The position numbers and the translations under genes are program-made. The notes beneath the pieces are model-generated. The model had not been told where the DNA came from. It did not search any database and saw only the letters and a program-made list of their open reading frames with translations. Below, piece by piece: positions 1 to 49,799 of a DNA stretch of 49,799 nt (positions within the stretch are counted from its first letter, which is position 1; the number at the start of each line of letters is the position of its first letter). Source of the DNA: a virus. Location: IMG/VR virus record IMGVR_UViG_3300022816_000110, positions 1 to 49,799 of that record; one strand, written 5' to 3'.

Positions 1-2
1 TA

Positions 3-93
3 GCACTGCCCTATACATTCCAAGTCAGACACGTCAAAGACGATGATAAATCCTATTATTGGGCAAATGTAAAAGAATTAGACGGATGCCACA
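3..93 (+). pseudogene. HicB-like antitoxin fragment (N-terminal part)
   Basis: Frame 3 of the first bases reads as an open peptide with YTFQVRHVKDDD followed by [15 protein letters not shown]. This resembles the N-terminal half of HicB/UPF0150 proteins, whose usual pattern is Y-x-A-x-V-P-E-L-P-G-C-x-T-x-G. The match stops where the inverted repeat begins, so the gene is cut at its conserved GCxT motif. HicB proteins neutralise the HicA mRNA interferase; no HicA is visible because the window starts here. The family call rests on this short motif only. Confidence 0.4.
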
Positions 94-649
94 CTTCTGC
101 GCACATAGCCATCGGCCATTCATCCCTATCATAACCTTTTTTTGTATCAATACCTTTTAAGGATTCTGCGCGGTTATCTTCAGCACCGCTTCGATCAATC
201 GTACATACAGCTGATTTTCCACTCTCAAGGGCATTCAAAATATGTGCTGCCGTTTCAGGGAAACGATCCGATGGGAACTCCAAGGTAACTTCTGCAACCT
301 CAGCAGTATTAACAGCAACTGCTGAAGCTTCAGGTGTTTCTTTAACAATCGAATCCGTTGTAGCAGGTGAAGCAGAAGTTGAAGAGACTACTACCTCAGG
401 AGAAGGTTTCTCTGAAGCTTGAGGCGTTGGTGTGATAGCTGTAGAGGTTTGATCTGGAAGTCCTAATTCCTGCTGAACAGTAGCAGCACAACCACCGAAT
501 GAAATCACTATAACTCCTACGCAAGATAAGCAGATCCATTTGAATTTTGTTACATTCTGTTTTATGAACTTTTTAATGATCCAGCCGGCCCCACCGACAA
601 CGAACCCAATAATAGATAAGAGTGCTAAAACGACAAATATTCCAAACAA
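56..649 (-). pseudogene. Truncated copy of NucA/NucB-like nuclease gene
   Basis: This is the inverted-repeat copy of the nuclease gene at 2531-3484. It keeps the N-terminal membrane segments, the Thr/Pro/Ser-rich linker and the first half of the nuclease domain, up to MAMCAE. It then continues into 11 unrelated residues from the flanking fragment. The distal nuclease half (NRGAGS) and the C-terminal excalibur domain are missing, so the product should be inactive. It may not exist in the real genome if the inverted repeat is a fold-back artefact. Confidence 0.7.
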
Positions 650-774
650 AATCGTTCCCCCTCAAACAAAATATAGTATGATTCTACTACATTCTCTTTA
701 CATTGGGTATATTTTCCTAGTACGAATTCCGATATAAATGCTAATAGTAGGAAAGGGGATATTCAAATGGCACG
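94..774. repeat. Left arm of 681-bp inverted repeat
   Basis: Positions 94-774 are the reverse complement of 2406-3086 (position x pairs with 3180-x). The arms hold the shared upstream region of two ATGGCACG starts and the first part of the NucA/NucB-like nuclease gene. In this arm the nuclease gene is cut after its MAMCAE residues and runs into foreign bases. The outer joint shares cttctg and the inner joint shares atggcacg with the partner. Identity was checked at both ends and from identical translations in between, not base by base. Confidence 0.9.
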
Positions 775-1225
775 TAGAAGCAATGAACATTTCCTGCAAG
801 AGCTTGAGCGTTTAAAATCCGAGAACGCCGACTTGAAGCGTCAAATTGCAGTTGCGCTTGTTCCTAACATTACTCACAGTAATGTTAGGAACAGTAATAT
901 CAAAACCTCTCCTCGCCATGTGCAGGAGTTATGGGAAATCCATTTGAGCAGCACAAAAACTGATTACAATACAGAAGCCTTGGAAGACGCACACAACTCT
1001 CTTTTCCGTCTCTTGTTTCCTCTTAACTCCAAAACGGTCAAAGTTGAACAGAAGGCACAATACGTCTGCCCCTTCACTGGAAAACGTTATGGCAGCATCG
1101 ACGCTCTAGTTCGTGCTGCTATTCCACATCTTATTAAAGGTTCTGAACATAGAATTATTCAAACTCAACAGCTCGAACGAATTAGGCAACGCGATAATAG
1201 TCCGAAATACTTGGATCAGATATAG
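767..1225 (+). CDS. Hypothetical protein with N-terminal coiled coil
   Basis: This 152-residue protein is not one I recognise. Residues 5-30 (LQELERLKSENADLKRQI) form a heptad-like coiled coil. The rest is mixed polar sequence with a YVCPFTGKRYGS stretch near residue 95. The start has a good AAGGGG ribosome site, but that upstream sequence belongs to the inverted repeat and the match ends eight bases into the gene. The true upstream region may therefore differ. A perfect 15-bp inverted repeat lies inside the gene at 860-892. Confidence 0.55.
   Translation: MARRSNEHFLQELERLKSENADLKRQIAVALVPNITHSNVRNSNIKTSPRHVQELWEIHLSSTKTDYNTEALEDAHNSLFRLLFPLNSKTVKVEQKAQYVCPFTGKRYGSIDALVRAAIPHLIKGSEHRIIQTQQLERIRQRDNSPKYLDQI
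860..892. repeat. Perfect 15-bp inverted repeat, 3-bp loop
   Basis: The arms gttcctaacattact and agtaatgttaggaac are perfectly complementary and separated by cac. They lie within a coding sequence and encode the PNITHSNVRN stretch. No T-run follows, so it is not a typical terminator. It could be a protein-binding site or a strong mRNA hairpin. Confidence 0.85.
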
Positions 1226-1331
1226 CCATCCCCGGGTTCAGTAGTTTACAACCGTAATTTATATAAAGTTCATTGACATTCCTCTTCACTTCCAATACGA
1301 TTATCCCAAATAGAATTAAGGATGAGCGCCT

Positions 1332-1649
1332 TTGTATCGATTCAAGTTTGAGATCAGCGCAAATGGATTTTTATTGAAGTCTCATTTCAGCACAAACGAA
1401 GCAACTGGTTTGAAATGGTCTAAAAAATATGCCGGTGAATTTCAAAGAAAAGTGGCAAACATCAATTTAAGAGTTACTGTTTCAGAAAGAGAGAACCAAG
1501 CTAAAATATGGCAGTATAGCGGCAAACCTTACATTTACAAAAAGACTCTCGTAAAGAAACCTCTTGAACAGAATGAAAAAAGCGAAAATGTACTGCTTGG
1601 TAAAATAGAAAGAGAGCCCACCAACCGATGGGCTTTCTTTTCCAACTAA
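1332..1649 (+). CDS. Hypothetical basic protein (weak call)
   Basis: A 105-residue open frame with a TTG start; aagga lies about 11 bases upstream. The sequence is lysine-rich (WSKKYAGEFQRKV, YKKTLVKKPLEQ) with no family I recognise. Its last dozen codons overlap a rho-independent terminator hairpin, which is unusual for a real gene. The frame may be partly spurious, or a remnant. It converges on the Mrr-like gene. Confidence 0.3.
   Translation: MYRFKFEISANGFLLKSHFSTNEATGLKWSKKYAGEFQRKVANINLRVTVSERENQAKIWQYSGKPYIYKKTLVKKPLEQNEKSENVLLGKIEREPTNRWAFFSN
1614..1642 (+). terminator. Rho-independent terminator
   Basis: The stem agccca/tgggct with a short loop is followed by ttctttt on the plus strand. 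It lies between the two convergent genes, overlapping the end of the upstream frame. Confidence 0.6.
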
Positions 1650-1657
1650 ATCAACTA

Positions 1658-2413
1658 TTATGAAATATTCTGAATTACTTTCGTATACCTACATTTCGGA
1701 AAATTAGAGCATCCGTAAAACTCGCCCCGAGAACTCTTCCTCTTCATTAATAAATATCCACAGCGTTCGCACTCTTGATCGTCATATAGTTCCTGCTTTG
1801 CTTCAATCATTGGCTGTTCAGCTACTGGATCGGCAACTGATAAAGTTACTGGCCCATTCAAAACTAGTATCATCTCGATCAGCTGTGTGCGATTAATCAA
1901 GCGTACTCCGTTTGACTTGGCTAGAGTATATGCAGCAGCGGTATAATCACTGTTCGTTACAACCCAAGCCTCTGAAGCCCCGTAATGATTCAATGCTGTA
2001 TGGACTTCTTGGACGGCCTTTAGACCGACATTTTTGCTATACCGTTTCGCTTGTACCACTATTTTCTTACCTGCTTTTGAGATGATTAAATCTGCGCCAT
2101 AATCACCGGCAGCCTGAGTAACTTCAGCATTATAACCGTGTGCTTCAAAAAGATGCCCCAGATACTTTTCGAACTGCCTACCTTCCATTTTATCTATCTC
2201 TGCTATCCCCGATCGTTTTAATCGTTCTTCTCGTTTTTGATTAATGGAATTGATAATAATTATGTACCCAGCTAATATAACTCCTGCCGCCACTCCTACG
2301 GCTACGTATGAAGCTGTGAGTTTATAAGCTCCCCATCCTGCTCCAATCATAAGTAATAATAAAAATGCTTGTTCCGGCTCTAGTTGTTCATTTTTTCTCC
2401 TTCTCCGTGCCAT
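1658..2413 (-). CDS. Membrane-anchored Mrr-like restriction endonuclease with zinc ribbon
   Basis: A 251-residue protein in three parts. Two hydrophobic helices lie at about residues 15-55. An Mrr-type PD-(D/E)XK domain follows at about 75-180, with MEGRQFEKYLGHLF, GDYGADLII and the catalytic VVQAKRY stretch (the QAK form of the active site). The C-terminal zinc ribbon (CERCGYLL...GCSNFPKC) is of the topoisomerase I type. Mrr-family enzymes cut modified or foreign DNA. The ATG start has an AAGGGG ribosome site. Whether it belongs to the prophage or to the host flank is unclear. Confidence 0.85.
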   Translation of the reverse strand: MARRRRKNEQLEPEQAFLLLLMIGAGWGAYKLTASYVAVGVAAGVILAGYIIIINSINQKREERLKRSGIAEIDKMEGRQFEKYLGHLFEAHGYNAEVTQAAGDYGADLIISKAGKKIVVQAKRYSKNVGLKAVQEVHTALNHYGASEAWVVTNSDYTAAAYTLAKSNGVRLINRTQLIEMILVLNGPVTLSVADPVAEQPMIEAKQELYDDQECERCGYLLMKRKSSRGEFYGCSNFPKCRYTKVIQNIS

Positions 2414-3086
2414 TTGAATATCCCCTTTCCTACTATTAGCATTTATATCGGAATTCGTACTAGGAAAATATACCCAATGTAAAGAGAATGTAGTAGAATC
2501 ATACTATATTTTGTTTGAGGGGGAACGATTTTGTTTGGAATATTTGTCGTTTTAGCACTCTTATCTATTATTGGGTTCGTTGTCGGTGGGGCCGGCTGGA
2601 TCATTAAAAAGTTCATAAAACAGAATGTAACAAAATTCAAATGGATCTGCTTATCTTGCGTAGGAGTTATAGTGATTTCATTCGGTGGTTGTGCTGCTAC
2701 TGTTCAGCAGGAATTAGGACTTCCAGATCAAACCTCTACAGCTATCACACCAACGCCTCAAGCTTCAGAGAAACCTTCTCCTGAGGTAGTAGTCTCTTCA
2801 ACTTCTGCTTCACCTGCTACAACGGATTCGATTGTTAAAGAAACACCTGAAGCTTCAGCAGTTGCTGTTAATACTGCTGAGGTTGCAGAAGTTACCTTGG
2901 AGTTCCCATCGGATCGTTTCCCTGAAACGGCAGCACATATTTTGAATGCCCTTGAGAGTGGAAAATCAGCTGTATGTACGATTGATCGAAGCGGTGCTGA
3001 AGATAACCGCGCAGAATCCTTAAAAGGTATTGATACAAAAAAAGGTTATGATAGGGATGAATGGCCGATGGCTATGTGCGCAGAAG
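2406..3086. repeat. Right arm of 681-bp inverted repeat
   Basis: This arm is the partner of 94-774. It covers the first eight bases of the Mrr-like gene, the divergent intergenic region and the 5' part of the nuclease gene. Both genes run intact through this arm, so this copy is likely the parental one. Confidence 0.9.
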
Positions 3087-3484
3087 GCGGTAAAGGCGCG
3101 GACATTGCATATGTGACACCATCTGATAATCGCGGTGCCGGCTCATGGGTAGGTAACCAACTTGAGGATTTAAAGGATGGTACGAAGGTTTTGTTTGTGG
3201 TTGGAGAATCAGATTCTACAGTCGATGCAGTTGTACCTGCAACCGATATTGCCGTGGCTACAGAGAAGCCTGTTGCCACTAAGAGACCCGCTGCAACCGC
3301 AAAACCAGCAGCTACAAAATCACCAACTGCAAAACCAACAGAGGCCCCAGTTATGGTTGAGGGTACTGTTTATTATGCTAACTGTTCTGCTGTCAGAGCT
3401 GCTGGTGCTGATCCAATTTATGAAGGTGATCCAGGCTACAGTCGTAAGCTAGATCGCGATGGTGATGGTGTTGCTTGTGAATAA
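2531..3484 (+). CDS. Secreted or membrane-tethered NucA/NucB-like DNase with excalibur domain
   Basis: A 317-residue protein with a TTG start behind a strong GAGGGGGAA ribosome site. Hydrophobic segments lie at about residues 3-25 and 38-55, the second ending in a lipobox-like FGGC. A Thr/Ser/Pro linker follows. The nuclease domain (about 120-230) has the NucA/NucB hallmarks [28 protein letters not shown] and NRGAGSWVG. An Ala/Lys/Pro-rich spacer leads to a C-terminal excalibur calcium-binding motif ([12 protein letters not shown]...DRDGDGVAC). These enzymes act on extracellular DNA. The gene is divergent from the Mrr-like gene. Confidence 0.85.
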
Positions 3485-4544
3485 TAATTCAGATAACAGC
3501 TACAGTCACGATCTAACCAGTATCCTAACTAGTTTAAATCACATGCTTAAATCTTTAAATAAGAAATTAATAATTTTTTTTGAAGAGAAACAAGATTTCA
3601 TTCCATTTTCAAATATGATTATTAGATACCTCAAACTTTCTTTGCCTGTTAAGCTAATACTAGGTTTCCTAAGTGGATTCGTAGGGTTCAATATAGCATA
3701 CTGTATCGGATTTATTATTGTTCAAAGTAAAGGTAAAAATGAAGTTCTATCAGTAATAACTGCATTTCAGAACCCTATCGAATTTCCTTTCTCATTAGTT
3801 CTTTTATATTCTTTTATTTTTTCATTCTTAATAATATGTGCATTACTACCCATTTTCTTGTTTCTTTTTTTAATAAAAATATATAAGATCATGAACTTGA
3901 AATTATTAGAAAAAGGACTACGAAAATCTAAAAGGTTGTTTTTGTTAGTACTTTTTATTATACTCACGCTTTTACTCTGGGGATTGGCAACTATCTTATT
4001 GATTCGTTACTCCCCCTATGTTCCATACATTATGCTTTATCAATCAAAAGAACCAGTTATGTTTGAGAACTATCTTAAAGCAATTTTTCATAACGACACA
4101 TCAATCATAAAGACTACAATTTTAAATTATGATCATTTTTATAGTGAGGTTCTATACTCACTTTCAATTGCACACTATACTACTATAGTTTTCGTATTAC
4201 TTTTATATCCCGTTTTGATATGGTATAGAAGAATCCCCCCAAATTCTTTTATCGATTTGATTCCCATATCTATTGCAATTTTAATGTTTTCCGGTATTTT
4301 TTTCGTTTCATCAACGCATCTATTCTATCAATGGGGAAATTTCGGAAAAAGTTTATCGCAATTTAATATGGACTATGTGTCAGTTGAGTATACTTTCAAT
4401 AAAGATATAGGACAGATTGAAGGTACAAGGATTTTTCAGAAAGAAAATTATTTAGTTATTAGAGATTCGTGTAATTCATTGCACTATATTACTTCAAACG
4501 AGGTTCATGTGACTACCCTTTCCAAATCCCCTTTTTGTAGGTAG
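3477..4544 (+). CDS. Multi-pass membrane protein, unknown function
   Basis: About 355 residues with five or six strongly hydrophobic segments (near residues 60-85, 110-145, 160-185, 235-255 and 265-290) and an unstructured polar start. No family is recognised. The frame is open from 3459, but GTG at 3477 overlaps the stop of the nuclease gene by a few bases and suggests translational coupling, so I chose it. The C-terminal tail is probably outside the membrane and carries two cysteines. It might assist export of, or immunity to, the upstream nuclease; that is inferred from neighbourhood alone. Confidence 0.65.
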
Positions 4545-4685
4545 TTATTTCGCTTTTAACCTTTACAGATATGCGCATTTATTTATTTTCAAACGAATTA
4601 CAGATAACAATATTAACCATTAGTAACTATTTGGAGCACAAATTACATTCACATAGAAATCGCGTACAAGAAGCAATGGACCGAG

Positions 4686-4715
4686 TTGCTTAAAATAATC
4701 ATTATCGACTATAAT
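4686..4715 (+). promoter_or_regulatory. Sigma-A-type promoter of the GHKL operon
   Basis: TTGCTT (4686-4691) and a perfect TATAAT (4710-4715) are separated by 18 bp. They lie 40 bp upstream of the start codon at 4755, which has an AAGGGGGAA ribosome site. Confidence 0.65.
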
Positions 4716-4754
4716 TTAGTAAATAGATAGATCGATCAATCAAGGGGGAACAGG

Positions 4755-6191
4755 ATGGCAATCCTAATTGATATTGGAATCCCATCTCCAATGAAATCCA
4801 TTTCCTCAAAAAATAGAAGAGGAAAATCTAAATATCATCATAAAATTGTATTAATGAAAATTCGTGAACGAAGAAGTCAGAAACAAATTATTAGAAAAAA
4901 GCGTAAAGCAGTAAAAAAAATCAAACGTATGAAACGCTTTTTCGAAGGAGAACGTTTTACAAATTCATTCATTAAATTTATAAAAACAAGTAAATTCACT
5001 AACAATAGTGAACCAGCAAAAAAACTCAAAAAAGATAATGATGGACATGTTATTATTAATATCCCACAAACTTTTTCACTTTTTCACAATCCAGATAAAG
5101 TTATCGAAACATATCACATTATTTTCAAATATGGATCTATGAGCTCAATACCGGGTCTAAATTTCAATCATACATTATGTACAGATTTAGAATTAGGTGC
5201 CTCAGCTGTCATGGACGTATTTGTAATACATCTTCTGGAGTATAAAAAACGTCTCTTAAAAAAATCGTTTGCTATCAGTGGAACTTTGCCTTCTAAAGGT
5301 CAGATCTCAGAGGTGCTGTTTGTAAGTGGATTACTCAAGCATTTAAAAATTGATAAAAGTATTCCTAAAATAATTCATGAACACAAACAAAACCTTAAGA
5401 CACTTGAGTTGATCCGTGGTGGTCAACATGCTACAACAATGTTGGTAACAAAAGCAATGAATTCTCAAACGGCAGCAACCAAAATAATAAAATATATCGC
5501 AGAATGTGTTCGAACTCAGGACTGTGAATTATCTAAAGAAGGTCATCGATATTTTTCACATCTAATTTGCGAAGTCCTCGATAATTGTCAAATACATTCA
5601 GGAGACTTCTGTCAGTGGTTCGCGCTTGGACATTTTGATATCGTTGAGGGCAATACATATGGACAGTGTAATCTTGTACTATTTAATTTCGGTAATACTA
5701 TTTATGAAAGTTTAAAGAATGGTCAACTTTCACCAGAAATAGAAAGTCAACTTTATAATCTAAGTAAACAATTTACAAATAAGCGCAAAAGTGATTGGAA
5801 CGAAGAAGAACTATGGACATTATACGCATTGCAGGAAGGAATAAGTAGATTAAAGAATACAGATGAAAACCAAAGAGATCGAGGAGTAGGAACCGTTAAG
5901 CTCATAAACGCATTCCAAGAAATCGGACGAGCAAAAGATGGAAATACACCTACCATGAGTATTATTTCAGGGAATACATACATACTGTTTAACAATAAAT
6001 ATTTTTTAGAAGATAAAGTGATTGATGGCACAACTGTCAAAACAATCGCATTTAATGAAACCAACGACATAAATTTGCCGCCAGACCCCGAGAATGTAAA
6101 AAGACTCGAAAATTACTTTCCTGGAACAATTATTACAATGAAATTTTATTTAGACTCAAATTTCATTAAGCCTGATACGGAGGAAATATAA
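4755..6191 (+). CDS. GHKL-type ATPase protein, first gene of a three-gene operon
   Basis: A 478-residue protein. The N-terminus (about 20-62) is very basic (RRGKSKYHHK, KIRERRSQKQ), suiting nucleic-acid or membrane contact. The C-terminal half carries histidine-kinase-like ATPase motifs: an N box (HLICEVLDNCQIHSG, E273 and N277), a G1-like stretch (LFNFGNTIYE, about 309-318), G2 (RDRGVGT, 374-380) and a G3-like PGTIITMKF (456-464). No His phospho-acceptor domain or transmembrane segment is seen. It is followed without a gap by a STAS-like protein, a pairing that recalls anti-sigma kinase/anti-anti-sigma switches. It lies past the lysis genes on the opposite strand, a usual site for phage cargo. 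Confidence 0.75.
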   Translation: MAILIDIGIPSPMKSISSKNRRGKSKYHHKIVLMKIRERRSQKQIIRKKRKAVKKIKRMKRFFEGERFTNSFIKFIKTSKFTNNSEPAKKLKKDNDGHVIINIPQTFSLFHNPDKVIETYHIIFKYGSMSSIPGLNFNHTLCTDLELGASAVMDVFVIHLLEYKKRLLKKSFAISGTLPSKGQISEVLFVSGLLKHLKIDKSIPKIIHEHKQNLKTLELIRGGQHATTMLVTKAMNSQTAATKIIKYIAECVRTQDCELSKEGHRYFSHLICEVLDNCQIHSGDFCQWFALGHFDIVEGNTYGQCNLVLFNFGNTIYESLKNGQLSPEIESQLYNLSKQFTNKRKSDWNEEELWTLYALQEGISRLKNTDENQRDRGVGTVKLINAFQEIGRAKDGNTPTMSIISGNTYILFNNKYFLEDKVIDGTTVKTIAFNETNDINLPPDPENVKRLENYFPGTIITMKFYLDSNFIKPDTEEI

Positions 6192-6526
6192 TGAAAAATG
6201 TGATTGAAATTAATTTAGGTCGTTTTCTAAGCCCAAATTCAAAAATATTATCTGGACGAAATGAGGGTTTTGATGCTAGAAAACAACTTAAAATTAATGA
6301 CTTTGATACTAATGATTTAGAATATGTTATAAAAATCCCTCAAGACACATGGTCAATAAATTCTTCATTTTTTCTTGGATTATTCGGAAAAAGCATTAGA
6401 GATATTGGAGAGTCTAAATTTCGCAAGAAATATTTGTTTGCAAATTGGAACGAATCTCTTCTAGATGATATTGAGGATGGAATTGTAGAAGCACAAAAAA
6501 ATAAAACGGCTCTAGAGGAAAAATAA
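6191..6526 (+). CDS. STAS-like (DUF4325-like) protein
   Basis: A 111-residue protein whose ATG overlaps the stop codon of the ATPase gene (TAATG), so the two are translationally coupled. The sequence (INLGRFLSPNSKILSGRNEG, YVIKIPQDTWSINSSFFLGLFGKSI) resembles the STAS-like DUF4325 family, with a beta strand followed by a WSINSSFFLGLFG helix. Such proteins often accompany GHKL ATPases and may be the regulated partner. No obvious phosphorylatable STAS serine can be assigned with certainty. The family assignment is from memory of the pattern. Confidence 0.6.
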   Translation: MKNVIEINLGRFLSPNSKILSGRNEGFDARKQLKINDFDTNDLEYVIKIPQDTWSINSSFFLGLFGKSIRDIGESKFRKKYLFANWNESLLDDIEDGIVEAQKNKTALEEK

Positions 6527-7288
6527 ATGAAATTTTTGATTATAGTGCTTTTAATCATCTTCATAATTTATCAATTCTTTCATACCATTGATTTATTATA
6601 TTTTGCAAAATCATTAAAGACTAACTTAGTATATGTTATAAAAGCAATTAAAAACGACTCAACTTTTGATTTTCTAAAAAGTTTAGCTGCGTTCGGAACT
6701 CTTTTCACATCTTTGTTTAATATTTGCTTGGTTATCTTTTTTTTCAGATCAGAAAGAAATTATAAAAATAAAATGCTAGATGTTGAACGACAATCATTTT
6801 GGTATCGCAAATTAATTTTGGAGAAAAAAATTGATACTGTATCAAAAGTATTTGACACAATTGAAGTTGAAGATTTTTATAATATTGACACTCAAAACAA
6901 TATAAAACCAGACAAAAGAAGACCACCAATAAAATCCAAAGTTATCGAACAAGAGCCAAAAGAAAAGATTTTTGTCGACAAAATAAAAACTGGGCTCAAA
7001 TCCCTTAAACGCGAAACAGGAGAATTAAATGGGTTAATACGAATAATTGATCCTAAATTCGCCAATACATTAGATGAGTGTATTTCTTTTTTTGCAGATG
7101 AGTACATGAAAAGCTGTTATAGCTACTTCAATTCACAGAAACGTTTATCAGACCACATTTTATTAATCAATAATTACAAACAACAATATTATGAGCTTAT
7201 TTATATTTATGAAAAAAATGGTTATAAACTCATCAAAGAAAAAAAATCGAAATTCAAACGTTTTACTTATTGGCTACGTCATAACTAA
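6527..7288 (+). CDS. Two-pass membrane protein with cytoplasmic coiled coil
   Basis: A 253-residue protein whose ATG directly abuts the previous stop. Hydrophobic helices lie at about residues 2-22 and 48-72 (FLKSLAAFGTLFTSLFNICLVIFFF). A charged, helix-rich domain follows (RNYKNKMLDVERQSFWYRKLILEKK), then Lys-rich sequence to the end. No family is recognised. As the last gene of the operon and its only membrane protein, it could be the effector controlled by the ATPase/STAS-like pair. That is inference from layout only. Confidence 0.6.
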   Translation: MKFLIIVLLIIFIIYQFFHTIDLLYFAKSLKTNLVYVIKAIKNDSTFDFLKSLAAFGTLFTSLFNICLVIFFFRSERNYKNKMLDVERQSFWYRKLILEKKIDTVSKVFDTIEVEDFYNIDTQNNIKPDKRRPPIKSKVIEQEPKEKIFVDKIKTGLKSLKRETGELNGLIRIIDPKFANTLDECISFFADEYMKSCYSYFNSQKRLSDHILLINNYKQQYYELIYIYEKNGYKLIKEKKSKFKRFTYWLRHN

Positions 7289-7309
7289 TGCTTATAAAAT
7301 ATTTTAAAA

Positions 7310-7338
7310 AGCCAACTGACCAATTCGGCCCGTTGGCT
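7310..7338. terminator. Bidirectional terminator between the late operon and the GHKL operon
   Basis: The stem AGCCAAC/GTTGGCT lies between two convergent genes. On the minus strand it is followed by a long T-rich tail (ttttt aaaatatttt), which ends the late operon. On the plus strand it is followed by atcttatt, a weaker tail for the cargo operon. Confidence 0.75.
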
Positions 7339-7344
7339 ATCTTA

Positions 7345-7983
7345 TTATTGTATGGCTTGTCCACTTGCTATCCGCAACTCATTAGCTAGGCGGTTATATT
7401 CATTGCGCGCTTCCTTGTCCTCAGTAGCACCATACCCTGCTTTTAAAAATCCAATGATCTTGTTTGCATCTTCTGGCTTCAACATCGGTTTTACCTCCAC
7501 TTTAGGCGGCACCACAACGGGCGCTGCTGCTTTGAAATAGTCTTGCAGGTATTTGGTAGGTTCAACAACTCCAGCCTCTGTAGCTGTCCATCCAAAGCTA
7601 GGAGATGCCGTCTTGCGAATCTCATAGTGCAAGTGATTGCCTGTACTCGCCCCCGTAGTGCCTTGTCTGCCGATCAGTTGATCGCGCGCCACCTTTTGCC
7701 CCACCTTAACAGCGGCGACGCTGAGATGGGCGTATAAATGGAGAAAGCCTTTATCATCCTTGATTGATACGACAATACCCATCTCCGCTGGCATTCCGAT
7801 ACCAGGCTTACCCAACCCAGCATACATTACCGTGCCAGCTACAAAAGCATGTAGCGGTCCATTGCCGGGAGTGACCACCAAGTCGACGCCACGGTGAAAC
7901 TTGTTAACGTGAAGTACAGGATGCATACGCATGCCGAATGGACTGGTTAATCGATATGATGGATCATAACTCCAATTACTCAT
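7345..7983 (-). CDS. M23 family peptidase endolysin
   Basis: A 212-residue LytM/M23 metallopeptidase that should cleave peptide cross-bridges in peptidoglycan. The zinc motifs are clear: HRGVDL (HxxxD type), HLYAHL and GNHLHYE. A Pro/Val spacer and a short charged helical tail replace a classic cell-wall-binding repeat. The frame is open further upstream, but ATG at 7983 overlaps the holin stop as ATGAGTAA and is the likely start. It is the last gene of the late operon and the lysis enzyme of the cassette. Confidence 0.88.
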   Translation of the reverse strand: MSNWSYDPSYRLTSPFGMRMHPVLHVNKFHRGVDLVVTPGNGPLHAFVAGTVMYAGLGKPGIGMPAEMGIVVSIKDDKGFLHLYAHLSVAAVKVGQKVARDQLIGRQGTTGASTGNHLHYEIRKTASPSFGWTATEAGVVEPTKYLQDYFKAAAPVVVPPKVEVKPMLKPEDANKIIGFLKAGYGATEDKEARNEYNRLANELRIASGQAIQ

Positions 7984-8248
7984 CGCTTTCAGCCCTCTCT
8001 TTTGCCTGCTTGATGATTTGATGACCAAATACTGCGAATGCGCCTGCTAAGACGCCCTGAATGACCGCCTCTGGCCCCCAACCAATCAACCACACTGTAA
8101 GTGCTAATGCTGCGGCAGTGACGATATAAACAATGCTCCAGTTCGGTACCTTTGGCGTATCCTTGAGCACATACCCAAGCACCCAGCATGCTGCAACAAC
8201 AATAAGTAATTTAGGGTCAATCAATTGAAAAATAGCATTCCATTCCAT
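7976..8248 (-). CDS. Phage holin
   Basis: A 90-residue membrane protein with a hydrophobic segment LLIVVAACWVLGYVL, a short KDTPKVPNW loop, a second segment IVYIVTAAALALTVWLIGW, and a third region GVLAGAFAVFGHQIIKQ ending in a charged tail. The pattern fits small Bacillales phage holins (Phage_holin_5_2-like). Holins time lysis by permeabilising the membrane. I chose ATG at 8248, which has GAGAGG at suitable spacing, over the upstream in-frame ATGs. It overlaps the endolysin start. Confidence 0.8.
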   Translation of the reverse strand: MEWNAIFQLIDPKLLIVVAACWVLGYVLKDTPKVPNWSIVYIVTAAALALTVWLIGWGPEAVIQGVLAGAFAVFGHQIIKQAKERAESDE

Positions 8249-8267
8249 TTCAATCATCCTCTCGAAT

Positions 8268-8570
8268 CTAATTTTGTTTACCAGCAATTTCTAACCGATC
8301 CAAACGGTGGTGTGCCTGCTTAGCCGACTCCTCAACCCTTGTTACGCGCTCGGACAGTACATCAAAGCGTTGACCTTGTGCGCGCTGCTCCAGCCTAACC
8401 TCATCGACACCTCGTTTGATATATTCCACGTCTGTTCGTAAAATAGCGTCCTTTCCTGCCTCCGTTTGCGTATCCTGTCGGATAGAACGATTCCTCCCAA
8501 ACCACCCGATTGCAATACCGCTAATTATTCCCGCTGCTGATAATAGCATCATGATAGATGATTGATCCAT
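8268..8570 (-). CDS. Lysis-cassette membrane/coiled-coil protein (XhlA-like)
   Basis: A 100-residue protein with an N-terminal membrane helix (residues 5-24, MMLLSAAGIISGIAIGWF) and a long charged helix with heptads (VEYIKRGVDEVRL, DVLSERVTRVEES, HHRLDRLE). Proteins of this design sit beside holins in Bacillus phages (XhlA/BhlA type), although those usually carry the membrane helix at the other end. The ribosome site is aggaggctaat. It is the first gene after the terminator at 8601-8624. Confidence 0.65.
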   Translation of the reverse strand: MDQSSIMMLLSAAGIISGIAIGWFGRNRSIRQDTQTEAGKDAILRTDVEYIKRGVDEVRLEQRAQGQRFDVLSERVTRVEESAKQAHHRLDRLEIAGKQN

Positions 8571-8591
8571 ATTAGCCTCCTAATATTATTT

Positions 8592-8624
8592 CAAAATAAA
8601 AAGCCTCCGCTTAAGCGGAAGCTT
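8592..8624 (-). terminator. Terminator after the xkdX-like gene
   Basis: On the minus strand the stem gcttccgc/gcggaggc is followed by tttttatttt. It overlaps the stop codon of the XkdX-like gene and would give partial termination before the lysis genes. Confidence 0.7.
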
Positions 8625-8757
8625 CGTAAACTTGACCTGTTATCAATTGGTATTCCGATGTTGTGATTGTGGCCGTCTTAACGCCATCTTTGACTTGTTC
8701 CAAACTCCAAAGCTCGCGATCATAAAATCTCTTTATCCTTTCATACCAAACACTCAT
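8611..8757 (-). CDS. XkdX-like small phage protein
   Basis: A 48-residue gene starting MSVWYERIKRFYDRELW and ending EYQLITGQVYEASA. It matches the XkdX family pattern of W-x-x-x-I-x-R-x-Y-D-x-x-L-x-x-x-x-x-V, then I-T-x-x-E-Y-x-x-I-T-G. XkdX genes lie between tail-fibre and lysis genes in PBSX-like elements, exactly as here. The ATG overlaps the stop of the upstream gene (ATGA). Its role is unknown in the family. Confidence 0.8.
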   Translation of the reverse strand: MSVWYERIKRFYDRELWSLEQVKDGVKTATITTSEYQLITGQVYEASA

Positions 8758-9251
8758 GCGCTAGCACCTCCAGTCATGATTGCATACCAAATATCCGCTA
8801 TATCTGAGTCATGCTCAGTTATCCGCGCATCTTTGAGCATCGTGTCATACCACAGATCGGCATTTTCAGCTTCGAGCTGCTCAATTCTAATCTGTTCGGC
8901 TGTCTTTGGAGGCGGAGTATTTTCCTGCTCGATCTCCTCCGGTGTCTTATCGCGTTCTGTTACAGATACTATCTTGCCTTCAACTATCTCCAAAGTAAAG
9001 TAAGGTCTGAGCCTTTGAATAGTATCCATAAGCTCCTTCTGTTCTTCAACGTCAGAGTCGAGAATGTAGTAAGGGATTGCTGAGTCTGGATAGCTGTTAG
9101 CGTTGAGCCAATACCCAATTTCATAAACTCCATTCTCAAACACTAGCATTTTATCGGTTGTTGACTCAGCAATTGACGTAGGTAAATCAACAGGAGCTAC
9201 AGGAATTACTTCCTCTTCTGGGTCAACAACTTCTTCAATCTCTTCTTCCAT
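8754..9251 (-). CDS. Fibre-associated protein of unknown function (XkdW position)
   Basis: A 165-residue acidic protein. The N-terminus is Glu/Val/Pro-rich, the middle (LVFENGVYEIGYWLNANSYPDSAIPYYIL) looks beta-rich, and the C-terminus is a helix with LEAENADLWYDTMLKDARI. The place between fibre and XkdX is where XkdW-like or fibre-assembly proteins are found. The C-terminal helix would suit a chaperone or trimerisation role, which is inferred. The ribosome site is ggagcg. Confidence 0.65.
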   Translation of the reverse strand: MEEEIEEVVDPEEEVIPVAPVDLPTSIAESTTDKMLVFENGVYEIGYWLNANSYPDSAIPYYILDSDVEEQKELMDTIQRLRPYFTLEIVEGKIVSVTERDKTPEEIEQENTPPPKTAEQIRIEQLEAENADLWYDTMLKDARITEHDSDIADIWYAIMTGGASA

Positions 9252-9262
9252 TGTAAACGCTC

Positions 9263-12200
9263 CTATCTGAATATGATGTAGTGGTATTGCCTATTTGGTG
9301 CGTTAGTTCCGTTAGCTGATGCGTCAGGGTTGCTACTGTTGTATGATACTGACATCGTCGACCCGCTGATAGCAATCTCAGTTGCGCTCCCTGATGATAC
9401 ATTATAGAAAGGCATTGCCAGACCGCCCGCTGCGCTTGCAGTACCAAGAGCTTGGAATAATGTAGAAGTACTAGGCATAATAAGAACAGCCGAAGGTGCG
9501 AATGGGAGCGTGATGTTTCGTGTTGCAGTACCGCTGCCTAGATACATCCCTGACGCATAAGGCTTGACCTCAGACGTGTATAACTCTGCCCATGCCGTCC
9601 ACACGCCGTTAACCATTCGCCTTGTATAAGTCTTCCAATTATCCGTGTCGTATGCGTTCTGCACAGCCCAATTTCCTACCGGATACTTACTTACATGGAT
9701 GAAATAGTTCCTTCCCGCAACAGGAGCGTTAAGCCCCCCGGGTACGTGGTACCAACCATCTGTTTGCATGAAGTTTATTTCCGTACCCGCAACTGTATAG
9801 TTGTACATGTCGTTACTCAACTGCGACCATCCGCCCCAAGTCCCAGTACCCAATCTTCTTCGTTCGTACACAGTATTTAACGCCCAATCGCGGTATGTTT
9901 GAGCAACAGCCCCTCCACCATGAGCGATGACTGTTAAGTAACCCGCAGAACCCGCTATGGCTGCGTTCGCTGGTAGATTCACAAAATAGTTTCCAGACAC
10001 AATGAGAGTGTTCAAATCCAAGCCTGGGGTGCTTTTGTCTATCGTCTCATTACTTATTTGAGTCCAAATAGACCAAACGCCTGCCGTATAACGACGGGTA
10101 AAATATCGACTACCATCTACAATATAGGCATGTTGACAGACGTAACCGGCAATTGAAGGATGATTAGCAATATTAACAATGTAAAATGCCACGTTTGCAA
10201 TAGGCGCGTTTACTGCATTATAAACATACCAGCTACCGATAGTTTGAAGGCTATTAAGAGAATTGTAACCATCAGGAAGAAGAATGCTTTCTTTTGCCTT
10301 TTGAACGAATTCAACAGTAGATAATTGAGTCGTATTCGTACCGACCGCTGCTGTTGGTGCTGTTGGCGTTCCAGTAAAACCTGGCGATGCGATTGCTGCT
10401 TTCGCGTTCCATGTAGCTTTCTCCGCGTCTGTTACGAACCGATTACTAGAGTCCTGCGTAATAATGGATGGCGGATGATTCAAAGGGTGCGCGTAGTTAT
10501 TGGCATCTGCAGCGATACCATCGAGCTTGATTTTGTCGGGAATACTTTGAAAGCCTGCTTCTGTCTGTGTCGCAATGGCATGTGATAAACCTCGCGATCC
10601 GATATGAGCATATAGATCAAATCGAGTGTTTAATGCGTAAGCCTCGTCAAGCATAAGACGCCAGTCTTGTACGCTGTCTTTTGTTTTAATATCCGTAATG
10701 TCTTGAGTGTTTTTAGCAACCGTCCCGCCTAAAGTGCTTTGGTAGGTTAGGGTTGCATCAATGATGTTTGTTGTCATTTTGTACTTATCTAGCGGCAGAT
10801 AGGTGACGGTGTATTCTGCGGTAGCATCAAAATCCGCCTCTAAAATTTGTATTTGAGCAGTTACATTGCCGTATCCACCACTCGGATTCGGGTACTTTGC
10901 TTTGCTATCGACAACTCCATTTTTATAAACACTCATGATCATTTCAGCTTTGTTTTTAAACCATGAAGCCGGATAAACATTCGCATTTATATAATAAACT
11001 CCGCTGCTTAAGATTGGATTTGCTTTCTCTCGAATAACAACCCCCTCAAGCAGCTCGATTTGATTACCGCCCGCTTGCAGACCTATTGCGCCTTCTGCAA
11101 CAACAGTTTCTTCTTTCGTCGTCGCAAGCTGGTAATCCAGCGTGTATGGTGTGTACGATAGAGATTTTGCGGTAGGAAGGACACTGACGTTTAGTTCAAC
11201 GTCGAGATCGAAAGTGTCTATATTGATTCCACTCGCAATGGTTCCGTTACTTGCGTCCGCGTAGATTGAAAAGTGAACAAAACCATTCGCGTCAATCAAA
11301 CTTGGAACTGATGCGGTTGGTACTACATTTGATACTTTCACAATCGTCGCTGACGTTGTTGTTGCGGGAGTGTACCATACATTGCCTGTCGCGTTAAAAG
11401 ATGCTAGACTCACCTTGTTCCCCGCTGGCCCGCTACCCGAAATGTAACCATTTCCAACTAACTTCGACACATTAGCCTTGAGCCACGCAACGCGCTCGGC
11501 AACGGTTACTGCAGAGCCGAATAACCACGAACCATGTTTACGAATTACGTATTCGATTAGGTTTTTCGATTCCAACCTCTGCGAGATTTGTCCATTTGTT
11601 GTTGTGGTAATCGGTCTAACCGTACCGTCTAACGTTTTCGCTGCGTCGTATTGAGCCTGTGATTCTTCGCCGCCCCAACTACCATTAGGTAGAATTAAGG
11701 TGCTGCTGAATCCCCATTTCACGATATGCGGGTTTTCTACAACGCTACCTGCAATTTTACCTTCCAAATCCGCTTTCGGACTGACTAAAGGCGTCCACTT
11801 TCTAGGTCCAACTAGATACTTAGTGCCTACCGTCCCGTTATTGATCTGCCAGCCGTTGAAGTAGGCTTGTATCTCCGGCACCGTCGGCGTGTATGCATCA
11901 TCCCAACCGCTTTCGGAATCCGCAATAGTGAGATAAAAATATGCCGTACTCGTAATTATTGCGAATTGATCCCCGGCGGTATCATTATTTATGTCCGGCA
12001 CTCTTTCGAGTATCTTGCCATCGTACTTTACAGCTGTCCCCACAACACCGTTAGGCGCTGGAACCTGCACTCGTTTATAATTCGCTCTGTCGGCATTGAA
12101 TAGCCACGGCAACGAACCGTCCAACACGATACCCGTCCTATGTCTCCGCGTAACCGTTCCTAGCGCGTCGTTGTACGTGTCCTTAACGCTGCCGTCCACA

Positions 12201-14407
12201 CTGGAAGCAAGGGTTGTCGGCAGAATTAAATAATCGTCGTTTTGTGGCTCGAATTGGGTTGCTACGCCGCCTAACTCCATTTGCGGTTCTACAAAGGTGA
12301 ACGTCCCCGCAACGTTGCTACCTAATTGAACCCTGATAATGGACGTTGTGGCTCTTGTTGTCCAAGTTTTAGGGAAAGAGAATCCTTGAACGAACGTTAT
12401 TACATTTTTCGCGGCGTCTAGTTCGACAAGGTTAACGAATTGATTTGCTACGTTCGGCAAGCTAAACGTATATTGTGTATTTGGCAAACATTGAAACTCG
12501 AAATCAGTGTATTGGTATGGAGCCGTTGCAACCAATTGCAGCACATATGGTGCGAGGACTTTCGCATTTGCAGCATTTACCACCCATTGGGTAAAAGGCG
12601 GAAAAAGGTTCCTTCCCTTCTTGCGAATAGCAGGATTGCGCAAGTGCTTCACGCTGTCCGCATACGGGAACTTCTCTGCAAGTTTTTCGCCTGTGTACTC
12701 TGGATCTACGTCGATTTTGGCGTACTCTGCTGCTGAAACTTGATACAACCTAGCACCGTCGAACGACACCCAACCAACTGCGCCAACTGTAGAAGTATTT
12801 TGAATCCATACGGAAGCGTCTGCTATATCTGACGTTGCGTCAATCTTCGCATAAAGCGTTTTATCGGTCGTCGTTTGCATAGCCGTGATGGTTCCGCCAA
12901 CGATAGCACTACCGTCTAATTTAGCCACTGTTACACGAGCAATTGACACACCATCTGTAACCGCATCGACCAAATATAAATACTTGCCCACTTTTAAATT
13001 AGGTGTAGGATACCTTATATTACGCCCGGTGTGCGAATCCCCGGACAACGAGGAAATAACTTGCGCCTTTCCTCCATATTTCTTCCTTGTATAATCAATC
13101 GACCTATTGCCCGGCCCGGCATTTTGCCAACCGTCCGCAATGCCATCACTATTGGAGTCATTCTCAAAATTCCCATCGCGACCAAGCAAATTAACTAGAG
13201 TTCGGCCACCAATTGAAATATCTGTCCCACTCGCTTGAGATGTATTAATAACACCAAGCCCTCTTTTAATTGTCGCAGGAATGGAGGCCGCTTCGGACTG
13301 AGCTGCCTTAAGTGCATCAATACTCGTCTTTGCCGCCTCTAAAGTAATCGCCGGTGCTGTCAGAGCACTGGATTTTCCTGTAATCCCCTTGATTAGCGTG
13401 AATAAACTTGATAGTAATGAAGTCAACGATCCAGTCAATGATGGCGTGACGGAGTCGGTTGTAGTCCGATTACCTATTTTGGAATCTGTTACAACGTTCA
13501 CTGCAATCGTTGTAGCCGCACTTCCTGCACTTGAAGTGACATCACCTGTTAATGCAGGTAATAATGATGCAGGCAATTTCGCCGAGTTGTCCAATCCTGC
13601 ATAACCGTTGACCTGATTCTTGTTGGCTGCATTCTCAGGTGTATAGCCTAACGCGTTCTGCTTCGCGTTCCATGCAGTTCTTTCCGCTGCGGTAATATGT
13701 TTAGTTAAATCATCGACGTGGGTCTTTGTCGCAGCCAGAGTAATGTCCGGTGTGTCAAAAGGATTCGACTTACCTGTTATCGCCTTCAAATATTTTGTAA
13801 ACCAGCTTATCCACTGTGTAAGCCTTCCGGTTAACCCATAAGCTACTGTAGTATTCGGGTCTGCTGATCGGTTCCCGATTTTCGGATCAGTAACAGAGCT
13901 GTCCGGATGATCAAGCACAGCGGCGTTAACGTGAGCATCAAATTCCGTTTGCTCAACAAATACCAGTGAATTATTTATGATTGCAGAGACGTTCGTAGCA
14001 TTTCCGACGATAGCCACGACATTAATGTACTTTTCAACAATGTCCGGTCCCCCACCCGCGGGGATATATTCCGCGCCAGCTCCTGCATTGCCGTAACAAT
14101 AAAGAATCTCCCCTTCATCGGGATCTGTCGCAAACAACCCGAGCTCACGGAAAAAAAAGCCAGTTGTAATCTCTGCATTGGATAGGTACGAGCTTACTGT
14201 CGTTTTGCCGTCAGTTACCGAAGTAATCTTATTGATAGGCAAGTATTTTTTTGCATTAATCAACGCCGTCAGTCCGGGCATTTGTTGTCCGCCAAGATTG
14301 CCGTCCCCCATACCAATGCGGGTATACACAAGAGATGTACCTGCTTGTGCTTTTGCCTGTAGCGCTCGTCCTTTATTGGTTAATATCAATCCGCCAAATG
14401 ATGCCAT
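9263..14407 (-). CDS. Long tail fibre protein with pyocin-knob repeats
   Basis: A 1714-residue fibre. Residues 1-150 are the P2-type fibre attachment domain (MASFGGLILTNKGRALQAKAQ...FRELGLFATDP). Next come two similar blocks with VTDPKIGNRS/VTDSKIGNRT and ITGKS near 170-370. The central region has jelly-roll-like carbohydrate-binding features. Three pyocin-knob-like repeats lie at about 1372-1612, each ending like YTAGVWSIWTQIS, GTGTWGGWSQLS or VNGVWTAWAELY. The C-terminal 100 residues form a separate Ser/Ala-rich tip. It should set host range by binding the cell surface, and it ends the baseplate gene series. Confidence 0.88.
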   Translation of the reverse strand: MASFGGLILTNKGRALQAKAQAGTSLVYTRIGMGDGNLGGQQMPGLTALINAKKYLPINKITSVTDGKTTVSSYLSNAEITTGFFFRELGLFATDPDEGEILYCYGNAGAGAEYIPAGGGPDIVEKYINVVAIVGNATNVSAIINNSLVFVEQTEFDAHVNAAVLDHPDSSVTDPKIGNRSADPNTTVAYGLTGRLTQWISWFTKYLKAITGKSNPFDTPDITLAATKTHVDDLTKHITAAERTAWNAKQNALGYTPENAANKNQVNGYAGLDNSAKLPASLLPALTGDVTSSAGSAATTIAVNVVTDSKIGNRTTTDSVTPSLTGSLTSLLSSLFTLIKGITGKSSALTAPAITLEAAKTSIDALKAAQSEAASIPATIKRGLGVINTSQASGTDISIGGRTLVNLLGRDGNFENDSNSDGIADGWQNAGPGNRSIDYTRKKYGGKAQVISSLSGDSHTGRNIRYPTPNLKVGKYLYLVDAVTDGVSIARVTVAKLDGSAIVGGTITAMQTTTDKTLYAKIDATSDIADASVWIQNTSTVGAVGWVSFDGARLYQVSAAEYAKIDVDPEYTGEKLAEKFPYADSVKHLRNPAIRKKGRNLFPPFTQWVVNAANAKVLAPYVLQLVATAPYQYTDFEFQCLPNTQYTFSLPNVANQFVNLVELDAAKNVITFVQGFSFPKTWTTRATTSIIRVQLGSNVAGTFTFVEPQMELGGVATQFEPQNDDYLILPTTLASSVDGSVKDTYNDALGTVTRRHRTGIVLDGSLPWLFNADRANYKRVQVPAPNGVVGTAVKYDGKILERVPDINNDTAGDQFAIITSTAYFYLTIADSESGWDDAYTPTVPEIQAYFNGWQINNGTVGTKYLVGPRKWTPLVSPKADLEGKIAGSVVENPHIVKWGFSSTLILPNGSWGGEESQAQYDAAKTLDGTVRPITTTTNGQISQRLESKNLIEYVIRKHGSWLFGSAVTVAERVAWLKANVSKLVGNGYISGSGPAGNKVSLASFNATGNVWYTPATTTSATIVKVSNVVPTASVPSLIDANGFVHFSIYADASNGTIASGINIDTFDLDVELNVSVLPTAKSLSYTPYTLDYQLATTKEETVVAEGAIGLQAGGNQIELLEGVVIREKANPILSSGVYYINANVYPASWFKNKAEMIMSVYKNGVVDSKAKYPNPSGGYGNVTAQIQILEADFDATAEYTVTYLPLDKYKMTTNIIDATLTYQSTLGGTVAKNTQDITDIKTKDSVQDWRLMLDEAYALNTRFDLYAHIGSRGLSHAIATQTEAGFQSIPDKIKLDGIAADANNYAHPLNHPPSIITQDSSNRFVTDAEKATWNAKAAIASPGFTGTPTAPTAAVGTNTTQLSTVEFVQKAKESILLPDGYNSLNSLQTIGSWYVYNAVNAPIANVAFYIVNIANHPSIAGYVCQHAYIVDGSRYFTRRYTAGVWSIWTQISNETIDKSTPGLDLNTLIVSGNYFVNLPANAAIAGSAGYLTVIAHGGGAVAQTYRDWALNTVYERRRLGTGTWGGWSQLSNDMYNYTVAGTEINFMQTDGWYHVPGGLNAPVAGRNYFIHVSKYPVGNWAVQNAYDTDNWKTYTRRMVNGVWTAWAELYTSEVKPYASGMYLGSGTATRNITLPFAPSAVLIMPSTSTLFQALGTASAAGGLAMPFYNVSSGSATEIAISGSTMSVSYNSSNPDASANGTNAPNRQYHYIIFR

Positions 14408-14970
14408 TAGGTCACCTGCTTCGCTGTAATAAATTCGCCCGTATGCAGAGCGTTACCGATATAAATCCCCATACTATCGCCGCTTGTGATCTCGATAGAC
14501 TCCAGCCAGCTACGCACGTTTTTCACCGAGTTAATGGCTGCGATAAATTCCGCCGCCTTACTCGCATTAGCCGCTGGATCACTCGTTAGAACTTTAAAAT
14601 AACCAGGTTCCCCGCCGTACTCATACCACTCCTTTACTTCTCCCGAGCCGAATATCGTTGCAATTAACTCCTCGACCGCGCTTGGGGTCCCTTTCCGCCG
14701 ATGCCAACCATAGCTCCGCTTAACAAGCTCCCTTCGCTGCTCTAACGGCAATGTCGGGTCGTAAAAGTCAATATGGTACTGCCAAGCAAGCTCGTCCGTC
14801 TCCGCCTCCGTGATCTTGTCCAGACGGTTAAAATAGGATAGGTGCTTGATTTGATTTGTCAGCACACGCAATTCATCATCTATCGCTTGAGCTGCAGCGG
14901 AGACAACAGGATCAACTGCGATATTGTAAGGCATCAGATCAACAAGATTGATTGCATCCATATTAATCAT
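14407..14970 (-). CDS. Phage tail protein I (P2 gpI-like, baseplate)
   Basis: A 187-residue protein with the gpI family features: LMPYNIAVDPVVSAAAQAID near the start, then LDELAWQYHIDFYD-like and RRELVKRSYGWHRRKGTPSAVEEL in the middle. In P2, gpI joins gpJ at the baseplate edge. The ATG has GGAGGT seven bases upstream and overlaps the gpJ stop; another ATG lies three codons in. The gene order J-I-fibre supports the call. Confidence 0.88.
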   Translation of the reverse strand: MINMDAINLVDLMPYNIAVDPVVSAAAQAIDDELRVLTNQIKHLSYFNRLDKITEAETDELAWQYHIDFYDPTLPLEQRRELVKRSYGWHRRKGTPSAVEELIATIFGSGEVKEWYEYGGEPGYFKVLTSDPAANASKAAEFIAAINSVKNVRSWLESIEITSGDSMGIYIGNALHTGEFITAKQVT

Positions 14971-16087
14971 CCATTAGACCTCCATATGTGGGCGTAATCG
15001 TCCCCGCTATAGCAACCTCATCTGGTTCGACCTCTGTGTATACTGGACCCGTTACGTTTACCCTGTGGGCACCTGCGTCCATAATTCGCCGTATCAATTC
15101 CGAAGGATTGATGTTACGTCCGAGACGTGACTTTTGCCAGAGCACATAACCAGTGATTGCTTGCGTCACAGCAGCCTGTAAGGCAGCCACCTCAGATGTC
15201 CGATCTTTCGAAATCCAATAATGAAGCACAATGTTGTACGTGACAGCCGAGGGAGCTTGTACGGTTACCTGGTCCGTCAACGGGCGCCTTGTCCGATCGT
15301 TTACAGCCTCATCCACAAGATTAAGTAACGATTGTCCAGGTATCTCCCCATTCTCCAGCAAAGGCACGACCACAACCTTGCATGGTGCTGGCGAAAAAAC
15401 AGCAACGTCTGAAATAGACGCACTAGCCGACTTAGCCCAATGCCGATATGCCCCACTTGGACCGGCTACCGAAAAAGATTCCGGCGCCGTGTGAACACGC
15501 TCGCGATATGCCTCGTCATCCTCAGTGTCCGCCCCGCCCGCACTCACTGTCACATTACTAGCTGTTGCAAGGAACGGAATAGGATCTACGATTTGATTGA
15601 TCTGTCCAACTCCGTAGCCATTACCGAGCGCTCCTGCCTCTGTACAAAGAGCCAATGCATCCACCACCAATTGACCCGGAGCCACCTGAACAAAGGCTAC
15701 CGTTGCAAAATAGCGTTTCGGATCTGACTCGGTGCTTACTCTTGTACCCTTTGGAATCGATACTGCTGATAATTGCGGTGCTGAAAGAGTGAAGCGTAGC
15801 GTTGCAGCAGCCGGAGCCGCTGGAAGTCGAGGCGTCTCCGTAAAAGCGCCGAGATGATCCAGCATCGGCCCGGCTGAGTACTTGAGCAGATTTTGCTTCG
15901 CCGTCAAATTAATCAGCGTCCGCTGCTGCACGATAATAGCGGCTATAGATAACAAAAAGAGGCGCACAGGATCGCCCGGATATAAAACCCGACCGCTGGC
16001 AGCCTCGTATGTCGTAATCATATGATTTAAAGATGAGGTTACGTCTTCGCTGACGTACTCCATATCAGGCAAGTCTATAAGTGTCAC
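14963..16087 (-). CDS. Baseplate J protein (P2 gpJ / gp47 family)
   Basis: A 374-residue protein. The N-terminal portion (DPVRLFLLSIAAIIVQQRTLINLTAKQNLLKYS) and the central GGADTEDDEAYRERVHTAPESFSVAGPSGAYRHWA are diagnostic of Baseplate_J proteins. Such proteins form the inner wedge of contractile-tail baseplates. The start is GTG overlapping the upstream TGA (GGTGA), so it is coupled to the W gene. Length fits the family. Confidence 0.93.
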   Translation of the reverse strand: MTLIDLPDMEYVSEDVTSSLNHMITTYEAASGRVLYPGDPVRLFLLSIAAIIVQQRTLINLTAKQNLLKYSAGPMLDHLGAFTETPRLPAAPAAATLRFTLSAPQLSAVSIPKGTRVSTESDPKRYFATVAFVQVAPGQLVVDALALCTEAGALGNGYGVGQINQIVDPIPFLATASNVTVSAGGADTEDDEAYRERVHTAPESFSVAGPSGAYRHWAKSASASISDVAVFSPAPCKVVVVPLLENGEIPGQSLLNLVDEAVNDRTRRPLTDQVTVQAPSAVTYNIVLHYWISKDRTSEVAALQAAVTQAITGYVLWQKSRLGRNINPSELIRRIMDAGAHRVNVTGPVYTEVEPDEVAIAGTITPTYGGLMDD

Positions 16088-16413
16088 CTTTCGGCCACCT
16101 CCTCGCTTTCGTCCACAATTTCAATTTGCACAATAGGTTGCAGCATTCCTTGCTGTTGATCTGCTTCATAACGAACCTGTATTACCGCAGCTCGTGGTTC
16201 ATAGGTTCGTATGGCGGATGTGATGATACCTGAGAGTCTTGCCTGCGCAACGGGTATCGGGTCATCTAGCACACTATTGTCGAGCCCAAACGCTCTATCT
16301 AATGGAACGCTGCCCTGCGCTGTCATCATAATTGTTCGGACGTTTTGGATAATTTCCTGCGTCTCGTCTGGGCTCCAATGAATCGGCTGTGGTTCTATCG
16401 TTACCTCTATCAT
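16084..16413 (-). CDS. Baseplate wedge protein (P2 gpW / gp25 family)
   Basis: A 109-residue protein with the gp25-like pattern EIIQNVRTIMMTAQGSVPLDRAFGLD followed by RLSGIITSAIRTYEPRAAVIQVRYE. It nucleates sheath assembly on the baseplate in related phages. It sits between U and J and overlaps both neighbours by a few bases, typical of a translationally coupled tail operon. Confidence 0.92.
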   Translation of the reverse strand: MIEVTIEPQPIHWSPDETQEIIQNVRTIMMTAQGSVPLDRAFGLDNSVLDDPIPVAQARLSGIITSAIRTYEPRAAVIQVRYEADQQQGMLQPIVQIEIVDESEEVAER

Positions 16414-16814
16414 TTCTTAATCACCGCCAAATATTCTTCAAGAGTAACATCCACATTACCGAACACGACATTGCCGTCCTTGTCCACCTTGTCCCACGAT
16501 TGGCTCAACTGTGTCACTACCCACATCTGACTGCCCATAGCTTGGCCGCCAATCGTTAGAGGCATCGCCTTACCCAACGATGCAAGCTGCTGCAGAGCAG
16601 TCATTTCCTTGCGCGGGTTTATCCCGTACTTGGCATCAAAGTGCATTGTAAAAGTAACAGTATCAAGTCCAGGACCAACAAACTGCTTAACTGCCTTTTT
16701 GCCAATAACTTCGTGGTTTGCCCACCTACCGGCGGTCGACCGAGTGAAATCCGAAAAGGTCCGAATTGTCTGTGGCGATGCGACAAAAACAATCTTACCC
16801 AATGCGCCGATCAT
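16410..16814 (-). CDS. Phage tail protein U (P2 gpU-like)
   Basis: A 134-residue protein with the P2 gpU family signature: MIGALGKIVFVASPQTIRTF, then RWANHEVIGKK, FVGPGLDTVTFTMHFDAKYGINPR and the C-terminal WDKVDKDGNV...VDVTLEEYL. In P2 it takes part in tail completion. Here it lies between the V-like and W genes rather than next to the tape measure, an order seen in other Firmicute contractile phages. Confidence 0.85.
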   Translation of the reverse strand: MIGALGKIVFVASPQTIRTFSDFTRSTAGRWANHEVIGKKAVKQFVGPGLDTVTFTMHFDAKYGINPRKEMTALQQLASLGKAMPLTIGGQAMGSQMWVVTQLSQSWDKVDKDGNVVFGNVDVTLEEYLAVIKK

Positions 16815-17041
16815 GACGCGCCCTCATCGATCTCACCGAGACAAAACCCAACACTTATACCATTTGGTAAAAAAGCACATAGCACTTGACTACCTATATT
16901 AGGCGTTGGTACATGTTTGAGTAACAGTAACTCATCGCTAACCAAGTCATCTTTATCCGGAAATGCCACGCGAACCACGCGGCGGAAGTTATCAGACGTC
17001 GATACGATTCCAATACGTATTGTGTTTTTTAAATCGGACAT
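16811..17041 (-). CDS. Short gpV-like baseplate protein (OB-fold only)
   Basis: A 76-residue protein starting MSDLKNTIRIGIVSTSD, then RVVRVAFPDKDDLVSDELLLLKH and IGSQVLCAFLPNGISVGFCLGEI. This matches the N-terminal OB-fold of phage baseplate V/spike proteins, but the C-terminal beta-helical spike of about 100 residues is absent. The start at 17041 was chosen over an in-frame codon 48 bases upstream because it has GGGGTGG and avoids overlap. The spike function may lie elsewhere. Confidence 0.65.
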   Translation of the reverse strand: MSDLKNTIRIGIVSTSDNFRRVVRVAFPDKDDLVSDELLLLKHVPTPNIGSQVLCAFLPNGISVGFCLGEIDEGAS

Positions 17042-17042
17042 G

Positions 17043-18065
17043 CTACCACCCCAATACTTTGCGGATTTCAATCGATGTTGTATAGCCACTGCCGCCTACA
17101 GCGTGCGTTGCTCGCTCAATGATGTATTTGCCGTCATATCGACCGAAGCCTGAAAGGTTGATCGTCAGACCAGCAGACATGCGAATATCTCCCACAAGCG
17201 ATAAGCTGGCGCGGCCAAAATTTTTGTTCTGCTCCCGAAGCTTCATACGGGCAAGCCGAAGGGCTTCCCCTTGCGACTTCACGTTTTCATTTAGCTTGAG
17301 CAATGCTCCCGTTTTCGGTGCTCCTGGTGGTGTATATGTGACTATCAGGGCGGTTTTAGCTTTAGGCGGCGTATAACTGACCTGACATGCTCTGTATGTC
17401 GTGTCTGTTGCACTCCAACCAAAACTATAGCTAATTACAACATAATCACCACGTGTCAGCGTAGCCACAGCCTGACGCTGCTCGTAGGTTCTTTCATCAA
17501 ACAAAACAAGCTTGCCCGTTGATACTTTGAGCGCTACGCCCTCTTTACTGCAAAGGTCAAGTAAAAAAGCCATATCCGATTGCTCCGTTTGGTCCAGCCG
17601 ATCATAGACCGGATTATCTGGCACCTCATACAAAAGTGTCAGTTTAGCGCGAGTAGCAATGTCTTGGGCGATTGAGCGCAGTGAAAGCTTTTCCCATGCT
17701 TTGGACCGTTTCTCTCTGCGTGCTCCTACTCCCGCAGGCAAAGACAATGCTTTTATCTGCACGGTATCCGGAGGACCTGCCAGCGTGGCGGAATCAACTT
17801 CAAATTTTCCAAGTGGCAGGGTTCGCTTATCCCCCGCAGCAAGCCAATCCAAAACCTGTATAGATGCAGTGATCGTGTCACCCTCCATTGGATTCCACGG
17901 CCCTTGCCAGCGCCGCAGGACATCCTCCAGTGTAATCTGTAAATCATCCAATTGCCCTGGGGCGTTATCCGTATAAGATAAATCAATCAGTGATCCAGCA
18001 ATGTCAGCGCTGATATCCTTGCCGTTATATTCGATTAAAACCAAAGCTCTGCGAGCATTCTGCAT
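17043..18065 (-). CDS. Phage tail protein D (P2 gpD-like / late control D family)
   Basis: A 340-residue protein of the gpD/gp27-like hub family. Features include LIDLSYTDNAPGQLDDLQITLED near residue 30, SLRSIAQDIATRAKL in the middle, and GLTINLSGFGRYDGKYIIERATHAVGGSGYTTSIEIRK-type sequence at the end. It forms the central baseplate hub and links the tube to the spike. GGAGGAG precedes the ATG. The order X-D-V is conserved. Confidence 0.9.
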   Translation of the reverse strand: MQNARRALVLIEYNGKDISADIAGSLIDLSYTDNAPGQLDDLQITLEDVLRRWQGPWNPMEGDTITASIQVLDWLAAGDKRTLPLGKFEVDSATLAGPPDTVQIKALSLPAGVGARREKRSKAWEKLSLRSIAQDIATRAKLTLLYEVPDNPVYDRLDQTEQSDMAFLLDLCSKEGVALKVSTGKLVLFDERTYEQRQAVATLTRGDYVVISYSFGWSATDTTYRACQVSYTPPKAKTALIVTYTPPGAPKTGALLKLNENVKSQGEALRLARMKLREQNKNFGRASLSLVGDIRMSAGLTINLSGFGRYDGKYIIERATHAVGGSGYTTSIEIRKVLGW

Positions 18066-18066
18066 G

Positions 18067-18264
18067 TTATCTCCTCCACGGCGGCAGGTCTGTTGGCAAT
18101 TCTAGAGGAGCAGGCGGGATTTGTAGCAGCACTCCAGCCGAAAATATGACCGTATCTGCATGCTGACCATTAGCGGAGATAAGCATAGGGAGCATTACAG
18201 AACTGCCATAAAACTTGAATGCGATCATATCCCATGTGTCGCCTTGTGTAGTTGTATATGTCAC
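18067..18264 (-). CDS. Phage tail protein X (LysM-like)
   Basis: A 65-residue protein with the gpX/LysM pattern: TYTTTQGDTWDMIAFKFYG, then LISANGQHADTVIFSAGVLLQIP. It is a baseplate-associated peptidoglycan-binding or structural module. The GTG start overlaps the tape-measure stop (GTGA), indicating translational coupling. Confidence 0.9.
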   Translation of the reverse strand: MTYTTTQGDTWDMIAFKFYGSSVMLPMLISANGQHADTVIFSAGVLLQIPPAPLELPTDLPPWRR

Positions 18265-20930
18265 CCCATACTCACCCGCCTTTGCTGCGTTAGCATATTT
18301 TTGTACCAGCGTTCCAATTCAGCTTTCCCTTCAGCTATGCCTGCCTTCACTTGTTCAGCCACGTTGCCATCACCACCATTAACCGCGATATTGAAATTGA
18401 ACACCGGATTTCTTGGACCACTATCCTGCTGCATCAACCCCATAGACGACCCAGCTGACTGCCATAAATCTTTACTGCGCTGACTGTTGTTTTCAGGAAT
18501 TATCCACTCGTTCGATTTACCTTCACCAACCCAAGCAAGCTCTGGCTGCGTGACGTATCCACCATCAGCATAACCTCCGATGTTTGGAATTTCGGGAATG
18601 TTCACACCGAACGTACCGCCGCCCAAGAATTCAGGAATATCAAATGAGAGGCCGTTAACCTTCTTGATCGCCATGTTAATTAGATCGATAGCTATATTAA
18701 TAGGCGCTGCTATTACGGCACCAACTGTACTAAAAATACCAACCAGTACGCTTTTAACGCCTTCCCAAGCCTTGCCCCAATTACCAGTAAACACGCCTGT
18801 AATAAAGTCAATCACTCCACCTAGTACAGTCATCAATCCACTTACTGTGGCTCCAATGCGAGAAATCGTATTAAGTACCAAAATTTTAATAAACGGGAAC
18901 ACAAAGTTGAATGCCGCAAACAACGCATCAAGCACAGGCTTTGTGAAATTCCAAATCGCGGTGAATGCTTCTGCGACTTTCGCACCCACCTCTTGGATTT
19001 TAGGCAATATAATTGCGATTGCAGCTGAAACAGCAGGCATAACCTCATTGGCTAGAAATGCGAAAATCATTGATAATACCGGCCATAATTTTGAATAGAG
19101 GTACGCAACAACTGGCATGACCGCACCAATGATTTTGGTTGCAACAGAAATAAACGTTTTTGCGATAGATAACAAGATCGGCGCGAGTTGTTTAACAATC
19201 TTGCCGATTGATCCCATTACGCCCATGACATGCGGGCTGATTTTATCCCATATTTCGAGTACTTTGTCTCTGAACGTTGTCCATAATCCGATCAAGGAAT
19301 CAATGTATGATCCAATACCAGATGCACCATCGCCACCGCTGAAGCTATCCCAAATACCAGAAACCACTCCAGATATCTTATCAACCATTGGGCCAATTGC
19401 GTTGCCGACCTTATTGAATGCCGCCTGTATGCTAGGCATAGCTTTTTGTAAAAATCCACTGAACTTTTCGAGTAGTGGAAGTGCAGCGTTTGATATGGGG
19501 AGCATGATTCCAGTTTGAAGTTGTCGGCCGATGCCTTCGAATGCTTTACCGATTGTTCCATACTTTATTTTCGTAATTTCTCCCATGCTGTCCTTAGTCA
19601 TATCAAATTTCTTTTCAATATTGCCATACGCCGCTATTACTCGTTCTTCCAAATCTTCTGCCTGTGTACCAAACAATTGAACTGAGGCTTCATTTTTTAG
19701 GAAAGGGTCTTGTAAGGAATTAATTGCTTTAACTGTGTCCAAGAACGCTTTTTGAGCGGTCTCTCCACCGGCAGCAAACTGTTTTGTCATCTCAGCGCCA
19801 TTAAGCCCGATGGTTTTATAAGCATCCATCGACGCTTTGGAACCATCCTTGGTCCGGATGCCAAATTCCTTAATACCGTCTCCGACTTTGTCCAAGTTAA
19901 ATGCGCCTGCATCAAGACCTGCCGCGAACGTATCGAACATACCCTCTGCTGAGAAGCCTAGTTTAGCGAAATATCCACTATACTCATTCGCGGTATCAAG
20001 AAGCTCGCCAGATTTATTCAGACCGTTTTGCGCGCCTTGTGCGAGTAGGTTATAAGCTTCTTCCGAGGTAATGCCAAAGTTTTTCATCATCGTATCAGCC
20101 GCTTTAATGCTCTCTGTGACGTCCTCTTTGTAAGCGTCCCTAAACGCAATCGCATTCTTCGTTGTAGCCTCTAGCGCTGACCCTGACTGCTGCGTGACTT
20201 GCTCAACCAGCCCCATAGAATCAGCAATATCATATAGATTCTCTCCGATTCCTTGGTTGTATATGTTCTGAGCAGCTGTTTTTAAACCATCCATCTCTTC
20301 AGTCGTGGAGCCCGTCATCACTTGCAGTTGTGCCATTGCTTCACTATATTCGCTCGCAAAAGAGTAAACCGCAGCCCCGGCAAGACCAACACCAGCCGCT
20401 GCTGCAATCCCTGCACCTGCAACCACAGCAGCACCGCCAAACATAACTCCTCCTGATCCTGCTCCGCCTCCACCACCGGAACCTCCGCCGCTTCCACCTC
20501 CACCGCCACCAGAAGGACCGCCAGCATTTTGCAAATCACGCATTCGCCGTTCAAGTTGCTCCACTTCGCGCAAGTAACGAGTCATGTCGTTGCCGAACAT
20601 ATTTCCAGGCATACGGATCGTGCTTATATCCCTTAGATTTCGGACCAACTCTCGCGAGCTAGTGACAGCCTCTCGAAGCTCAGTGAGCATGTTCGTAAAT
20701 ACCCCTGTTGGCATCGAAGTTGTACGAATGTCACGGAAATGTCGTTCAAGGTCCTGCAGCCCGTCACGAAGCGGCCTAACCATATCTCCTGATAGGCGAA
20801 TACTGTTAAGCGCTCGCGCCTTTGTTTCGAGCTCCGTAAGATCAGAAAGAGCCCGCGTCATGCCAGAGGTATAACTTCCCTCTAGCTTAGCCGCGAGCTC
20901 AAATGCAATTTTATATACTTTACCAGCCAT
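18261..20930 (-). CDS. Tail tape measure protein
   Basis: An 889-residue tape measure that sets tail length and carries a hydrophobic core. An N-terminal coiled-coil region (residues 1-135) is followed by a striking glycine/serine linker (137-166), a hydrophobic stretch (VVAGAGIAAAAGVGLAGAAVYSF) and a TP901-type domain (GLKTAAQNIYNQGI...GLDAGAFNLDKVGDGIKEFGI). Several long hydrophobic helices lie at about 555-720. The C-terminus (SNEWIIPENNSQRS) resembles other tape-measure ends. It lies directly after the frameshifted chaperone gene. Confidence 0.93.
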   Translation of the reverse strand: MAGKVYKIAFELAAKLEGSYTSGMTRALSDLTELETKARALNSIRLSGDMVRPLRDGLQDLERHFRDIRTTSMPTGVFTNMLTELREAVTSSRELVRNLRDISTIRMPGNMFGNDMTRYLREVEQLERRMRDLQNAGGPSGGGGGGSGGGSGGGGGAGSGGVMFGGAAVVAGAGIAAAAGVGLAGAAVYSFASEYSEAMAQLQVMTGSTTEEMDGLKTAAQNIYNQGIGENLYDIADSMGLVEQVTQQSGSALEATTKNAIAFRDAYKEDVTESIKAADTMMKNFGITSEEAYNLLAQGAQNGLNKSGELLDTANEYSGYFAKLGFSAEGMFDTFAAGLDAGAFNLDKVGDGIKEFGIRTKDGSKASMDAYKTIGLNGAEMTKQFAAGGETAQKAFLDTVKAINSLQDPFLKNEASVQLFGTQAEDLEERVIAAYGNIEKKFDMTKDSMGEITKIKYGTIGKAFEGIGRQLQTGIMLPISNAALPLLEKFSGFLQKAMPSIQAAFNKVGNAIGPMVDKISGVVSGIWDSFSGGDGASGIGSYIDSLIGLWTTFRDKVLEIWDKISPHVMGVMGSIGKIVKQLAPILLSIAKTFISVATKIIGAVMPVVAYLYSKLWPVLSMIFAFLANEVMPAVSAAIAIILPKIQEVGAKVAEAFTAIWNFTKPVLDALFAAFNFVFPFIKILVLNTISRIGATVSGLMTVLGGVIDFITGVFTGNWGKAWEGVKSVLVGIFSTVGAVIAAPINIAIDLINMAIKKVNGLSFDIPEFLGGGTFGVNIPEIPNIGGYADGGYVTQPELAWVGEGKSNEWIIPENNSQRSKDLWQSAGSSMGLMQQDSGPRNPVFNFNIAVNGGDGNVAEQVKAGIAEGKAELERWYKNMLTQQRRVSMG

Positions 20931-20933
20931 ACG

Positions 20934-21382
20934 TCACCTCTTTTTAGGCTGTTGCGCCGCTTTGCCCCATTCCTGCAGTTCGCCTATAGGCAGACTAAGG
21001 AAGTAAGGCATCGGCGTATTTAAGGCGCCAGAAAGAGCTGCTATGTGCTTTCGCAACAGCAGCAGCCCTCCGTCTTCAGCCAATCCTAGCCTAGCAAAAA
21101 ATTTTGCGCTTCCACCGTTAGCTTCGAGAAGTCTTTAGCGGATAATTTATTGAAGAGTTCCGCAGGCTGTTTTGAAGCACGCGCTACAATGTAGACCAGA
21201 TATGACTTAGAAAGCTCCTTAACCGGAGCGAAGTCTTTTGTTTTAGCCGCTTCTGTGTTGTATTGTCGTTCAGCAGCAAGAATATCGTCACCAGTGAGAC
21301 TGTCAAAATCAACATCTAACTCCGTGATCGTTTCACCGTCGAACTCTACTGGCTTGCTCAATACAAATTTATTTTCTTTCAT
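20934..21382 (-). CDS. Tail assembly chaperone, -1 frameshift fusion product (E+E'-like)
   Basis: The zero-frame chaperone ends at 21086, but just before its stop lies a canonical X-XXY-YYZ slippery heptamer, A AAT TTT, at 21098-21104 on the minus strand. A -1 slip opens a frame of about 54 codons that begins FARLGLAEDGG, includes LRKHIAALSGAL and PMPYFLSLPIGELQEWG, and ends at a TGA (20934-20936) just upstream of the tape-measure start. This is the arrangement of P2 E/E' and lambda G/GT, where the fusion coats the tape measure during tail assembly. Confidence 0.8.
21086..21382 (-). CDS. Tail assembly chaperone, zero-frame product
   Basis: A 98-residue protein (MKENKFVLSKPVEFDGETITELDVDF-type start, ending LTVEAQNFLLG) of the Phage_TAC gpE-like group. 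It begins with the conserved pattern in which a hydrophobic core strand precedes DGETIxELxVDFDSLTGDD. It is made without frameshifting; most ribosomes should give this form. It sits between the tube and tape-measure genes, the standard place. Confidence 0.85.
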   Translation of the reverse strand: MKENKFVLSKPVEFDGETITELDVDFDSLTGDDILAAERQYNTEAAKTKDFAPVKELSKSYLVYIVARASKQPAELFNKLSAKDFSKLTVEAQNFLLG

Positions 21383-21396
21383 TTTATCATTTCCCC

Positions 21397-21912
21397 TTAT
21401 TTGCCGAGAGCAGCGCGCTCTGCGGCGAGATAGTCTTTACCGTTAATGATACAAATTGAGTTAAGCTTATCGATTTCAAGCACCACTTTACCCTCTAAAA
21501 TGATCTTTACATAGACCACTTCAAATTCAATGCTAGTATCCGTTGTTGCGCCAATTTCGAATTTTCCAAGTGACAAACTCTTTGGTATGGCGCGTACTGA
21601 AACTTTAGTAGGCGAGCTGCTGTATGTGCCCGCAGAAGAATCCAGCGTCTGCTGTGCGGCTCGGAAATCAATGGCATGCAACTCAGGCGCATTCAGCGCA
21701 ATAGCTGCAGGGTCAATGGTTCGAAAATTAAGCGTGCATCCCATGCTGCCGTAATGTCCGATTGTTGGGCTGTCAATCTCACCAGCAATGCCTGCGCCTT
21801 TGATCGTCTCCGTTAATGCTTCCAAACTCGGGAGCTCAACGTCTGCTGTTCCGAGGTAGGTAGAGCCATTCAGATATACCGAATATCCCGTGATTTTTTC
21901 AGGTATTTTCAT
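21397..21912 (-). CDS. Major tail tube protein (P2 FII family)
   Basis: A 171-residue protein starting MKIPEKITGYSVYLNGSTYLGTADVELPSLE, matching the FII family N-terminus, with EIDSPTIGHYGSMGCTLNFRTI and a later GKFEIGATTDTSIEFEVVYVKI. It polymerises into the inner tube of the contractile tail. It follows the sheath gene and has a good ribosome site (ataggagctgac). Confidence 0.92.
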   Translation of the reverse strand: MKIPEKITGYSVYLNGSTYLGTADVELPSLEALTETIKGAGIAGEIDSPTIGHYGSMGCTLNFRTIDPAAIALNAPELHAIDFRAAQQTLDSSAGTYSSSPTKVSVRAIPKSLSLGKFEIGATTDTSIEFEVVYVKIILEGKVVLEIDKLNSICIINGKDYLAAERAALGK

Positions 21913-21922
21913 ATGTCAGCTC

Positions 21923-23377
21923 CTATCCGAATAGCGATCCGAGGTAGCTAGGATCGTACTCCAGAATGAAATTCATTTCTTGTGCAGGTCCTGGCGGCGT
22001 TAAATAGACATGAAAACGAATAATGCCGCCAAGTAAGTCCGTTGTCGGGTTTTCGGAAGCGTTAAATTCAACCCGACCACCGAGCAGCGCACCAGTAGAC
22101 GTTAGCCCGTTCAGCCAAATGTTAATAGAGTCCGTAACCGTCTCAATCAAGCGTTTATTCATAGGGTCGTCTACTTTTGCCCAATAGGTGAGCGTAATCG
22201 TGTTTGCTACCCAATCGAACATACGACGAATGGAAATAAAAACGTCCTTCGCGTCCGTGTTCGCTGGATAAGCGCCAGTATTGTTGCCCCAAGCTTTCCA
22301 CCCGCCTACAAAGTTGAGCGCCGTGACGATGCCTTGTGTGTTAAGGTAGGCAGCTTGATCCGGTCCCAAGTAAACCTCTGTGCCATCAGCAAGCACTGCC
22401 GCATTAGCTTGTAACGCTTTGTTTGACGGAGATGCATACGGAACACCGTCATAGGCTGCGTCAGTCGCACCAATCACACCAGCAAGCTGTGTCGATAAAT
22501 GATACTGTTTGCCTCCCAGCGCCACTTTAGGCCATGTAGCCACTTGCCGTGTAGACGTATAGTTATTGGTATTTTTCCAAGCTGGAGCCTCATTGTATTG
22601 ATCCGCTCCTGCTGATGTAGCAGGTACGTCGGTCAATGCCAAAGCTTTGAAGTGACCGTTGATGTTCCCTGCTTTCGCAACCATGATTGCCGCAACCGTT
22701 GGATCAGTAGAGTAACCAGGCGCTACGATCAAGCTCGGCACAAGTCCGAAACGCGGGAATACTTGATTGATTAATTCCAAGCCTGTTAGCTTTCCTGTGG
22801 AAACGTCAACGCCGCCAATAATATCAGCCGAATCAACAACAGAAGGATTGAGACGATCATAGCCAACCTGCAACGCAGTGGCGTTAGCCGGAATGGCACC
22901 AGTGGACTTGCGACTGATTACAACATTACCATCCTTGTCGAAATCGATCGTGTAGTCCGTATCCTTTACGTATGGTGTAACGCCGTCTGCGGATTTAACA
23001 ACCACGCTCGGCAGCATCACGCCTTTGATAGTGATTTTGACCACGCCTGCTGTTACTGGCGTACTAGCAGGTGCAACCGTTGTTTTATGATCTGCCGGAT
23101 TTAGTACGTTGATAAAAATTACGGGAGACAGGCCAAATAGCCGGAAATGCGAATCCATGAACTCACAAAGGCTATATGAAGAAAAATCATCCGAATAACC
23201 GAGTGCCGCGACGGCCTCCGCAAATGAATAGGCTAAAATAGGAACATTGACCGGCAGCGTGGCCGACTTGCTCATATTGATCGGGGCTGTCCCAACGACG
23301 ACAGGTATCGCAGATGCGACCTGTACCGGGGATACAACCGATGTTGCTTGCTCTGATACTGTAACGCCGTGTGCCAT
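21923..23377 (-). CDS. Tail sheath protein (P2 FI family)
   Basis: A 484-residue contractile sheath. It begins MAHGVTVSEQATSVVSPVQVASAIPVVVGTAPINM and includes NGHFKALALTDVPAT and the C-terminal sheath domain (VFISIRRMFDWVANTITLTYWAKVDDPMNKRLIETVTDSIN-type sequence). Its presence shows the virion is a myovirus. Length and gene order (sheath then tube) fit P2-like phages. Confidence 0.95.
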   Translation of the reverse strand: MAHGVTVSEQATSVVSPVQVASAIPVVVGTAPINMSKSATLPVNVPILAYSFAEAVAALGYSDDFSSYSLCEFMDSHFRLFGLSPVIFINVLNPADHKTTVAPASTPVTAGVVKITIKGVMLPSVVVKSADGVTPYVKDTDYTIDFDKDGNVVISRKSTGAIPANATALQVGYDRLNPSVVDSADIIGGVDVSTGKLTGLELINQVFPRFGLVPSLIVAPGYSTDPTVAAIMVAKAGNINGHFKALALTDVPATSAGADQYNEAPAWKNTNNYTSTRQVATWPKVALGGKQYHLSTQLAGVIGATDAAYDGVPYASPSNKALQANAAVLADGTEVYLGPDQAAYLNTQGIVTALNFVGGWKAWGNNTGAYPANTDAKDVFISIRRMFDWVANTITLTYWAKVDDPMNKRLIETVTDSINIWLNGLTSTGALLGGRVEFNASENPTTDLLGGIIRFHVYLTPPGPAQEMNFILEYDPSYLGSLFG

Positions 23378-23386
23378 GTTGGCCCC

Positions 23387-23698
23387 CTATCTTCTCAATG
23401 TCATGAGATTTTGATATGCAATGCTTTCAAGCGTGCCCGTTTGCAGAGCCTTTGCTTGCATGGCTGCTGTTTCCGCAACTGGAACGATTAAATCTTTAAT
23501 GCTAGGCTGCTGCTCCAATAGATCGGTCAAATATACCGGCAGCCCACCGCGAAATACCGTAAACTGTGACAAGCGACCGCCTGGCAGGTTAGGGCCGATG
23601 TAAATAAGCTGCTCAACCGGTTCGGTCTTTTCTGGTTTAGGCAACCTTTCTTTCGGCGCTTTTGGTTTTTCTTGTTCCGCTCCTTGTTGGTCGTTCAT
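23387..23698 (-). CDS. Small neck/tail protein of unknown function
   Basis: A 103-residue protein with a Lys/Pro/Glu-rich N-terminus (KPKAPKERLPKPEK), then YIGPNLPGGRLSQFTVFRGGLP and a helical C-terminus. It lies between the tail-terminator-like protein and the sheath; its ATG overlaps the upstream stop. Proteins of this size and place are common in Firmicute contractile phages, but I do not know a defined function. Confidence 0.65.
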   Translation of the reverse strand: MNDQQGAEQEKPKAPKERLPKPEKTEPVEQLIYIGPNLPGGRLSQFTVFRGGLPVYLTDLLEQQPSIKDLIVPVAETAAMQAKALQTGTLESIAYQNLMTLRR

Positions 23699-24132
23699 AT
23701 CCCTTCCACCTCCTCAGTAATAGTCGGGAGTTTCCATGTCGTGATAGCCTGACCAATGTATTCAGGTACAGGCTGCCCCTCGTAAAACTCCCATTTGTAT
23801 GGTAGCTCCAGTCGAAATTGTCCTTCTAACGTCCTCTTCTTCAAAAACGCTAACCGGACACGCTCCATTACGTTAAAAACATCTTTCGGCGCTTCGTGCT
23901 CCTCTGATTTTGTGCCGAAGTAGAGAATAATGGATATAGCATGACCTTCTTCCATCGCGTCCCCTTTATGCGGTCGAACAATGACATAAGGAAACTCAGG
24001 TATGCTTTGATTGGTTAAACTCTTTTCCGGCAGAGAAAATTCATAAACAGTCGGACGCTGCGAGAAATTTTCAGCAAGCACACCTTCGATAAATCTCTTA
24101 ATTGCTCCACTGAGCAATATCGGGGTAGACAA
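23695..24132 (-). CDS. Tail completion/terminator-like protein
   Basis: About 145 residues with FPYVIVRPHKGDAMEEGHAISIILYFGTKS, then VMERVRLAFLKKRTLEGQFRLELPYKWEF and a conserved YIGQAITTWKLPTI end. This pattern is typical of neck proteins that close the tail top. The frame is open from GTG at 24141, but GAGG directly abuts that codon; TTG at 24132 has proper spacing and is my choice. Function is inferred from position and general pattern. Confidence 0.6.
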   Translation of the reverse strand: MSTPILLSGAIKRFIEGVLAENFSQRPTVYEFSLPEKSLTNQSIPEFPYVIVRPHKGDAMEEGHAISIILYFGTKSEEHEAPKDVFNVMERVRLAFLKKRTLEGQFRLELPYKWEFYEGQPVPEYIGQAITTWKLPTITEEVEGI

Positions 24133-24142
24133 GCTGCTCACC

Positions 24143-24712
24143 TCATTTCAAAATACGGCCTATTTCGTGGTCAAGCCGCTTGTGCATCCGTTCCTCAGCT
24201 TGTTCCTCAACATGCTTAATAACCTCTGGAGCATTCATCATGACTGCGATAGCGGGGCTTCGTAGTTCTTCAACAGGCAATTCGGGATAATTCCCCTGAG
24301 CATTCTTCCTACGCCTAGCGCCACTCTGACCTGTTGGGAACTTCCGCTTCATAACCATAACTTTCGATCCAGTGTTTCGAATATAAGCGGATCTGATTGT
24401 CTTGGATTCCCCTTTTCTAACTTCGACCTTTGCTGGTTTCGGTTTACGGGGATTCCAATTTTTCGGACTGTACTTGAAGCGAGTCAAAGGAAGATTCGGG
24501 CCGCTCGCTTTAATGATTACCTCGCCAGATGAAGCGGACGCATAAACCAGCTTCAAAGCACCCTTAACCTCGGATGCTTTGATCTGGTATGTTTCCCGAA
24601 CCTTGCGGCTAGCCTCTGTCATGACACCCTCACCAACGCGGTTGAGAGCTTTGGAAGAGACTTCATCCATACGTTCCTTTAATGCCTTGACGACCTTCAC
24701 CGCTTCTCGCAT
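24143..24712 (-). CDS. Prophage minor tail protein Z-like (neck)
   Basis: About 189 residues, rich in Lys/Arg. It has SSKALNRVGEGVMTEASRKVRETYQIKASEVKGALKL-type sequence, then KGPNLPLTRFKYSPK-like and YIRNTGSKVMVMKRKFPTGQSG. These match the GPZ (minor tail Z) family, which completes the head-tail connection. A TTG at 24727 overlaps the upstream stop, but ATG at 24712 has AAGG at better spacing, so I used it. Confidence 0.7.
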   Translation of the reverse strand: MREAVKVVKALKERMDEVSSKALNRVGEGVMTEASRKVRETYQIKASEVKGALKLVYASASSGEVIIKASGPNLPLTRFKYSPKNWNPRKPKPAKVEVRKGESKTIRSAYIRNTGSKVMVMKRKFPTGQSGARRRKNAQGNYPELPVEELRSPAIAVMMNAPEVIKHVEEQAEERMHKRLDHEIGRILK

Positions 24713-24723
24713 GCCTTCTACCT

Positions 24724-25050
24724 TCAATCTACATTCGCCTCCAGCGTGACCGCATAGATTCCGCAGTCATCCGACGATTTGACTACGCTATATGCAACAC
24801 CATCCAATGTTAGGCGTACACCTTCACGCGGGATACCATCAAACGCTATATCAAATTCAGCAGCATCAAAATGGACCTGTTTTCGGACAAGAGAAACACC
24901 CTCCGCATAAGCAAGAGGGTGTATGTTGTCGGTGGCTTCAGATACAACTGCTCGAATATTTCTGCCATCCAACATATGCAAGCTTGCAAATTCATCTGTA
25001 TTCATAAAAATCGGGATATCTTGTGCAGCTTGATCTTTAAAGGTACTCAT
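24724..25050 (-). CDS. Head-tail joining protein (lambda FII / gpATP-like)
   Basis: A 108-residue protein with FMNTDEFASLHMLDGRNIRAVVSEA and a later RLTLDGVAYSVVKSSDDCGIYAVTLE. This resembles small head-tail connectors of the lambda FII type, in which F-x-N-x-x-E-F-A is common near the start. It lies directly after the capsid block, which fits. Its ribosome site is weak. Confidence 0.65.
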   Translation of the reverse strand: MSTFKDQAAQDIPIFMNTDEFASLHMLDGRNIRAVVSEATDNIHPLAYAEGVSLVRKQVHFDAAEFDIAFDGIPREGVRLTLDGVAYSVVKSSDDCGIYAVTLEANVD

Positions 25051-25052
25051 GA

Positions 25053-25361
25053 CTATTTGGCCCGCTTGTTTTTCTGAGGACTTTCAAGACCAGGAATTGA
25101 AATGTCAGGGCCTTGATTAGTTGTTTCATCATCAGACTTTGATTCATCATCAGATTCATTTTCCCCTTTATCACCTGCAGGCGGATCAACTGGCTTTTTA
25201 TCCTCTTTCAGCTCATCGAAATCGTGCTGTTCAAAAACATCCACGACGCCAGCTGCCAAAAGCTCTTGTTCATCTATTTCGCTCAGTCCTTCGATGATAT
25301 CGCCAGCTTTATAGATATTTTCACCATCGTCGACCTGCCCAACCCTTACTATTACACTCAT
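25053..25361 (-). CDS. Head-region acidic protein of unknown function
   Basis: About 102 residues: a beta-like N-terminus (MSVIVRVGQVDDGENIYKAGDIIEGL) followed by a long acidic, low-complexity tail (DKGENESDDESKSDDETT). The start at 25361 has AGGAGG eight bases upstream, better than the ATG six bases before it. It lies between the major capsid and connector genes, where lambda FI-like assembly proteins occur; the acidic tail would suit such a role, which I infer. Confidence 0.6.
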   Translation of the reverse strand: MSVIVRVGQVDDGENIYKAGDIIEGLSEIDEQELLAAGVVDVFEQHDFDELKEDKKPVDPPAGDKGENESDDESKSDDETTNQGPDISIPGLESPQKNKRAK

Positions 25362-25373
25362 AACCATAGCCTC

Positions 25374-26426
25374 CTAGTAAACGTCAGCGACGAACCAACC
25401 GTCGACATCGTCAGGGATTGGGATAGGTCGAGACGTCAAACGGATCATACGCGCATCTGCATTTTGGTCTGACCAGGACTTAGGAACTTTCGCACCTTCA
25501 TATGTGTGAAATTGTCCATCTGCTTCCATCTGTGTAACAGCCCCGTAAGAGAAATTCCCAAGGTTTGGACGGCATAGAATGACATGATCTTCCGGAATGT
25601 ATGGCTGTTCAACGCCTTCATCATCAATAAACCAGGCAGAATACGTGTAGAGTTCCAAACCGAGACCGGGGAGCTTGCCGCAATAGGTGAGCGCCTCATC
25701 AACAATACTAGGATTCATTAAAGCTAGAGTAGCGTTTTGCTGCTTCAACATGTTATCGATTTCTGGATCAGATCGGAATTGCTTCCATGCTCCTTGTCCG
25801 AAGATCGCCATTGTTGGTGCTGAACCAGCTGTTTTTATAACATTTAAGCGCCATTGTTCCATATTTTCGTACTTCTTCCCAGCAGATCCTGCATCATTCC
25901 ACTTAGCCGTGCTTGTGAGCGTGACCTTATTCGTAAACCCGAAATTAATTTCATCTTCAACAAATTGCGAATCGAGTTTATCGATGAAACCTTTAACAAC
26001 AATCGGTTTGCCTAACAGCAGTTCCCGCGCCATCCACTCAATTCGGCGTGCGACCATATCATCGAGCTCGCTGAGATCCGTACCGAGCAATTGCGCTTGG
26101 CGCTGAGCAGGTGTCTGCTGGCTGTACAAATTCTCGCCAATTCCACGCGTCACAAGATCATCAAGTGTTAGGACACGCTGCGGTGCAATTTTGGGCGCCG
26201 TGTATTTTTTGGTTTTGTAACCGTCTCGAGCCACGGTAATGCCGCCAACACGCGGCGCAACAAATGGCGCCATTGGTCGCTGGCCCTTTTTGTAATCAAA
26301 AAGCACGTCCTCCGTCACGAATGTTTTCGGTGTCGGGAAGAACGTGCTTGAGAAAAATTTACGAAGTGGCAGCATCTTACGAACCGCCTGCAGCATAGTA
26401 ATCGTTTTATATAAGTCCAAATTCAT
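25374..26426 (-). CDS. Major capsid protein (lambda gpE family)
   Basis: A 350-residue capsid protein of the Phage_cap_E family. Diagnostic stretches are FFSSTFFPTPKTFVTEDVLFDY, MAPFVAPRVGGI and the C-terminal PEDHVILCRPNLGNFSYGAVTQME. It builds the head shell together with the decoration protein encoded just upstream. AGGAGG precedes the ATG. Confidence 0.94.
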   Translation of the reverse strand: MNLDLYKTITMLQAVRKMLPLRKFFSSTFFPTPKTFVTEDVLFDYKKGQRPMAPFVAPRVGGITVARDGYKTKKYTAPKIAPQRVLTLDDLVTRGIGENLYSQQTPAQRQAQLLGTDLSELDDMVARRIEWMARELLLGKPIVVKGFIDKLDSQFVEDEINFGFTNKVTLTSTAKWNDAGSAGKKYENMEQWRLNVIKTAGSAPTMAIFGQGAWKQFRSDPEIDNMLKQQNATLALMNPSIVDEALTYCGKLPGLGLELYTYSAWFIDDEGVEQPYIPEDHVILCRPNLGNFSYGAVTQMEADGQFHTYEGAKVPKSWSDQNADARMIRLTSRPIPIPDDVDGWFVADVY

Positions 26427-26441
26427 ATTCGATTAATCCTC

Positions 26442-26825
26442 CTATTCATAGGCCTGAACGTCTTTTAGAAAGATCCCGTTCAGTCGCAAAGTTGCTTCAT
26501 GATTTGCTGCTGTGTCTGCGCCGCCAAATACGAGCGCATCTCGATTAAATAGGCCAGATGAATACGCTGATGTGGTGACATCGCCTGAGGTCGTATCGAT
26601 ATCATCCGTTAAAATGCAATTGGCCGACTGGCTGCCGTCCGCACTGGTGCTATCTGCTTTTTTCGCTTTCTTTGAAGCTGTTATGATGCCGATAACTGTT
26701 CCACGCTTTAGAACCCCTTGCCCGGATGCCACAATAATGCTCTTTGTATCCAAAGGATGCGTAATGCCTGCAATGAGATTGTCAGCTGTGGTCGAGCCGT
26801 AATCGTTATTCACGAGATTACCCAT
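26442..26825 (-). CDS. Head decoration protein (lambda gpD family)
   Basis: A 127-residue protein with TTADNLIAGITHPLDTKSIIVASGQGVLKRGTVIG and a C-terminal FNRDALVFGGADTAANHEATLRLNGIFL. This is the gpD/HDPD pattern; trimers clamp the expanded capsid. It lies between the protease and capsid genes as in lambda. Confidence 0.9.
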   Translation of the reverse strand: MGNLVNNDYGSTTADNLIAGITHPLDTKSIIVASGQGVLKRGTVIGIITASKKAKKADSTSADGSQSANCILTDDIDTTSGDVTTSAYSSGLFNRDALVFGGADTAANHEATLRLNGIFLKDVQAYE

Positions 26826-26826
26826 T

Positions 26827-27942
26827 CTATTTGCCCTCCGTTCCTCGTCCTGCGTTAATTGCCGCAGCGATCAAGTCGATATTTTGTGCTTCCTCTTGTT
26901 TTTTCAAATCTTCTTGACCTGGTGGTGTTTGAGAATGAATAGAAGCATTCTGTTGAAGCTCCTGCTGTCGATTTTCCATATGTGTGATACCTTTACCCGC
27001 ATCAGCTTTCATCGAGGCTAGCGCAAGTTCAGCTGCATTCATGGGTGAATCGTATTTCGCAGATGCGACAAGATCACTCGAAATATTCGCTGATATTTCT
27101 TCAATGGCTTTCATCCGCGATCTTTCAGCAGTTGTTGCTGCATTCACGACCTCATTGTAAATATCGGGGTAATGCTTTTTGAAATCGTCCATGTTTTTGA
27201 TTTCCAAGACGTTCACACGCTCCTTTGTATGATTTTGAACTAGTGGAATGATCGGGAATGAAGGCGCAAGCACAGCCTGATTTGAAATGATCGGCCGACT
27301 AGTGAACTGCGACATATCATGCGTGACAGAATTGACGACCATATAGCGATTGTCATTTGTAATAGAAGCCTCGACTTTTTCTTCGAACATGATCTCATCG
27401 ACAAAGCCTTCTTTCTTTGCCTCTTCTGCCGTCATCCATTTTTCCTCGGTCATCAGGGCTGAAAGCTCCGCTCGATCGCGTCCGGTTTTGTTCATATAGG
27501 CGTTCATAATGCTGTTCTTCGAAGTTTCGAGAATAGCCTTCATCTTGTCCATATCGCCCGAATTGTAAAGACCATACAACATAAGCAAAGGATCATGAAT
27601 CATCACCTGTGCAGCAGCAGGTGCTTTAATGACGTCTGCTGCCATAATAATAATCGTCATCGCGCTCGCCGCCATGCCTTCGATAATGGCCGTAACGTTT
27701 GCTGGATGGCTTTTGAGCTGCGTATATATCGCGATTGCAGCTGAAACGTCACCGCCTCCAGAGTTTACCCGGACCGTTAGGTCTGTGATTGCCCCGAGTG
27801 CTTTAAGATCATCCGCAAATTGACGGGGATAAATTCCATCATTCCCTTCCACCCACCAAGGCTTTTCTGACTTGATACTCCCGTATAGAATCAGTTCTCC
27901 TGCTGCCGGATTAATGCTGTTAAATTGCCAAAACTTATTCAT
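26827..27942 (-). CDS. ClpP-like head maturation protease with scaffold-like tail
   Basis: A 371-residue protein. The ClpP/S14 domain covers about residues 10-190, with VRVNSGGGDVSAAIAIY, the nucleophile Ser93 in IEGMAASAMT, and His116 in VMIHDP. The C-terminal part (about 235-371) is helical, Gln/Ala-rich and likely acts as the internal scaffold. It processes the portal/capsid during prohead maturation. The start overlaps the portal stop (ATGAATAA). Confidence 0.92.
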   Translation of the reverse strand: MNKFWQFNSINPAAGELILYGSIKSEKPWWVEGNDGIYPRQFADDLKALGAITDLTVRVNSGGGDVSAAIAIYTQLKSHPANVTAIIEGMAASAMTIIIMAADVIKAPAAAQVMIHDPLLMLYGLYNSGDMDKMKAILETSKNSIMNAYMNKTGRDRAELSALMTEEKWMTAEEAKKEGFVDEIMFEEKVEASITNDNRYMVVNSVTHDMSQFTSRPIISNQAVLAPSFPIIPLVQNHTKERVNVLEIKNMDDFKKHYPDIYNEVVNAATTAERSRMKAIEEISANISSDLVASAKYDSPMNAAELALASMKADAGKGITHMENRQQELQQNASIHSQTPPGQEDLKKQEEAQNIDLIAAAINAGRGTEGK

Positions 27943-29536
27943 CTTCTTGTTTCACCTCCTTCTCAGGTTCTATTGCTGGCGAGATTGCCACAACCACGCC
28001 AGCCTTTGCAAGCACGTTTTTCTCAACGGCCAGTTGCTGGACGTTAGTCCAAAAATCCGATCCATTAATTTCGATGGCTTCCCGCTCATGTGTACTAAGA
28101 CCAAGCGCAATACGCTTCTCAGATGCCAGAACCTCTTTAACGGGATCGAGCTGACCGGGAGCTGGACCATTCCATTCGGCTGCAACCCACGCTTTACGAA
28201 TTGTAGGATCATTAAAGAAGCCCGGCGCGTGAATACGTCCAAGTGCGATTGCCTCTGCCAGCCATTCCTCATACACCGGCTGACAAAACTCTTTGGCCGT
28301 CCATTGCCGTCTCATACGAAACATCTTCCAAGCCTCCAACAAGGCAGCACGGGAGGCCGAGTATGATGATTGAAAGGATTTAAGAAGCAGTTCATAGGGA
28401 ATTTCAATCGCCGCGCCGATATGCCGACATAGCGCCGTAACAAAAGGATCAAAATTCGCATTTGGTCGCCCAGGATTCGCAATTTCAACATCCTCGCCTG
28501 GCTCGAGTACATTAATCGCGCCGATGCCCATTTCGTATGCGTTCGGATCGCCAGCAGCCACTTGCTGCTCTGGCGCTATCATGTTTCCAAGTGGAATATC
28601 CGATGATGGTCCATTTGATTTAATGAATACCGTAAACATGCCTGCAATGACGCTCGCCATCAGTTCGGCCTCTGTGTACCTTGTGAGCTGCTTAAGCGTT
28701 TCGATTACCGGCGCAAGAAATGGAACACCTCTTCGCTGTTCGGCTCGCTCCGTATCCATAAGATGAAGAATGTTCGGGCTGCCCGTTTGCGAGCCATATG
28801 CCTCCACTCTTATCCAGTTACGCGTTTGATTCACACTGTAATCTGTCTGGTATGAATTCGCGATATGATAGGCGACTAGTGCTCCGTTCTGATCAACCTC
28901 TACGCCCGATATGATACGATTTCCATTACTCGCCTTTCCTTCTACCATATCGCCGATAACATTCGAGCTCATTGGTGTACTAATCCGGTCGGCTTCTATC
29001 AGATGAAGGCGTAAACCATACGGCATCCAGGGCGTCCGCTTCTCGTTTCGAAACAAAGCAAACGAATCGCCATTCATAAGCATGCCAAGGAATGCAATGC
29101 CCTGCTGATCATAGAAGTCGTTCATTTTAATGGCATCTGAATGCTTTGATTCCGCCCAAATAGCAAATTCTTTCTCGACTTTGCCACGCCATTCATCGGC
29201 TTGCTCGTTACTCATGCCTAAGACTTCCGCGTCAATCCTTGATTTAAGCCGAAGTCCCGAACCTATCACATTCGTTCTAGCCGTTTTAAGAGCAGCCGCG
29301 CCTATTGGTCCGTTCATGTAAAGATCTCTTGAACGGCCTCGAAGCGTTTCAAGCGAGCGATCAATGTCATCCTTTGGATTTAATGCATTCGCAATCCAAC
29401 CGCGCATGCTTTTCTTTTGATGACTAGCTCCGCCTTGCTCGTATCCATTTAACACCTTCGTCACTTCACGTGCAGCCACGCGCCGCATACCTGCTTCGGG
29501 GTTGAAGAAAGACACCAATCGATCGGTCATGTTCAA
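27935..29536 (-). CDS. Portal protein (lambda gpB family)
   Basis: About 533 residues. Lambda-portal hallmarks include LYMNGPIGAAALKTARTNVIGSGLRLK and, near the end, CRHIGAAIEIPYELLLKSFQSSYSASRAALLEAWKMFR. It forms the dodecameric DNA entry ring. The frame extends a few codons upstream, but TTG at 29536 has AAGGAGG at good spacing. It sits between the joining protein and the protease. Confidence 0.94.
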   Translation of the reverse strand: MNMTDRLVSFFNPEAGMRRVAAREVTKVLNGYEQGGASHQKKSMRGWIANALNPKDDIDRSLETLRGRSRDLYMNGPIGAAALKTARTNVIGSGLRLKSRIDAEVLGMSNEQADEWRGKVEKEFAIWAESKHSDAIKMNDFYDQQGIAFLGMLMNGDSFALFRNEKRTPWMPYGLRLHLIEADRISTPMSSNVIGDMVEGKASNGNRIISGVEVDQNGALVAYHIANSYQTDYSVNQTRNWIRVEAYGSQTGSPNILHLMDTERAEQRRGVPFLAPVIETLKQLTRYTEAELMASVIAGMFTVFIKSNGPSSDIPLGNMIAPEQQVAAGDPNAYEMGIGAINVLEPGEDVEIANPGRPNANFDPFVTALCRHIGAAIEIPYELLLKSFQSSYSASRAALLEAWKMFRMRRQWTAKEFCQPVYEEWLAEAIALGRIHAPGFFNDPTIRKAWVAAEWNGPAPGQLDPVKEVLASEKRIALGLSTHEREAIEINGSDFWTNVQQLAVEKNVLAKAGVVVAISPAIEPEKEVKQEDE

Positions 29537-29568
29537 ATTATTCACCCTCCTTCCCAATCCAAAGCATG

Positions 29569-29805
29569 CTAAATATCACGAGGTATAACGCCAAATACGC
29601 GGTTACGACCACGTCCGGCAGCCTTGGATTCCTCAACTGCAATCTCTCTTTCAAGCTGTTTAATCATGATCGTAATTTCTGATAAATTTGCTCTCGTCAA
29701 ATTACGACCAGCAATGGCATAACTCTGTGCACCCGTCAGAATGGCTGTTTCGCATTGCAGATAAGCAAGCCTGCGTTGTTTCAGCTCTAGCAATCTTTCA
29801 CTCAA
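29569..29805 (-). CDS. gpW-like head-tail joining protein (DUF6148-like)
   Basis: A 78-residue protein (SERLLELKQRRLAYLQCETAIL...YAIAGRNLTRANLSEI). The pattern of an N-terminal helix, then SYxIxGRxLTRANLxEIxxxIxxLExEI is typical of small gpW/DUF6148 proteins between terminase and portal. The TTG start has AGGAG upstream. Confidence 0.8.
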   Translation of the reverse strand: MSERLLELKQRRLAYLQCETAILTGAQSYAIAGRNLTRANLSEITIMIKQLEREIAVEESKAAGRGRNRVFGVIPRDI

Positions 29806-29816
29806 TCGTATCTCTC

Positions 29817-31664
29817 CTATCCGATTCCTTTATTCACGACACCTTTTCGCCGCCGCGCTGGTGGAGAAGCAGTTTTTGCCTTCGATGGTTCATTCTCTTC
29901 CTGCCTTCGCTGTAACAGTGCAGCAAGGACCGTCTCCCCACCAATGATTTCAAGGGCGACATTGGCATAATTCCGACAGTCAAGCGGCTCGTTTCGGGAA
30001 CCGGCTCTTTTCAATTCCCAATGAAATGATGGCCTGCCTTTGACATAACGCATAACCTTATGCTCAGACGTTAGTCCTTTAAAATAACTCTCATCGTAGT
30101 CAGGCGAAGCCGGAAAATGACAATAGCCCGCTCCGATGGTATCCGAAGCAAGCCGCGACGCTAATGTATCCTTACCAACGTCAACACCTATATTAAAGAG
30201 CCAAACACCTGCGTCATTCTTCCTTTTAGGTTTCATGATTAAAGGGATACCATTTCCGCCTTTACCTTTTATTGCCCAAACTCGACGCAGCTCCCTCTTT
30301 TTACAGTACGTATATACTGCTTTTGTAAAGTGACCGCCCGTATCGATCGCCGTCGACATCACCTGCATGTCTACGCCGTCTGATCGAGCAAACGAAGCAT
30401 TAATGACTTGAGCGTCGAGCATATCCCAAACGTGCTTTTGCCCCGGATTACCCATGATAACTCCGTACTTAATACCCCAACTCTCCGCTTCCTCGCCCCA
30501 GCCAACAATTTCATACTCCAATCGATTATCCTGAACGTCAACCCCACATGTGAGCAGCAGAACTTCGTCCGGTACATCAGCAGGATAAGGCTCGCAACGC
30601 TTCATCAGTCCTTCTGATTCAACACCAGTTCCGCGTTCTTCCCACGTTTCTGCAAGCGACGTATTCGTCCACGTCTTTAATTGTTCAACCCCGCCCCGCT
30701 TGGCCTCCATAAAGTTTTGAACGACCTCAGACCAGGAAACAAATGTACTCGACAGCTCATTAAGATGGAATCCTCTTGTCTTTGCATTCTTTTTACGTGC
30801 AATCCACTTTGCTTCAACAGCCTTCCATACATATTCGTCATGCATTTCTCCGCAAGAGCGGCAAGCATGAGTAACGTCACTTGCTGTTTTCGTTTCCTCA
30901 TCATAGGTGAAGTGAAGCTGCGGCCATGTCAATGGCTGGTATTCTTCGCAGCTAGGACATGGATAACAATATTGCTCCATGGTGCTTTGTTCATAAGCAA
31001 ATTCAATGCGTGATATCCCTTTGGTTGTCGGCGTACTGACTAAGATTCGCTTTCGATTCCAAAACGTTGTCGTTCTTTTCGTAACCAAGTTAACCGGATC
31101 GCCTTCTGTACCTGCTGATGCTGGATAACGGTCCACCTCATCAAGCAATACAACACGAATCGGGCGACTCGCGAGTGATGAAGGCGCATTTGAACCAGCT
31201 AACGTGATATGTCCACCAGGGAACTTCTTGTGCAAGAGGGTGTTGCCGCTATCCCTTGACTTTACATCTCTTACTTTATCCCTTAGTTTCGGCGTATCCC
31301 TAAGCATTGGCGCTAACCGATCCTTTGAGAAAGCTTCAGCAAGTAGCTCCGTAGGTTGTACCAACATAATAGGAGCCGGATCTTGATCAATGTAATAACC
31401 GATTGTATTGAGAATAATTTCGGTTTTACCGACCTGAGCCGACCACATTAAAACAATGGTTTCTACACTCGGGTCATTCAGGGCATCCATCGGACCACGT
31501 TGGAACGGAGCTCGACTTGTTCGCCACTGACCAGGCTCAGCAGAAGCTTCTGGTGACAACTTCCGATGAGCATCAGCCCATTCTGATACTGTCAGCTGTG
31601 GTGGCGGTGCAACAACCTTCGCACAAGCCCGAAAGAGTCGAAATAACTTATCCAGTTTCGCCAT
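29817..31664 (-). CDS. Terminase large subunit (GpA family)
   Basis: About 615 residues. The ATPase domain has a Walker A variant SAQVGKTE (near residue 77), a Walker B VVLLDEVDRYP (near 173) and a following zinc-like pair CYPCPSCEEY/CRSCGEMH. The C-terminal nuclease region contains LLTCGVDVQDNRLEYEIVGWG. It packages DNA and cuts at cos-type sites in lambda-like phages. ATG at 31664 has GAGG at good spacing; an in-frame ATG is two codons upstream. It overlaps the small-subunit stop. Confidence 0.94.
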   Translation of the reverse strand: MAKLDKLFRLFRACAKVVAPPPQLTVSEWADAHRKLSPEASAEPGQWRTSRAPFQRGPMDALNDPSVETIVLMWSAQVGKTEIILNTIGYYIDQDPAPIMLVQPTELLAEAFSKDRLAPMLRDTPKLRDKVRDVKSRDSGNTLLHKKFPGGHITLAGSNAPSSLASRPIRVVLLDEVDRYPASAGTEGDPVNLVTKRTTTFWNRKRILVSTPTTKGISRIEFAYEQSTMEQYCYPCPSCEEYQPLTWPQLHFTYDEETKTASDVTHACRSCGEMHDEYVWKAVEAKWIARKKNAKTRGFHLNELSSTFVSWSEVVQNFMEAKRGGVEQLKTWTNTSLAETWEERGTGVESEGLMKRCEPYPADVPDEVLLLTCGVDVQDNRLEYEIVGWGEEAESWGIKYGVIMGNPGQKHVWDMLDAQVINASFARSDGVDMQVMSTAIDTGGHFTKAVYTYCKKRELRRVWAIKGKGGNGIPLIMKPKRKNDAGVWLFNIGVDVGKDTLASRLASDTIGAGYCHFPASPDYDESYFKGLTSEHKVMRYVKGRPSFHWELKRAGSRNEPLDCRNYANVALEIIGGETVLAALLQRRQEENEPSKAKTASPPARRRKGVVNKGIG

Positions 31665-32184
31665 CGGCATGTTCCTCGATAAAGCTTTCGTTTAATTCAT
31701 GGAATTTCTGCGGATCGTAAAGAGTTAACTCGTTTAATGCCTCATAAACTGCATCGCCAAGGATCTGCAGGATGACCGGCATTTTTTTGCCCACCAACTG
31801 CGCTGATAACTTAGTTGGAATGGCAAGCACACGGGAGCGGAACGCAGCAATCATATCGTTCATAACGAGGGAAACATCTTCGGAACGATGGAGTTCTCCT
31901 TTCATAACCGATAAATTCATTTCAGCCATCTGCCGCTTTGCTCGTTCATGCAGCGCTCGCTCACCAAAATAATCTACCTCTGCATCGGCTCCACCATCTT
32001 TCACCTGCAATTGTTGAATATATTGTTGCACGCTGACGACAAGCTTATATTTACCGCGATTCAGTTTTACAAGAATGCCTTCCTCGGCCAGCTGCTGAAT
32101 ACGTCTAGGACTTAAATTCAGCAGCTTCGCCATCTGGTTTGTGGTAAAAAGCATTTCGCTTTCGTCTTTTTTTTCGTTTGCCAT
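31648..32184 (-). CDS. Terminase small subunit (Nu1-like)
   Basis: About 178 residues. The N-terminal winged helix (LFTTNQMAKLLNLSPRRIQQLAEEGILVKLNRGKYKL) binds the packaging site. It is followed by a helical assembly domain (YFGERALHERAKRQMAEMNLSVMKGELHRSEDV) and a C-terminal part that contacts the large subunit. The frame is open further upstream; I chose the MANEKKDE start because the upstream sequence is hydrophobic and unlike the family. Confidence 0.88.
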   Translation of the reverse strand: MANEKKDESEMLFTTNQMAKLLNLSPRRIQQLAEEGILVKLNRGKYKLVVSVQQYIQQLQVKDGGADAEVDYFGERALHERAKRQMAEMNLSVMKGELHRSEDVSLVMNDMIAAFRSRVLAIPTKLSAQLVGKKMPVILQILGDAVYEALNELTLYDPQKFHELNESFIEEHADGETG

Positions 32185-32424
32185 TTCGCTTTGTCCGCCC
32201 CCTTCCTTATCACATGAAAACGCAAAGAACCCTTGACATATAAGGGTTAATGGTCCCTGTTTATTTATACATGACCATGAATACGTATGAATCACGAAAC
32301 GCAACGATCATATTTTTTTTGTCGCTAGATGAAATTCGGGCTCACGCGCACCCGCAGTCGTTTGAAGTCCCAGAAGTACCTTTTTGGGCTGAATTGGAAC
32401 GTTGCAGATGGTCTGAAATGGTAG

Positions 32425-32453
32425 TTATCCACTGCTTGACCATGTTATCCACG
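32425..32453 (+). promoter_or_regulatory. Two direct repeats gTTATCCAC (DnaA-box-like) upstream of terminase
   Basis: TTATCCACT (32425-32433) and TTATCCACG (32445-32453) are 20 bp apart in the same orientation, each one base from the DnaA consensus. They lie in the 380-bp gene-free stretch 32185-32567 upstream of the small terminase gene. They could be DnaA boxes or terminase-binding repeats of a cos/pac region. I see no other gene in this stretch. Confidence 0.45.
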
Positions 32454-32567
32454 ACTTCCTCATATCTTATTAGAGAGCATAACTCGTACTTCTGTTTTTT
32501 TCCTTACTCTTATAAGGCTTCAGAGCTTTTCAACATTTGAGTTATATACTCGCCTAATAAGCGGAAC

Positions 32568-33116
32568 TCATAAGCCGAAGCGCCTCATCGCGTTGTTAAC
32601 CATATCTTGATCCATACCGATATATCTCATCGTAATAGCCTTGTCTGAATGATTAAGCATCTTCTGAACAAGAGTAATGTCCTTGGTCAATTGATACATA
32701 TGATAACCAAAAGTCTTGCGAAGCGTATGCGTCCCAATATCTACAAGGCCAAATTCTTTAGCAGCTGCTCTCATAATCTTATAAGCCATATCTCGCTTGA
32801 TCGGCTTGTTTGCGCCGCCTTGCCTTGAAGGAAATAGGTAATCATCAATATCCATTTTCATCGTATATTTTTTTATCTCCCGTTTAATGGTCGGATTTAG
32901 CTCAACGAATCTCCTTTTTTTAGTTTTCATCTCAAACATGACAAGTTGATCACGATCTAACACATCTCGGACACGTACCCCTAAAATATCTTGTATGCGT
33001 AAACCTGTGTTAATACCGAAAACAAACATCATATAATTTCGATTACTTTGTTTTTTTAAATAATCTTTGATTTCTTCAATCATTTCCTGATTTCGGATCG
33101 GTTGAACGAAATTCAT
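32568..33116 (-). CDS. Short tyrosine recombinase (catalytic domain only)
   Basis: A 182-residue XerD/integrase-like protein lacking the N-terminal arm- and core-binding domains. Active-site residues are visible: Arg in NTGLRIQDILG, Lys in KTKKRRFVEL, HTLRKTFGYH (HxxR) and His/Tyr in LNHSDKAITMRYIG. Similar short recombinases sit just upstream of terminase genes in many Bacillales phages, perhaps resolving concatemers or dimers. It lies next to the probable packaging site and is separate from the lysogeny integrase at 46.6-47.7 kb. Confidence 0.85.
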   Translation of the reverse strand: MNFVQPIRNQEMIEEIKDYLKKQSNRNYMMFVFGINTGLRIQDILGVRVRDVLDRDQLVMFEMKTKKRRFVELNPTIKREIKKYTMKMDIDDYLFPSRQGGANKPIKRDMAYKIMRAAAKEFGLVDIGTHTLRKTFGYHMYQLTKDITLVQKMLNHSDKAITMRYIGMDQDMVNNAMRRFGL

Positions 33117-33130
33117 ATGATCACCTCACA

Positions 33131-33155
33131 AAAAAAAGCACCCCTTGGGGTGCTT
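33131..33155 (-). terminator. Rho-independent terminator
   Basis: A perfect 9-bp stem aagcacccc/ggggtgctt with a 2-base loop (33136-33155) is followed on the minus strand by a run of eight or nine T. It ends the AT-rich three-gene cassette before the recombinase gene. Confidence 0.85.
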
Positions 33156-33160
33156 ACTTA

Positions 33161-33802
33161 TTACGCTACTTCAAAAGAATTACTTATTTTAGAATAAAAA
33201 TCTTTTGACTTTGCTTCTAATGTGTATTCATGAATTCCCTGTCTTGCAAATTTCACTTGTATTTCTGCCAAGAAGAATTTATCAGAACTATTTTGTAGAT
33301 TTGTAACTGTATTTATTGGAATTGTATACTCATAATCATCTGCAAATGTTCTAGGAAATACTTGCGACCCACAAATCAGTATTGGTCCCCATGTGCATTT
33401 TGTTGTAATTTTAATGTCAGGCGGTGGCGTTATACTAAAAGGTGCATTCATTATGATTTGTATTTCTCTGTCCGTATCCTTAGTTAATACACCTCCTCCT
33501 TTTGGATGTAAGGCTAGGTACATCCGATTATCTCCATAGGAATTTGACTGAAATAATAATTGGGAAGTTTTTAAATTAGCTTCCACAACTTGCTTTTCTG
33601 CTTTAGTCAAGTCATCTTCAGCTGTTTTCAAGTTAGATTTTAATGAATTATTCTGAGATAATAAGTGTTGAACCACTACTGCATATATCAGTATCCCACT
33701 TAGGTATAATAGAATCTCTCGTCTATTATATTCCCCACCTAATATCGCTCCAAAGATCGCCAGGGTTGCCAATGATAAAATATTAATTATTGTTTTCCAC
33801 AT
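33161..33802 (-). CDS. Membrane protein with coiled coil and beta domain (cassette gene 3)
   Basis: A 213-residue protein. Two membrane helices (residues 5-22 and 30-48) are followed by a coiled coil (LLSQNNSLKSNLKTAEDDLTKAEKQVVEAN, about 47-77) and a C-terminal domain of alternating strands (REIQIIMNAPFSITPPPDIKI, FFLAEIQVKFARQGIHEYTLEAK) that looks like a beta sandwich. No family is recognised. It overlaps the upstream gene by about 20 bases and precedes a strong terminator. Confidence 0.7.
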   Translation of the reverse strand: MWKTIINILSLATLAIFGAILGGEYNRREILLYLSGILIYAVVVQHLLSQNNSLKSNLKTAEDDLTKAEKQVVEANLKTSQLLFQSNSYGDNRMYLALHPKGGGVLTKDTDREIQIIMNAPFSITPPPDIKITTKCTWGPILICGSQVFPRTFADDYEYTIPINTVTNLQNSSDKFFLAEIQVKFARQGIHEYTLEAKSKDFYSKISNSFEVA

Positions 33803-34397
33803 ACGGAAAGTCCTCTATAAAGTTAATTAGTGTATTTATATCACTCGTATTTATCGATATCATCCCTTTTTTTGCAATCGATATAAATAAATTATTACTT
33901 AACATTAATAAATAGGATATTGTGTGTTTGATTTTCATTTTTGATTTAAGCAGATCAGTATTAACAGCTTCATAGGACCAGTCTTCACCATCAGGATCAA
34001 TCATTTCCAATTGTTTGATATAACCATCATAATTATCAAGAATTTTACAAATAGTTTCACTTGAAAACGACATTCGCTCAGTAACAATATCTATTTCCAT
34101 TAAATATTTTGCTATTTCTTCAGAATATTTATCATTAATATATTCTACAAACATTAGATTTGTTTTCTTTTGAACAAATGTATTAATATATTGCGACATT
34201 GGCATGTTCATTTGATTTCCAACAATTTTAGTACCCCACACATACTCATCTCTAAGATTAAATACTATGTGTATAATGTCCTCGTTAATATTGTTAAAAT
34301 GGAATATACTTGTATCGTCTTTGGACATAATCTGAACACTTTTCTTTGCTTTATTTATTTCACTTTTTTTATCAATTTTAAAAGTAGAAAACTTCAT
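33783..34397 (-). CDS. Hypothetical protein (cassette gene 2)
   Basis: About 204 residues, mostly helical and AT-rich in codon use. It has FHFNNINEDIIHIVFNLRDEYVWGTKIVGN, then long helices (IAKYLMEIDIVTERMSF, KMKIKHTISYLLMLSNNLFISIAKKG). No known motif. ATG at 34397 has AGAGGTG upstream and follows the previous stop by 12 bases. It is the middle gene of a compact three-gene unit. Confidence 0.65.
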   Translation of the reverse strand: MKFSTFKIDKKSEINKAKKSVQIMSKDDTSIFHFNNINEDIIHIVFNLRDEYVWGTKIVGNQMNMPMSQYINTFVQKKTNLMFVEYINDKYSEEIAKYLMEIDIVTERMSFSSETICKILDNYDGYIKQLEMIDPDGEDWSYEAVNTDLLKSKMKIKHTISYLLMLSNNLFISIAKKGMISINTSDINTLINFIEDFPYVENNN

Positions 34398-34409
34398 GAA
34401 TATCACCTC

Positions 34410-35204
34410 TTAAACACTATAATGGTGTAGGGTTTGTAAAAGTACTAATTGGAACTTCTTTACATCCTCATCATTCCCAAATTCGTCAGTATTAATAAAT
34501 ATTCGGTTACCGCCTTCTTTATACAGCTTTACACTTATCATTGGTCTTGTATTCGGATCTCTATCTTCAAACACAATAGGATGTTCAAAGGTCAGTTGGT
34601 TCATCTTTCCGTGATCTCGGTATTCTTGGTCTACACGCGATTCCGATGTATCAGTGGGATCTATTTCAAACGATACCTTCCTAGTTTTATCTCCGCTTTT
34701 TTCAATTTTATCAATTTTAACTGCTCTCCACTCAAAATCATTTTGAATTTTCCGAATTAGTGAGTCAGTTACTTTAAATGAAGATATTTTAAAGCCCAAT
34801 GTCTCTAATATACTTTTCACTCGAGATTTGGAACCTTCTTCTGCTGACCAATCAAATTTCATAATCACATAATTATTGTCTGTGATCATCAAACTTGATC
34901 TGTTAAAGTACTTATGTTGTATCTTATTTGATCTTATTGAATCCCCTGTTATTTCAGCAGGATAATAATACCCTAAACTGTTCTCAGTTGTTGTAAAACA
35001 TTCAATGTATCTTAGACCTTCATTATTTTCTTTTATTTGTATATTAACAAAGCCTTCGCCAGATATTCTCCCATCATCGGTAGGCATCAATTTTTGTTCC
35101 ATTGCTACCTTAACCTTTTGCAAATCTAAACAACCATTTGAATCTGATAAAAAAAAATCAGGTTGATGGGAAGTGCTTAGGCCATATATAACTATGCTCG
35201 ACAT
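34410..35204 (-). CDS. Hypothetical protein (cassette gene 1)
   Basis: A 264-residue soluble protein with no recognised family. It is rich in beta segments (FVNIQIKENNEGLRYIECFTTTEN, KVSFEIDPTDTSESRVDQEYRD, MISVKLYKEGGNRIFINTDEFG) around a helical middle (SRVKSILETLGFKISSFKVTDSLIRKIQNDF). The start has AAGGGG. As the first gene of the cassette it may act with the two downstream products. Its composition is more AT-rich than the flanking head genes, which suggests separate acquisition. Confidence 0.65.
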   Translation of the reverse strand: MSSIVIYGLSTSHQPDFFLSDSNGCLDLQKVKVAMEQKLMPTDDGRISGEGFVNIQIKENNEGLRYIECFTTTENSLGYYYPAEITGDSIRSNKIQHKYFNRSSLMITDNNYVIMKFDWSAEEGSKSRVKSILETLGFKISSFKVTDSLIRKIQNDFEWRAVKIDKIEKSGDKTRKVSFEIDPTDTSESRVDQEYRDHGKMNQLTFEHPIVFEDRDPNTRPMISVKLYKEGGNRIFINTDEFGNDEDVKKFQLVLLQTLHHYSV

Positions 35205-35377
35205 TCACATGACCCCTTTGGATTGAAATATATTACAAATAAACCATATGGGGTCGTAAATGTCTATGACTTTTTACTTATTTTAAAAAATACATGCCTA
35301 GATAACAGACAAATTTTAACCATGATGAAAGTTCCTACTTCTATTCCAACCTTAATTATGATATATTTGTTTCAAAT

Positions 35378-35432
35378 CCGAAAGCATCGGTCAAAGAGTC
35401 GTGTGGGAAAGCATCCCTGCGGCTCTTTTTGT
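35378..35432 (+). ncRNA. 3' end of a possible small RNA with terminator
   Basis: Two hairpins occur in series: ccga-aagca-tcgg (35378-35390), then a longer stem agagtcg/cggctct enclosing ggga-aagca-tccc, followed by ttttt (35395-35430). Both small hairpins carry the same aagca loop. No gene ends upstream on this strand: the nearest gene is divergent from 35204. The stretch 35205-35390 therefore may encode a short RNA, or hold only a leftover terminator. I see no protein gene in 35205-35587. Confidence 0.4.
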
Positions 35433-35587
35433 TTGCCCTGCAAGGTGTGTTACCAAGATGAAGGTGCCTCCTCATCATAGTTTCAGGTGCTACCTGACAG
35501 TGCAGGGCTGCTCTCTCATAAGTAGTTATCAACTACATATTGATGAGAGTCTATATGTGAAGCGCTATATGCGCTTGTCACTGTTGT

Positions 35588-35836
35588 CTACCGTGACGGC
35601 ATTCTTTTCGATTGCGAGGCGCTGGAGCTGCCTGCTGGGATTTTTCGAGTAGCCTCTTTAGCCTTCTTTTCATCTTTTGGACACCTCACTCTGCTACAGA
35701 AATGTTTTGATCCTTCGTGCCTGCCCCATGGACAGTCTCGGCATTTAGCCGGTTGCTGTTTGATATCGCTTACTGTGGGTAATCGTCTTGTAAACCTAAC
35801 CGGATCTCCTCCTATACATAGAAAAAGGAGCCGCAT
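35588..35836 (-). CDS. Small cysteine-rich (zinc-finger-like) phage protein
   Basis: The frame carries CRDCPWGRHEGSKHFCSRVRCPKD, a Cys4-type cluster seen in small phage early proteins. The ATG at 35836 lies inside a terminator hairpin, so the apparent AAGGAG there is probably the stem. A second AGGAGG at about 35810 has no start codon at good spacing in this frame. The translation start is therefore unclear and the gene might be decayed. Confidence 0.45.
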   Translation of the reverse strand: MRLLFLCIGGDPVRFTRRLPTVSDIKQQPAKCRDCPWGRHEGSKHFCSRVRCPKDEKKAKEATRKIPAGSSSASQSKRMPSR

Positions 35837-35852
35837 TAGCGACTCCTTGGAA
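35823..35852 (-). terminator. Terminator ending the left structured RNA
   Basis: On the minus strand ggagtcgc-taat-gcggctcc is followed by ttttt. It lies downstream of the left copy of the conserved RNA and would give that RNA a defined 3' end. Confidence 0.75.
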
Positions 35853-36115
35853 TTATCAATTGGTCAGCTCGTCGGAATCATCCGGCAAACTGAACAAGGG
35901 ACAAGTCAACCTTGTTAAGGGCATTTAACCCCACCTCATCATCACACGCTTGGCGACTGGCGCCTAAGGTCTAAAAGACCCACCGCGTGACCGAGTCCTA
36001 CAAGTAATAAGGGTACAGTAGGATTCACCCGAGCATTGCTGCTCTATGAATCTAACTGTACCCCTTAGGCACTCTTATTTTTGACGCTGTTTTAACGCGA
36101 TTTACGCGCAAATTT
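35853..36115 (-). ncRNA. Candidate structured RNA, left copy
   Basis: The stretch immediately downstream of the late-regulator copy matches 38465-38690 at a constant offset of 2575 bp. On the minus strand it folds into a long stem (ggtacagttagattca with tgaatcctactgtacc) capped by gagca-GCAA-tgctc, a GNRA-loop hairpin. A cacgc/gcgtg helix and an aacaagg/ccttgtt hairpin follow. The two copies differ at paired positions yet keep pairing (cacgc becomes cgcgc, still pairing with gcgtg). A terminator follows. No protein frame explains the conservation. Confidence 0.5.
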
Positions 36116-36385
36116 TTCACGTTTCCCAAAGCTTGAGCGTATTTGCTATCGACTAAGTACCCTTATTGATTTTGCGATCAACCGTTGAACCGTGCCATAT
36201 CTCGAATCACGCAACGGTTATATGGTGCGGCTTCCTCTTATTATACCTAACGTCAATCATTCGCTTACTTCGTAATCTTGTATTAGGTTTACTGCTCGAT
36301 CTATGGTGCCGACGCTTGATTTATAGGCAATGTAGATGCCCAATTGAGCAAATGATTCGATTTCTTTTACCTCAAAACTATCTGC
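35890..36385. repeat. Direct repeat, left copy (about 0.5 kb, diverged)
   Basis: It matches about 38465-38960 in the same orientation, with many substitutions. The two copies flank the plus-strand insert 36601-38357 and so mark a duplication or recombination event that brought in that cargo. Confidence 0.8.
36117..36385 (-). pseudogene. Decayed copy of the late transcription regulator
   Basis: This is the left copy of the C-terminal two-thirds of the regulator at 38692-39087. The frame FEIWHGSTVDRKINKG can be read, but it has an in-frame TGA just before it and a TAG just after, where the intact copy reads VARFE and KGIESIA. Similarity ends near 36385, with no N-terminal part. It cannot make the regulator. 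Confidence 0.8.
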
Positions 36386-36600
36386 ATGAGAGCTTCCATG
36401 TCTCTTATGAGCTAAACCTTTTCCATATCAACACCTCACACATATTCCTCTTTAAAATTTTCAAAATAAAAAGCTTCTGGACTACGTGGTCTACTGCAAT
36501 TAAAAATATTTCATATAAGGTGGCGCTGCAATCTTGCAGGAATTCTAACATATTTGCCGAAATTTAGGAATGAATATAAAAATAGATAGGTGGTTTTCAT

Positions 36601-36789
36601 ATGGCTTTTAGTATTTTAAACTGGGTAAATCAAAGAGTATCCGTAACAAGTATCGATAATAAGACGATTACAGGCAAATTTGAGAATGCTGATCCCGAGT
36701 TTAATGTTCTAGTACTTACTGACGATGACGGTGAAATATACGGCATCCCTCTCACAGCTGTTAGGTACATATCACTATTGTCAAAGTAA
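36601..36789 (+). CDS. Small Sm-like (Hfq-like) protein
   Basis: A 62-residue protein with aggtgg upstream of its ATG. The sequence NQRVSVTSIDNKTITGKF, then DPEFNVLVLTDDDGE and IYGIPLTAVRYISLL, follows the strand order of Sm folds: a G-x-(F/I) turn after strand 2, an N-V-L-V-L strand 3, and a final Y-x-x-x-x-x-A-V-x-x-I. In Hfq the matching parts are LKGQIKGFDNFTVLL and VYKHAISTI. Hfq binds RNA; whether this protein does is not shown. It is on the plus strand, opposite to the lytic genes, with its own terminator. Confidence 0.6.
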   Translation: MAFSILNWVNQRVSVTSIDNKTITGKFENADPEFNVLVLTDDDGEIYGIPLTAVRYISLLSK

Positions 36790-36791
36790 TA

Positions 36792-37058
36792 CTATAGGCG
36801 CCTAACGGCGTCTTTTTTATTTCCAAAACCACCATCTCCCCTAACCGTCTTAGCAATATGACATAACCAGCATAGCGCGTACCGATTGGGTCGGTCCCTG
36901 AAAAGCACCTTGTCGCCCTTGTGAGGTATGATGTGATCGACTACCATTGCCTATATTACCTTCCCCTTTTCATAACCAGCTACACAATCATTACTTGCAT
37001 AGAAAACCAACCAGAGCCTTGCACCATAATGCGCCGCAGCCCCTCTCTCCTTGTCATA
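36792..37058 (-). pseudogene. HNH endonuclease remnant
   Basis: The minus strand reads YDKERGAAAHYGARLWLVFYASNDCV, then an in-frame TAG, then VVDHIIPHKGDKVLFRDRPNRYALCWLCHIAKT. The second part is the HNH motif (VDHIxPHKGD...N...LCxxCHxxKT) of the small nucleases that sit near terminase genes in many phages. The nonsense codon and missing N-terminus show decay. The terminator of the Sm-like gene overlaps its 3' end. The rest of 37059-37325 is AT-rich with no gene. Confidence 0.75.
36797..36822 (+). terminator. Terminator of the Sm-like gene
   Basis: The stem ggcgcc-taac-ggcgtc is followed by tttttt on the plus strand, eight bases after the stop codon. Confidence 0.8.
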
Positions 37059-37325
37059 CCTCTGCTAAACAATTATTCAAACTCCTAAATAAAGGTATAT
37101 AATATCCAACCAAAAAAACGAAATAACAATAATAAATTCACTTTCCAATATTTTATCCAATAAAAAATATCAGTATTTATACTTAAAAAATTAGTTCAAA
37201 TTACTCATTTTTGTAAAATAACGTTTATTACAAATTAATAAAGAAGGATTTTCCAATATTGAGTAGAATATTACACTCAACGCCCTTTATGGGTGATTAA
37301 ATAAATTTTAGGAGAGTGTTTTGAT

Positions 37326-38006
37326 TTGAAGAAGAAAATGGTTGCAGGTATGTTAGCTTTAGGTTTGACGATCGGTGCAATAGCTCCAGTTTCTGCATCA
37401 GCACAAGTAGCAAACACAGTAAGTGACAACACGCTATCAGTAAATTTTAAGAATGTGAATTTCGCTGCTTTAAATGACGCCTATCTAATAGAATCTTATA
37501 TCACTGTCAGTGATGCAGGTATTCTTGTTATAGATGATGACGGACGTGCTTTAGTATCACAAGAAACTTTTAAAATGGTTCAAGATGGAATAGACATACT
37601 AAACACTTCGATTTTAGCTGGTAATTCTGTTATTGACATGGAAGCAAGAAGTGTTGTTCCAGTTACTAATTCATCATTAAACTCAGGTATGATTACTCCA
37701 TATGCTAGTGCAGGGACTTACTGGTGGGGCGTAGCATTAACTATGAACGAACAAGAAGCTAGTGATCTTATATATACCCTAAGACAAATCAGTTTAGGGT
37801 TTGTCGCTGAAGCAGGACTTGCAGTAATGTTTGCTACAATTGTAGGTGGACCTGTAACATGGTCTGCTGCAGCTGCCGGAACTCTTGTTACTCTTGGAAC
37901 TACCCTGGTAGCAAATAGCTTGGAGCATCATAACAACAAAAAAGGTGTTACATTAAATATACATTGGCTACTTGTGCCATATTATGAAGTAACAAAGAAT
38001 TCTTAA
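37326..38006 (+). CDS. Secreted protein, bacteriocin-like C-terminus
   Basis: A 226-residue protein with a TTG start, AGGAGAG upstream, and a clear signal peptide (KKKMVAGMLALGLTIGAIAPVSASA). After a polar middle domain, residues from about 128 become short-side-chain and hydrophobic (YASAGTYWWGVAL, then GFVAEAGLAVMFATIVGGPVTWSAAAAGTLVTLG), the kind of membrane-active segment found in bacteriocins and hydrophobic toxins. It is followed by a small membrane protein, as bacteriocins are by their immunity proteins. The role is inferred; no known family is recognised. Confidence 0.7.
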   Translation: MKKKMVAGMLALGLTIGAIAPVSASAQVANTVSDNTLSVNFKNVNFAALNDAYLIESYITVSDAGILVIDDDGRALVSQETFKMVQDGIDILNTSILAGNSVIDMEARSVVPVTNSSLNSGMITPYASAGTYWWGVALTMNEQEASDLIYTLRQISLGFVAEAGLAVMFATIVGGPVTWSAAAAGTLVTLGTTLVANSLEHHNNKKGVTLNIHWLLVPYYEVTKNS

Positions 38007-38053
38007 GCTATATTATGTTATAATAATCATAAAAAAAGAGGTGCTATCTGATT

Positions 38054-38320
38054 ATGTCACCAATTGCAATTGGGATTATAAGCATTTTCGCGCTTTTGTC
38101 CTTTTATGGTTTAATTACTGTTTTAGTCATAAAACTGATTTTCAAACGATCTGTCAAACCCAATCTTAATAGTGCTTATTTCATTTTAGGAATTATTATA
38201 TTAGGATCTATTATAAGTTTTAGCGTCTCCGATAAGCAGCCTTTAACATATACCTATACAATCTTTACATTGTTCATCATCACCTCAGCTGCAATATATC
38301 GAAATAGGAGAAAGCTTTAA
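38054..38320 (+). CDS. Small three-pass membrane protein (possible immunity protein)
   Basis: An 88-residue protein with hydrophobic segments at about residues 4-28, 41-58 and 64-82 and a basic C-terminus (YRNRRKL). It lies 47 bp after the secreted protein gene, has a GAGGTG ribosome site, and is followed by a perfect terminator. Size and place suit an immunity protein for the upstream product, which is inference. Confidence 0.65.
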   Translation: MSPIAIGIISIFALLSFYGLITVLVIKLIFKRSVKPNLNSAYFILGIIILGSIISFSVSDKQPLTYTYTIFTLFIITSAAIYRNRRKL

Positions 38321-38323
38321 TTT

Positions 38324-38357
38324 AAAACTGCTAAGAGTATTTACTCTTAGCAGTTTT
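38324..38357. terminator. Perfect 16-bp stem terminator
   Basis: aaaactgctaagagta and tactcttagcagtttt form a perfect stem around a 2-base loop. T-runs on both strands mean it can stop the secreted/membrane pair from the left and the minus-strand regulator transcript from the right. Confidence 0.9.
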
Positions 38358-38464
38358 TCTTTATATAAAACATACATTCGTAACATTGAATTCAACAAAG
38401 TTTCCAATATTAAGAGTGAAAAAGTACCCCTTCTTCAAATGACCGAAACCCTTAATTCGATTAA

Positions 38465-38690
38465 TTGAACAATGGACAAGTCAACCTTGTTAAGAGCATT
38501 TAACCCCACCACATCATCACACGCTAGACAACTGGCGCCTAAGGTCTCATAGTCCCAGCGCGGCCGAGTCATAAAAGTAATAAGGGTACAGTTAGATTAA
38601 CACGAGCAATGTTCAGCTCTATGAATCTAAATGTACCTTGTATCCACTCTTATTTTTGATGCTGTTTTCTCGCGATTTACACGCAAATTT
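38465..38690 (-). ncRNA. Candidate structured RNA, right copy
   Basis: It lies directly downstream of the intact late-regulator gene. The minus strand keeps the long stem (ggtaca-t-ttagatt with aatctaa-c-tgtacc) and a cgcgc/gcgtg helix of the left copy, with different mismatches but preserved pairing. A perfect terminator lies further on at 38324-38357. No protein frame covers it. I do not recognise a known RNA class. Confidence 0.5.
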
Positions 38691-38960
38691 TTCATGTTTC
38701 CCAAAGCTTGAGCATATTCGCGATAGACTCAATACCTTTATTGATTTTGCGGTCAACTGTTGAACGGTGCCATATCTCGAATCGCGCAACGGTCACATGA
38801 TGTGGCTGCCCTTTAATATACCTGACGTGGATCATGCGCTTAATATCATCGTCTTGAATTAGGTTAACCGCACGGTCGATGGCACTGACGCTTGCTTTAT
38901 AGGCATTGTATACGCCTACTTGCTTTGGAGCAAGTGAATCAATCCCTTTTACTTCAAAAT
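38465..38960. repeat. Direct repeat, right copy
   Basis: It is the counterpart of 35890-36385 (offset 2575 bp). It covers the structured RNA and the C-terminal part of the intact regulator gene. Confidence 0.8.
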
Positions 38961-39087
38961 CATCGACCACTGATTTCATGCGGCGATACCGTGATAAGGC
39001 AGCTTTCGCTATTTTTAATTCTGATTTAGTTGCCTTTGGAAATAATTCTATCTGTTCACCATACCAGTCCAATGCCATTGCCAACAT
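38692..39087 (-). CDS. Late gene transcription regulator (ArpU/RinA-like)
   Basis: About 131 residues with a helical N-terminus (LFPKATKSELKIAKAALSRYRRMKSVVDDFE) and a C-terminal sigma-region-4-like helix-turn-helix (IHVRYIKGQPHHVTVARFEIWHRSTVDRKINKGIESI). Such proteins activate late operons in Firmicute phages. The ATG at 39087 has AAAGGGG at good spacing; the ATG nine bases upstream abuts the GGGG. It has its own promoter and is the last gene before the cargo insert. Confidence 0.8.
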   Translation of the reverse strand: MLAMALDWYGEQIELFPKATKSELKIAKAALSRYRRMKSVVDDFEVKGIDSLAPKQVGVYNAYKASVSAIDRAVNLIQDDDIKRMIHVRYIKGQPHHVTVARFEIWHRSTVDRKINKGIESIANMLKLWET

Positions 39088-39105
39088 TTCCCTCATCCCC
39101 TTTAT

Positions 39106-39134
39106 GTTATAATGGTTGATGAGAGTTTAACCAA
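39106..39134 (-). promoter_or_regulatory. Promoter of the late regulator
   Basis: On the minus strand TTGGTT (39134-39129) and TATAAC (39111-39106) are separated by exactly 17 bp and lie about 20 bp upstream of the start codon. Confidence 0.6.
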
Positions 39135-39137
39135 AGA

Positions 39138-39170
39138 CCTCCGGCGCCCGTTCCCCAACTGATGCCGGAG
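39138..39170 (-). terminator. Terminator-like hairpin upstream of the late regulator
   Basis: cctccggc and gccggagg form an 8-bp GC-rich stem, with only tcttt after it on the minus strand and ctttatt on the plus strand. It follows the stop of the upstream early gene and probably reduces read-through into the late regulator. Confidence 0.55.
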
Positions 39171-39176
39171 GCTTTA

Positions 39177-39842
39177 TTAATTCCCTTTGTTCAGTTCTTC
39201 TTTTAAAACTTCTGCGAATATCGGTGCAACAACCTCACAAAAGGTCATCGCTCGGCGGTCGCCAATCGTTTCAACGTCCATACAATGAGCAAAGTAATCT
39301 CCATTAAAGAACTCGTTCAGGTATCTGGCATTCCATAGCAGCCCCCAAAACGCATCTGCAGACATTTCCCCCTCATTTTCAATGCTCTCCAGCTCGTCCC
39401 AAGCATCTCTAACGCGATTGTTGAGCAATGGGTATATCCTCTTCTTGTCTATTAGCATATAAGTGAAAGAACGTCTCTTTTCTCTGTACTGCTGCAGTAG
39501 CTCTTTCTTTAAAAATGCAATATTCATTTCTGGGTCCACTCTGGAAGCTCTGTCACGGTCGTGGATTTTATCATACAAATAGCCTTGCGCTTCCCCTCCG
39601 TGGCAAACTCTGATTAGAAATGCTTTGAAATTTTCGTTATCCGACATGCGCCAGAAGTGATTAAAATTACCGCAGTCACTAATGACATTAAGATCGCCAG
39701 TTTTATTAATGGTGATTGTGGCCCATTGGCAACGATGGCTGCCGATCTGTAGGCGATAAACTTCCGATACATCCTTTTCAATCCGATAGACAACTGGCTT
39801 AGCGTCTTGTGTCACAACAGCGCTTTGCACTGTATTAGGCAT
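39177..39842 (-). CDS. Hypothetical early protein
   Basis: About 221 residues: MPNTVQSAVVTQDAKPVVYRIEKDVSEV at the start, then SHRCQWATITINKTGDLNVISDCGNFNHFWRMSDNENFKAFLIRV and an acidic C-terminus (DELESIENEGEMSADAFWGLLWNAR). I recall similar proteins in phage early regions but cannot name a function. The ATG at 39842 has AAGGAGG and overlaps the upstream stop; a longer frame extends upstream but runs over its neighbour. Confidence 0.7.
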   Translation of the reverse strand: MPNTVQSAVVTQDAKPVVYRIEKDVSEVYRLQIGSHRCQWATITINKTGDLNVISDCGNFNHFWRMSDNENFKAFLIRVCHGGEAQGYLYDKIHDRDRASRVDPEMNIAFLKKELLQQYREKRRSFTYMLIDKKRIYPLLNNRVRDAWDELESIENEGEMSADAFWGLLWNARYLNEFFNGDYFAHCMDVETIGDRRAMTFCEVVAPIFAEVLKEELNKGN

Positions 39843-40284
39843 GTGCAGCAGCCTCCTTTTTTGTGTAGTCACGAATGACATTACCTTTCTTATCGAAAAA
39901 CTTTGTTTCCCACCATGGGTGGCAGTTCTCTCCCCACCATTTCCCGTCAAAGCACACAAGGAGATTAAAGCCGTGACTTCCGACAATAGTTCCCATGCTT
40001 CCAGCTACTTCTATTCGCATTCCCATCTTGGCGAATTCCAAATTGCGGTTATTCTTCATGTCTTCAAACAGGTTGCTATTACCGAACAAGTCCGATGGTT
40101 TAAAACCGCCAACCTTACGGCATTTGATGAATTTTAAGAATTCGAAGAATGTCATATCGTAGGCGTCGCTGAATTCCAAATAGCAAGCGTATTTAGCTGC
40201 ACCAGCTGTCTTTCCCTGTACTGTCTTTGAGTAATCCGGATTGTTCCTAAAAAAATCAGGAAAACTTATTTCATATGTGTTCAT
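39835..40284 (-). CDS. Hypothetical early protein
   Basis: About 149 residues (MNTYEISFPDFFRNNPDYSKTVQGKTAGAAKYACYLEFSDAY, then FDGKWWGENCHPWWETKFFDKKGNVI). No family recognised. I chose ATG at 40284 because GAGGAGG abuts the ATG nine bases upstream. Its stop overlaps the start of the next gene, so the two are likely coupled. Confidence 0.65.
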   Translation of the reverse strand: MNTYEISFPDFFRNNPDYSKTVQGKTAGAAKYACYLEFSDAYDMTFFEFLKFIKCRKVGGFKPSDLFGNSNLFEDMKNNRNLEFAKMGMRIEVAGSMGTIVGSHGFNLLVCFDGKWWGENCHPWWETKFFDKKGNVIRDYTKKEAAAHA

Positions 40285-40315
40285 TGCCCACATGCCTCCT
40301 CATGTTCTTGCGTAT

Positions 40316-40660
40316 TCATTCCATCATTTCTAGAGCATATTCATACTGCTCTTTCGTAATTTCAATGTTAATCGGCTCGTACGCTTCGCAGACGCCATCA
40401 AAATCTAGAGATATAAATGGGTCTTTCCCAAATTTTGCGGTCAATATCCGTTTATGCTCGGCGTGAAGCATTTGGTGTTCTTCGAAATCTTTAGCAGTTG
40501 GTGCCGATAAATCTTGACGAACAATCATGTATGCGTTCTGGATGTCGTTCATGGTTACGTCTAGATTTTCGTCATCCCAATCCCCAACCTCCATACTAGA
40601 TGCCAGATACCTGTCTGGATTCGTTTTATTTCTCATGACCATTACCGGCACTCTTTCCAT
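40316..40660 (-). CDS. Hypothetical early protein
   Basis: A 114-residue acidic protein (VMVMRNKTNPDRYLASSMEVGDWDDENLDV, then HAEHKRILTAKFGKDPFISLDFDGVCEAYEP). The FISLDFDGVC segment resembles the start of HAD-type sequences, but only that short motif is present. GGAGGGATGAGAA precedes the ATG. It overlaps no neighbour. Confidence 0.6.
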   Translation of the reverse strand: MERVPVMVMRNKTNPDRYLASSMEVGDWDDENLDVTMNDIQNAYMIVRQDLSAPTAKDFEEHQMLHAEHKRILTAKFGKDPFISLDFDGVCEAYEPINIEITKEQYEYALEMME

Positions 40661-40687
40661 TTCTCATCCCTCCAAGTTCCTCAATAT

Positions 40688-40831
40688 TCATCCATTGTCC
40701 GTAACTCTCCAATACAGCTTTAAGGGCAGCATTGTAAATTCTAAAAGGGTGTATCCCAACAGAGATGAATTACGAACAGCAAGTCCAATGTTCCAGTTAT
40801 TCCAGTCAAGTCCAATGTAAAATCTTCGCAA
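40688..40831 (-). CDS. Short early gene, unknown function
   Basis: A 47-residue frame with a TTG start and GAGG eight bases upstream: LRRFYIGLDWNNWNIGLAVRN, then TMLPLKLYWRVTDNG. It fills the gap between two early genes and runs in the same direction. A GTG three codons earlier is possible but sits too close to GAGG. No homology is claimed. Confidence 0.45.
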   Translation of the reverse strand: MRRFYIGLDWNNWNIGLAVRNSSLLGYTLLEFTMLPLKLYWRVTDNG

Positions 40832-40908
40832 CCGAATCACCTCATGTCCTTCCGTATTCAAATCCGTTAATCATATACCGATAAATTATTTATTGGAGGT
40901 GAATTGTA

Positions 40909-41202
40909 ATGTTTAGTACAATTGTCAAATACATCAACAGTGTGTTATATGTGCTAAAGTTTTCATTCTATTCTATAATTGCTTTCTATCTATATTTTCA
41001 AATTAAAGCAGCAGATTACCCGAAAAATATAAAGGTAGAAGAATTTTTAGACTGGTCCGATAGTGTATTATTACATTTTTTATGTGCTGTCGCTGCAGTC
41101 GAAGCAATACATATTGCGATAAAACCATTTCTTTCATGGGCGAAATATTTAGATGAAAGAAATATAGAAAATATTGAGAGACAATTCCGCAACTACAAAT
41201 AA
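40909..41202 (+). CDS. Small membrane protein (plus-strand moron)
   Basis: A 97-residue protein with two hydrophobic helices (about residues 8-32 and 53-75) and a charged C-terminus (YLDERNIENIERQFRNYK). It has an excellent GGAGGTG ribosome site. It lies on the plus strand within the minus-strand early region and has its own terminator, so it is probably expressed in the lysogen. Superinfection exclusion is a possible role, inferred from position only. Confidence 0.6.
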   Translation: MFSTIVKYINSVLYVLKFSFYSIIAFYLYFQIKAADYPKNIKVEEFLDWSDSVLLHFLCAVAAVEAIHIAIKPFLSWAKYLDERNIENIERQFRNYK

Positions 41203-41219
41203 TTAAATCCATCATTAAA

Positions 41220-41262
41220 TCTCCTTATATTTTTTTTAGGAATTAATATAAGGGGTTTTTGT
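41220..41262 (+). terminator. Terminator of the 97-residue membrane protein gene
   Basis: ccttatat and atataagg form a stem around an AT-rich loop, followed by ggttttt on the plus strand. Confidence 0.6.
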
Positions 41263-41312
41263 CTTTCAAATCACATTAGTTTCATTTGATCTTCATTATT
41301 CAAACGCTCTTC

Positions 41313-41636
41313 TTAACTCAAAATTGGATTTGCTCTTTTCCATTCTGCAATTACAGGTCGATCACCGCACCAATTACACTTCAACCAAGAGACATCCGGA
41401 AGCTTTCTATCTTCCAAATTTGCGATTGTCGTAGCTCCACATGACGGACACTTAACTGCTTCCGTATTCAACTTTAATCGCGAATCATCGGAGTCTAGTT
41501 GACCACTATTAATTGCATCTTCCAATTTATCAAATGATGCCACTGACGATTTGTCATCATCCCAAAAACCTTCTGCTTCTGTATTGTTCTCAATCCAATA
41601 AAGCAGCTTCTTTGCACTTATCGATCTGTCTTGCAA
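41313..41636 (-). CDS. Zinc-ribbon early protein
   Basis: About 107 residues. An N-terminal helix-strand part (RSISAKKLLYWIENNTEAEGFWDDD) is followed by CPSCGATTIANLEDRKLPDVSWLKCNWCG, a four-cysteine zinc ribbon. The frame is open further upstream, but TTG at 41636 has GGAGG at good spacing and avoids overlap with the upstream gene. It may bind nucleic acid; family unknown. Confidence 0.6.
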   Translation of the reverse strand: MQDRSISAKKLLYWIENNTEAEGFWDDDKSSVASFDKLEDAINSGQLDSDDSRLKLNTEAVKCPSCGATTIANLEDRKLPDVSWLKCNWCGDRPVIAEWKRANPILS

Positions 41637-41677
41637 GACAATTACCTCCCATGTATTTCGATATTCATTATGTTGTA

Positions 41678-42160
41678 TCAGCTGATTTTCCCGCCTTTTC
41701 TTAACAGGCATGCATTGAGGAATACCGCGAACAAATGATCATCCCACGAACATATCCCATCCTCTAAATCAAATCCTTTTGCCCCGTTAAATAAATTCAT
41801 GGCAGCTAGAACAAGGCGTCTCCCGCCTCCAGACAATCCTGCGAAACGTTGTCCTCCAACGATCATATTCCCTTGATCGTCCAGTTCTTTAAAATCGCGA
41901 CGATAGTAATTGCCGTTCCTTGAGTAATCCCAATCGTCGGATTCTTTCACTTTTACCGTTTTAAAGTCGTAGCACCATGAAAAGAGCCATTCTAGTTCGT
42001 TGATGTCGCCTACATGATTAAACACATGCGGTAATGCTACGATGTACACTGCGGAACGATAATCGCTCGCTGTCTCAACTTGAGGATATCTTTCTTTCAG
42101 TTTTAAAAAATTAGCCGAATGTTCAGCGCTTGTGAATTGCACATTTTTTCCTTTTGTCAT
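41678..42160 (-). CDS. DUF6075-like early protein
   Basis: A 160-residue protein (FTSAEHSANFLKLKERYPQVETASDYRSAVYIVALPHVF, then FKTVKVKESDDWDYSRNGNYYRRDFKELDDQGNMIVGGQRFAGLSGGGRRLVLAAMNLFNG). I recall this pattern from phage proteins grouped as DUF6075, function unknown. AAGGAG precedes its ATG. Confidence 0.65.
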   Translation of the reverse strand: MTKGKNVQFTSAEHSANFLKLKERYPQVETASDYRSAVYIVALPHVFNHVGDINELEWLFSWCYDFKTVKVKESDDWDYSRNGNYYRRDFKELDDQGNMIVGGQRFAGLSGGGRRLVLAAMNLFNGAKGFDLEDGICSWDDHLFAVFLNACLLRKGGKIS

Positions 42161-42173
42161 CTGAAAACGCTCC

Positions 42174-42413
42174 TTAGAAAAGTGTTAATTGCTTAAAATC
42201 AATCGACTGCGCATCCCGCTGCCATGCTTCCTCGCTGTAAGAGCCGACTGCTTCCTTGCTGCGGTAAAATATCCTCACTTGACCGTTTGGGACCTTAACG
42301 CGCTTTTCAAATCTCACCTTCTGCCCTTCAATCCTATGACTCCATTCTCCCGGACGGCTTTGTAGGATACTCTGGGCCAGTTTGGTGCACTCCTTCCAAG
42401 ATATTTTTTGCAC
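42174..42413 (-). CDS. Hypothetical early protein
   Basis: A 79-residue basic protein (ISWKECTKLAQSILQSRPGEW, then RFEKRVKVPNGQVRIFYRSKEA). The GTG start has AAGGAGG six bases upstream. No family recognised. It lies between two small early genes in a tight minus-strand run. Confidence 0.6.
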   Translation of the reverse strand: MQKISWKECTKLAQSILQSRPGEWSHRIEGQKVRFEKRVKVPNGQVRIFYRSKEAVGSYSEEAWQRDAQSIDFKQLTLF

Positions 42414-42424
42414 TGTGCTCCTCC

Positions 42425-42562
42425 TTACCTACCGACTTGTTGAAATTGCCGACGTAATAACTCAGCCTGCGCTGCGGCCTTATCTGCCCAGCCTGCCTCA
42501 TCGTCTTCAAAGGCGATGTTCCTAAGCTGCACCTTGGTTGCTTTGCTATAATCAAGCTTCAT
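42425..42562 (-). CDS. Short helical early protein
   Basis: A 45-residue gene (MKLDYSKATKVQLRNIAFED, then WADKAAAQAELLRRQFQQVGR). Its ATG overlaps the stop of the upstream gene as TGATG, a strong sign of coupling. The protein looks entirely helical. Function unknown. Confidence 0.65.
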   Translation of the reverse strand: MKLDYSKATKVQLRNIAFEDDEAGWADKAAAQAELLRRQFQQVGR

Positions 42563-42825
42563 CAGTCAATGCACTCAAATTTCTTTTGCCCGCCTGGCAT
42601 TGCTCCCCAATGGCTCCCTAGCATTGCTGCTATGTCCGATTGTGGTAATAATCCAATGAGAGCTATAAGAATCTCTTCTCTTGGACGGCGGTATCGATTA
42701 GCAATCCGCTGTATCGACTTACCTTCCCTGTGCATCTGGACAATGATTTTCGTTTGTTCTTTGCTCCAAGAAAAGTCGTATTCGTCGCAAACGATAACCT
42801 TTCGTTCAGTCTTGATTTTTGTCAT
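42562..42825 (-). CDS. Small helix-turn-helix protein
   Basis: About 87 residues with a helix-turn-helix-like segment (SWSKEQTKIIVQMHREGKSIQRIANRYRRPREEILIALIGL), similar to resolvase or sigma-type helices. The ATG at 42825 has GAGGGGTGG upstream. It follows the DnaC-like gene and could regulate early expression, which is inferred. Confidence 0.65.
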   Translation of the reverse strand: MTKIKTERKVIVCDEYDFSWSKEQTKIIVQMHREGKSIQRIANRYRRPREEILIALIGLLPQSDIAAMLGSHWGAMPGGQKKFECID

Positions 42826-42836
42826 ATGACCACCCC

Positions 42837-43694
42837 TCACGCGATGTCGTTAATTCGCCTCATCGCATCTTCTTGCCGCTTGGACGAAGCTAAGTTCTCG
42901 TATATTTCACATGAGCCTATGATTCTATCGATCAACCGACCGTAATTATCGAGCGGTTCGCCGTTCTTGCCCTTCGCAAACCAATTTCCCAAACGATTCA
43001 GATCTAAATTGCTCGTATAATTGGTTTTCTTTCCCATCCGACCATTGATGATTGGGAACAAAATATCGTTAAATTCCGTTTCTGTCAGTACGCCAGATCC
43101 AATCTCATCAAGCGTGAGCAAATCGCAATCAACGGCGGCTGTGATGATGTCGGTCAGCGAAACTTTGCTACTGTGCTTAAAAGTGTCCTTGGCAATGTTG
43201 AATAGTTGCGACACGTCGAGGAAGAGGCAAACATAACCTTGCTTGTCCAATTCGTGATGCACCGCAGCCATGAGATGGCTTTTTCCATTACCAGGAGTAC
43301 CATACAGCATTAAGCCTAGTTCTGTTGATTCGAAATCATTTGCAAACTTCTTGGCCTCGTAAAGCACACTTTCTGTCCCTCTTCGAGGTTCGAAGTTTTC
43401 GAAGGATGCTCGCTTGAGTCGGTCACTCATGATGCTTCGCTTATAATGCCGCTCAAGCCGATCACGCCGCGCTTTCCGTTCGCGTTCGAATTCTTCCTTC
43501 TCCATTTGTAATGCGACGCACTTGCAAACCGCTGGCATTGCGTATTTGTTGAAGAGTGGGAAGAACACTCTTTTCATCTCGACTTGGCAGTTCAAACAAC
43601 TGTACGTGCCGTCGTGTGGGTCATCTGCGAACAAAGAGGTCGAAGTTTTGTTGGGAACCGACAGGAAGGCTTCCGTTATTTGCTGAGCGTTCAT
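42837..43694 (-). CDS. DnaC-like helicase loader
   Basis: About 285 residues. A cysteine cluster near the N-terminus (CLNCQV...CKCVA) and a basic helical linker precede an AAA+ domain with Walker A GTPGNGKSHL (near residue 135) and Walker B DLLTLDEIGSG. It ends with sensor-like LIDRIIGSCEIYEN. It loads the host or phage helicase onto the origin with the DnaD-like initiator. ATG at 43694 was chosen because GGAGGTG is well spaced from it. It overlaps the DnaD-like gene. Confidence 0.88.
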   Translation of the reverse strand: MNAQQITEAFLSVPNKTSTSLFADDPHDGTYSCLNCQVEMKRVFFPLFNKYAMPAVCKCVALQMEKEEFERERKARRDRLERHYKRSIMSDRLKRASFENFEPRRGTESVLYEAKKFANDFESTELGLMLYGTPGNGKSHLMAAVHHELDKQGYVCLFLDVSQLFNIAKDTFKHSSKVSLTDIITAAVDCDLLTLDEIGSGVLTETEFNDILFPIINGRMGKKTNYTSNLDLNRLGNWFAKGKNGEPLDNYGRLIDRIIGSCEIYENLASSKRQEDAMRRINDIA

Positions 43695-44511
43695 CTTTTT
43701 CACCTCCGCGAGAATGAAGTTGTATTATTTTTTTGGAGTCGCTATCCATCTCAACTCCCAGCCGCTCGAATTGTTTCCGCAGCTTGCCGGGGCTCAAAAT
43801 GTTTTTTTGCCAAAAATGATGTGAAGTTGCCCATTCGATAATGGTCTTTACTTGCTCCTTATCTCTCTTGTCCAGTTCAAGGATTTTCCGGCATTCATCT
43901 GCCCAAAGTTGGTAATTAGGCTCCTGAACCTTATCTGTCCATTCTTTGATTTTCGAGTAAAAGAAGACCGCCATTTTGAAAGGAGATGAATCCTCGACAT
44001 ACGCCATGCGTTGACGAGTTGTCTTTATCTCTTTCTTGTTTACATTGTTATAATTGTTATAATTGTTGTTTGTGATCACTTGTTGATCATTTGATGATAC
44101 GTTGTTGATCACTTGCTGATCATCTGTTGATCGTTTGTTGATCACTTGTTGATCATTTTCCGGTTTATGATCTTGGTATAAGTCCCAATTCACTATAGAA
44201 ACAACGGAAAATTTGGTTGTTGGTTTGATGATCAAAAATTGACTTTTTTCTAAAAACTCAAGCCATCGCCAGACCGTTACGGCGCTCTTTTTTTGATCGT
44301 TTTTAAGACCGGAATTATACATCTCGTGAAGGTCGAAACGGCCAGTTACAAATTCTCCTGCTTGAAGCTCAACCGTCTGCCTGCCGATCATTTGATTTCG
44401 ATTCGTGTGACTCGCTTCCGTCAAACAAATGAGCCACAACCTTAACAGCTCCATGTCGTTGAACACTGGGTTTTTACGTATTTTCCGATGAAGGCATATC
44501 CACCCATCCAT
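43621..44511 (-). CDS. DnaD-like replication initiation protein
   Basis: A 296-residue protein. The N-terminus (WICLHRKIRKNPVFNDMELLRLWLICL) is the replisome-organiser winged-helix pattern. The middle is a repetitive NDQQVI-rich linker encoded by direct repeats (44077-44160). The C-terminus (LWADECRKILELDKRDKEQVKTIIEWATSHHFWQKNILSPGKLRKQFERL) is DnaD-like. It recruits the helicase loader, whose gene follows with an overlap. GGAGGTG precedes the ATG. Confidence 0.88.
   Translation of the reverse strand: MDGWICLHRKIRKNPVFNDMELLRLWLICLTEASHTNRNQMIGRQTVELQAGEFVTGRFDLHEMYNSGLKNDQKKSAVTVWRWLEFLEKSQFLIIKPTTKFSVVSIVNWDLYQDHKPENDQQVINKRSTDDQQVINNVSSNDQQVITNNNYNNYNNVNKKEIKTTRQRMAYVEDSSPFKMAVFFYSKIKEWTDKVQEPNYQLWADECRKILELDKRDKEQVKTIIEWATSHHFWQKNILSPGKLRKQFERLGVEMDSDSKKIIQLHSRGGEKDERSANNGSLPVGSQQNFDLFVRR
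44044..44160. repeat. Iteron-like repeats inside the initiator gene (probable origin)
   Basis: On the plus strand, TTGTTGATCA-type units recur about six times between 44079 and 44158 (variants ttgctgatca and ctgttgatcg). They are preceded by an AT-rich track with repeated taattgtta at 44044-44073. Initiator genes carrying their own origin repeats are common in Firmicute phages. Confidence 0.65.
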
Positions 44512-44643
44512 TAACTCTTTTCACCTCCTGTTAGCCGTTTTAAGGTATGTATGAAATTGTCAAAGAGCAATGATGCCTTCTTGCTCTGCATCGTCGGAGG
44601 CCCTCAGCTGACGCTCAGGACACCCGACGATAAAGGCAATCGC

Positions 44644-44766
44644 CTATATCGTTTCTTCTAATATCTTTTTCACATTGGCTTTGTTACGAAACAAATTTTT
44701 AACAATAACCTCATGCTGCAAAGGACTCTTATAAAACCAAATTCTCGCTAAAGATTCTAATGTCAA
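44644..44766 (-). CDS. Short early protein
   Basis: A 40-residue frame with a TTG start and AAGGTGAGG upstream: LTLESLARIWFYKSPLQHEV, then KNLFRNKANVKKILEETI. It is basic and helical. No family recognised. A longer frame runs upstream into the neighbouring gene. Confidence 0.4.
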   Translation of the reverse strand: MTLESLARIWFYKSPLQHEVIVKNLFRNKANVKKILEETI

Positions 44767-44779
44767 TGCCCTCACCTTT

Positions 44780-45034
44780 CTAAATGAGATCTGCACGTAT
44801 TGAATGTGATTCACAAAATGCCACATTTAGAAGAATCTCATCACCGCTCTGTAAATTATTTAATCTATATTCAACACGCTTTTTCCCCTTAACCGTAAGT
44901 ATTGCTCCCCCATCTTCATCAAGAGCAATAAATCCTTGTTCTAGCAATTTCGATGCGTTTCGAACATGAATATCTTTTTTTCCATCGATTGTTTTGTACA
45001 TTTTAATCACCATCCATCCGTTTTTATCCTGCAT
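44780..45034 (-). CDS. Hypothetical early protein
   Basis: An 84-residue protein (MVIKMYKTIDGKKDIHVRNASKLLEQGFIALDEDGGAILTVKGKKRVEYRLNN-type sequence). Its start overlaps the stop of the excisionase-like gene; an in-frame ATG seven codons later (45013) is also possible. It looks beta-rich. Function unknown. Confidence 0.55.
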   Translation of the reverse strand: MQDKNGWMVIKMYKTIDGKKDIHVRNASKLLEQGFIALDEDGGAILTVKGKKRVEYRLNNLQSGDEILLNVAFCESHSIRADLI

Positions 45035-45230
45035 TTTCCTGTTTATCTATCCAAATTAAAAAAGTTGATTTGCGAATGCGACGGGTGTTTCCTACTTTAA
45101 GGCTGGGCATATCTCCTGAATTACACCAATTATAAATAGTGGCTTTAGTTACGCTTAGGTAAACAGATAATTGCTCAACAGTTAAAATTTCTGGTAAATC
45201 TTCTAGTTTTAACTCCATACTCTTTTCCAT
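45024..45230 (-). CDS. Excisionase-like helix-turn-helix protein
   Basis: A 68-residue protein with LTVEQLSVYLSVTKATIYNWCNSGDMPSLKVGNTRRIRKSTFLIWI, the HTH_17/excisionase pattern of a winged helix with a basic wing. It may serve as recombination directionality factor for the integrase or as an early regulator. AGGAGGGG precedes the ATG. It is the second gene of the leftward early operon. Confidence 0.8.
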   Translation of the reverse strand: MEKSMELKLEDLPEILTVEQLSVYLSVTKATIYNWCNSGDMPSLKVGNTRRIRKSTFLIWIDKQENAG

Positions 45231-45253
45231 ATTTAACCCCTCCTAATTTCTAT

Positions 45254-45457
45254 TTACTCTTTTGACTCAACTAAAAAAATGTCATCAGGTTTTTTATCAA
45301 AAACTCCAGCAATCTTTACTGCCAAATCATATGACAAACCACGTTTTCCATTTTCAATTTGCCAGTAATATGGTTTGCTTACTCCGATTGCATCTGCAAC
45401 TTCCTGATAAGTTAAATTACTGTCTAAACGTGTCAGTTGCAGTTTGCTTTTCCCCAT
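45254..45457 (-). CDS. Cro-like XRE family regulator
   Basis: About 67 residues: LTRLDSNLTYQEVADAIGVSKPYYWQIENGKRGLSYDLAVKIAGVFDKKPDDIFL, a compact helix-turn-helix protein. It is divergent from the repressor at 45.6 kb across an operator-rich region, the lambda cro position. ATG at 45457 has AGGTGG upstream. Confidence 0.85.
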   Translation of the reverse strand: MGKSKLQLTRLDSNLTYQEVADAIGVSKPYYWQIENGKRGLSYDLAVKIAGVFDKKPDDIFLVESKE

Positions 45458-45482
45458 CTGTACCACCACCTGTGAATCAATA

Positions 45483-45603
45483 AGTTAACTAACTGCGTAC
45501 TCAAATAATAAGTTAACTAGTTGTTAATGTCAATAAAAAGTTTCTATTTAGTTAACTTTGTTGCAGTTAACTATATGCTAACTTATACTGTAATAAGTTA
45601 ACT
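45483..45603. promoter_or_regulatory. Immunity operators: five AGTTAACT sites
   Basis: The palindrome AGTTAACT occurs at 45483-45490, 45511-45518, 45550-45557, 45565-45572 and 45596-45603, all within the divergent promoter region. The spacing and density fit binding by the two XRE proteins encoded on either side. Confidence 0.85.
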
Positions 45604-45620
45604 AATACGAGGTGATTAAT

Positions 45621-46052
45621 TTGGAATTTCCAGAAAGACTTAAAAGTCTAAGAAAAGATAAAGGTATGACTCAAGAAGAATTAGGATTAAAGATAAATGT
45701 TACTAAGGTATCAATTTCTGGTTATGAAAATGGCAATAGAACTCCTGACATGGATACTTTGCAAAAAATAGCAGATGTATTGGAAACAACAATTGACTAC
45801 TTATTGGGTAGACAAGACCAAAACAACTACATACCTGAATGGGCAACCTCAAAAGATAAACGTGATTTTAAAAAAATGCTTGAAGATGATGGCGAGATAA
45901 TGTTTGATGGAGTGCCTATGTCTGAGAGAGATCGGGAACGGGTAATGGACGTGTTGTCTGGACTATTCTGGGAGGCTAAAGAAATGAATAAAAAAACATA
46001 TGGCAAAAAAAACAACAAAAAAAACTCATTGAATGAAAACAACAAAGAGTAG
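45621..46052 (+). CDS. CI-like XRE repressor
   Basis: About 143 residues. The N-terminal helix-turn-helix (LKSLRKDKGMTQEELGLKINVTKVSISGYENGNRTPDMDTLQKIADVL) is followed by a C-terminal region (IPEWATSKDKRDFKKMLEDDGEIMFDGVPMS) and a Lys/Asn-rich tail. It should keep the prophage silent by binding the AGTTAACT operators. TTG at 45621 has GAGGTG at good spacing; GTG at 45612 is a weaker choice. It is followed directly by an ImmA-like protease gene. Confidence 0.85.
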   Translation: MEFPERLKSLRKDKGMTQEELGLKINVTKVSISGYENGNRTPDMDTLQKIADVLETTIDYLLGRQDQNNYIPEWATSKDKRDFKKMLEDDGEIMFDGVPMSERDRERVMDVLSGLFWEAKEMNKKTYGKKNNKKNSLNENNKE

Positions 46053-46061
46053 GTGAAGTGT

Positions 46062-46472
46062 TTGGACGAAATCGTACTCAAGCTTGTAAAAAAGTATAAA
46101 ACAAGTGATCCTTTTCAACTCGCCCAAGCACTTAACATTATGGTTCGCTATGCTGACCTTGGAGAAGAAACAAAAGGGCTATATTATAAAAAAATCAGAA
46201 GACGATTTATAGTTATACATGAACGATTAGATCAACAATGGGCGCGCATGGTGTGCGCTCACGAACTGGGACATGATAGGCTTCATCCAGGTATCAGTCG
46301 GTTTTGGATAGATGAGCATTCTTTTTTTAATGCTGGTAAATATGAGCGTCAAGCAAATTTGTTTGCAATTAAATTACTTACATACCCAAACGTACAAATG
46401 GAAGATGAGCCGCTTAACTGGTATTTAGCACGCAACAACATCCCACAAGAAATGCATACTTTTTTCAACTAA
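46062..46472 (+). CDS. ImmA/IrrE family metallopeptidase
   Basis: About 136 residues with the zinc protease motif VCAHELGHDRLHPG (HExxH) and a downstream ERQANLFAIKLL glutamate helix. ImmA proteins cleave the partner repressor during SOS induction or mobile-element transfer. TTG at 46062 has AGGTGA upstream. It is cotranscribed with the repressor. Confidence 0.9.
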   Translation: MDEIVLKLVKKYKTSDPFQLAQALNIMVRYADLGEETKGLYYKKIRRRFIVIHERLDQQWARMVCAHELGHDRLHPGISRFWIDEHSFFNAGKYERQANLFAIKLLTYPNVQMEDEPLNWYLARNNIPQEMHTFFN

Positions 46473-46533
46473 AGATCGTTATACTTCAGTCATCTAACTT
46501 GCGCTTCCATCGCTGCAAGGCGATTTACTATAT

Positions 46534-46554
46534 ACATAATTAGAACATACGTTC
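46534..46554 (+). promoter_or_regulatory. Integrase promoter with LexA/SOS-like box
   Basis: GAACATACGTTC (46543-46554) fits the Bacillus LexA (DinR) consensus GAACNNNNGTTC. It lies directly after a -10-like CATAAT and 17 bp before the integrase start, so LexA binding would block transcription. Confidence 0.65.
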
Positions 46555-46571
46555 TGAAATGAGGTGGTTTT

Positions 46572-47744
46572 TTGAGTATTCGAAAAAGAAATGGAAAGTA
46601 TTATTTTCGCTACGATGTAATTGATACAATGACTGGTAAACGAAAGCAAAAAGAGACTCGCGGCTACAATAGTGAACGTGAACTGAAACCCGAAATGATT
46701 CGGATTCAATCGGAGCTGTTAGCGGGAACATACGTGGAAGAAAAAAACATCGGATTTTTAGAATGGGTAGATCGGTGGCTAGAAATCTATGGTTCTACTG
46801 GCAAAGTAAAAAATAGAACTGTAGACATTAGGAGATTAAGTCTGCAGGCGGCTAAAAAAAAGTTTTCGGGCCTTAAAGTCAAAGAAGTTACTCCATTACA
46901 ATATCAAAATTTATTAGACGAATTAAAAGCAGATGGAAGCGCAAAGCGAACAATCGAAATGTTACATGAAGCCTGTAATATGATGTTTCGAAAAGCAGTC
47001 CAGCTGGAGATAATTAAAACAAATCCAACGCTTCTTGCAGAAATACCCGCATTTCCTCAAACAGTCGAGCAACTTGAAAATGAAGATGAGCTACCAAAAT
47101 ATTTAGAAAAAGAAGAACTCGCAAAATTACTTAACACTGCAAAAGAATATGGAGATCCACAAGGATATCATGCCTTATTTATTCTTGCCTATACAGGTAT
47201 GAGAATAGGTGAACTGTGCGCTCTCAAAATTTCAGACATTGACGAAATTAACAAACAAATCAACATAACCAAAACCCTCTACGACAGAAAAGGTCTAAGA
47301 AAGTTCGAACTCAACACACCAAAAACTAAATCCTCGATTCGTAAAATCGACGTTAGTAGCACAGTGATAGGCATTATAAAAAAACAAGAGAAATGGCGAA
47401 ATGAATATAAGATTGCACAACGCAAAAAATTCTACAATAACGAACAATTCGTATTCATTAATAACAAGCAGCTTCCTGGGTACCCTGCGCCAATAAAACA
47501 ATTTGAAACATTTATGAAGATCATACTTGAAGAAGCAGGCTTATCCAATGCTCTCACTCCCCATTCACTTCGGCATACTTACACTTCTTTAATGGCAGAG
47601 GCCGGTGTTGAACTTCCTGCAATTCAAAGACTGTTAGGACACAGAAATGACTCAGTTACAAGAGACGTCTATCTACACGTCACAAAAGCTAAAAAACGAG
47701 AAGCCGTTGATAAGTTGGATTTACTCATGAATGGGTTGTTATAA
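46572..47744 (+). CDS. int: Tyrosine integrase
   Basis: A 390-residue phage integrase with the full three-domain build: an AP2-like arm-binding start (IRKRNGKYYFRYDVIDTMTGKRKQKETRGYNSEREL), a SAM-like core-binding domain (about 60-165), and a catalytic domain with Arg in TGMRIGELCAL, HSLRHTYTSL and LGHRNDSVTRDVYLHV (RHRY set). The TTG start has GAGGTGG. It integrates the phage; the att core should lie close to its 3' end. A partial second copy of its coding sequence closes the window. Confidence 0.93.
   Translation: MSIRKRNGKYYFRYDVIDTMTGKRKQKETRGYNSERELKPEMIRIQSELLAGTYVEEKNIGFLEWVDRWLEIYGSTGKVKNRTVDIRRLSLQAAKKKFSGLKVKEVTPLQYQNLLDELKADGSAKRTIEMLHEACNMMFRKAVQLEIIKTNPTLLAEIPAFPQTVEQLENEDELPKYLEKEELAKLLNTAKEYGDPQGYHALFILAYTGMRIGELCALKISDIDEINKQINITKTLYDRKGLRKFELNTPKTKSSIRKIDVSSTVIGIIKKQEKWRNEYKIAQRKKFYNNEQFVFINNKQLPGYPAPIKQFETFMKIILEEAGLSNALTPHSLRHTYTSLMAEAGVELPAIQRLLGHRNDSVTRDVYLHVTKAKKREAVDKLDLLMNGLL
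47560..47658 (+). repeat. 99-bp direct repeat, integrase copy
   Basis: This stretch of the integrase gene recurs identically at 49701-49799, the last bases of the window. The offset is 2141 bp. Confidence 0.9.
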
Positions 47745-48002
47745 TTTCGTGGGGAAAATGTGGGATGTTTATTTGAAGATCACTGTTATATAGGGCTATC
47801 CAAGCTCCTATCGACCATGTTCTACATGACCTCCTTTTTCAAATAGGCTGTTATCATCGATAATGCTTGTTCGTGAGTATACGTTTCTTGCTCCAACAGC
47901 ACGGCGGATAATATATCCTTCTGGGAAGGCGTATACCGTCTAGCCGACTTTAGCTGCTCCTTGCTGAACCTTGGTTCCAGCTCAGCTTCCTGCAATCTGC
48001 TT
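47728..48002. repeat. Left arm of 275-bp inverted repeat
   Basis: Positions 47728-48002 are the reverse complement of 49434-49708 (x pairs with 97436-x). The arm runs from the last codons of the integrase through the intergenic region into the 3' part of the 62-residue protein gene in reverse, ending inside the second repressor gene. Confidence 0.9.
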
Positions 48003-48371
48003 GTTCATATGCTTAGCTTCCCAGAACAACCCTGTAAGCACATCCATTACGCGCTGACGATCGGTAGCACTAAGCGGTACGCCGTCAAACATAATTTCTC
48101 CGTCTTCCTCAAGCAGCTTTTTAAAGTCGCGCTTATCTTTATACGTAGCCCACTCAGGTATAGTTGCCGAGGCTGCATCGCGGCCAAGCAAATAATCGGT
48201 TGTCGTCAGTAAGATATCTGCCATTTTTTGCAAATCCTCACTTGTTGGTGTCACTCGATCATTCTCGATATGACCAAAGTTAGAGCGGCCCATCTCGAGC
48301 TTTGCGGCGACATCCTGCTGCGTTAATCCGCGCTCAACCCTTAGTTGTTTAATTCGTGCACCCAATGACAT
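47982..48371 (-). CDS. Second XRE repressor, C-terminus at a repeat joint
   Basis: A 129-residue protein with IKQLRVERGLTQQDVAAKLEMGRSNFGHIENDRVTPTSEDLQKMADIL, then IPEWATYKDKRDFKKLLEEDGEIMFDGVPLS and ADRQRVMDVLTGLFWEAKHMNK. Its C-terminal half is nearly the same as that of the repressor at 45.6 kb, but the DNA-binding half differs. The last five residues lie in the inverted-repeat arm, so the true end is uncertain. GGAGGG precedes the ATG. It is divergent from the sigma-like gene. Confidence 0.8.
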   Translation of the reverse strand: MSLGARIKQLRVERGLTQQDVAAKLEMGRSNFGHIENDRVTPTSEDLQKMADILLTTTDYLLGRDAASATIPEWATYKDKRDFKKLLEEDGEIMFDGVPLSATDRQRVMDVLTGLFWEAKHMNKQIAGS

Positions 48372-48399
48372 TATAAATACCCTCCGTTTTTGAATATTG

Positions 48400-48591
48400 G
48401 TATTTTAAATACTTGACGGTAATTAAAATACCAAATACAATGAGATTCATCAGACGAACACTTAAAGAAATGTATCAGCAGATCATTATCGCTATTTTAA
48501 CTACTTAAAAGTAAGTATATTTTTGATTGGGAGTATTGTCAATACCGGAGATGTCGCTATATTTTTTTGTTATGAAAGGTATTTTAAATAC
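48400..48591. promoter_or_regulatory. Operators GTATT-N3-AATAC of the second repressor
   Basis: GTATTTTAAATAC occurs at 48400-48412 and 48579-48591, GTATTGTCAATAC at 48533-48545, and a near-match ggtaattaaaatacc at 48418-48432. All lie in the divergent intergenic region between the second repressor and the sigma-like gene, one close to each start. They differ from the AGTTAACT sites of the other repressor. Confidence 0.8.
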
Positions 48592-48626
48592 TCATTATTC
48601 ATTAAAACCTAAGGGAGGTTATTTGA

Positions 48627-49247
48627 ATGAATGCAGAACAACAGGTGATTGATCAATTACATGCGTATAAACGGCTAAAAGCGAGAAAAAAACAGCTGGA
48701 GGGTACTTCGGTAGGACCAGGCATGCGGCTAAGCGCAGTGTATGAGGATGATCATTTGCAGGAGCTTCATCGGCAGCTGCGCAAGCTGCCTTCCTATATG
48801 TACTTGGATGAGCAGGATCAGCGTATCGAAGCAGCGGCGCATGCGAATCTATCGAAATATCCAATTGGAACGAAAGCGCAGCTAAACGAAGTAAAGAAAA
48901 GCCGTGCAACAGCAAGTCCAGCGGATGAGAAGCTGCTGCGAGAGCTGGAGAAAAAGATTGAGAAGGTGCTTGAAGCGCGAGAAGGCTCGGGCGGCTTTGA
49001 AGGTTATATGGGCGTCATCGATAAAATAAGCGAGCTTCAGGATATAGAGAAGCAGCTGCAATCTATCGATCAAGCGCTTGAAGCGTTAGAAGCATATGCG
49101 CCCGATTACGCTCGGCTGCTGAAGCTTCGTTTTATAGAAGGGAAACCTACAGAGTTTGTTGCTTCGGAGCTGGGTATCGTTGATCGCACGTTCCGAAGAT
49201 GGAAGCAGAAGGCGCTTCAAGAAGTTGTCCGCTTTCTGTCCGCCTAA
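48627..49247 (+). CDS. Sigma-like regulatory protein with long coiled coil
   Basis: A 206-residue protein. The N-terminal three-quarters are helical, with charged heptads (KLLRELEKKIEKVLEAREG, KISELQDIEKQLQSIDQALEALEAY). The C-terminus (YARLLKLRFIEGKPTEFVASELGIVDRTFRRWKQKALQ) is a sigma-region-4-like helix-turn-helix. Such proteins act as phage-type activators. GGGAGG precedes the ATG. The operator 48579-48591 suggests control by the second repressor. Higher GC than the phage lysogeny genes. Confidence 0.75.
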   Translation: MNAEQQVIDQLHAYKRLKARKKQLEGTSVGPGMRLSAVYEDDHLQELHRQLRKLPSYMYLDEQDQRIEAAAHANLSKYPIGTKAQLNEVKKSRATASPADEKLLRELEKKIEKVLEAREGSGGFEGYMGVIDKISELQDIEKQLQSIDQALEALEAYAPDYARLLKLRFIEGKPTEFVASELGIVDRTFRRWKQKALQEVVRFLSA

Positions 49248-49302
49248 TGTCCGTTTTCGCTCAAATAACCGTGATATTATGATATTGTACCAAAGATCAT
49301 AA

Positions 49303-49350
49303 ACGGGGACGAGCGGTGGACGACACCGAGCGTCCCTTTTGTTTTATCCA
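49303..49350 (+). terminator. Terminator after the sigma-like gene
   Basis: gggacg...cgtccc with an inner cggtg/caccg helix is followed by ttttgtttta on the plus strand. Confidence 0.75.
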
Positions 49351-49425
49351 GATGAGGAGGTGGCTCAGATGTGAGCGCGGGTGGGTGAAATGGTGCAAAT
49401 CGTAACAGGGCGGAGGCAGAACAAA

Positions 49426-49614
49426 ATGAACAAAAGCAGATTGCAGGAAGCTGAGCTGGAACCAAGGTTCAGCAAGGAGCAGCTAAAGTCGGCTAGACGG
49501 TATACGCCTTCCCAGAAGGATATATTATCCGCCGTGCTGTTGGAGCAAGAAACGTATACTCACGAACAAGCATTATCGATGATAACAGCCTATTTGAAAA
49601 AGGAGGTCATGTAG
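49426..49614 (+). CDS. Small hypothetical protein
   Basis: A 62-residue protein (MNKSRLQEAELEPRFSKEQLKSARRYTPSQKDILSAVLLEQETYTHEQALSMITAYLKKEVM-type sequence, shown here by its start and helical end). GGAGG lies nine bases upstream of this ATG; a longer frame from 49381 is less likely. Most of the gene lies in the right inverted-repeat arm, and its 3' part recurs in reverse at 47.7-48.0 kb. Function unknown. Confidence 0.55.
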   Translation: MNKSRLQEAELEPRFSKEQLKSARRYTPSQKDILSAVLLEQETYTHEQALSMITAYLKKEVM

Positions 49615-49708
49615 AACATGGTCGATAGGAGCTTGGATAGCCCTATATAACAGTGATCTTCAAATAAACATCCCACATTTTCCCCACGAAATTATAACAA
49701 CCCATTCA
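49434..49708. repeat. Right arm of 275-bp inverted repeat
   Basis: Partner of 47728-48002. The arm ends in the reversed integrase 3' end, where cccattca is shared with the integrase coding sequence that follows. Confidence 0.9.
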
Positions 49709-49799
49709 CTTCGGCATACTTACACTTCTTTAATGGCAGAGGCCGGTGTTGAACTTCCTGCAATTCAAAGACTGTTAGGACACAGAAATGACTCAGTTA
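49701..49799 (+). pseudogene. Partial second integrase copy at the window end
   Basis: These 99 bases repeat integrase positions 47560-47658 exactly and include the HSLRHTYTS codons. They continue to the window edge. This copy is joined to the reversed 3' end of the same gene through the 8-bp overlap cccattca. Confidence 0.85.

Follow-up and report, generated by a model that had tools for sequence, protein, structure and literature searches.

The 49,799-nucleotide virus record IMGVR_UViG_3300022816_000110 (IMG/VR), referred to below as the window, comes from a Paenibacillus-type prophage and carries three adjacent genes of no recognised family, which raises the question of whether they form an anti-phage system or serve the phage itself. 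A sequence-only reading of the window had compared their soluble-soluble-membrane layout in a mobile slot with that of many anti-phage systems. We propose that the trio is most likely a prophage-encoded superinfection-exclusion system following the logic of lambda RexAB, a reading that we consider to have about an even chance of being correct. The proposal is made because the trio is a mobile cassette, occupies a slot that holds defence genes in related phages, encodes two candidate proteins of the RexA/RdgC fold and supplies them with a membrane partner. To our knowledge, no prophage exclusion system has been known for longer than RexAB, and how it works has yet to be settled.

The open reading frames of the trio were found on the minus strand at 33161-35204 (Table 1), overlapping or closely spaced as had been described. 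Genes 2 and 3 overlap by 20 nt, and genes 1 and 2 share one reading frame, split by a TAA codon and four further codons; the length of gene 2 is counted from its ATG, and an alternative GTG start is possible at 34406. The greater AT-richness relative to the head genes was borne out, with a GC content of 0.30-0.32 in the trio region (0.335, 0.26 and 0.33 for genes 1, 2 and 3) vs 0.46-0.50 in the head and packaging genes, and the strong terminator was located between gene 3 and the recombinase as a terminator-like hairpin of 8 pairs followed by a T run. The lack of a recognisable family also held, as none of the three proteins found a match in Pfam, PHROGs, PADLOC or NCBIfam. The trio is transcribed in the direction of the late genes, a point against an exclusion system, and repressor-like HTH genes of the window lie at 45612-46052 and 47982-48371. 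A leader of about 60 nt upstream of gene 1 is strongly conserved in four other copies of the trio (G186, G145, G120 and L114), its conservation in the window being only marginal (score 14-15 vs a shuffle maximum of 13-15).

Table 1. Features of the trio locus and the borders of its slot (positions in the window)
Feature	Position	Strand	Description
Gene 1	34410..35204	-	264 aa soluble protein; predicted RdgC/RexA/Iml3-type double alpha-beta (TBP-like) fold
Gene 2	33783..34397	-	204 aa soluble protein; two predicted beta-alpha-beta4-alpha repeats, same fold class
Gene 3	33161..33802	-	213 aa membrane protein; two TM helices, coiled coil and Ig-like beta sandwich, all predicted
Intrinsic-terminator-like hairpin	33136..33155	-	closes the trio operon
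Upstream leader	35205..35264	-	conservation among trio copies
Small tyrosine recombinase (phrog_216)	32568..33116	-	intact in the window
Small terminase gene	31648..32304	-	one border of the cargo slot
ArpU-like late regulator	38692..39096	-	other border of the cargo slot; homologues in L111 and L082

Homologues of the trio came only from a six-frame whole-genome search and from alignment-based scans, single-sequence searches having given no match for any of the three proteins in viral contigs, or for gene 1 in phages, plasmids and genome contigs. The six-frame search of 396 Paenibacillaceae genomes identified three clear homologues of gene 1 (48% identity), and in 3/3 of these genomes genes 2 and 3 follow with their order kept. 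Searching the same 396 genomes with gene 3 led back to these three genomes, as did a gene 2 search over a sample of the order, and neither search gave any other convincing match. From viral contigs, alignment-based scans further yielded L114 and L115, both with all three genes; L115 and the genome copy G145 are one prophage. The whole trio, with its order kept, is found at L106, L107, L108, L114 and L115, and each gene is 39-49% identical to its counterpart in the window. Among the close copies G186, G145 and G120, dN/dS is 0.14-0.24 for each of the three genes. These values and the homologues at 39-49% identity demonstrate that all three genes are under purifying selection as proteins and are real genes rather than chance open reading frames, and the trio is a real unit. 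Weaker matches (L109, L118, L127, L128 and L130; L129 lay outside the inspection) contained no trio-like gene, and the longer open reading frames at the inspected loci encode ordinary proteins, e.g. AraC-type and response regulators.

Structure prediction gives a first indication of what the soluble proteins may be. Because they share a reading frame, genes 1 and 2 were modelled together as a single read-through chain, an artificial construct for which Foldseek does not report which part matched; like the other models of the trio proteins, it was built on 3-5 sequences. In the model (pLDDT 57), gene 2 contains two copies of a beta-alpha-beta4-alpha unit, and the elements of gene 1 are arranged similarly. 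The best Foldseek match of the model in the PDB is RdgC (9e-6), followed by Iml3/CENP-L and CENP-N and, weakly, by RnlA and TBP, with TM-scores of at most 0.42 to the leading matches; in a library of viral proteins, phage RdgC proteins rank at the top and TBPs below them. The RexA structure 8twq is not among the 50 matches listed for this low-confidence query. RexA shares its fold with RdgC, IML3 and CHL4 (PMC11077077). As the single TM-scores are low, the argument for the fold relies on the coherence of the matches across the two libraries, and the modelled assignment of genes 1 and 2 to the RexA/RdgC/Iml3 fold class is supported but not proven. Profile comparison with hhalign gave nothing significant between gene 1 and gene 2, RexA or RdgC (RdgC probability <1%); the control comparison of RexA with RdgC was likewise negative, therefore the method has little power for this relationship. 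A PDB profile match of gene 2 to NanoRNase C (E 0.011) was too weak to be considered. Both proteins are acidic (pI 4.7-5.6), which speaks against the proposed reading, although the DNA-binding RdgC is acidic too (5.27). The profile searches and structure prediction that the sequence-only reading had recommended thus named no family, and yielded an RdgC-type fold from models of low confidence.

The trio occurs as a unit elsewhere, in other types of phage and alone on one chromosome. The phage of the window has a GpA-type large terminase, and the terminases of other carriers (587 aa in L111/L115 and 457 aa in L114) are both unlike it, so that the trio is carried by phages of three terminase types. 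On the chromosome of Paenibacillus G186, an apparently intact copy stands alone amid host genes. The genome G189 is 94-96% identical to G186 on both flanks of this copy and lacks the 2.6 kb at L110:7506-10102, which consists of the trio (7791-9857) and a recombinase remnant. At the start of the insert are the final 47 codons of the small tyrosine recombinase of the slot; they are interrupted by an internal stop and are 74% identical to the intact gene of the window. This remnant indicates that the chromosomal trio probably came from a phage slot. A shorter recombinase remnant lies upstream of the trio in G120 and is probably the C-terminal part of the same gene. The recombinase and the trio stand side by side, with an order that changes between copies. 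With a GC content of 0.26-0.35, the trio is much more AT-rich than the G186 flanks (0.547). The three genes form a mobile accessory operon, passed on as a whole between a bacterial chromosome and phages that are unrelated to one another.

The closest related phages (L004, L082 and L084) lack the trio at this place. Their lack of it rules out virion or packaging genes and, together with the presence of the trio in other contexts, contradicts the possibility that these are ordinary conserved phage genes always found at this locus. The same observations bear on a module for phage development, in which proteins of the RdgC/RexA fold would work with a partner anchored in the membrane to tune the phage's own recombination or its lysis-lysogeny switch. 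The lambda switch is likewise biased by RexA (PMC11077077), phage homologues of RdgC are common, and the window has the trio next to a recombinase and not far from a late regulator; however, its absence from the three closest relatives, the three terminase types of its carriers and the apparently intact copy standing alone on a chromosome all speak against such a role, which we regard as distinctly unlikely.

In related phages, the region bounded by the late regulator and the small terminase serves as a cargo site, the late regulator being homologous in the window, L111 and L082. In L004 it contains only the recombinase and small genes, in L082 (Paenibacillus piscarius) a TIR-TM gene (PADLOC, E 3e-61) and in L084 a gene for a 406-aa membrane protein. 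Elsewhere the slot holds HicA/HicB (L003), a HicB-like gene (L018), a Fic protein matching SoFic (1e-36; L090), a weak AbiN-like gene (L088) and a DUF5677 gene (L105), and in L112 a homologue of PD-T7-4 lies 3 kb from the trio. The varied contexts of the trio, its absence from relatives and its defence neighbours correspond to those of mobile phage cargo (a moron) in a defence slot. The link between slot and defence relies on guilt by association at a few loci, without statistical control, and it is consistent with an anti-phage function. The anti-phage reading first made from the sequence is supported in part: the trio is a mobile unit, relatives have recognised defence genes in the slot, and the anti-phage role itself is inferred. 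The slot, in phages of Paenibacillus and other Bacillota, is a place in which to seek new defence genes.

Several further genes were observed in or near this slot. In L111, a 257-aa two-TM coiled-coil protein with a conflict-associated CyanoTRADDas_TM domain (Pfam 9e-16) is encoded directly after the trio in the opposite direction (L111:10047-10820, minus strand), and in L114 a PAS and methyl-accepting-chemotaxis signalling protein (L114:8194-9048) lies just before the trio, within the phage slot. A degraded second copy of the late regulator, with stops and a frameshift, is found upstream of the trio in the window (36120-36418), which indicates that the slot has been rearranged. A fragment at 36792-36947 resembles, by eye only, an HNH endonuclease near the small terminase of L111. 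At 37326-38320, a plus-strand pair runs against the surrounding genes and encodes a 226-aa signal-peptide protein and an 88-aa membrane protein, neither with a match in Pfam; it looks like a bacteriocin with its immunity protein. Two other regions of the window are of note. A 710-nt inverted repeat (94-803 and 2377-3086; 98% complementary), which could be real or an assembly artefact, surrounds 1.6 kb containing a gene for an Mrr-type restriction endonuclease (1658-2413; Pfam Mrr_cat 4e-35) and duplicates part of a NucA/NucB-Excalibur nuclease gene. A second AT-rich cargo block (3459-7288), without a match in PADLOC, adjoins the endolysin and encodes a 361-aa membrane protein, a 478-aa protein without assignment, a weakly STAS-like DUF4325 protein (111 aa) and a 253-aa membrane protein.

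The presence of HicAB in the slot of related phages, and the small, closely spaced genes of the trio, would also suit a toxin-antitoxin or other selfish maintenance module without an anti-phage role. We consider this improbable, as the trio has three genes of 204-264 aa with no toxin family detected in Pfam, PADLOC or NCBIfam, no HEPN-type R-x4-6-H motif on inspection of the conserved columns by eye, a membrane protein with a large soluble domain, and two soluble partners that are similarly conserved. An RnlAB-type toxin was rejected, as this inspection by eye showed no HEPN motif.

Gene 3 was predicted, from its sequence and from a model (pLDDT 63), to have the two membrane helices, coiled coil and beta-rich domain initially ascribed to it. 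Every homologue tested has the hydrophobic helices (residues about 2-24 and 28-49), after which the model shows a long helix (57-86) and, at the C terminus, a domain rich in beta structure. The helical hairpin has lysine-rich ends on its outer sides, which suggests that both ends of the protein are cytoplasmic. The best PDB matches of the beta sandwich are generic Ig-like domains (Foldseek), and naming the protein from them (pilins, complement, AGS-C) was therefore dropped; the weak resemblance to the AGS-C domain of PycC ranks 45. CBASS and Pycsar were rejected, as genes 1-3 contain no cyclase family in Pfam, PADLOC or NCBIfam.

The combination of a membrane protein with soluble candidate DNA binders is also that of Kiwa, which pairs the membrane protein KwaA with the DNA-binding KwaB (PMC12904381). 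A Kiwa-like cassette, in which gene 3 would hold the soluble proteins at the site of injection and phage DNA would be blocked without damage to the membrane, is the main alternative to the Rex-like reading, albeit an unlikely one. It draws on the same genomic evidence, and RdgC reportedly binds DNA within its ring (PMC11077077). However, KwaA and KwaB (DUF4868) have no match to the trio in Pfam or PADLOC, so that by sequence the trio is not Kiwa, and the number of genes differs, with KwaB a single protein vs two here and gene 3 combining two TM helices with an Ig-like domain.

For Rex-like exclusion, we propose the following series of steps. Proteins 1 and 2 would pair, probably as a heterodimer in the manner of Iml3-Chl4, and would detect a DNA or protein-DNA state that is specific to infection. 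The pair would then act on the membrane protein via its Ig-like domain, a probably cytoplasmic docking site. Multimerisation of gene 3 products would damage or depolarise the membrane, and the infected cell would abort. Two different soluble proteins would thereby stand in for the RexA homodimer, and gene 3 for RexB. RexA works with the membrane protein RexB (PMC11077077), and the Rex-like CarolAnn proteins gp43/gp44 give defence, for which a model has a RexA-like sensor activating a membrane channel (PMC6426606). For the trio, both the anti-phage outcome and this mechanism are inferred. More tentatively, and with odds on the lower side, the trio may represent an anti-phage system of a new, three-component type, in which two distinct proteins of the RexA/RdgC/CENP-L type, as a bacterial heterodimer, gate a 2-TM, coiled-coil, Ig-domain membrane effector, in a small cassette spread among Paenibacillus phages and chromosomes. 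If so, the Rex design would be broader than its sequence families, a rare, compact and independently mobile operon would join two RexA/RdgC-fold proteins to an unrelated kind of membrane partner, and a second system would be available for asking if DNA is sensed by the RexA fold and by what route the signal reaches the membrane.

Comparison with named systems places the trio near RexAB in design. Both are prophage-borne and join soluble protein to a membrane protein, and the predicted fold class of genes 1 and 2 is that of RexA, via RdgC and Iml3. At the level of sequence the trio is not a member of the RexAB family, as its genes match neither PF15969, PF15968 nor the PADLOC RexA model, whereas the lambda RexA control matches PF15969 and PADLOC RexA at 1e-97 and 9e-110. 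Lambda RexAB has one soluble protein and the trio two, and gene 3 differs from RexB in its two TM helices, coiled coil and Ig-like domain. In lambda and CarolAnn the order is cI-rexA-rexB, whereas the trio is not beside cI; the Rex-like genes of Sbash have their own promoter away from the repressor, so that adjacency to cI is not a strict requirement (PMC6426606). The Rex-like systems of the actinophages Sbash and CarolAnn, compared with the trio by Pfam only, are likewise rare prophage defences of soluble and membrane protein, but have two genes, for a 370-aa soluble protein with a weak DUF4747 match and a 4-TM partner. RdgC, the top structural match of the gene 1 and 2 model in two libraries, is a single 303-aa homodimer with neither a membrane partner nor profile-detectable homology to the trio. 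The Iml3-Chl4 (CENP-L/CENP-N) kinetochore heterodimer is eukaryotic, has no membrane protein and resembles the model at the level of the fold only; as a pair of two proteins, it has the arrangement that we propose for genes 1 and 2.
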